Shown here one piece after another: positions 1-32,048 of a stretch of 32,048 nt of DNA. Source of the DNA: Gemmatimonadota bacterium (lineage in GTDB: Bacteria > Gemmatimonadota > Gemmatimonadetes > Gemmatimonadales > Gemmatimonadaceae). Location of the stretch: contig CANIWQ010000023.1 of assembly GCA_947471365.1 (NCBI GenBank), positions 1 to 32,048 on the forward strand, given 5' to 3'. The notes beneath the pieces are model-generated. The model saw nothing but the letters and a program-made list of their open reading frames with translations. It had not been told where the DNA came from and did no database searches. Each line of letters starts with the position of its first letter. The first letter of the stretch is position 1. The position numbers were made by a program, and so were the translations under genes.

Positions 1-1964
1 CGCCGTCGGTGCAATACCGCGTGGTGCGAACCGCCGACGGGTCGGCTCGCCAAGTGCACGTGGTGCAAGCGCAGGACTCGTTGCTTGGCACTTATCCAGA
101 TTCGGTGCCAATCCGAATTCTCGGCGGCGAAATTAGTCTGACGAGTGATGGTCGTGTCCTCGACCACTTTTCGCTGAACGTCGAGCCGCGCACGCAGATT
201 GCGGAAGGGCTTCGCGGGCTGATTGTGGTAGAGCCGACGAACAAGGACGCGAACGTCCTGCGCATTTCGTACACGGGCAAGGACTCCGCACTCGCCAGAA
301 CCATTCCCAATGTGGTGGCGCGTCGGTTTGTGCACCGCAAGATGGAGTTGGATCGGAGTGGTGCGCGTACCCAAGTGGATTATCTCACGCGCCAACTCGC
401 GACGTTGACGGCGGATGTGGAGGACAAGGAAGGGCAGATGAAGGCCTACCTCGAGCGCCTCGGCATTACCGGTGTGCAACAGGAGCAGGCGGTGTTGTCG
501 CAGGAGATGGTGCTCTTGCAGAACTCGCAGCGCGAACTGGAGCGGGAGCGCGAGAACCTGACGCGGGCGATGGAGCCGTTGCAGGATCCGGACACGCTTG
601 CGGGGCGCACGCAGTTTTTGCAGAAGCTTCTTGCCACGCCAGATTTCGGCAAGGCCAGCATCGGCGGTGGCGAGACGCAGCGGTACGAAGCGTTGATGGC
701 GCAGCGATCGCAGGAACTCACGCGCTACATGCCGAACAATCTGGTGGTTCGGAATTTGGATAAGCAGATCCGCGAGTCGCAGGACAATATTCGCCGCCGC
801 GTGGTCACCTATCTCACGAATATTGATGAGCAGCTCCGCGCGCTTCGTCCACGACTGGCGCGGACGGAAGCGAAACTGCAGCAGGTGCCAGAGCATCTTA
901 CGGAGTTCGGACGGCTTGAGCGTGACCGGCACATCGTGGAGCAGATGATGACGCTGATGCAGGGCCGCCTGAAGGAAGCGGAAATCGCGACGGCGGTGCA
1001 GGATTCCACGGCCACGGTGCTCGACGAAGCCGTGAATCCGGCGCGCCTTGGCGGTAGCTCGGAGACGTTGATCTTTGCGGTCGCGATTTTCAGCGGCCTG
1101 TTGGTCGGCGTGCTGGTGGCGTTCCTCCGCGATTGGCTCGATACGACCATTCGTTCTGAAACCGATTTGGCGAACATCGTGGGCGTGGCCGTGGTGGGCA
1201 TTATTCCCAACCTGATGCAGCAGGCGCGCAGTGTGGGGTATCGATTGCCGACACCCAAGACTGGGGCGGACGAGCCCAAGCCGACCACGGGGCGCGAGTA
1301 TCAGACGCCGGCCGCCGAAGCGTATCGCACGTTGCGCACCAACTTGAACTATTTGACGCCGCCGCGAGCGCCACGGGTGATCGTGGTGACCAGCGCCTTG
1401 CCGGGCGACGGCAAGACGACGACGGTGGTGAATCTCGCGGTGACGTTGGCGCATCAGGGGCAGCGGGTCATCCTGATCGACGCAGAAACGCGCCGTGGAA
1501 CGGTTCACGATGTGTTCGGTATTCCGCCGGCTCCTGGGTTTTTCGACCTGATGTATGGGCAGGCGTCACCGGGCGAGTGCATTCGGCGCGTGCAGATGGA
1601 GGGTGGCGGCACGATTGACGTGTTGCCGCTGGGCAGTTCGCCAAGCGTGAACCCCGCGGATCTTCTGGTCGCTGGGCGACTGCAGCCGCTGTTTGAACGG
1701 TTGCGTGGCCAGTATGACTTTGTGCTCATTGACACGCCGCCGTTGAATCTGTTTACGGATGGCGCGCTGATTGGCGCGCATGCCGACGCCTTGCTGCTGG
1801 TGGCGCGCGCCGACAAGACCGATAAGGACGAGCTGCGGTATGCCGTGCAGCAGCTGCGCAATGTGCAGGTGACGCTGGCTGGGACGATTCTCAACGATGT
1901 CGAGTTCCGCCGCAGTTCGCGGTATCGGCTCGGCTACGGCTACTACTACGACTATGCCCGCTGA
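1..1964 (+). CDS. Polysaccharide chain-length regulator / BY-type tyrosine autokinase (Wzc-like), 5' partial
   Basis: The frame is open to the left edge, so the N-terminus and first membrane helix lie outside the window; the first in-window start-like codon is GTG at 9. Numbering from that codon, a Wzz-type region and long coiled coil come first, then a GNVR-like segment near residue 298 (EFGRLERDRHIVEQ) and a second membrane helix at about 353-375. The cytoplasmic kinase domain has Walker A PGDGKTT at 465-471, a Walker A' motif (VILIDAE) and a Walker B motif (FVLIDTPP). The C-terminal tail ends in a tyrosine cluster (YRLGYGYYYDYAR), the usual autophosphorylation site of BY-kinases. Such proteins control polymerisation and export of exopolysaccharide or capsule. 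The last 11 bases overlap the next gene. The family call is firm; the glycan concerned is unknown. Confidence 0.93.
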   Translation, partial: PSVQYRVVRTADGSARQVHVVQAQDSLLGTYPDSVPIRILGGEISLTSDGRVLDHFSLNVEPRTQIAEGLRGLIVVEPTNKDANVLRISYTGKDSALARTIPNVVARRFVHRKMELDRSGARTQVDYLTRQLATLTADVEDKEGQMKAYLERLGITGVQQEQAVLSQEMVLLQNSQRELERERENLTRAMEPLQDPDTLAGRTQFLQKLLATPDFGKASIGGGETQRYEALMAQRSQELTRYMPNNLVVRNLDKQIRESQDNIRRRVVTYLTNIDEQLRALRPRLARTEAKLQQVPEHLTEFGRLERDRHIVEQMMTLMQGRLKEAEIATAVQDSTATVLDEAVNPARLGGSSETLIFAVAIFSGLLVGVLVAFLRDWLDTTIRSETDLANIVGVAVVGIIPNLMQQARSVGYRLPTPKTGADEPKPTTGREYQTPAAEAYRTLRTNLNYLTPPRAPRVIVVTSALPGDGKTTTVVNLAVTLAHQGQRVILIDAETRRGTVHDVFGIPPAPGFFDLMYGQASPGECIRRVQMEGGGTIDVLPLGSSPSVNPADLLVAGRLQPLFERLRGQYDFVLIDTPPLNLFTDGALIGAHADALLLVARADKTDKDELRYAVQQLRNVQVTLAGTILNDVEFRRSSRYRLGYGYYYDYAR

Positions 1965-2619
1965 TCATTTTCGCTCGAGCGGCCGCGTGCCGTTATCCGC
2001 GGCGGAGCGTGCGTCATCCGACCTCGTGCCGGACATTCTCGACACGGGGGTGGATCGTTTGCCGTCGAGCGGGCAGTTTAGTGCCGCGTCGATTTCCGGG
2101 CTCGTGCTGTTTGCCCTCGAGTTGTTTGCCGCGCCGCTGACCTTCGGCATTACGTTGGTGGTGTCGGTGCTGTTCTGGTGGATGCTCGACCAGCCGTGGT
2201 CCGGCCGGCGCAAGCGGACGCGGCGGCGCGGGATTACGTCGCGATTGCTCTACTTGAGTACGATTCTGCTGATCGGGATGTGGCTGACGGTGATGTTGAT
2301 TTTTCGGGCGAGTGATCCGACACTCTCGTCGGGATTTTCCGCCACGCTGCCGACGGCGATGTTTGGTGTGGACATTGGCGCGCTGTCGGCGTTGAATGGC
2401 ATGCGGCAATACCGAGCGAGTACGGCGCCAATCGACATGGGGCAGTCCAGCATTGCGCCATTCAGTTTGTTTGCGCACGGCGTGGCGTCGACGATCGCCA
2501 TTAGCCTGTTGGCGTATTCGGTGGTGCTGGGGCGTCGGCGCTTGCGCCGCCGTCTACGGGAGGCGGAAATGCGCGGTGGTGGCGGGGGCGGAGCATCGCG
2601 CCGCATCATCGATTCGTAG
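1954..2619 (+). CDS. Small membrane protein of unknown function in the glycan locus
   Basis: A 221-residue protein that I do not recognise as a named family. The ATG at 1954 is chosen because it overlaps the end of the kinase gene by 11 bp, as in a translationally coupled operon; an upstream in-frame start at 1897 would lie deeper inside the kinase gene. Three hydrophobic segments are visible, near residues 45-72, 93-115 and 175-197. A basic stretch (RRKRTRRR) follows the first, and the C-terminus is basic and glycine-rich (GGGGGG). Its position between a BY-kinase and an O-antigen ligase-like gene suggests a role in polysaccharide assembly, but nothing in the sequence shows a catalytic function. 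Confidence 0.75.
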   Translation: MPADHFRSSGRVPLSAAERASSDLVPDILDTGVDRLPSSGQFSAASISGLVLFALELFAAPLTFGITLVVSVLFWWMLDQPWSGRRKRTRRRGITSRLLYLSTILLIGMWLTVMLIFRASDPTLSSGFSATLPTAMFGVDIGALSALNGMRQYRASTAPIDMGQSSIAPFSLFAHGVASTIAISLLAYSVVLGRRRLRRRLREAEMRGGGGGGASRRIIDS

Positions 2620-2634
2620 CGGAGCGTCTCGCGT

Positions 2635-4167
2635 ATGAGTCGTGTGCGCGTGGAGCCGCCTCGCCCCGTGGCAGCGCCGTTTGTGGCGCCGTCGGTGGGG
2701 TTGCGGCCGCGCGTGGCGCAACGGCGGACATCGGTCAACGTCGTTCTCGTGGGTGGGTTTGCCCTGCTCTCGCTGTTGCTCTTGGCAGGCGCTGGTGGCC
2801 GTCCCGCCGCGATCGTGTACGCCGTCGCTGCGGGAGTTGTCGCCTTGGTGCTGCACACGCGGGATCCGGTGGCGTACGTCAGCTTCACGCTGTGGATGTG
2901 GTTCTTGTCGCCATTCGTGCGTCGCGTGCTCGACATGCACCACGGATGGAACCCGACGAGCCCCGCGTTGCTCGCGCCGCAGTTCGCTGCCGCCGTGGCG
3001 GTGTTGACGCTGCTGCGTCGGGCGCGGTCGCTTCGAAACCCGCTGTTCACACCGTACTTGTTCGTCTTTGCCGCGCTGGCGTATGGATATTCGGTGGGGA
3101 TCATCAACGCCGGCGTCGTGCCCGCCACGTATGCCCTCGTGACATGGCTTGCTCCGGCCTTCTTTGGGCTTTTTCTTGCGGTTGAGTGGCGACGCTATCC
3201 TGCGATGCGTGAAGAGGTGATGCGCACATTTCGCATCGCGCTGCCACTGCTTGCGGCTTACGGGGTGTATCAGTTTGTGCGGCTTCCACAATGGGATGCC
3301 GGCTGGATGCGGAACGCCGACATGCGGAGCATCGGAATTCCGTTGCCTTTTCTCGTGCGCGTGTTCGGAACCTTGAACACGCCGGGACCTTTTGCGGCCG
3401 TGCTGCTGACGGGCGTGCTGCTGATTCTTCCGACCAAGGGGTGGTTTCGGTATGTGTCGGTGGCGGTGTCGCTGGTCGCGCTGTTGCTCACCCGCACGCG
3501 TTCCGCCTGGGTGGCATTCATTGTTGGTCTGATCGTGTCGCACCTGTCGCAACCGCTCGCCCATATCCCCAAGCGCACCATTACGCTCGTTGCCGTGGCT
3601 CTCATGGCACTTCCCCTCGCGACGATGCCGCAGTTTCGATCGTCGATTGCCTCGCGCCTGAACACGTTTTCGAATCTTCGTGGGGATAACAGTTTCATGA
3701 AGCGTGTTGCCTTTTCGTCCGTCACGGCGAGCAATATTGTCGAATCGGCGGAGGGCGCCGGCCTCGGATCCACGGGCGGCGCGACCAAACTGTCCGCGGT
3801 TAAAGGGTTACGGTCCCTCGATAATGGGTTTCTCGAAATATTCTACGTGCTCGGCTGGCCGGGGGGGACGCTGTTCTTCTTGGGAATCGCTGGCATGCTG
3901 ATCCAGTCGTCACGTTTTGCCGAGACCCGAGCGGATGGATTCGCCGGCTCGGCGCGGGCCATCGCCGTGGCCCTGTTGTCGATGATTCCAGTGGGCGACG
4001 TGTTTACGGGCGCCACCGGATTGTTGCTGTGGTCCATGGTGGGGCTGGGCATCAGTGCGCACGCGTATCATAAGACCACCGGCCTCGCGATCAAGTCGCA
4101 AGCCCGTCAGTTTGCCGAGCGGCAGCGGGCACGGATGATGACCGCCCGCGTGCCGTCTGTCACCTGA
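2635..4167 (+). CDS. O-antigen ligase / polymerase-like membrane protein
   Basis: A 510-residue polytopic inner-membrane protein with about ten or more hydrophobic helices. A central segment (LLLTRTRSAWVAFIVGLIV) fits the conserved Wzy_C/WaaL-type motif in which an Arg-Ser follows a helix before a large periplasmic loop. The loop, roughly residues 330-400, carries the motif GLGSTGG and a DNGFLEI segment typical of this superfamily, where a conserved acidic/aromatic D-N-x-(F/Y) element precedes the last helices. Such proteins polymerise repeat units or ligate glycan to a carrier. The start is 15 bp after the previous stop with a GGAG element upstream. Polymerase and ligase cannot be told apart from sequence alone. 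Confidence 0.85.
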   Translation: MSRVRVEPPRPVAAPFVAPSVGLRPRVAQRRTSVNVVLVGGFALLSLLLLAGAGGRPAAIVYAVAAGVVALVLHTRDPVAYVSFTLWMWFLSPFVRRVLDMHHGWNPTSPALLAPQFAAAVAVLTLLRRARSLRNPLFTPYLFVFAALAYGYSVGIINAGVVPATYALVTWLAPAFFGLFLAVEWRRYPAMREEVMRTFRIALPLLAAYGVYQFVRLPQWDAGWMRNADMRSIGIPLPFLVRVFGTLNTPGPFAAVLLTGVLLILPTKGWFRYVSVAVSLVALLLTRTRSAWVAFIVGLIVSHLSQPLAHIPKRTITLVAVALMALPLATMPQFRSSIASRLNTFSNLRGDNSFMKRVAFSSVTASNIVESAEGAGLGSTGGATKLSAVKGLRSLDNGFLEIFYVLGWPGGTLFFLGIAGMLIQSSRFAETRADGFAGSARAIAVALLSMIPVGDVFTGATGLLLWSMVGLGISAHAYHKTTGLAIKSQARQFAERQRARMMTARVPSVT

Positions 4168-4193
4168 TTGGCGTGCGGGTAAACGCGGCGCGC

Positions 4194-4316
4194 AGCATAG
4201 GGAGAGGGAGCATAGGGAGCATAGGGAGCATAGGGAGCATAGGGAGCATAGGGAGCATAGGGAGCATAGGGAGCATAGGGAGCATAGGGAGCATAGGGAG
4301 CATAGGGAGCACATGG
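4194..4316 (+). repeat. 9-bp tandem repeat (minisatellite) upstream of and into the cupin start
   Basis: Eleven perfect head-to-tail copies of AGCATAGGG occupy 4209-4307. One more copy lies at 4194-4202, separated by a 6-base partial unit (AGAGGG). On the right the array decays through AGCACATGG (4308-4316, containing the cupin ATG) into AGCATATCG (4317-4325). The unit is three codons long, so copy-number change preserves frame. The plus strand has GGG every 9 bases with 6-base spacers, which matches the simple G3-N1-7 quadruplex pattern. The last unit also supplies a GGAG element 3 bases before the ATG. It lies in the 145-bp gap between the ligase-like gene and the cupin gene. Confidence 0.97.
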
Positions 4317-4714
4317 AGCATATCGAGCACATCATCTCGCAGGGCCAGCCGTTGGCCTACATCATTCGCGCCGCGCTCGTGCCAGAGCGCACGACGTTTC
4401 TTACGCCGCCCGAGTTCAAGCAGCAGGTCGGGTATGTGGTGTATCCCGCCGGCGGGGAGATTGCGCGGCATGTGCACCTGCCGCTGCAGCGACAGCTTGT
4501 CGGGACGTCTGAGGTGCTCATCGTGAAGCAGGGGCGCTGTGAGATCGATGTGTACAACGATGCCCGCGAGCTCGTCGCGACGCGCGAACTCTCGACCGGC
4601 GACGTTATGCTGATGGTGGGGGGCGGACATGGGTTCCGCATGTTGGAGCCCACCGTGCTGCTCGAGGTGAAGCAGGGTCCATACACCGGACTCGAAGAAA
4701 AAGAGCGCTTCTAG
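4313..4714 (+). CDS. Cupin-domain protein of the glycan locus
   Basis: A 133-residue single-domain cupin. The first conserved box (AGGEIARHVHLP) carries the histidines that usually bind metal. The second box is GDVMLMVGGGHGFRML, with the late histidine near residue 106. The protein ends with a charged segment (GLEEKERF). Small cupins next to DegT-type aminotransferases often act on nucleotide sugars, for example as isomerases. However, the FdtA-type RGxHAHK signature is absent here, so no reaction is assigned. The ATG is embedded in the right, decayed end of the 9-bp repeat, and the first residues (MEHIEHI) themselves show the 9-bp periodicity. It is followed after 17 bp by the aminotransferase gene, so the two are probably co-transcribed. 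Confidence 0.85.
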   Translation: MEHIEHIISQGQPLAYIIRAALVPERTTFLTPPEFKQQVGYVVYPAGGEIARHVHLPLQRQLVGTSEVLIVKQGRCEIDVYNDARELVATRELSTGDVMLMVGGGHGFRMLEPTVLLEVKQGPYTGLEEKERF

Positions 4715-4731
4715 TCATCCAGGACTGATTC

Positions 4732-5868
4732 ATGATTCCCGTGAACGAGCCGGTGATCGGCGAGAGTGAGCTGGCGAATGTGACGGAGTGCATCCGCACG
4801 GGCTGGATCTCTTCCGCTGGCCGGTTTATTGATGCCTTTGAAGAGGGATGGGCATCGTACTGCGACCGCACGCACGGCGTGGCCGTCGCCAATGGGACGG
4901 TGGCGCTGCGGTTGGCCGTGGCGGCGCTCGATTTACAGCCGGGTGACGAGGTGATCATGCCAACATTCACGATCATTTCGTGCGCGGCCGCCGTGATCGA
5001 CTGTGGCGCTGTGCCGGTGCTGGTGGATGCAGATCCAGAAACGTTCGGGATGAACGTCACGCAGGTCGCGGCTAAGATTACGCCGCGAACGCGGGTGATT
5101 ATGCCGGTGCACTTGTATGGTCATCCCGTCGACATGGATCCGCTGCTCGCGCTCGCGGCGGAGCATCATTTGGCGGTAATCGAGGATGCGGCGGAAGCGC
5201 ACGGCGCCGAGTACCTGACCTCGTTTGGTCGGTCGGCTCCCACGTGGCGTCGCTGCGGCAGTTTTGGCGACGTGAGCGTCTTCAGCTTCTACGCCAACAA
5301 GCTGATCACGACCGGCGAAGGCGGCATGCTGGTGACGGATAGCGATACGATCGCCGCGCGCGCCAGATCGCTGCGCAACCTGTGCTTTCAGCCGACGCGT
5401 CGCTTCTATCACGAGGAGCTCGGCTTCAACTTCCGGCTTACGAACCTGCAGGCGGCTGTGGGTGTGGCGCAGCTCGCGCGTATGCCTGAGGTGTTGAAGC
5501 AAAAACGGTGGATGGGGCAGGCGTATGGTGAACGGCTCGCGGGGATACCGGGGCTACAGATTCCCATGACCAAACCGTGGGCGCGGCACGTCTTCTGGAT
5601 GTACGGACTCGTCGTGGATGAAAGCACGGGCCTCGATGCCGTGTCCTTTGCTGGTCGATTGGCGGCCAAGGGCGTGGAGACGCGTCCGTTCTTCCTCGGC
5701 ATGCATGAGCAGCCGGTGTTGCAGCAGCGCGGCCTCTTTGCCGGCGAGCACTACCCGGTGGCCGAACGTCTGGCACGGCAGGGGTTGTATCTCCCATCGG
5801 GCGTCGCGTTGACGCCAACTCAACTGGACGCCGTGTGCCTGGCGGTGCGTGAGGTGCTTGCGGCATGA
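4732..5868 (+). CDS. DegT/DnrJ/EryC1/StrS family PLP-dependent sugar aminotransferase
   Basis: A full-length (378-residue) fold-type I aminotransferase of the kind that converts keto-sugars on nucleotide carriers to amino-sugars. The expected PLP lysine is K190 in SFYANKLITTGEGG, and the cofactor-ring aspartate is in EDAAEAHGA (D152). The N-terminus (IPVNEPVIGESE, then GWISSAGRFIDAFEE) resembles perosamine synthase-type members, so GDP-perosamine or a related 4-amino sugar is a reasonable guess, not a demonstration. The start has AGGA eight bases upstream. The stop overlaps the next gene by ATGA, indicating translational coupling to the methyltransferase. Confidence 0.93.
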   Translation: MIPVNEPVIGESELANVTECIRTGWISSAGRFIDAFEEGWASYCDRTHGVAVANGTVALRLAVAALDLQPGDEVIMPTFTIISCAAAVIDCGAVPVLVDADPETFGMNVTQVAAKITPRTRVIMPVHLYGHPVDMDPLLALAAEHHLAVIEDAAEAHGAEYLTSFGRSAPTWRRCGSFGDVSVFSFYANKLITTGEGGMLVTDSDTIAARARSLRNLCFQPTRRFYHEELGFNFRLTNLQAAVGVAQLARMPEVLKQKRWMGQAYGERLAGIPGLQIPMTKPWARHVFWMYGLVVDESTGLDAVSFAGRLAAKGVETRPFFLGMHEQPVLQQRGLFAGEHYPVAERLARQGLYLPSGVALTPTQLDAVCLAVREVLAA

Positions 5869-6635
5869 CGACACCGTTTGGAGCGGCGTATTCCGGCAGC
5901 TACGATGCGATCTACGGCGAAAAAGACTACGCGGCCGAGTGTTCGCTGATTGAAGAATTGTTGCGGACGCACGCCCGCGGGCCGGTATCTTCGATCCTCG
6001 ACCTCGGCTGCGGCACAGGCAATCATGCGATTCCGTTGACCCAGCGCGGATATGCGGTGACCGGTGTCGACCGATCGGAGGCGATGTTGGCGCTCGCGCG
6101 TGCGAAGGCCGAACGCGCTGGTGTGACGCCCATCTTCGGCACTGCCGACGTGCGCCACGTGCAGTTGGGGCGCGAGTTTGACGCGGCCTTGATGATGTTC
6201 GCCGTGCTTGGGTATCAGATTGCTAATGCGGATGTGCTCGCCACCTTGCGGGCGGTGCGCGCGCACCTCGCCGAGGGATCGCTGTTCATCTTTGATGTGT
6301 GGCACGGGCCGGCGGTGGTACGGATTGGTCCGTCGCCTCGGATCAAGGTGATAGAGACGGGCGACGAAACGATATTGCGTGCAGCGGACGGCACGCTCAA
6401 CAGCGCCCAGCAGACCTGCCTGGTGACGTATCAACTCTGGCGTCTTCGCGGGTCCCAACTGGTGGATCGCAGCGAAGAATCTCATGTGATGCGGTATTTC
6501 TTTCTGCCGGAACTTCGCTTGTTCTTGCAGGTCGCCGGTTTTGAGTTAGTGGACGTGCGCACGTTAGAAGGCGCGGCGGCCCCAACCGAAGACGACTGGA
6601 ATATGGTGTGCGTCGCACGCGCGATTCGCGCGTGA
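5865..6635 (+). CDS. Class I SAM-dependent methyltransferase
   Basis: A 256-residue Rossmann-fold methyltransferase. Motif I is DLGCGTGN at residues 46-53, followed by an acidic residue at the end of strand 2 (VTGVDRSEAML). The start ATG overlaps the aminotransferase stop (ATGA). The position directly after a sugar aminotransferase suggests methylation of a sugar intermediate or of the finished glycan, for example N-methylation of an amino group, but the acceptor cannot be read from the sequence. No membrane segment or signal peptide is seen, so it should act in the cytoplasm. Confidence 0.88.
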   Translation: MTTPFGAAYSGSYDAIYGEKDYAAECSLIEELLRTHARGPVSSILDLGCGTGNHAIPLTQRGYAVTGVDRSEAMLALARAKAERAGVTPIFGTADVRHVQLGREFDAALMMFAVLGYQIANADVLATLRAVRAHLAEGSLFIFDVWHGPAVVRIGPSPRIKVIETGDETILRAADGTLNSAQQTCLVTYQLWRLRGSQLVDRSEESHVMRYFFLPELRLFLQVAGFELVDVRTLEGAAAPTEDDWNMVCVARAIRA

Positions 6636-6690
6636 TCAGCGGAGCCGTTCGGGCAGGGCACGGTCGTGTGCGATGCCGTGCGGTGACGCG

Positions 6691-7533
6691 ATGAGTCGCG
6701 TGGCGATGAGTCGTGAGGCCATCGAACACAACCGCGCGGCGCATGATCAACACGCGGAGTCGTACGACAGCGGCCATCCGGAGATTTTCAATCCGGTGGA
6801 GCAGGAGCGTCTCGCGGATGCGCTGGCGCGTGCGGTGCGCGCTGCCGGTACGGCTGACGGAACGGTTCGCGCGCTCGATGTAGGATGTGGCTCGGGAAAT
6901 CTGACCAACCATCTCCTGCGTCTCGGTGCCCGCGTGACCGCAGCGGACCTCTCGACGAAACTGCTTGAGGTGACGCAACGCCGCTTTGGTGCCACCGGCC
7001 GACTCGAGACCCAAGTGCTCAATGGTACCGACCTACGGCCGATACCAGACGGCATGTGCGACGTGGTGGCAGCGTATTCGGTGCTGCATCATGTGCCGGA
7101 CTACTTGGCGCTGGTGGCAGAAATGGCGCGCGTGACGCGACCGGGCGGTGTGGTGTATATCGATCACGAGCGGAACGATGCGTCGTGGACGAGTGAGCGT
7201 TACCGGCAATTTCAGCGCGAGGCGGTGGTGTGGCCTCCGCGTCGGTGGTACTACTGGTTGCAGCCCAGCCGGTACTGGAATCGGATCAAGCCCAAGCTCC
7301 AGTGGCGGTCGTGGAAGGATCCGCGCTGGATGCCTGAGGGTGACCTTCACATCTGGCCCGACGATCATATTGAATGGGCGCGTATTGTGGAGGTGCTCGC
7401 GTCGTGCGGATGTCGGCCGATGGTGAGTGAAGACTATCTGCTTTTTGAGTCGCGGTATCAGCGTCCGGTTTGGGAATCGTGGCGTACTCGGACGAGCGAC
7501 ATGCGGCTGCTCATTGCGCGCAAGGACGGATGA
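6691..7533 (+). CDS. Class I SAM-dependent methyltransferase (second copy type)
   Basis: A 280-residue methyltransferase with motif I DVGCGSGN (residues 63-70), acidic strand-2 end (VTAADLSTKLL), and a strand-4 segment followed by YSVLHHVPDY, as in Methyltransf_11/25 proteins. Three in-frame ATGs compete: 6673, 6691 and 6706; the latter two are each followed by the same AGTCG. I chose 6691 because GGTGA lies 4 bases before it. The C-terminal part is tryptophan- and arginine-rich (WPPRRWYYWLQPSRYW), an uncommon extension that may bind a lipid-linked or polymeric acceptor. It is not closely similar to the preceding methyltransferase. The next gene overlaps its stop. Confidence 0.85.
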   Translation: MSRVAMSREAIEHNRAAHDQHAESYDSGHPEIFNPVEQERLADALARAVRAAGTADGTVRALDVGCGSGNLTNHLLRLGARVTAADLSTKLLEVTQRRFGATGRLETQVLNGTDLRPIPDGMCDVVAAYSVLHHVPDYLALVAEMARVTRPGGVVYIDHERNDASWTSERYRQFQREAVVWPPRRWYYWLQPSRYWNRIKPKLQWRSWKDPRWMPEGDLHIWPDDHIEWARIVEVLASCGCRPMVSEDYLLFESRYQRPVWESWRTRTSDMRLLIARKDG

Positions 7534-8693
7534 TGTCGTCTGGTATACGCCCGATTCGTGTCTTCTTTCCGTGCACGGGGCTCGGTCGCGTGGCGCGCGG
7601 GTTTGAGGCGTTCACGCGCGATTGTGCGCACGCCCTGCGCGGGCGTGAGGAGCTGGCGCTGACGGTGTTTGGTGGCGGGCACGATCTGACCGCGGGTGAG
7701 CGACGCATTGCCTCGCTGTCGCGACGGGGTGTGGCGGCACGGCTGTTGGGCAAGCTGGTGCATCGCGATCCGTACTTTGTGGAGCAGGCGACCTTTGCCG
7801 CGGCATTTCTTCCAGCGCTGATTGCCGGCGATCCGGACGTGGTGTACTTCGCGGATCTCAACGTGGGTAATGCGTGCTGGCATTGGCGGCGGGTGAGCGG
7901 TCAACGTTTTCGCTTGCTGTTTTACAACGGTGGCGCGACCACGAAGCCCTTCACGCGTTGTGACCTCGTGCAGCAGGTGAGCCCGGAGCACTACGACGCC
8001 GCGCTCGCGCGCGGTGAAGCCGCTGAGCGGCACGTGTTGTTGCCGCACGGGCTGGATGTGCCCGCGCACTTTACGCCAGTCACGAACGAGGAACGGCGGG
8101 CGACGCGCGCGGCGCTTGGCGTGCCGCTCGACGGCCCGTTGGTGCTGAGTGTCGGCATGCTGGACCAACAGGTGAAGCGCATGGATCTGGTGATTCGTGA
8201 GGCCGCGGCGTTGACATCGATTCAGCCCCATGTGCTCTTGCTGGGCGAAGAGACGCCGGAAACGCCCGTCGTACGTGCGGTGGCCGAACGGGCGCTTGGC
8301 GCGGGGCGCTACACCATGGGCACCGTCAATCGGTCGCTGGCGATGGCGGCGTACCGTGCGGCGGATGCGTTTGTGCTCGCGTCGCCGCGCGAAGGGTTCG
8401 GCCTCGCGTATCTGGAAGCGCTGATGAGCGGCGTGCCCTGCGTCGTGCAGGATACGCCGACGACGGCGTATCTGTACGGCTCCTTTGGGCATCGCGCCGA
8501 TCTCTCCGTGCCCGGCGTTCTGGCGTCGCACTTGGAGCGGATGCTGGCCACGCCGCCGGACTCGGCCATGGCCGTAGCGCAACACGCCTGGGTGCGTGAC
8601 CGATTTGGGTGGGACACACTGGCGCCGCGTTACGCCGCGATGTTGCACGCCTGTGCGGAAGGACGCCGCCCCGTGGTGATGCCGGCCGACTAA
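7533..8693 (+). CDS. GT-B fold glycosyltransferase (family 1/4 type)
   Basis: A 386-residue glycosyltransferase. The C-terminal nucleotide-sugar domain has the hallmark E-x7-E segment (EGFGLAYLEALMSGVPC). An N-terminal acceptor domain carries a GLGRVARGFE loop. The start was set at the second ATG of ATGATG (7533), since AAGGA at 7522-7526 sits 6 bases upstream; a longer in-frame reading back to 7470 lies inside the previous gene. It probably transfers one sugar during repeat-unit assembly at the inner face of the membrane. Its stop overlaps the stop of the convergent gene on the minus strand. Confidence 0.88.
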   Translation: MSSGIRPIRVFFPCTGLGRVARGFEAFTRDCAHALRGREELALTVFGGGHDLTAGERRIASLSRRGVAARLLGKLVHRDPYFVEQATFAAAFLPALIAGDPDVVYFADLNVGNACWHWRRVSGQRFRLLFYNGGATTKPFTRCDLVQQVSPEHYDAALARGEAAERHVLLPHGLDVPAHFTPVTNEERRATRAALGVPLDGPLVLSVGMLDQQVKRMDLVIREAAALTSIQPHVLLLGEETPETPVVRAVAERALGAGRYTMGTVNRSLAMAAYRAADAFVLASPREGFGLAYLEALMSGVPCVVQDTPTTAYLYGSFGHRADLSVPGVLASHLERMLATPPDSAMAVAQHAWVRDRFGWDTLAPRYAAMLHACAEGRRPVVMPAD

Positions 8694-8700
8694 GCGGCTG
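8683..8700. terminator. Short hairpin at a convergent gene junction
   Basis: CGGCCG at 8683-8688 pairs with CGGCTG at 8695-8700 (six pairs, one G-T). The 6-base loop contains the overlapping stop codons of both converging genes. There is no T-run, so a role as a terminator is only possible. Confidence 0.3.
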
Positions 8701-9859
8701 TCGTGTCCTGCACGCTCTGTTGCACCGCGGAGAGCAGTGCCGGCGCGAATCCGTTGAGGTCGAGGTGGCTGCTGAAGAACTCCACGCACCGGCGCGAATA
8801 CTCGTCGCGTGAAAATGCGTGCAGGAGTGGCGCGATGTCGCGGACATTCGTGATGACGTACCCCACGTTGTGTCGCCGCACGAGGTCACTGATTTCTCCG
8901 ACGTCATTGACGAGTACCGGCAACCCGTGCTGGAGGTAGGTGCTGATCTTTCCGGAGGCGAGACCAATGTGCTGGAGGTTCTTGCCCGTGTAGCGACTCT
9001 GGAAATCTGGCGTATACAGTGCGATGCCCAGATCTGCACTCCGGAGGAGCTGGCCGATATCGCGGACGTCGGGAATGTCCCAGTTCGACACGTAGACGCG
9101 TGCGTTGCCCGCGCGCTTCTGGAACTCGGCGGCACTCGCGGCAGCGTAGCGATCGTGTAGCACTAAGACCCAATCACTCGGCCAGTCGCCCACGCTGGAG
9201 GCCAGTGGTCCTATGCCTGACCAATGCTCGATCGACCCGGAGACCAGCGCGATCTTTTTGCTCCGATCAATTCCGAGCCGATCATGAAGCCGGTAGGTGC
9301 GATCGCCAGCCTTTGGGGTGCGCCCGGCGACGGGTACGCAGAGAATATTCTCAACGGGAATGTTGTTCTCGCGGGAGAGGAACTCCGTGCGCACCGCGTC
9401 TTGGCACACGGCAAATCGGATGGAGCGCGCCGCCCGGCGCTCCACCTCTTTGAATCCCGGACTGCACTCGTCGGCGAAAAAGATTTCGTACGAGATCAAC
9501 GCGGTGGGGATGCCCAGTAGTCGGCCAATGGCGGAGGCTTCCACGAGGCCGTAGCGGTCGACGCCAATCACGAGCGCGTAGCGCTGGAAGAGGATACTGG
9601 GATCGCACAACAGGGCGGCCACGCCGGTGAGCAGGTTAAACCCAAACCGGTCGATGAGTTGCTGCCGCCGCCGAGAGAACAAACCCATTTCAAAACGCAT
9701 CCGCACATCGCGGCACGGTGCCGTTTGGCTGATGGGCATGCGCGGGCACTTCACGTCAACGGCATAGCCAGCCTCGACGAGTAACTCGACGATCCCTGTC
9801 AAATTGGGATTGTTATTGAGATTGCCCTCGGGGTGGACGATCAGCACGCGTGGGCGCAT
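8690..9859 (-). CDS. Glycosyltransferase, GT-B type
   Basis: A 389-residue protein starting MRPRVLIVHPEG, a typical first strand of GT-B enzymes. The C-terminal part has the segment YTGKNLQHIGLASGKISTYL followed by HGLPVLVNDVGE, corresponding to the donor-binding region. The strict E-x7-E motif is replaced, as happens in several exopolysaccharide families. The start at 9859 leaves 5 bp to the upstream ATPase stop; an alternative start at 9883 would overlap that gene by 19 bp. It is in an operon with the ABC exporter and converges on the plus-strand glycosyltransferase, sharing its stop region. Confidence 0.82.
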   Translation of the reverse strand: MRPRVLIVHPEGNLNNNPNLTGIVELLVEAGYAVDVKCPRMPISQTAPCRDVRMRFEMGLFSRRRQQLIDRFGFNLLTGVAALLCDPSILFQRYALVIGVDRYGLVEASAIGRLLGIPTALISYEIFFADECSPGFKEVERRAARSIRFAVCQDAVRTEFLSRENNIPVENILCVPVAGRTPKAGDRTYRLHDRLGIDRSKKIALVSGSIEHWSGIGPLASSVGDWPSDWVLVLHDRYAAASAAEFQKRAGNARVYVSNWDIPDVRDIGQLLRSADLGIALYTPDFQSRYTGKNLQHIGLASGKISTYLQHGLPVLVNDVGEISDLVRRHNVGYVITNVRDIAPLLHAFSRDEYSRRCVEFFSSHLDLNGFAPALLSAVQQSVQDTTAA

Positions 9860-9864
9860 GACGG

Positions 9865-11109
9865 TCAGCCGGTCACGTCCCACGAGTGGTCAACGAGAAA
9901 GTACCTCGGCGCGGCTGGGTTGGTGCGTCCCGTGCCGTAGAAGTCGCCAGGCTCCACGTTCATCGCACCGGCGTGCCACACGAAATCCGCGATGTCGCTG
10001 TTCACGGTGCTGAACAACGAGACGCGGTAGGTGCCAGGTTCAAAGGGCAGTCTCGGTATGCTACACGTGAACACGCCGGATCCGGGAACGCTGACAAAAT
10101 CTCCGCGCTGTGCGTCGCTCGAGAGCTCGCAGAGCTGTTCGTCCACGAACCCGTGGATCACGACGTCGATGTGTACGTTCTGCAGCGCGACGGCATCGGC
10201 ATGGTATCGGACTTCTAGTCGCACGCTGTCGCCGGACCGGATCAAGCCGCCGCCGTTGGCCGCATTCACCACGGCGAACGATTCAAAGCGGAGCGCTCCG
10301 TTCCCCGTACGGTCCGTCCGATTCTGCAACGGGATCTCGCCAATCGTTTCAATGGAGCGCAGATACTGCTGCACCACAGCTCCCGCTGGTCCATCGGCGG
10401 AGACGTGTCCTCCCTCAAGCAGAATTCCGCGCGCGCAGAGCGACGTGACGGCGACCATGTTGTGGCTCACAAACAACACGGCGCGCCCTTCCTCCCGCGC
10501 CACCTCGCCCATCTTGCCGAGGCATTTGCGTTGGAACGCGGCGTCGCCGACGGCGAGCACTTCGTCCACCACGAGAATTTCGGGGTTGAGATGCGCGGCC
10601 ACGGCAAAGGCGAGGCGCACGTACATACCGCTACTGTAGCGCTTGACCGGCGTGTCGAGAAAGCGCTCGATCTCGGCGAACGCCACAATCTCGTCAAAGC
10701 GCTGCTGAATCTCGTGACGGCGCATACCGAGGATGGTGCCGTTGAGAAAAATATTCTCACGGCCGGTGAGCTCCGGATGAAACCCCGTGCCCACTTCGAG
10801 CAGACTGCCGATGCGGCCGTACAGACGAATTTCACCTTCGGTGGGCCAGGTGATACGCGAGAGCAGTTTGAGGAGGGTGCTCTTGCCTGCGCCGTTGCGG
10901 CCAATGATGCCGACCGTTTCGCCGCGCTGAATGTTGAATGACACATCCCGGAGTGCCCATAACAGATCGGTCGCGTCCGTCGAACGGCCGGATACTGTCT
11001 TGATCAGTGCTTCGCGAATGGTCGTCGCCCCAGCATCCATGCCCAAGCGATAGGCCTTGGAGAGGCCTTCCACCGCAATCGCGAGTTCGCTCGGCGGTTT
11101 AGATGACAT
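9865..11109 (-). CDS. Polysaccharide ABC transporter ATP-binding protein with C-terminal substrate domain (Wzt-like)
   Basis: A 414-residue ATPase. Walker A GRNGAGKST is at 70-78, the signature YSSGM at 158-162 and Walker B ILVVDE at 178-183. Residues beyond about 250 form a beta-rich C-terminal domain (FVSVPGSGVFTCSIPRL, FEPGTYRVSLF), as in Wzt proteins that recognise the non-reducing end of the exported glycan. Walker A is preceded by the usual ALRDVSFNIQRGE segment. The ATG at 11109 overlaps the permease stop by 11 bp, and a start at 11127 would overlap more. With the permease it should form a glycan exporter at the inner membrane. Confidence 0.93.
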   Translation of the reverse strand: MSSKPPSELAIAVEGLSKAYRLGMDAGATTIREALIKTVSGRSTDATDLLWALRDVSFNIQRGETVGIIGRNGAGKSTLLKLLSRITWPTEGEIRLYGRIGSLLEVGTGFHPELTGRENIFLNGTILGMRRHEIQQRFDEIVAFAEIERFLDTPVKRYSSGMYVRLAFAVAAHLNPEILVVDEVLAVGDAAFQRKCLGKMGEVAREEGRAVLFVSHNMVAVTSLCARGILLEGGHVSADGPAGAVVQQYLRSIETIGEIPLQNRTDRTGNGALRFESFAVVNAANGGGLIRSGDSVRLEVRYHADAVALQNVHIDVVIHGFVDEQLCELSSDAQRGDFVSVPGSGVFTCSIPRLPFEPGTYRVSLFSTVNSDIADFVWHAGAMNVEPGDFYGTGRTNPAAPRYFLVDHSWDVTG

Positions 11110-11923
11110 CGGCCAGCCGGCGCTCAAATCGCGCGAAGAAGATACAGCCCACGGCGAGCGCCACGAGTGCGCCGGCCCCAGACATCATCACCGACACAGC
11201 TGACGGCGGCGCCGTGCCCGCCACCGACCAGCGAAAGCCGTCGAGCATGCCCGCGAGCGGGTTCAGCACAAAGAGCGCACGAAAGCGCTCGGGCACTGCC
11301 GCCGTACCGTATGCCACGGGACTGGCGTACAGCAGCAACTGGACGAGCACCGGCAGCGCGTACTGCAAATCGCGGTACCGCACCGACAGCGCCGCCGAGA
11401 GCGTACCGATGCCGAGTCCGGTGAGGAGGAGGAGGGCGACCCACACGGGGAGTAGCAACAATGGCCAGCCGAGCGGAACGCGGAACATCACCATCAGGAC
11501 AACGAGCGAGCCCATGCCGACCAGGAAATCCATGGCCGTGCTCCAGAGCGCGGACAGGGGAAGGACGAGGCGCGGAAAGTACACTTTAGTGACGAGGCTG
11601 CTTTGCGCGAGCAGCGATCCGCTGCTGCGAACGAGCGCGTTTTGGAATGTGGTCCACGCAATAAAACCCGCGTAGGCAAAGAGGAAATACGGCACGCCAT
11701 CACTCGGGAGCTTGGCTACTTTGCCGAACACGACCGTGAACAGTCCGCCGGCAATCAGCGGTTGCAGAACCACCCACACGACGCCGAGGAGCGTCTGGCG
11801 GTAGCGTAGCGTGACGTCGCGCCGGCCAAGCGCCGCGGCGAGGTCGCGGAAGCGCCACACTTCCGAAAAGTCCGGGAAGAGGCGATTCCCAACTGGCCGG
11901 ATGACCTCGAGTGGTTCGCTCAC
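11099..11923 (-). CDS. Polysaccharide ABC transporter permease (Wzm-like, ABC-2 type)
   Basis: A 274-residue membrane protein with about six helices. The N-terminal amphipathic segment contains LFPDFSEVWRFRDLAAALGRRDVTLRYRQTLLGVVWVVLQPL, described here only in part: DLAAALGRRDVTLRYRQ is the ABC-2 exporter signature before the first helix. The frame is open much further upstream, to 12475, but that extension would run antisense through the next gene and looks non-coding. The GTG at 11923 gives the normal family length, though no clear ribosome site precedes it. It pairs with the ATPase gene, which overlaps its end by 11 bp. Confidence 0.88.
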   Translation of the reverse strand: MSEPLEVIRPVGNRLFPDFSEVWRFRDLAAALGRRDVTLRYRQTLLGVVWVVLQPLIAGGLFTVVFGKVAKLPSDGVPYFLFAYAGFIAWTTFQNALVRSSGSLLAQSSLVTKVYFPRLVLPLSALWSTAMDFLVGMGSLVVLMVMFRVPLGWPLLLLPVWVALLLLTGLGIGTLSAALSVRYRDLQYALPVLVQLLLYASPVAYGTAAVPERFRALFVLNPLAGMLDGFRWSVAGTAPPSAVSVMMSGAGALVALAVGCIFFARFERRLADVI

Positions 11924-12004
11924 GCTCGACAGGGGGTTGGTCGCGGTCCGTGCATATGCTGTGGATTCTACCCGGCGCGCCCTCGTAAGGAAGGGCTGTG
12001 CCGC

Positions 12005-13000
12005 TTGGCTCAGGACCGCCCCTCGGTGCATACTGTGGCTGTGCCAACCGTCTCGGTTCTCGTGCCCACTTGGCGCCGCCCGGAATCTCTCGTGCGGTGC
12101 CTGCGGGCGCTTGCCGCTCAGACCCAGCCGCCGGCGGAGATTGTCGTGGGGCTGCGAGCCGGCGACTCGGAAACAGCGCTGGCGCTCGCGACGCTCACCC
12201 GAGAGCTGGGCGTCCCCGTACGGCAGGCGATGACCGCCGAATCTGGGGTAGTGGCGGCTATGAATGCCGCCCTGGATCTCTGCACTGGGGGCGTGATTGC
12301 GCTCACCGACGACGACGCGGAGCCCCGCCCGGACTGGCTGGAGCGATTGGGGCGCTGCTTTGACGACCCCACCGTGGGCGGGGCAGGTGGTCGGGACTGG
12401 CAGCCGGTGGAGCGGGGCGCTCGCGAGGAGGTGGGGCGGCTCCAATGGTTTGGTCGCGTGATTGGCCATCACCATCTGGGGGTAGGGCCGGCGAGGCCGG
12501 TGGATGTGCTGAAAGGGGTCAACGCGGCTTTTCGGGCACCACTGCTAAGGGCGCTGCGATTTGACAGCCGATTGCAGGGGGCGGGAGCGCAGATGTACTG
12601 GGAGTTGGCGCTCTGCCTGCCTTTGCGCCGTGCCGGATGGACGCTGGTGTACGATCCCGCGATTGCCGTGGAACATCACATTGCGCCGCGGCACGATGCC
12701 GACCAGCGGCATCGCGGCACATTCGTGCCCGAGCCGCAGGTGCAGGCGGTGCACAACGAGACATTGATTCTCCTTGAGCATCAGCGGGGGTTCCGGCGTT
12801 TGGCGTTCGTGGTGTGGGCGCTGCTGGTTGGGACTCGTATGGAGCCGGGGCTCGCGCAGGTGCCTCGTCTCTGGCTGATGGGCGATGTCCTTGCCCTGAC
12901 GCGGTGGCGCTGGACGCTCGTAGGACGCGTCCGGGGATGGATGGCGTGGCGCGCGTGTGGGCGCGATCTGGTGCGACGTGTCCCCCATCCTGCCGTGTGA
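12005..13000 (+). CDS. Glycosyltransferase family 2
   Basis: A 331-residue GT-A enzyme. It opens with VSVLVPTWRRPESLVRCL, the classical GT2 first strand, and the metal/nucleotide site is TDDDAEPRPDW with DDD at 102-104. A later acceptor-side region includes WELALCLPLRRAGW and EHHIAPRHD. The start used is TTG at 12005, preceded by AAGGAAGGG at a spacing of 9; GTG codons at 12026 and 12035 are alternatives. It is divergent from the exporter permease, with an 81-bp gap that holds no convincing promoter (a weak TAGAAT on the minus strand, 11965-11970). It should add a sugar in the cytoplasm. Confidence 0.9.
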   Translation: MAQDRPSVHTVAVPTVSVLVPTWRRPESLVRCLRALAAQTQPPAEIVVGLRAGDSETALALATLTRELGVPVRQAMTAESGVVAAMNAALDLCTGGVIALTDDDAEPRPDWLERLGRCFDDPTVGGAGGRDWQPVERGAREEVGRLQWFGRVIGHHHLGVGPARPVDVLKGVNAAFRAPLLRALRFDSRLQGAGAQMYWELALCLPLRRAGWTLVYDPAIAVEHHIAPRHDADQRHRGTFVPEPQVQAVHNETLILLEHQRGFRRLAFVVWALLVGTRMEPGLAQVPRLWLMGDVLALTRWRWTLVGRVRGWMAWRACGRDLVRRVPHPAV

Positions 13001-13088
13001 CGACGCGGATGCGTGCCGCTGCGGCGTGCCCTAACTTTCGGTAGTCAGCCGCGGGGGCACGGCGCCAGGTGGCGGTGGTTCCCGAGGG

Positions 13089-14276
13089 ATGACATGTGCG
13101 GCGCGCGTCCCCCCAACACTTTTACCGCCGGCTCTCGTGACACCGTTCTCACTGGCCTTTGTGGCGCACGATGTGCACCGGCAGGGCGGCATGGAGCGCG
13201 CCGCGGCCGAGGTGCTGTCGCGTCTGGCCACGCGGATGTCGGTGACGGTGATCGCGCGCTCGTGCGCGTTGGGCAAGGCGCCCGTCCGCTGGATGCCGGT
13301 GACGGGCCCCACGCGTCCGGCGCCGCTGCGCACGTGGGCGTTTGCGCGCGCGGCGCGCGCCGCGGAACGGCGCGCGGGGTGCACCATCACGAACAGCATT
13401 GGCGCGGCGGCGATCGACGCGGACGTGATTACGGCGCAGTTCTGTCATGCGGCATTCACCAAACGTTTTGGCGGACTGCGGGGTGGCTCGGGGGTGCGGG
13501 CACTGTATCAGCGCTTTGCGCAGTCGCGATTTGTGGCGGAAGAGCGCGTGGCCTATGGGTCGCGGCGATTGCGGCAGGTCATTGCCGTGTCGCGCGGTAC
13601 GGCGCGCGAGCTGCAGGAATCGTACGGGGTGCCGGCGTCGCGCATCACGGTGGTGCCAAACGGTGTGGACCGCGCGGTATTTCGCCCGGCGGCCGACGCG
13701 GCGGCGCGTTTGGCTCTGCGAGCGCCACTCGGCTTGCCGCGCGATGCGTTCTTAGCGTTGCTCGTGGGCGGCGACTGGGAGCGCAAAGGGGTGCGCGATG
13801 CGATCGATGCGATGGCCGGGATTGCTGACGGACATCTCGTGGTGCTGGGCCGCGGCGACGTGGCCGCGATGCAGGCGCACGTGTCACGCGCCGGCGCGGC
13901 TGGACGCGTGACCTTTGCGCCGCCGAGCCGGACGCCGGAGGCGTACTACGCCGCGTGTGACGCGTTTTGTTTTCCCTCGCGCTACGAGGCGTTTTCACTG
14001 GTGACGCTCGAGGCCGCGGCGGCGGGGCTGCCGATTGTGGCGCACGCGATCAACGGCACCGAAGAGTTAGTGCGCGATGGTGAGAACGGCTGGCTCGTGC
14101 CCTTTGGCCCGGATGCGTTGCGCGAAAAACTGGTGTTGCTGCGCGATGATCGCGCGTTACGCGAGCGGTTGTCGGCCGGCGCGGTGGCGTCGTCGGCGCG
14201 CTACGACTGGGATCGGATTGCCGACGAACAGTACGCCGTGTTTGCCGCGGCGGCGGCGGAACGGAGTCGCGGTTAG
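13089..14276 (+). CDS. Glycosyltransferase family 4
   Basis: A 395-residue GT-B enzyme. The N-terminal acceptor loop is HDVHRQGGMERAAAEVL. The interdomain region reads VIAVSRGTARELQESYGVPASRITVVPNGVD when divided at its usual breaks, typical of GT4. The donor domain has FPSRYEAFSLVTLEAAAAGLPIV, matching E-x7-E. The ATG at 13089 is closely preceded by GAGGG; a GTG near 13137 would give the more usual short N-terminus. It is followed without gap by the asparagine synthetase fusion, so one transcript is likely. Confidence 0.9.
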   Translation: MTCAARVPPTLLPPALVTPFSLAFVAHDVHRQGGMERAAAEVLSRLATRMSVTVIARSCALGKAPVRWMPVTGPTRPAPLRTWAFARAARAAERRAGCTITNSIGAAAIDADVITAQFCHAAFTKRFGGLRGGSGVRALYQRFAQSRFVAEERVAYGSRRLRQVIAVSRGTARELQESYGVPASRITVVPNGVDRAVFRPAADAAARLALRAPLGLPRDAFLALLVGGDWERKGVRDAIDAMAGIADGHLVVLGRGDVAAMQAHVSRAGAAGRVTFAPPSRTPEAYYAACDAFCFPSRYEAFSLVTLEAAAAGLPIVAHAINGTEELVRDGENGWLVPFGPDALREKLVLLRDDRALRERLSAGAVASSARYDWDRIADEQYAVFAAAAAERSRG

Positions 14277-17200
14277 ATGTGCGGCATAATCGGCGTTGTG
14301 AAGGAAGGGGCGGCCGCGTCGCGCGACCGACTCGTGGCGGCGCGCGAACTCATGTGGCACCGCGGCCCAGATGACGCCGGCGTGTGGGCCGACGAGCACG
14401 CCTGCGTCGGGGCGCGACGACTGTCGATTATTGATCTCTCAAAGACTGGGCACCAACCGTTGGTCAGTTCCGACGCCAAGCGCGTCTTGGTGTTCAATGG
14501 CGAGATCTACAACTTCCGTGCGCTCCGTAAGGAACTTGAGGGAGATTTTGTTTTTCAGTCGTACTCGGATTCTGAAGTCGTGCTCCACGGCTATCGGAAA
14601 TGGGGCGGCCCCGGGCTCGTGCAGCGGCTCGATGGCATGTTCGCATTTTCGTTGTGGGACGAAGACACGCGCACGCTCTTTGCGGCGCGCGACCGCGCGG
14701 GGAAGAAACCGTTTTATTATCGGCATGAAGACCGCCAGTTTCATTTTGCGTCCACGTTGAATGCACTGCTGGCATTTTTGCCGGGTACGCCGCCCGTGGA
14801 CCCGATGGCCGTTGACGCGTTCCTTGTGTATCAGGCCGTGCCGTCGCCCTTGAGCATTTTTCGTGGCGTTCGCCAATTACGACCGGCGCACCATCTGACA
14901 TTCCACGCGAACACCGGTGCGTGTCGTGAAGAGCGGTACTGGAAGCTCTCGTACGCTACCAAGACCGATGAATCGGAAGCGGAAGTGCTCGAGCACATTG
15001 AACGGTTGGCGCGCGCGGCGGTCACCAAGCGTTTGGATAGCGACGTGCCGGTGGGGCTGTTTCTCTCGGGCGGTGTGGACTCCTCGCTTGTGGCGGCGCT
15101 GGCGTCGCAGGAAAGCACCAAGCCCATCGAAGCCATGACGCTCGGGTTCGACGAACCGGCATTCGACGAACGACAGTACGCGCGCGCCGTGACGCAGCAC
15201 CTGAAGATGCCGCTCCACGAAGAGACGCTGCGCCCGGCGCTGGTGGCCGACTTGCCGTCCATCGTCTGGCATTACGGGCAGCCCGTGGCTGACGTATCGA
15301 TTGTGCCGAACCACTATTTGGCGCGTGCGGCGCGACGGTGGATGACCGTGGCCCTGAACGGCGATGGTGGCGACGAACTCTTTGGCGGCTATGCGCGGCC
15401 GATGCTCGCGCGCATGACGGCGCCGTATCGGCGCGCGGTACCGGAGCTCATGCGCAACGCCCTTGGTGGGCTCTTCGCTCAGACATCGGACGGCCCGCTG
15501 CGGCGCGTCGGGTTGCTGGCACGCGCCGGCGCCGGCAGCTCCGCGGACGCCTTTACGTATGATCGCGCCTTTCGGCCGTTCCGCGATGAAGCGTATTCCG
15601 ACGTGCTCAAGAATCTCGTGGGCAACACGCATCCGGACGCGCTGTATCGGACGGTGTGGAATGAGGCGGACGGTCTCGACGATGTGGATCGTGCGCTCTA
15701 CGGCGATTTTAACACCTATCTCCCCGACCAGCTGCTCGCGAAAGCGGATCGTGCGTCGATGGCACACAGTCTTGAAGCGCGCTCACCCCTGCTGGATCGC
15801 GCGTTGGTCGAGTACGCCGCGACAATTCCCACGGCGCTCCGTCTTCGGCATTTCCAGACGAAGTACCTGCTCAAGAAGCTCACCGGGCGTTTCGTGCCCC
15901 CCGAGGTGCTCTTCCGTCGCAAGCGCGGGTTCGTCATGCCGGCCGCCCGATGGCTGCGCGGTGAACTCGCCCCGTTTGTACGCGCCGCCCTCGACAACCG
16001 CACCTTCTTTGATCGCGGCTGGGTGCGGCCCGAGTTCGTGCGCCGCATTCTCGCCGAGCACTTTACGGGCGTGCGCGACTGGGGTGAGCAGATCTGGACG
16101 TTGCTCGTGCTCGAAGTGTGGGCGCGCCTCGTCCTCGATCGTACGCTCGATCGCGACGCGCGCATGGATGATTTTCTGCGCAAGCCCGAGCGCGCGCGAC
16201 GCACCACGCTCCGCACACTGCAGCTCGGGATGGAGTGGTTTTCCGAGAAACCCGGCGGCTTGAATCGCGTGTACTTCGAGCTGATGCGCCACCTCCCCGA
16301 CGCGGGCGTGGAGGTGCACGGCCTCGTAGCCGGCACGTCGCAGGTGACGGTGGACGCCCGTGGCATGATCGAAGGGTTTGCCCCGCACTCCGAGCGACTG
16401 TTGCCCCGTCTCCTCGCGGTGCGACGAAAGGCTGGACCGTTGCTCCGCAGCGATCCTGGCGTGTTGGTCGTGAGCCATTTTGCGCTCTACACCGCGCCGT
16501 TGCTCGACGAACTCGCCGACCATCCGCTCGTCGTGCACTTTCAGGGGCCGTGGGGACTTGAAGGGCGAGCGGAACGTCAGTCGAAGTTCACCGAGATGGC
16601 CAAGTCCGCCGTCGAGCGGGCGGTGTATTCGCGCGCGAAAGCCTTCATCGTGCTCTCGACGCCCTTTGGCCGAATTCTCGAATCGCGCTTTGGCATTCCA
16701 CGCGAACGCATTCATGTGATTCCCGGTGGTGTGGATGTGCCACGCTTCGCGATTCAGGAGTCGGCTGAGGAATGCCGCCTGCGACTGGACTGGCCCACGG
16801 ATCGGCCAATTGTTCTCGCCGTACGACGCCTCATGCGCCGCATGGGGCTCGACGACCTCATTGCGGCCGTGCCGCAGCTCCGCGAGACCATTCCGAATGT
16901 GTTGGTGCTGATCGCGGGACGCGGACCGATTGCCGGCGAGCTGCAGGCGCGCATTGATGCCGCTGGACTCGCCGATCACGTGCGCCTGCTCGGATTTGTG
17001 CCAGATGCCTTGTTGCCGCGGGCATACCGCGCGGCCACCATCACGATCGTGCCGACCGTGGAGCTCGAAGGGTTTGGATTGATTGTCGCGGAGTCACTGG
17101 CCGCTGGCACGCCCGCGATGGTCACGCCGGTCGGTGGGTTGCCGGAGGCGGTGTCGGGACTGTCGCCGAGCTTGGTGTTGCCGAGTACCGGCGCTGCGGC

Positions 17201-17345
17201 GATTGCCACGGGGCTTGCGGAGGCGTTGAGTGGTCGGATGGTGCTCCCTGACGCGCGCACGTGCACCGAGTACGCGCGCCGCCACTATGACTGGCCGGTG
17301 ATCGCGGAGCGCACACGGCTCGTGTACGAAGAGGCGATGCGATGA
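14277..17345 (+). CDS. Asparagine synthetase-like amidotransferase fused to a GT4 glycosyltransferase
   Basis: One uninterrupted 1022-codon frame that joins two enzymes. Residues 1 to about 630 form a complete AsnB-type protein. It has the N-terminal nucleophile Cys2 (MCGIIGVV), glutamine-site segments RLSIIDL and FNGEIYN, the ATP loop SGGVDSS at 264-270, and NGDGGDELFGGY in the synthetase domain. From about 650 a GT4 protein begins (MEWFSEKPGGLNRVYFELM). It continues through VIPGGVDVPRF to the donor motif EGFGLIVAESLAAGTP near 930 and a complete C-terminus. In surface-glycan loci AsnB-like proteins commonly amidate uronic acid carboxyls, and the fusion would couple that to glycosyl transfer. 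The substrate is not shown. Its stop overlaps the next gene (ATGA). Confidence 0.92.
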   Translation: MCGIIGVVKEGAAASRDRLVAARELMWHRGPDDAGVWADEHACVGARRLSIIDLSKTGHQPLVSSDAKRVLVFNGEIYNFRALRKELEGDFVFQSYSDSEVVLHGYRKWGGPGLVQRLDGMFAFSLWDEDTRTLFAARDRAGKKPFYYRHEDRQFHFASTLNALLAFLPGTPPVDPMAVDAFLVYQAVPSPLSIFRGVRQLRPAHHLTFHANTGACREERYWKLSYATKTDESEAEVLEHIERLARAAVTKRLDSDVPVGLFLSGGVDSSLVAALASQESTKPIEAMTLGFDEPAFDERQYARAVTQHLKMPLHEETLRPALVADLPSIVWHYGQPVADVSIVPNHYLARAARRWMTVALNGDGGDELFGGYARPMLARMTAPYRRAVPELMRNALGGLFAQTSDGPLRRVGLLARAGAGSSADAFTYDRAFRPFRDEAYSDVLKNLVGNTHPDALYRTVWNEADGLDDVDRALYGDFNTYLPDQLLAKADRASMAHSLEARSPLLDRALVEYAATIPTALRLRHFQTKYLLKKLTGRFVPPEVLFRRKRGFVMPAARWLRGELAPFVRAALDNRTFFDRGWVRPEFVRRILAEHFTGVRDWGEQIWTLLVLEVWARLVLDRTLDRDARMDDFLRKPERARRTTLRTLQLGMEWFSEKPGGLNRVYFELMRHLPDAGVEVHGLVAGTSQVTVDARGMIEGFAPHSERLLPRLLAVRRKAGPLLRSDPGVLVVSHFALYTAPLLDELADHPLVVHFQGPWGLEGRAERQSKFTEMAKSAVERAVYSRAKAFIVLSTPFGRILESRFGIPRERIHVIPGGVDVPRFAIQESAEECRLRLDWPTDRPIVLAVRRLMRRMGLDDLIAAVPQLRETIPNVLVLIAGRGPIAGELQARIDAAGLADHVRLLGFVPDALLPRAYRAATITIVPTVELEGFGLIVAESLAAGTPAMVTPVGGLPEAVSGLSPSLVLPSTGAAAIATGLAEALSGRMVLPDARTCTEYARRHYDWPVIAERTRLVYEEAMR

Positions 17346-18493
17346 GTGCGCCGCGCCGAGTGCTGTTTGTTGATCACGCGGGCGTGTTGGGCGGCGCGGA
17401 GTTGTCGCTGCTGGATCTGGCGATGGCGTTCGGGGATCGCGCACGCGTGGCGTTACTGGCCGACGGTCCATTTGCCGACCGTCTGCGCGCACGAGGCGTG
17501 CGCGTGACCACGACGCCGATGGGTGCGCTCGCCGACGTACGCAAGGATACGCGGCTTCCGTCGTTTGGTGCGCTCGCCGCCATGTGGCGGACGGCCGGCG
17601 CGTTGGGTGCGACGGTGGATCCCTCGGAATTGCTCTGTGCGAACTCGCAGAAGGCGTTCGTCGTCAGCGCGCTCGCCGGCTGGCGCGCGCAGCGCCCCGT
17701 CGCGTGGATTTTGCGGGACATTCTGGCGGCACCGCATTTTAGTGGGGCGAACATTCGGGCCGTGATCACGCTCGCGAACTGGCGTGCCTGCCGTGTGATT
17801 GCCAACTCACAGGCGACGGCCGATGCGTTTGTGGCAGCCGGCGGAAGAAAATCGCTCGTGTGTGTGGTGCACAACGGCATTGATGCCGCACCGTTTGATG
17901 TCGTGACGCCGGCCGATGGTCAGGCGGTGCGTCGTGCGCTGCACATTCCGGATGATGCCTTTACCGTGGCGATGCCGGGGCGCTTCCATGCGTGGAAAGG
18001 GCAGCAGGTACTACTCGCTGCGCTCGCGCAGGTGCCCAACGTACACGCCATCATTGCGGGCGCGCCGCTCTTTGGCGAACAGGCGTTCGCGGACGAACTC
18101 CGCGCACGCGCCGCTCGGCTTGGCGTAGCGGACCGCGCGCATTTCACCGGATTCCGCGACGACATTCCCGCCCTGCTGAGCGCTGCCAATGTCGTGGTGC
18201 ATGCGTCCACGCTCCCAGAACCATTTGGTCGTGTGGTGGTGGAAGGGATGTTGGCGCACCGACCGGTCGTGGCCAGTAACGCGGGCGGCGTCCCCGAACT
18301 CATTGTGGACGGCGAGTCTGGCGTGTTGGTGCCGCCGGCAGACGCGCGCGCGCTCGCGGCGGCCATCGCGGCGCTGCGTGATGACGCGCCGCGCGCGGCG
18401 CGTATTGCGGCGGCAGGCGCTCGGCGCGCGCGAACGTTGTTCACCGTTGGCGCGATGGCCCGCGGAATTGAAGAGGCGCTGGCAGCCTGTTGA
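17342..18493 (+). CDS. Glycosyltransferase family 4
   Basis: A 383-residue GT-B enzyme beginning MSAPRRVLFVDHAGVLGGAE, with the acceptor-domain GG loop. It continues to RVIANSQATADAFVAAGG and VVHNGIDAAPFD at the domain junction. The donor-binding element is LPEPFGRVVVEGMLAHRPVV, with the E-x7-E spacing. The start ATG overlaps the fusion-gene stop. It is the last gene of the glycan block before a convergent outer-membrane protein gene, and a perfect 9-bp hairpin spans its stop codon. The C-terminal third is very alanine/arginine-rich, in keeping with local GC content. Confidence 0.9.
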   Translation: MSAPRRVLFVDHAGVLGGAELSLLDLAMAFGDRARVALLADGPFADRLRARGVRVTTTPMGALADVRKDTRLPSFGALAAMWRTAGALGATVDPSELLCANSQKAFVVSALAGWRAQRPVAWILRDILAAPHFSGANIRAVITLANWRACRVIANSQATADAFVAAGGRKSLVCVVHNGIDAAPFDVVTPADGQAVRRALHIPDDAFTVAMPGRFHAWKGQQVLLAALAQVPNVHAIIAGAPLFGEQAFADELRARAARLGVADRAHFTGFRDDIPALLSAANVVVHASTLPEPFGRVVVEGMLAHRPVVASNAGGVPELIVDGESGVLVPPADARALAAAIAALRDDAPRAARIAAAGARRARTLFTVGAMARGIEEALAAC

Positions 18494-18505
18494 GCCGCCA
18501 GCGCC
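18475..18505. terminator. Perfect 9-bp hairpin at a convergent junction
   Basis: GGCGCTGGC at 18475-18483 pairs perfectly with GCCAGCGCC at 18497-18505, and the TGA stop of the plus-strand glycosyltransferase lies in the 13-base loop. No T-run follows on the plus strand. On the minus strand a T-rich stretch (TCTTCAATTCC) follows, so it may act mainly as terminator of the outer-membrane protein gene. Confidence 0.45.
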
Positions 18506-18529
18506 ACGCACCAGCCCAGCGAACGCGGG

Positions 18530-19378
18530 CTAGTTCTTGGCCAGCTTGAAGCCGCCGAAGCCCATCAGCACACGCAGGGTGCCGCCCGTGGGACCCAAAT
18601 CTGGTCCACCGAACACTTCGTGCCCACGGTAGGTCCACGACGTGCGATTGGGTGTGATGGCTGACCCGAAACGCAGTCCGATGGTGAAGCCCGTGTGCGA
18701 GGTCGATTCCTTGAGCAGCAGCCAGTCAATGCCGATTCCCGGCTGCACCATGATGTAGTTGCCCAAGATCTGACTTTCGAGACCGGGGTTGAGAATGATC
18801 TCGTCAAACGTCGGATCAGTCCGCACCGAGACGGTGCCGCCGCCATCACGGTTTTTCAGTGACAGCCTCACATTGCCGCCGCCAATTCCAAGGTACGGAA
18901 AAATGGTCAAGCGCCAGGTGGTGTACACCGGTACAGCTGCCGTCGCCATGAAGTACGACGCTTCCAGTCGATTCGTCTTTCCTTTCGGGCTCGTCTCGTA
19001 TCCAAAATCACCGTAGTGCCACTCGCCGCCGACCATCACGCGCCCGAGTGACACATAGCCACCGACGCCGTAGGTATACGCGTCGTTGGAGAGGCTCGAA
19101 AAGCCCGTTCCGCCGGCGAGATCGGTGCGATTGAAATGCGCGTTCAGGCTCGACACATCCATACCCATCGAGCCGACGGTGATGTAGCCGTGCGAGAACG
19201 GCACAATAAAATCGCTCACCGGCTTGGTGGGCTCGGTGGAGGCCTGTGCGAATAACGAACCGGCGCTCACGGAGAGCGTGCTGGCCAGCACCATGGATAG
19301 GCGACGAATCGTCGACGTCACGCGCGGCAGGTTCAAGCGTTTCGGGGGAAGAAGTCTCGATGAATCAAAACGAAGCAT
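18530..19378 (-). CDS. Outer-membrane beta-barrel protein, exported
   Basis: A 282-residue protein with an N-terminal export signal: a basic region (TSTIRRLS), a hydrophobic stretch (MVLASTLSVSAGSLFAQ) and a likely cleavage near residue 45. The mature part alternates short hydrophobic strands with glycine- and asparagine-rich turns (YTYGVGGYVSLGRVMVGGEWHYGD), and strands such as LTIFPYLGIGGGNVRLSL look like beta-hairpins. No named family was recognised. The ATG at 19378 was used; the frame is open to 19630, and M29 (19294) would leave an unusually uncharged signal peptide. It stands alone, convergent with the glycan block and divergent from the next gene. Confidence 0.75.
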   Translation of the reverse strand: MLRFDSSRLLPPKRLNLPRVTSTIRRLSMVLASTLSVSAGSLFAQASTEPTKPVSDFIVPFSHGYITVGSMGMDVSSLNAHFNRTDLAGGTGFSSLSNDAYTYGVGGYVSLGRVMVGGEWHYGDFGYETSPKGKTNRLEASYFMATAAVPVYTTWRLTIFPYLGIGGGNVRLSLKNRDGGGTVSVRTDPTFDEIILNPGLESQILGNYIMVQPGIGIDWLLLKESTSHTGFTIGLRFGSAITPNRTSWTYRGHEVFGGPDLGPTGGTLRVLMGFGGFKLAKN

Positions 19379-19628
19379 CGGCCGAAAGCTAGCCAATTTG
19401 CGGGGGGATAGGGGCAAAATGGGGTGAGTTGGAGGGCTGGGGGGGGTCGTACCGACGAGTGGCGGACACTCTGGGGCGCTTGGGTCCTCTGAGACAGACG
19501 ATTCAGGGCGACGGCTCGGTTCAGATGGGGGACTGGCCCGTGAGGCACCGCTTCCGTGTATTTTCCAAGGCGATTGCCTCGGCACGTGACGGGGCGCGGG
19601 CACAAAACGACCGCTTGGAGTGCTTCCC

Positions 19629-20123
19629 ATGCCGCTGGTTCCCTTTGAAAAGCTACCGGATGACGCCCGAATTTGGGTGTTTGGCGCCGCCGCGCCGATC
19701 GACGAGGTGGATGCCCCGCGACTCCTTGCCGCCGTGGATGCTTTTTTGTTTGACTGGAAGGCCCACGGTCATCCGCTGACCTGCGGGCGCCATTGGCGCG
19801 ACGACCATTTTTTGGTGGTCGGGGTGGATCAGCGGACGGAAGGTGCGAGCGGGTGCTCGGTGGACGGGCTGTTCCGCACGCTCCAGTCCATTGAGAAGGG
19901 AATCGGTACCTCGCTCGTGGCGGGCGGGCTGGTCTTCTTTCGTGACGAGGTCGGACTCGTGCATGCGCTGCCACGCGCGGCGTTCGAACGACTGGCGGCG
20001 ACGGGGCATGTCGGGAGCGCCACGACGGTTTTTGATCAGACCATCACGACCGTGGCCGAGTACAACGATCGCTTCGTGACGACCGCTGGCGCTGGGTGGC
20101 ATAAGACGCTGCTGGGCGTTTAG
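19629..20123 (+). CDS. Conserved small protein of unknown function (often labelled 'ABC transporter ATPase' in Bacteroidetes)
   Basis: A 164-residue protein. The N-terminus VPFEKLPDDARIWVFGA, the AVDAFLFDWKAHGHPL segment and DQRTEGASGCSVDGLFRTLQ match my recollection of a family common in Bacteroidetes. That family usually carries the label ABC transporter ATPase, although no Walker A, signature or Walker B motif is present here either. The ATG at 19629 has GGAG (19617-19620) 8 bases upstream, so the upstream start at 19620 is less likely. It has no signal peptide or membrane helix. The 250-bp region before it (19379-19628) shows no convincing promoter or RNA; it is G-rich at the left end. 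Function unknown. Confidence 0.8.
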   Translation: MPLVPFEKLPDDARIWVFGAAAPIDEVDAPRLLAAVDAFLFDWKAHGHPLTCGRHWRDDHFLVVGVDQRTEGASGCSVDGLFRTLQSIEKGIGTSLVAGGLVFFRDEVGLVHALPRAAFERLAATGHVGSATTVFDQTITTVAEYNDRFVTTAGAGWHKTLLGV

Positions 20124-20153
20124 CACCAGCGGCGTAGCGGGCGCTCAGGCGCC
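20106..20153. terminator. Two adjacent hairpins at a convergent junction
   Basis: A 10-pair stem (20106-20115 with 20126-20135, one G-T pair) holds the plus-strand TAG stop in its loop. A second stem, GGCGC/GCGCC (20140-20144 with 20149-20153), holds the minus-strand stop in its 4-base loop. Neither has a T-run, so a bidirectional transcript end is inferred from position and symmetry. Confidence 0.4.
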
Positions 20154-20891
20154 GGTTTCCAACTCGCGTAGCAGTTGCGTGTGCGCCGCTGCAATGAGGT
20201 CGCGCGTACGATCGCGCAGAGTCGCGACGTCGTTGGCGGAGAGCCCCGTGGTCTCGATCGGGTCGAGCACGTGGAGACGCGCGTGCGCGCGGGTGAACCG
20301 CATACTTCCCTTGGCCATCGCGTGGCGCGTGCCCGCGATCACCATCGGCAGGATAGGAGCGCCGCTCTCAATCGCGAGGCGGAAGGCGCCGTCCTTGAAC
20401 GGCAGTAGGGCGCCGTCGCGCGAGCGTGTGCCTTCGGGAAACACCATCACGGAGACGCGGTGGGACAGACGCTCCCGTGCGGCGATGAGCGCCCGCGCAC
20501 CGCTGGTGCGTTCGCCGCGGCGAATGGAGATGTCGCCGGCCATCCGCATCATCCATCCAAAGAACGGAATCTTGAACATGGCGTCTTTGGACAGCCATTT
20601 CATTTCCCACGGCAAGTGGCAGATGAGAAAAACGTCGGCCCATGATTCGTGATTACTGACGGCGACATACGGACGTCGCGGGTCGCGTACCATGGAGCCG
20701 GATACTTCAAAGGTCCAGAGTGGATTCAACTTCACCTGCGTGACACCGATTAATCGAAAGGTTCGGCCCGCGGCGTAGCGTCCGCGGTCGAACGGGGCGG
20801 TGCACGCCCAGACCAAGGCCACGACGGGGGTACCGGCAATGACCAGCCCCACCGTCGTCACCCAGATCCATGCGTTCGCCAGCCAGTTCAC
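20145..20891 (-). CDS. 1-acyl-sn-glycerol-3-phosphate acyltransferase family protein (PlsC-like)
   Basis: A 248-residue membrane-associated acyltransferase with an N-terminal hydrophobic helix (VTTVGLVIAGTPVVALVWAC). The catalytic H-x4-D motif is HESWAD (H81, D86), the third-box element is FPEGTRS at 151-157, and block IV contains GAPILPMVIAGT. Such enzymes transfer an acyl chain to lysophosphatidic acid or a related acceptor during phospholipid synthesis at the cytoplasmic membrane. The start is GTG at 20891, overlapping the CDGSH gene stop by four bases (GTGA). It is the last gene of a minus-strand operon of three. Confidence 0.92.
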   Translation of the reverse strand: MNWLANAWIWVTTVGLVIAGTPVVALVWACTAPFDRGRYAAGRTFRLIGVTQVKLNPLWTFEVSGSMVRDPRRPYVAVSNHESWADVFLICHLPWEMKWLSKDAMFKIPFFGWMMRMAGDISIRRGERTSGARALIAARERLSHRVSVMVFPEGTRSRDGALLPFKDGAFRLAIESGAPILPMVIAGTRHAMAKGSMRFTRAHARLHVLDPIETTGLSANDVATLRDRTRDLIAAAHTQLLRELETGA

Positions 20892-21115
20892 GGAGCGGTG
20901 ACAGGGTCAGCGTCCGGCGGGTCAATAAACCCGACCGACTTGTGTGCGCCGTCGCAGAACGGTTTGCGCTGTGAATGTCCGCATCGGCAGAGCGCCACAT
21001 TTGGCTTGCCGGGCGTGCGCGGAATCTCGAGCCCCGTGTGGTCGATGAGCGTGATGTCGCCGGTCACGAGGAGCGAACCATTCTTGCGGACAGTGATCGT
21101 CACCGGCTGTGTCAT
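20888..21115 (-). CDS. CDGSH iron-sulfur domain protein
   Basis: A 75-residue protein ending in a full CDGSH-type 2Fe-2S site. The ligands are C43, C45, C54 and H58 in CRCGHSQRKPFCDGAH. The N-terminal part is a short beta-rich segment (VTITVRKNGSLLVTGDITLID) of the kind seen in bacterial mono-CDGSH proteins. The ATG at 21115 overlaps the preceding stop by ATGA, whereas an upstream start at 21139 would lie deeper inside that gene. Family members handle redox or cluster transfer, but the partner here is unknown. It sits between a small membrane protein and a lipid acyltransferase. Confidence 0.93.
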   Translation of the reverse strand: MTQPVTITVRKNGSLLVTGDITLIDHTGLEIPRTPGKPNVALCRCGHSQRKPFCDGAHKSVGFIDPPDADPVTAP

Positions 21116-21552
21116 GCGCGCAACCAGTCTGCCTGCCAATTCTTGACAGCCTTCTTGACGTCGCCCGCGCTCTTCAACTCACCCTTGAGGCAGCGATCAA
21201 CCAGCGCGGGCAACTCGTCGTCGCCGGCAAAGCGCAGGCCCACCAACTGGCCAACGGTGAGGCTGAGGATCTGCGCGTGCATCGACGCCGGGAGCAGCTC
21301 CCGCAGGCGGAGGCGCATTTCGAGACGGATGATGCGGTTCTGCACGGTCAGGGCTTCGCCGCGCGCCGCGAACACGGCCAGGAACACGCCGACCGCGAAT
21401 ACTACGCCCCAAAGGTTGAACTGCGACTGCTCATGCCACCAATGGCGCGTGGCCACGAACACGTTGAGCATCACAATCGGGAACGCGACAAAGTGCCACA
21501 GCGGATGGAAGCGGACGTGGTTGCCGTAGTTCTGTGGACGGGTCTCAGTCAT
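21112..21552 (-). CDS. Two-helix membrane protein, DUF6526-like
   Basis: A 146-residue protein starting MTETRPQNYGNHVRFHPLWHF, the QNYxNHxRFHP opening I associate with DUF6526. It then has two hydrophobic helices (HFVAFPIVMLNVFVATRH and LWGVVFAVGVFLAVFAAR). The soluble C-terminal half has RLEMRLRLRELLP and ends with an amphipathic segment. The function is unknown. The 139-bp gap upstream (21553-21691) has an AT-rich patch at 21574-21595 (minus-strand TATATT and GATACT) that could carry the operon promoter, but no good -35 was found. Its stop overlaps the CDGSH gene start. Confidence 0.8.
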   Translation of the reverse strand: MTETRPQNYGNHVRFHPLWHFVAFPIVMLNVFVATRHWWHEQSQFNLWGVVFAVGVFLAVFAARGEALTVQNRIIRLEMRLRLRELLPASMHAQILSLTVGQLVGLRFAGDDELPALVDRCLKGELKSAGDVKKAVKNWQADWLRA

Positions 21553-21691
21553 AGTGCAAAGCCTCGGGAGGGAGTATCAAACAATATAAAGAATCTGCGG
21601 GGGTCGCGCGTTCCATGAGCGAGGGTTGCGTCGCCGTACGAGGCTGTGCACGGACACCAGCCCTCGGCCAATGGCGCGAGGGGTCCGCTGG

Positions 21692-22744
21692 TCAGTTCGG
21701 GAGCGGAGCCGCGAGCGCCACCACGGGCCGCGCGAGAGCGATCCCCTCGCGTTCGAGGCGCGCAAACAGCGCGAGGAGCACCCGTTGGCGGGCTTCCATG
21801 GCGAGTTTGTAATCGGGGTTGTCGACGATCACGACGGTCTCGAACTCAAAGCCAATGGCCCCAGTGCCATTGAGATGCGCACGCACGAGCGTGGCGTGCG
21901 GTTCGGACGCGACCGCCTCGGCGATCAGCGGGGCAACGCGCGCGAGTCGCTCGCTCGTTGTGCCAGGCGCAATCGACAGGGTCATCACCAGACGGCGCCC
22001 TTCGCGACGCGAGAAGTTACGGATACGGCTCCGTAGCAGGTCGGCGTTCGAGAAAATCAGCTGCTCGCCGTTGATGCTGCGGACGCGCGTTGTCTTGAGA
22101 CCAATGTGTTCAACCGTGCCCTCAAAGGCATCCACGGAAATCGTGTCGCCGCCGATGAACGGTTTGTCGAGCCAAATCGAGAGCGCGGCGAAGAGGTCGC
22201 CGAGGATGTTTTGAACGGCCAGCGCGATGGCAATGCCGCCAACGCTGAGCGCGCTGATGAACGTGCCAACGGGGAAGTGCAGCGTCTCGAGCGCCACCAG
22301 CACGACCGTGGTCCAGAGCACCATGCGCGAGACGAACTTGAGCACGCCAACGGCCGACGCTTCAATGTGGGTATCGGGCCGGTCCGTGTACGCCCCGACC
22401 CAAAAGTCCACGGTCTTGCTCGCCCACCGCAGTCCCTGCACGGCAAAGGCAATCACCATCAAGGTGGTCGCAATTTTGTCGACGTTTGCCGGAAGGTCGA
22501 GAAAGCGCTCCGAGATGGCGATGGAGATGGCCACCACGAGCGGAGTCCGAATGGCCTGCAGGAGAACGACGATGTAGTCGTCAGCCCTCGTCTCGGTTTT
22601 GGCCGCCGCCACGTCGAGGTAGCGAATGACGTAGCGGCGCAGCAGTGCAATGGTGAGCGTCGCGGCAACGGCGCCGCCGAGCGCAAAGAGCCAGTCGTGG
22701 AGTGAGTTGCCGTACCACATGGAGTTCATGGAGGCGGAAAACAT
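21692..22744 (-). CDS. Mechanosensitive ion channel, MscS family
   Basis: About 350 residues with four to five membrane helices. The pore helix and following beta domain read SVGGIAIALAVQNILGDLFAAL, then DKPFIGGDTISV, the core MscS signature. The cytoplasmic vestibule begins with GTVEHIGLKTTRVRS and NADLLRSRIRNFSRREGRR. Such channels open under membrane tension and release solutes on osmotic downshift. Three ATGs compete: 22744, 22729 and 22720; none has a clear ribosome site, so the start is uncertain by eight codons. The gene is divergent from msrP and separated from the next minus-strand gene by 139 bp. Confidence 0.92.
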   Translation of the reverse strand: MFSASMNSMWYGNSLHDWLFALGGAVAATLTIALLRRYVIRYLDVAAAKTETRADDYIVVLLQAIRTPLVVAISIAISERFLDLPANVDKIATTLMVIAFAVQGLRWASKTVDFWVGAYTDRPDTHIEASAVGVLKFVSRMVLWTTVVLVALETLHFPVGTFISALSVGGIAIALAVQNILGDLFAALSIWLDKPFIGGDTISVDAFEGTVEHIGLKTTRVRSINGEQLIFSNADLLRSRIRNFSRREGRRLVMTLSIAPGTTSERLARVAPLIAEAVASEPHATLVRAHLNGTGAIGFEFETVVIVDNPDYKLAMEARQRVLLALFARLEREGIALARPVVALAAPLPN

Positions 22745-22774
22745 CAATAATTTCGGGCAAAAGGGAGGCAGCAA

Positions 22775-22805
22775 CTGAACCCTGCACGGTGCCAATATGT
22801 ATAAT
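22775..22805 (+). promoter_or_regulatory. Putative promoter of the msrP-msrQ operon
   Basis: A perfect TATAAT lies at 22800-22805 in an otherwise GC-rich gap, 26 bases before the msrP ATG. The best upstream hexamer is CTGAAC (22775-22780) at a long spacing of 19, so only the -10 is convincing. The AT-rich core could also serve the divergent MscS gene (minus-strand TATTAT). Confidence 0.5.
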
Positions 22806-22831
22806 ATGGTTGACCCCTCTCGGAGTTACAG

Positions 22832-23785
22832 ATGCTGGTACGTCGCACCGACCCAATCGGGTCGTCTGAGATCACCCCTGAAGCGCACTATCTGAACCGG
22901 CGGGAATTCCTCGCGGCCGCTGGGCTACTGGGCGCTGGCCTCACGGGGGTTGCGCTCCCGGCCTCCGCGAGCGCGGCGGGGCGCGCACAGGAGCCTAAGG
23001 CACTGGGCAAGCCGTACGGATTGCAGTCGGACGACAAGCCGACGCCGTATAAGGACGTCACGAGCTACAACAATTTCTACGAGTTCGGAACCGGTAAAGA
23101 CGAGCCGATCGAGAACGCCCGTGGCTTTGTGCCGCGCCCGTGGACGGTGCAAGTGGATGGTCTCGTTGCCAAGCCCGCCAGCTATCAGCTCGAGGATTTC
23201 CTCAAGCCGTCGGCTGTCGAAGATCGCATCTACCGGCACCGCTGTGTAGAAGCGTGGTCGATGGTCATTCCGTGGCGCGGGATTGCCCTTGCCGATGTCA
23301 TCAAGCGCGCGCAGCCGACGGCAGCGGCCAAGTTTGTGGAGTTCACCACGCTCATGGACCCGAAGCGCATGCCGGGACAGCGCTCGAATGTCTTGCAGTG
23401 GCCGTACGTCGAAGGGTTGCGGCTCGACGAAGCGCTGAATCCACTGGCGATGCTCGCCACTGGGGTGTACGGACGCGATCTCCCCAACCAAAACGGCGCG
23501 CCCCTCCGCTTGGTGGTGCCGTGGAAGTATGGGTTCAAGGGGATCAAGTCGATTGTGCGCATCCGCTTCGTGGACAAAATGCCAAACAGCGCGTGGAATC
23601 TTGCCGCGCCGCAGGAATACGGGTTCTACTCGAACGTGAACCCCGACGTGGATCATCCGCGCTGGAGCCAAGCGAAGGAGCGCCGCATTGGCGAGTTCTC
23701 GCGACGTCCCACGCTGATGTTTAACGGATACGCCGAGCAAGTGGCTTCGATGTACGCTGGTATGGACCTCCGCAAGAATTATTGA
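22832..23785 (+). CDS. msrP: Protein-methionine-sulfoxide reductase catalytic subunit MsrP (molybdopterin enzyme)
   Basis: A 317-residue periplasmic oxidoreductase. A twin-arginine signal ([15 protein letters not shown], with RR at 23-24) leads to cleavage near AQE. The molybdenum-coordinating cysteine is C138 in [16 protein letters not shown], a hallmark of the YedY/MsrP family. The C-terminal half carries [20 protein letters not shown], also typical. With the haem membrane protein MsrQ it repairs methionine sulfoxide in envelope proteins, using quinol-derived electrons. GGAG lies 6 bases before the ATG. The next gene starts directly after the stop, so the two are co-transcribed, as in most genomes. 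Confidence 0.95.
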
Positions 23786-23786
23786 G

Positions 23787-24431
23787 GTGAGCGACAGCCT
23801 CAACGCCATGCGACGACGGTCGGTGCTCGAACCCCAGTGGTTCGTGCCGGCGCTTTTTGTGGTCGCATTGCTACCGGCGGTCATCGGCGTTGCGGGCACG
23901 GCCTCCGATTTGCTCGCGGATACGCGCTTCTTTGGGTCGAACCCGATCAAAGCGGTCGAGCACTACTTCGGGCAGTGGACGCTCCGATTTATTCTCGCCA
24001 CGCTGTGCATCACGCCGACGCGTCAGCTGTTGGGGTGGAACTGGCTCGCCAAACAGCGGCGTACCCTCGGGCTGTTCGCCTTTGGGTACCTCATGCTGCA
24101 TTGGCTCGCGTATGCGCTGCTCGACGTCCAGCTCGACTGGCACGATCTCACCATCGATCTCGCGAAGCGTCCGTACATCATGATCGGCATGGCGGCGCTG
24201 CTCTTGATGGTGCCGCTCGCGGTCACCTCCACCAAGGGCATGATCCGACGCCTTGGCGGGCAACGGTGGAACCGACTGCACCAGCTCATCTACGTGATTA
24301 GTGTGCTCGGCGTGATCCATTTCTTCATGGCCGTCAAGAAGGACATTGGGCAGCCCGCCCTGTTTGCCGCGGGGCTCGCGGTTCTCTTTGCGTTTCGCGT
24401 ACAGCGGTGGCGCGCGCGGCGCGCGGCATGA
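23787..24431 (+). CDS. msrQ: Haem-binding subunit MsrQ of methionine sulfoxide reductase
   Basis: A 214-residue inner-membrane protein with about six helices of the ferric-reductase-like fold. Likely haem-ligand histidines are in FGYLMLHWLAY and in WNRLHQLIYVISVLGVIHFF. The usual family opening, an aromatic segment before the first helix (EPQWFVPALFVVALLPAV), is present. It passes electrons from the quinol pool to MsrP. GTG at 23787, one base after the msrP stop, was used; ATG at 23808 is the alternative. The final ATGA overlaps the start of an RNA methyltransferase gene. Confidence 0.93.
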   Translation: MSDSLNAMRRRSVLEPQWFVPALFVVALLPAVIGVAGTASDLLADTRFFGSNPIKAVEHYFGQWTLRFILATLCITPTRQLLGWNWLAKQRRTLGLFAFGYLMLHWLAYALLDVQLDWHDLTIDLAKRPYIMIGMAALLLMVPLAVTSTKGMIRRLGGQRWNRLHQLIYVISVLGVIHFFMAVKKDIGQPALFAAGLAVLFAFRVQRWRARRAA

Positions 24432-25615
24432 GCGCGCCGCCGCATCGCTGTTGGGCGGTATCTGCTCCGGGACTCGAGCCCGTGACCGTTGCAGAGTTGC
24501 GCACACTCGGCGTGACTTCCCTCGCACCAGAGACAGGTGGCGTCGCGTTCAGCGCCACGGACGACCTGCTGGCCGCCGCGAATGTGCAGCTCCGCACGGC
24601 GAGCCGCATTATTGTGCGCGCGGCAGAGTTTCAGGCCAAGGCATTTCACGAGCTCGAACGGTTGTCGCGCGCTGTGCGCTGGAATCAGTACGTGGCGCCT
24701 GGGCGCGCGGTGAAGTTGCGTGTGACGTGCAAGAAATCGCGGTTGTATCACTCCGATGCGGTGGCTGAGCGCGTGGGCGCGGCGATTCTGCGCGCCGTGC
24801 CCGGGTCACGCGTGGTGACGGGCGCCACGGATGATGACGAGGAGGCTGTTGTCGAAGGTCGCGCTGAACGTGCCCCAGATGATGGCGCATTGTTGATCAT
24901 CGTGCGACTCTCGCACGATGTGTGCACGATCAGCGTCGACAGTTCCGGCGAGCCGTTGCATAAGCGCGGCTACCGACTCGCCACCGCCAAGGCGCCCATA
25001 CGCGAGACGCTCGCGGCCGGAATGCTCCTGGCCCTCGAGTGGGACGGCTCCACGCCGTTGCTCGATCCGATGTGTGGAGCGGGGACGATCGCCATCGAAG
25101 CGGCGATGCTGGCGCGCCGGATCGCGCCCGGGGTGAACCGGAAGTTTGCGTTTGAAACGTGGCCATCGGTGCCCCCGAAGGTGGGGGAGACTGCGCGCCG
25201 AGCCGCTCGGGCAGCGGAGCTCCCTCGGGCTGCCGTGCGCATTCTGGCGTCGGATCGTGACGCCGGGGCGATTGTGGCCGCGTCGGCGAACGCGGCGCGC
25301 GCGGGGGTTGCGGCGGACATAGAATTTCGCGAGTGCGCCCTCTCGGCCATCGAAGTGCCGGCCGCGCCCGGGTTATTGCTCACGAATCCGCCGTATGGGG
25401 ATCGGATTGGTGACCGCACCCAGGTCCGAAACTTGTACGCCCAGCTCGGGAAGGTGGCCCGGGTGCAGGGTGGCGGATGGGCCTTGGCCTTTTTATCGGC
25501 CGACCATGCCTTTGACATGCAACTCCGGCTTCCGCTCACCGAAGTGTCCCGGTTTCGAAATGGGGGAATCCCCGTGCGGCTACTTCGGGCTCAGGTGCCG
25601 CTGCCCAAAAGGTGA
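24428..25615 (+). CDS. THUMP-domain class I SAM-dependent RNA methyltransferase (RlmL-like)
   Basis: A 395-residue protein. An N-terminal ferredoxin-like and THUMP region spans about 1-165. It leads into RLSHDVCTISVDSSGEPLHKRGYR and the methyltransferase core: LLDPMCGAGTIAIEAAMLARR for motif I, and the catalytic NPPY at 320-323 in LLTNPPYGDRIGD. Members make m2G in large-subunit rRNA, so that is the likely reaction; the exact target base cannot be read. The ATG at 24428 overlaps the msrQ stop (ATGA); a further in-frame ATG at 24407 is less likely. Downstream lies an 80-bp gap with a GC hairpin. Confidence 0.9.
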   Translation: MSAPPHRCWAVSAPGLEPVTVAELRTLGVTSLAPETGGVAFSATDDLLAAANVQLRTASRIIVRAAEFQAKAFHELERLSRAVRWNQYVAPGRAVKLRVTCKKSRLYHSDAVAERVGAAILRAVPGSRVVTGATDDDEEAVVEGRAERAPDDGALLIIVRLSHDVCTISVDSSGEPLHKRGYRLATAKAPIRETLAAGMLLALEWDGSTPLLDPMCGAGTIAIEAAMLARRIAPGVNRKFAFETWPSVPPKVGETARRAARAAELPRAAVRILASDRDAGAIVAASANAARAGVAADIEFRECALSAIEVPAAPGLLLTNPPYGDRIGDRTQVRNLYAQLGKVARVQGGGWALAFLSADHAFDMQLRLPLTEVSRFRNGGIPVRLLRAQVPLPKR

Positions 25616-25640
25616 TGGGTTGCCAGGTTGGGGTGCTTCT

Positions 25641-25662
25641 GCGGGGCGCTCCCAGCCCCCGC
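25641..25662 (+). terminator. GC-rich hairpin after the RNA methyltransferase gene
   Basis: GCGGGG (25641-25646) pairs perfectly with CCCCGC (25657-25662) over a 10-base loop, 25 bases after the stop. No T-run follows, so it is a weak candidate for an intrinsic terminator ahead of sucA. Confidence 0.35.
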
Positions 25663-25695
25663 CGTGTCCCTTGGGATTGAGATTAGATTTCAGGT

Positions 25696-28428
25696 ATGTC
25701 CGATACCGTCAGCAGCGCGTTCAACGACGCGTATATCGAAGAAGTCTTTGAGGCATATCGCCGCGATCCGGGTTCTGTGGACGAATCGTGGCGCCAATTC
25801 TTCCGGCTCGCCGCGCGTTTTGGTGGAGGCAACTCCGCCGGCGCCGACGATCAGGATTTCGCGCGCAAAGTGGCCGGAGTGGCGCGGTACACCAATGCGA
25901 TCCGACAGTACGGCCATTTGGCGGTGCAGCTGGATCCCCTGGGGTCGTCGCCGCCAGGCGCCGCCGAGCTGACGCCGGAGTTCCACGGTATTACCGACGC
26001 GGATCTCGACGTCGTGACCGGTGCCGCACTTGGCTGGCCGCATCTCCAAACGGGGCGCGACGTGGCCGAGCGGTTGCGCTTCCGCTACTGCCGCAACTTG
26101 GGCGTAGAGTACACGCACCTCGGATCAGAAGAGGAGCGCGCCTGGTTTCGCGCGCTGTTCACCGCCGAGCAGCTCACCCGTCCGTTGACTGCGGATGAAA
26201 AGAAGGGGCTGTTGGTGCGCCTGAGCGAAGTGGACGGGCTCGAGCGTTTTCTCGGCCGTGCATTTCCCAACTACAAGCGTTTTTCTATTGAGGGCACCGA
26301 CACGCTCGTGCCGTTGCTCGACACGGCGATTGACGAAGCGTCGACGAGCGGTGCGCAGCACGTGGCCATTTCCATGGCGCACCGTGGCCGCATCAATGTG
26401 CTCGCGCACGTGCTAGGCAAGCCGGTGGAGCAGATTTTTGGCGAGTTCCAGGGACGGCACGATCACCTCGAAGGCGATATCTCTACGGGCGACGTGAAGT
26501 ACCACCTCGGCTACGAGGGGTCGCGCACGACGATTGCGGGTCGGCCGGTGCATGTGTCGCTGGTGCCGAATCCGAGCCATCTCGAGATCGTGAACCCCGT
26601 GCTGCAGGGCTACGCGCGCGCACATCAGCGCGCGGGCGGCGTGCGCGCGGTGGTACCGGTGTGCATTCACGGTGACGCGGCGTTCCCCGGCGAAGGGATT
26701 GTGTCGGAGACGTTCAATCTCGCCCGTCTGCGCGCGTACGGCGTGGGCGGCACGTTGCACATTATCGTCAACAATCAGGTCGGCTTCACCACCGACCCTA
26801 TTGATTCGCGTTCGACGCGCTATGCCAGCGACGTGGCCAAGGGTTTTGAATGCCCCATTATCCACGTGAATGCGGACGATGCCGAAGCGTGCGTCATTGC
26901 GATGCGCATTGCGGTGGCGTATCGGAATCAGTTCGGCAAGGATTTTCTGGTGGATCTGGTTGGCTATCGTCGGCACGGCCACAACGAGGCCGACGAGCCG
27001 GCGTACACGCAGCCGCAGTTGTACGACCGGGTCAAGGCGCATCCGACGCAGCGACAGGTGTGGGGCGCACGTTTGGTGCGCGAGGGCGTGTGCACGCAGG
27101 GCGAGGTGGATGCGGCGGAAAAGCAGGTCGCCGCGCACTTCAGCGCGCTGTTCGATCAGTCAAAGGCCGACCATGACACCTCGCACAGCGATTACGAAGG
27201 CACCGAACAGCCGGTCGTGATTCCGCCCACGGCGGTGAGCACGGACGCGTTGGTGGCGCTCAATGACGCGATGCTCGCGTGGCCGGCGTCGCTGACACCG
27301 CATCCGCGTCTCGCCAAGCAGTTGCTACGCCGCAAGGAGGCCGTGACCGCCGGTGGCATTGACTGGGGGCACGCCGAAGCGCTGGCGTATGCCTCGATTC
27401 TGTCCGACGGCATGCACGTCCGACTCAGCGGACAGGACGCTGAGCGCGGGACGTTCTCGCACCGGCATTCGGTGTTGCATGATGTGGCGAATGGCGACAC
27501 CTACACGCCGTTGCAACATTTGCCCGGCGTGTCGTCGCGCTTTGAGGTGTACAACTCCGCGCTCAGCGAAATGGCGGTGATGGGTTTTGAGTACGGGTAC
27601 AGTTGCGTCGCGGACGACACGCTCACGCTGTGGGAAGCACAGTTTGGCGATTTTGCGAATGTGGCGCAGCCGATCATCGATCAGTTCTTGAGCGCCGACC
27701 GCGCCAAGTGGGGGCAAGACTCTGGGCTCGTGCTGTTGTTGCCGCACGGCTACGAGGGGCAGGGGCCCGAACATTCGAGCGCACGTCTTGAGCGTTTTTT
27801 GCAGATGTGTGCCGAAGGCAATTTCCGCGTGGCGTATCCGTCCACGCCGGCGCAATACTTTCACGTGCTCCGTTTGCAGGCGCGACTCACGCCGCGTCGG
27901 CCGATGGTGCTGATGCAGCCGAAGTCGCTGCTCCGTCTCGCCGATGCGTCATCGGTGCTCGCGGACCTGGCGCACGGTGGATTCCAGGCGGTGATCGACG
28001 ATCCGTCGGGTGCGTCGAAGCGTGGCACGGTCCGCCGGATCGTCTTCTGCACGGGCAAAGTGTACTACGACCTCGTGGCCAAGACGGTGCCAGCCGAGGC
28101 CGCCGTGGTGCGCGTGGAAGAGTTGTATCCGTGGCCGCACGGCGACGTATCGCGGGTGCTGGATCTCTATCCGCAGGCGACGGAGATCGTGTGGGCACAA
28201 GAAGAACCGAAGAACATGGGCGCGTGGACCTACGTGGCGCCGCGACTGCGCGGATCCGTGGGGAACGCGCTCGCTATCCGGTACGTTGGTCGTCCGGAAC
28301 GCGCGAGCCCCGCAGAGGGGTATCAGCAGCACCACGCCGAAGAACAGGCGCGGATTGTTGACGATGCGCTGACTGCATCGCGTGCTGGCGGCAACAAGCG
28401 TGCGTCCGGGGTGATGGGCGCGGTCTGA
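25696..28428 (+). CDS. sucA: 2-oxoglutarate dehydrogenase E1 component
   Basis: A full-length 910-residue thiamine diphosphate enzyme. The N-terminus (FNDAYIEEVFEAYRRDPGSV) is the conserved E2-contact region of SucA. It is followed by SMAHRGRINVLAHVLGKP, the ThDP/metal site HGDAAFPGEGIVSETFN (G326, D327) and IIVNNQVGFTT (N359-N360). The C-terminal transketolase-like domain contains YEGQGPEHSSARLERFLQM and VWAQEEPKNMGAW. It oxidatively decarboxylates 2-oxoglutarate and transfers the succinyl group to the E2 lipoyl domain in the TCA cycle. No E2 or E3 gene is adjacent in this window. The ribosome site before the ATG at 25696 is weak (AGG, 1 base away). Confidence 0.97.
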   Translation: MSDTVSSAFNDAYIEEVFEAYRRDPGSVDESWRQFFRLAARFGGGNSAGADDQDFARKVAGVARYTNAIRQYGHLAVQLDPLGSSPPGAAELTPEFHGITDADLDVVTGAALGWPHLQTGRDVAERLRFRYCRNLGVEYTHLGSEEERAWFRALFTAEQLTRPLTADEKKGLLVRLSEVDGLERFLGRAFPNYKRFSIEGTDTLVPLLDTAIDEASTSGAQHVAISMAHRGRINVLAHVLGKPVEQIFGEFQGRHDHLEGDISTGDVKYHLGYEGSRTTIAGRPVHVSLVPNPSHLEIVNPVLQGYARAHQRAGGVRAVVPVCIHGDAAFPGEGIVSETFNLARLRAYGVGGTLHIIVNNQVGFTTDPIDSRSTRYASDVAKGFECPIIHVNADDAEACVIAMRIAVAYRNQFGKDFLVDLVGYRRHGHNEADEPAYTQPQLYDRVKAHPTQRQVWGARLVREGVCTQGEVDAAEKQVAAHFSALFDQSKADHDTSHSDYEGTEQPVVIPPTAVSTDALVALNDAMLAWPASLTPHPRLAKQLLRRKEAVTAGGIDWGHAEALAYASILSDGMHVRLSGQDAERGTFSHRHSVLHDVANGDTYTPLQHLPGVSSRFEVYNSALSEMAVMGFEYGYSCVADDTLTLWEAQFGDFANVAQPIIDQFLSADRAKWGQDSGLVLLLPHGYEGQGPEHSSARLERFLQMCAEGNFRVAYPSTPAQYFHVLRLQARLTPRRPMVLMQPKSLLRLADASSVLADLAHGGFQAVIDDPSGASKRGTVRRIVFCTGKVYYDLVAKTVPAEAAVVRVEELYPWPHGDVSRVLDLYPQATEIVWAQEEPKNMGAWTYVAPRLRGSVGNALAIRYVGRPERASPAEGYQQHHAEEQARIVDDALTASRAGGNKRASGVMGAV

Positions 28429-28451
28429 GTTCACCTCCCACGGGAGTTTGC

Positions 28452-31127
28452 ATGTCCGCACTTCGCCGCCTCGCTTCGGCTGCGCTCGTTCTCGGCCTGT
28501 GTGCGCCGCGCCCGGCCCTCGCGCAGGAGCGCGGCGCCGTGGCGCTGGAGCAAACCGTTCACGGCGTCACGGCCAGCGGACGCGTGCTCGTGATTGGCGC
28601 GCATCCCGATGACGAAGACACGTTTCTCATTACGTGGCTCACGCGTGGCCGCCACGTGGAAACCGCGTATCTCGCGCTGACACGCGGCGACGGCGGGCAA
28701 AACATCATTGGCAACGAACTCGGCGAAGCGCTCGGCGCGATTCGTACCGAAGAGCTGCTCGCGGCGCGTCGGCTCGACGGTGGTCGGCAGTACTTCAGTC
28801 GTGCGTACGATTTTGGTTTTTCCAAGAACGCCGAGGAAACGTACAAGCACTGGGCGCACGACTCGCTACTCGGCGACGTGGTGACGGTGATGCGCGCGTT
28901 CCGGCCGCAGGTCGTGGTTGCGATTTTCAGCGGCACGCCAGCTGACGGACACGGACACCATCAGGTGTCTGGCTTGCTCGCGAAGGAAGCGTACGACCTG
29001 GCTGGCGACACCGTGCGTTTTCCGGTGGCGAAATACGGCCAACCGTGGACGCCGTCCAAGTTCTATCGCAACGCGCGATTTGGCAGAGCGCCACGTACGA
29101 TGACGTTCAACGTGGGCGAGTTTGACCCCGTGATTGGGCGCAGTTATGCGGAGATTGCCGGCGAGAGCCGCTCGCAGCACCGCTCGCAGGGGCAGGGCAC
29201 GGCGCAGCCCAAGGGTGTGTCGCTCACCGGCGTGTCGCGGGCGGCGTCGCGCGTAAATGAAGCAACACCGGCGACCGACGAGAACTCGTTGTTCGACGGC
29301 GTGGACACCACCTACGCGCGGCTCGGCGCCGGCGCGAGTGAATATGTGCACTCGCTCGTGAAACGCGCCGGTGTGCTCGCCGACTCGGCGCGTGCGCAAC
29401 TCGACTTGCTGGCGCCTTGGAAGATCACACCGTTACTCGCGCGGGCCGCTGAGGCCGTGCAGTGGGCGCGCGCGGATACACCGCGCTGTGGGTTTGGTCC
29501 CGCCCGCACTGTCCGACGCCCCGAGGCACAACGCGCCGCGATTTGTGATGCGGCCGCGGCCGATCTCGATGCGGCGCTCGATGTGATGAACCGGAGAATC
29601 AGCGAGGCGCTATTGGCCTCGTCCGGTGTGGCCATTGAGGCCACGGCAGAAAAAGAACTCCTCGCCTTCGGCGACTCGATGCCGGTGACGGTTTCGCTGT
29701 ACAATCGCGGGCCGGTACCGGTGGTGATCACCGATATTCGGATGTCCGGCACGATGCCCCATCCGTTCACCGCGATTCCGGTGGCACCCGATAGCACCGC
29801 GCGCTTCACGCGGCCTGTCATTGGGTTGGTGGATAAGCGGCCGTGGTGGATTGGCGGCCGCGTGACGGACATGTTCCCCACGCATCAAGTGCCAGCCGAT
29901 GGACTCGCGCGGGTATCATCCGCTGGAGAGCCGCCGCTCGTGCCCGCCGTGTCGGTGCCCGAAGATGTGCGGCGCGAATCGGATGTGAACGTGACGCTTC
30001 GTGTGGCCGGTGCCACGGTGACGGTACCGCTCGGTGTGATCAACTATCGCTACACCGATCGCGTGCTCGGTGAAGCGCGCCGCCCCATTGGCGGCGTACC
30101 GCCGGTGACGATGGCGTTCGGTTCTGGCTTGGAGTGGATGCCCGCGGGTAAGCCAATCGATCGACTGCTCCGTCTTTCACTCAAATCGTATTCGTCCTCC
30201 ACAAAAACGCTGACGTTCCAACTGGTGTCTCCGCCCGGCATCAAGGTGGATTCGCTTCCCGCGACGTTGACGCTGGCGCCGATGGAGGAACGCGAACTGT
30301 TCTTGCGTCTGCGTGGCACGCTCAAACCCGGACGCTACGAGTTCGGGTTGATTGCGATGACCGAGACCGGCAAGTCGTACGAAGGCATTACCGCCATCGA
30401 GTATCCGCATATTCGCCCGATCAATCTGTATCGGTCGTCGGCGTTGTATTTGCAGGCGGTGGAGATCACCATTCCGACAACGCTGGCCGTGGCCTACGTG
30501 CAGGGTGTGGGCGACGTGGTGGCAACGTATCTGCGTCAACTCGGAATTCCGGTGGCGATTATCAGCCCCGAAGAGCTCGCCGTGACCGATCTCTCGCGCT
30601 TCAGCACGCTGGTGGTGGGGCCGCGCGCATACGAAGCCAACAAGGCGCTCGTCACGTACAACAATCGCGTGCTCGATTTTGCCAAGAAGGGCGGCACGGT
30701 GGTGGTGCAGTATGGCCAGAATGAAATGGCGCGCCCAGGAATTATGCCGTATCCGGTGGCGTTCACCGGCCCGGCGGCGCGCGTGACGATTGAAGAAGCG
30801 CCGGTGACGGTGCTCGACTCCAAATCGCGCCTGCTCAACGGCCCAAACAAAATTGTGGACGACGACTGGGCCGACTGGGTGCAGGAGCGCGCGCTGTATA
30901 TGCCGAGCACGATTGACGCGCACTATGCGACGCCGCTTGAGATGCACGATCCCAACGAGCCCGAGAACAAGGGCGCCGTACTCGTGACGCCGCTCGGCAA
31001 GGGGACGTATGTGTACACCACGCTCTCGCTCTTCCGTCAGATTCCGGGCGGCGTGAATGGCGGACCGCGCTTGTTCGTGAATCTTCTGAGCATCGGTCTC
31101 GACCTGCCCAAGAAGGTGCAACCGTGA
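28452..31127 (+). CDS. Secreted multidomain PIG-L family deacetylase
   Basis: An 891-residue exported protein. A signal peptide (ALVLGLCAPRPALAQ) ends near residue 25. The PIG-L/LmbE domain follows, with the zinc-site motif HPDDE at 51-55 and HGHH at 167-170. The middle carries beta-sandwich segments: SLYNRGPVPVVITDI, and an NEW3-like stretch with PATLTLAPMEERELFLRLRG. Near residues 680-830 is a Rossmann-like C-terminal domain (YLRQLGIPVAIISPEEL, KKGGTVVVQYGQNEMARP), resembling class I amidotransferase or ThuA-like folds. It probably deacetylates an N-acetyl-sugar substrate outside the cytoplasm. GGAG five bases before the ATG supports the start. It ends by overlapping a small ORF (GTGA). Confidence 0.88.
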   Translation: MSALRRLASAALVLGLCAPRPALAQERGAVALEQTVHGVTASGRVLVIGAHPDDEDTFLITWLTRGRHVETAYLALTRGDGGQNIIGNELGEALGAIRTEELLAARRLDGGRQYFSRAYDFGFSKNAEETYKHWAHDSLLGDVVTVMRAFRPQVVVAIFSGTPADGHGHHQVSGLLAKEAYDLAGDTVRFPVAKYGQPWTPSKFYRNARFGRAPRTMTFNVGEFDPVIGRSYAEIAGESRSQHRSQGQGTAQPKGVSLTGVSRAASRVNEATPATDENSLFDGVDTTYARLGAGASEYVHSLVKRAGVLADSARAQLDLLAPWKITPLLARAAEAVQWARADTPRCGFGPARTVRRPEAQRAAICDAAAADLDAALDVMNRRISEALLASSGVAIEATAEKELLAFGDSMPVTVSLYNRGPVPVVITDIRMSGTMPHPFTAIPVAPDSTARFTRPVIGLVDKRPWWIGGRVTDMFPTHQVPADGLARVSSAGEPPLVPAVSVPEDVRRESDVNVTLRVAGATVTVPLGVINYRYTDRVLGEARRPIGGVPPVTMAFGSGLEWMPAGKPIDRLLRLSLKSYSSSTKTLTFQLVSPPGIKVDSLPATLTLAPMEERELFLRLRGTLKPGRYEFGLIAMTETGKSYEGITAIEYPHIRPINLYRSSALYLQAVEITIPTTLAVAYVQGVGDVVATYLRQLGIPVAIISPEELAVTDLSRFSTLVVGPRAYEANKALVTYNNRVLDFAKKGGTVVVQYGQNEMARPGIMPYPVAFTGPAARVTIEEAPVTVLDSKSRLLNGPNKIVDDDWADWVQERALYMPSTIDAHYATPLEMHDPNEPENKGAVLVTPLGKGTYVYTTLSLFRQIPGGVNGGPRLFVNLLSIGLDLPKKVQP

Positions 31128-31240
31128 GCGCCGACGGGTCGAGGCACGGCTCGTTCCGAATGCTAGCCGTGAAGGTGCTGGGGGTTGAGGTGGTGGTGTT
31201 GCTGTTGCTCTGGTGGTTGCAGTCCACGTACAACCACTAG
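31124..31240 (+). CDS. Small single-helix membrane protein, 38 residues
   Basis: A short frame of 39 codons beginning with GTG that overlaps the PIG-L stop (GTGA) and ending TAG 8 bases before the symporter ATG. It reads MSADGSRHGSFRMLAVK at the front, then a hydrophobic helix (VLGVEVVVLLLLWWLQ) and STYNH at the end. One membrane span with a basic N-terminal side would put the N-terminus inside. Small membrane proteins are known to sit beside some sodium symporters as accessory subunits, which suggests a role, but no homologue is recognised. Tight overlap on one side and near-contact on the other support a real gene. Confidence 0.6.
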   Translation: MSADGSRHGSFRMLAVKVLGVEVVVLLLLWWLQSTYNH

Positions 31241-31248
31241 GGTCGCCT

Positions 31249-32048
31249 ATGCACTGGATCAACTGGCTGATTGTGATCGGTTGGCTCGCGTTCGTCTTCA
31301 TCGACGGCCTGCGCCGGTCACGTGGCACCACAAAACTCGACGGCTACTTCTTGGGCAACCGCTCGTTGCCCTGGTGGGCCGTGGGGCTGAGCGTGATGGC
31401 CACGCAGCTCTCGGCGGTCACGCTCATTGGCACCACGGGGCAGGGCGCCACGGACGGCATGCGGTTTATTCAGTTCTATTTTGGATTGCCGGTGGCGATG
31501 CTCATTCTTGGCGTCACCATCGTTCCGTTCTTAATGAAGGCGCGGGTCTACACGGCGTACGAGTTTCTTGAAAAACGCTTTGACGCCAAGACACGGTCGC
31601 TCACGGCGTTTTTGTTTTTGCTGTCACGCGGATTGAGCTGCGGCACCATCATCGCGGCGCCCGCCGTGGTGTTTTCCACCGTATTTGGCTGGTCGATGTG
31701 GGCGAGCGTCGCGTTCATTGGCATTCCGACGGTCGTGTACACGATGATTGGTGGTGTGCAGGCCGTGGCGTGGGCCGACGTCAAACAGATGGTGCTCGTG
31801 ATCGGTGCGCTGGTCGCGGTCGTTGCGGTGTTGCTCCTGCGCTTGCCCATGCATCCGGCTGATGCGCTCCGGGTGGCTGGCGCGGCCGGTCGACTCAATG
31901 TGTTCGATTTCCGTTTTACTTTCACGGAGACCTATACGTTCTGGAGCGGACTCATCGGCGGTACCTTCTTGATGCTGTCGTACTTCGGCACCGACCAGAG
32001 TCAGGTGCAGCGCTATCTCACGGCCAAGAATGTAGATGAAGCGCGGTC
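31249..32048 (+). CDS. Sodium:solute symporter (SSS family), 3' partial
   Basis: A polytopic membrane protein cut by the window end after 266 codons. The opening WINWLIVIGWLAFVFIDGLRR is the first helix. It is followed by DGYFLGNRSLPWWAVGLSVMATQLSAVTLIG, described here as its two halves: the GYFLGNRSLPWW loop and the SVMATQLSAVTLIG sodium-site helix, both classical for the SSS/SLC5 fold. Further helices include TIIAAPAVVFSTVFGWSMW and KQMVLVIGALVAVVAVLLL. It couples solute uptake to sodium entry at the inner membrane. The solute is unknown. The neighbouring deacetylase makes a sugar or amide product possible. Frame still open at base 32048. Confidence 0.92.
   Translation, partial: MHWINWLIVIGWLAFVFIDGLRRSRGTTKLDGYFLGNRSLPWWAVGLSVMATQLSAVTLIGTTGQGATDGMRFIQFYFGLPVAMLILGVTIVPFLMKARVYTAYEFLEKRFDAKTRSLTAFLFLLSRGLSCGTIIAAPAVVFSTVFGWSMWASVAFIGIPTVVYTMIGGVQAVAWADVKQMVLVIGALVAVVAVLLLRLPMHPADALRVAGAAGRLNVFDFRFTFTETYTFWSGLIGGTFLMLSYFGTDQSQVQRYLTAKNVDEAR

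Follow-up and report, generated by a model that had tools for sequence, protein, structure and literature searches.

Uronamide sugars occur in several surface polysaccharides, and the stage at which the AsnB-like enzyme acts on them, i.e., on the nucleotide sugar, the lipid-linked chain or the polymer, is unsettled; the position of WbpS in its pathway, for example, is not known (PMC7468200). In the Gemmatimonadaceae contig analyzed here (32,048 nucleotides, hereafter the window), an AsnB-like amidotransferase is fused to a single GT4 glycosyltransferase, which singles out one transfer step and makes the question of stage directly testable. The same family also contains the GT4 alone and the two enzymes as a pair of genes overlapping at ATGA, and thus provides a natural series for asking whether an enzyme fusion couples two reactions or stays neutral.

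An earlier sequence-only reading described the gene at 14277-17345 (forward strand) as an AsnB-type protein continued in one frame by a GT4 protein, and this architecture was borne out by translation, Pfam and 17 full-length orthologues. The frame runs from ATG to TGA with zero internal stops and encodes 1022 amino acids with the N-terminus MCGIIG. The Pfam search proposed in that reading found GATase_7, Asn_synthase and Glycos_transf_1 in this one protein. The N-terminal glutaminase domain (GATase_6/7, residues 1-166, 14277-14774) matched GATase_7 (2.9e-41) and GATase_6 (1.6e-38) at residues 31-166. It is followed by the Asn_synthase (ATP-pyrophosphatase/synthetase) domain (residues 241-617, 14997-16127; 6.2e-92, 309.4 bits versus a cut-off of 21), whose match reaches the last profile position. 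A linker between the enzymes (residues 618-644, 16128-16208), defined from alignments, the AlphaFold2 model and dN/dS, leads to the GT4 N-terminal Rossmann domain (about residues 645-825, 16209-16751), which was recognized by Pfam (Glyco_transf_4, 8e-19, residues 659-821) and in the AlphaFold2 model, and to the C-terminal donor-binding domain (Glycos_transf_1, 2.7e-29, residues 836-1002, 16782-17282). The same Pfam families were matched in 17 of the 17 full-length orthologues.

Residue conservation supports these assignments. Glutaminase residues C2, R48, N74, G75, E76 and D98 are invariant in the 17 orthologues (57-97% identity), as are S264-S269 of the ATP loop (SGGVDSS, 264-270), D366/E367 in the segment NGDGGDELFGGY (361-372), K529, and the glutamates of the GT4 EX7E motif, E931 and E939. 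The N-terminal half accordingly has what defines an AsnB-type amidotransferase (Cys2 with the glutamine-binding residues, an SGG(V/L)DSS loop and Asn_synthase above cut-off), and the C-terminal half has what defines a retaining GT4 (a GT-B fold, Glyco_transf_4 and Glycos_transf_1 above cut-offs, and EX7E). Given the invariance of these GATase, ATP-loop and EX7E residues, both halves look catalytically competent.

Foldseek matched the halves to separate solved structures, the AsnB half to TsnB9/AsnB and the GT half to MshA-type GT4 enzymes, and no solved structure among the matches listed covered both. The AsnB half has its fold and catalytic residues in common with E. coli AsnB (1ct9) and TsnB9 (7ylz), although it is only 22-24% identical to them and they lack a GT domain. 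Similarly, the GT half shares its fold and EX7E with the retaining GT4 enzymes MshA, PimA and HepE, which have no amidotransferase domain; the donor-phosphate loop of the fusion reads RRLMRRMG.

We considered whether an artefact of assembly or sequencing had joined two genes, given that the assembly consists of 222 contigs, of which the window is one. However, a search for the same architecture in other genomes recovered the in-frame junction in 19 independently assembled Gemmatimonadaceae species, and no conserved stop or frameshift was found at residues 630-650, the region where the sequence-only reading had located the risk. Furthermore, in genus g1, to which the window belongs, change in the linker (here residues 618-646) is almost only synonymous, with a dN of 0 and dS of 0.53 between the window's genome (G000) and G006, a dN/dS of 0.05 for G000/G016, and a dN of 0 for G007/G012. 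An untranslated linker would not show such a pattern; therefore, the linker is translated as protein in g1 and is under protein-level constraint there. The linker is looser in genus g13 (dN/dS of 0.43-0.45), and its length varies between genera while it stays in frame in the 19 species. Recurrence in 19 independent assemblies, together with the constraint in g1, excludes a chance or assembly join, and the probability of an artefact is vanishingly small. Structure prediction, which had been suggested for the linker, gave an AlphaFold2 model of the 1022-residue protein with an overall pLDDT of 92.1, in which only residues 638-641 fall below 50; confidence in the predicted domain arrangement is only moderate (pTM of 0.67).

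The surface-polysaccharide setting that the sequence-only reading proposed held up as well, as GT4, Wzm/Wzt, Wzc and Wzy-type genes surround the fusion. Annotation and relatives' loci identify two conserved neighbours on the forward strand, a GT4 gene whose stop directly abuts the ATG of the fusion (g11, 13089-14276) and another whose start overlaps the stop of the fusion at ATGA (gene g13, 17342-18493), which together with the fusion make up a tight operon. Pfam and relatives' loci place a Wzc-like chain-length/tyrosine-kinase protein (GNVR and AAA_31, 9-1964), a Wzy/O-antigen-ligase-like membrane protein (2635-4167) and another GT4-type glycosyltransferase conserved in the locus (7470-8693) on the same strand; a DegT/LegC-like sugar aminotransferase (4732-5868, forward) was recognized by Pfam and family searches. 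On the reverse strand, family searches and relatives' loci indicate a Wzm-like ABC-2 polysaccharide transporter permease (11099-12475) and, with Pfam, an ABC transporter ATPase with a weak Wzt C-terminal domain (9865-11127). Two methyltransferases were also found in the locus by Pfam, and several locus genes recur around the fusion in relatives. Wzc/Wzy-type genes (9-4167) and Wzm/Wzt-type ABC export genes (9865-12475) thus share one locus, and they recur in relatives. The locus also contains, at 18530-19630 (reverse strand), a gene for a 366-residue protein with no Pfam match, which lies beside the GT triad in the majority of genomes that have the fusion or the GT alone.

What does the AsnB half amidate? 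Its best family model is TIGR03108, at 525.8 bits, which is below the cut-off of 816.9. This family includes WbpS, WbqG, which has been shown to be necessary for its uronamide, and PGN_1234, whose deletion eliminates a glucuronamide (PMC7468200). Like the N-terminal half of the fusion, these proteins combine GATase and Asn_synthase domains and are encoded in surface-glycan loci, whereas they stand alone and the fusion carries a GT4 on the same chain. The fusion also departs from the TIGR03108 group in its score and in that exosortase (PF09721) had no match in the window's genome, while it was matched in G072 and G030. No uronate-making gene was recognized within the window. Another contig of the same genome (G000:C86) encodes a UDP-glucose dehydrogenase, a second NDP-sugar dehydrogenase and an epimerase, so that uronic-acid donors are probably available, as judged by genes. 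Given these UDP-uronate genes and TIGR03108 as the best model, amidation of a uronic acid by the AsnB half is plausible.

Alternatively, the AsnB half might amidate a non-uronic target, such as an aminoacyl group, a lactyl group or a different acidic decoration of the sugar. Acceptors in the AsnB superfamily are varied; among the solved structures nearest to this half are those of the hydroxyamidotransferase TsnB9 and of beta-lactam synthetases. Along with the score below the TIGR03108 cut-off, the DegT aminotransferase and the two methyltransferases of the locus, which point to amino- and methyl-modified sugars, are consistent with such a target; a DegT aminotransferase is also encoded on another contig of the genome. 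The AsnB half reads NGDGGDE where E. coli AsnB has SGEGSDE, and this E-to-D change could mean another carboxylate substrate. Nevertheless, the best model has members with experimentally supported uronamide functions (PMC7468200), and we regard a non-uronic target as rather unlikely.

The protein might instead be the cell's asparagine synthetase, fused by chance to a neighbouring glycosyltransferase. TIGR01536 (asn_synth_AEB) scored above its cut-off (444.6 versus 267.1 bits), and the genome yielded no second AsnB with Cys2; its other three GATase_7 matches are one GlmS-like protein, one AsnB-like protein without the N-terminal Cys, and one that is probably PurF (L002). TIGR01536 is a generic model, which also covers AsnB relatives with other functions. 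The asparagine synthetase B equivalog model, NF006949, reached only 265.9 bits versus a cut-off of 499, so E. coli AsnB is not the best family, and the gene lies inside an EPS operon. Furthermore, two genomes of the same genus (G014 and G008) retain GatB and AsnS although they show no close match to AsnB, which argues that the AsnB half is not the genus's required source of asparagine. A housekeeping role is therefore highly improbable. The AsnB-like protein without the N-terminal Cys (L004:1297-3090, contig C66) is nearest to lasso-peptide cyclase models and scores far below their cut-off.

The distribution of the gene bears on whether the fusion couples its two activities. The fused frame is present at full length in 17 Gemmatimonadaceae genomes (ten in g1, five in g13, and one each in g35 and g44), and the junction is intact in two further genomes cut by contig ends (G010 and G147), which brings the fused form to at least 19 species in four genera of this family of soil and water bacteria. 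Fused proteins of the four genera have 57-60% protein identity. Sister genus g14 (G030 and G065) has the orthologous AsnB and GT4 as separate genes that overlap at ATGA: the last nucleotides of its AsnB gene, whose product is 57-58% identical to the window's AsnB, are CGATGA, and the ATG within this overlap is the start codon of the orthologous GT4. A third g14 genome, G064, has the same overlap followed by an insert of about 200 nucleotides that keeps the GT frame open. This insert (L098:8697-8880) is repeat-like and separates the stop codon of AsnB from the conserved start of the GT4, with an open GT4 frame running through it from the former start at ATGA. Close homologues that were always two genes would have spoken against the sequence-only reading; instead, 17 are fused at full length and three are split. 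In six other family members, five g47 genomes and one g8 genome, the GT4 occurs without an adjoining AsnB, and in g47 the two GT4 genes that flank it are still the same as around the fusion. One family therefore contains the fused, the paired and the solitary form.

More distant stand-alone relatives of the GT4 half, at 50-57% identity, were found in EPS loci of Burkholderia, Caballeronia, Azospirillum and Skermanella. They adjoin glycosyltransferase genes and, in the loci whose annotation or similarity allowed a check, Wzy-like genes; unlike the fusion, they have no AsnB fused or adjoining in the stretches examined. The Burkholderia locus found differs in gene order from Bcam1330-1341, so a link of the GT half to the Bep cluster was rejected. 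The six relatives and the proteobacterial EPS loci show that the GT4 half can exist without AsnB; its transfer therefore does not need an amidated sugar per se, and the two reactions are not obligately linked. No characterized close relative of the GT4 half was found.

Phylogenetic analysis weakly rejected a single clade of all fused proteins in the AsnB tree (p-AU of 0.016) and in the concatenation (0.028), while the GT tree did not reject it (p of 0.13-0.15). Because fused genomes form no single clade in the AsnB tree, there was probably more than one change of the fused state. As far as these trees indicate, g14 may have split an ancestral fusion, or fusion may have arisen repeatedly. The join could have come about through a small shift where two genes overlapped at ATGA, or the pair could have arisen from the join by fission.

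Such a small frameshift could also have joined two enzymes of the same operon neutrally, with no coupling beyond equal amounts and with each half acting on its own substrate in the same pathway. The split state fits this explanation, as its ATGA overlap already gives translational coupling (G030 and G065) and the g14 lineage keeps separate genes, and so do the different linker lengths between genera, the weak linker constraint in genus g13 and the lack of a single clade of fused genomes in the AsnB tree. However, the fused state persists across four genera whose proteins have diverged to 57-60% identity, and in g1 the constraint on the linker is strong. A neutral fusion is thus a real possibility, which we place somewhat short of an even chance.

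Our results somewhat favour a real bifunctional enzyme of extracellular-polysaccharide assembly, which would amidate a carboxyl sugar and perform the adjoining glycosyl transfer. The N-terminal glutaminase, through Cys2, would free ammonia from glutamine, and the synthetase domain would activate a carboxylate with ATP for conversion by this ammonia to an amide, the carboxylate most likely being, by analogy with WbpS/WbqG, the one at C6 of a hexuronic acid. The C-terminal retaining GT4 would then carry out one transfer in the building of the repeat unit, which would put amidation and adjoining transfer on one chain in a 1:1 amount. The likeliest gain would be co-localization, or else a control step by which no unamidated intermediate is extended; a physical tunnel for the sugar is less likely. 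In a Helicobacter pullorum wbpS mutant, the uronate was transferred and the chain was not extended (PMC6025236), and this phenotype may serve as a model for gating by amidation. No glycan structure for these bacteria was found. We tentatively suggest, as a possible though doubtful refinement, that uronic-acid amidation coupled on one chain to the adjoining transfer forms a built-in gate on chain growth, in a lineage that keeps all three stages, i.e., transferase alone, overlapping pair and fusion.

Finally, we looked for the fusion outside the family. Profile searches of about 1,580 genomes in four phyla, in which only the best candidates were scored, found none; they covered 395 genomes of the window's phylum, 396 of Acidobacteriota, 392 of a planctomycete's phylum and 400 of the phylum of an Anaerolineae MAG, and with two best candidates per genome and strict E-values they could miss rare or very divergent fusions. 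When about 85,000 species genomes were scanned from peptide seeds, again with only the best candidates scored, the fusion turned up in Gemmatimonadota only, and no plasmid record covered 80% of the fused protein. Among the fetched loci, 121 AsnB C-termini were checked for in-frame tails, and no other AsnB-GT4 fusion was found; open frames of 900-1300 residues around other AsnBs were rejected as further fusions, as none had a GT4 in frame. The open-licence literature searched yielded no described protein that combines both halves. Each half comes from a well-known family, and the combined domain architecture is new.

An apparent full-length match in an acidobacterium (G571) was also rejected, as it consists of two same-frame genes parted by TAG. 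In that locus (L126:1495-4587), the ATG of the GT4 lies one codon past the TAG, and loss of this single stop codon would give an independent fusion. In addition, a genome with the same order as the window's (G054:C26) encodes an AsnB-like protein with an in-frame C-terminal methyltransferase (L068:1040-3709, reverse strand; Methyltransf_25, 4.6e-17), which is a second, different AsnB fusion in the same phylum, with a tail unrelated to the GT4.
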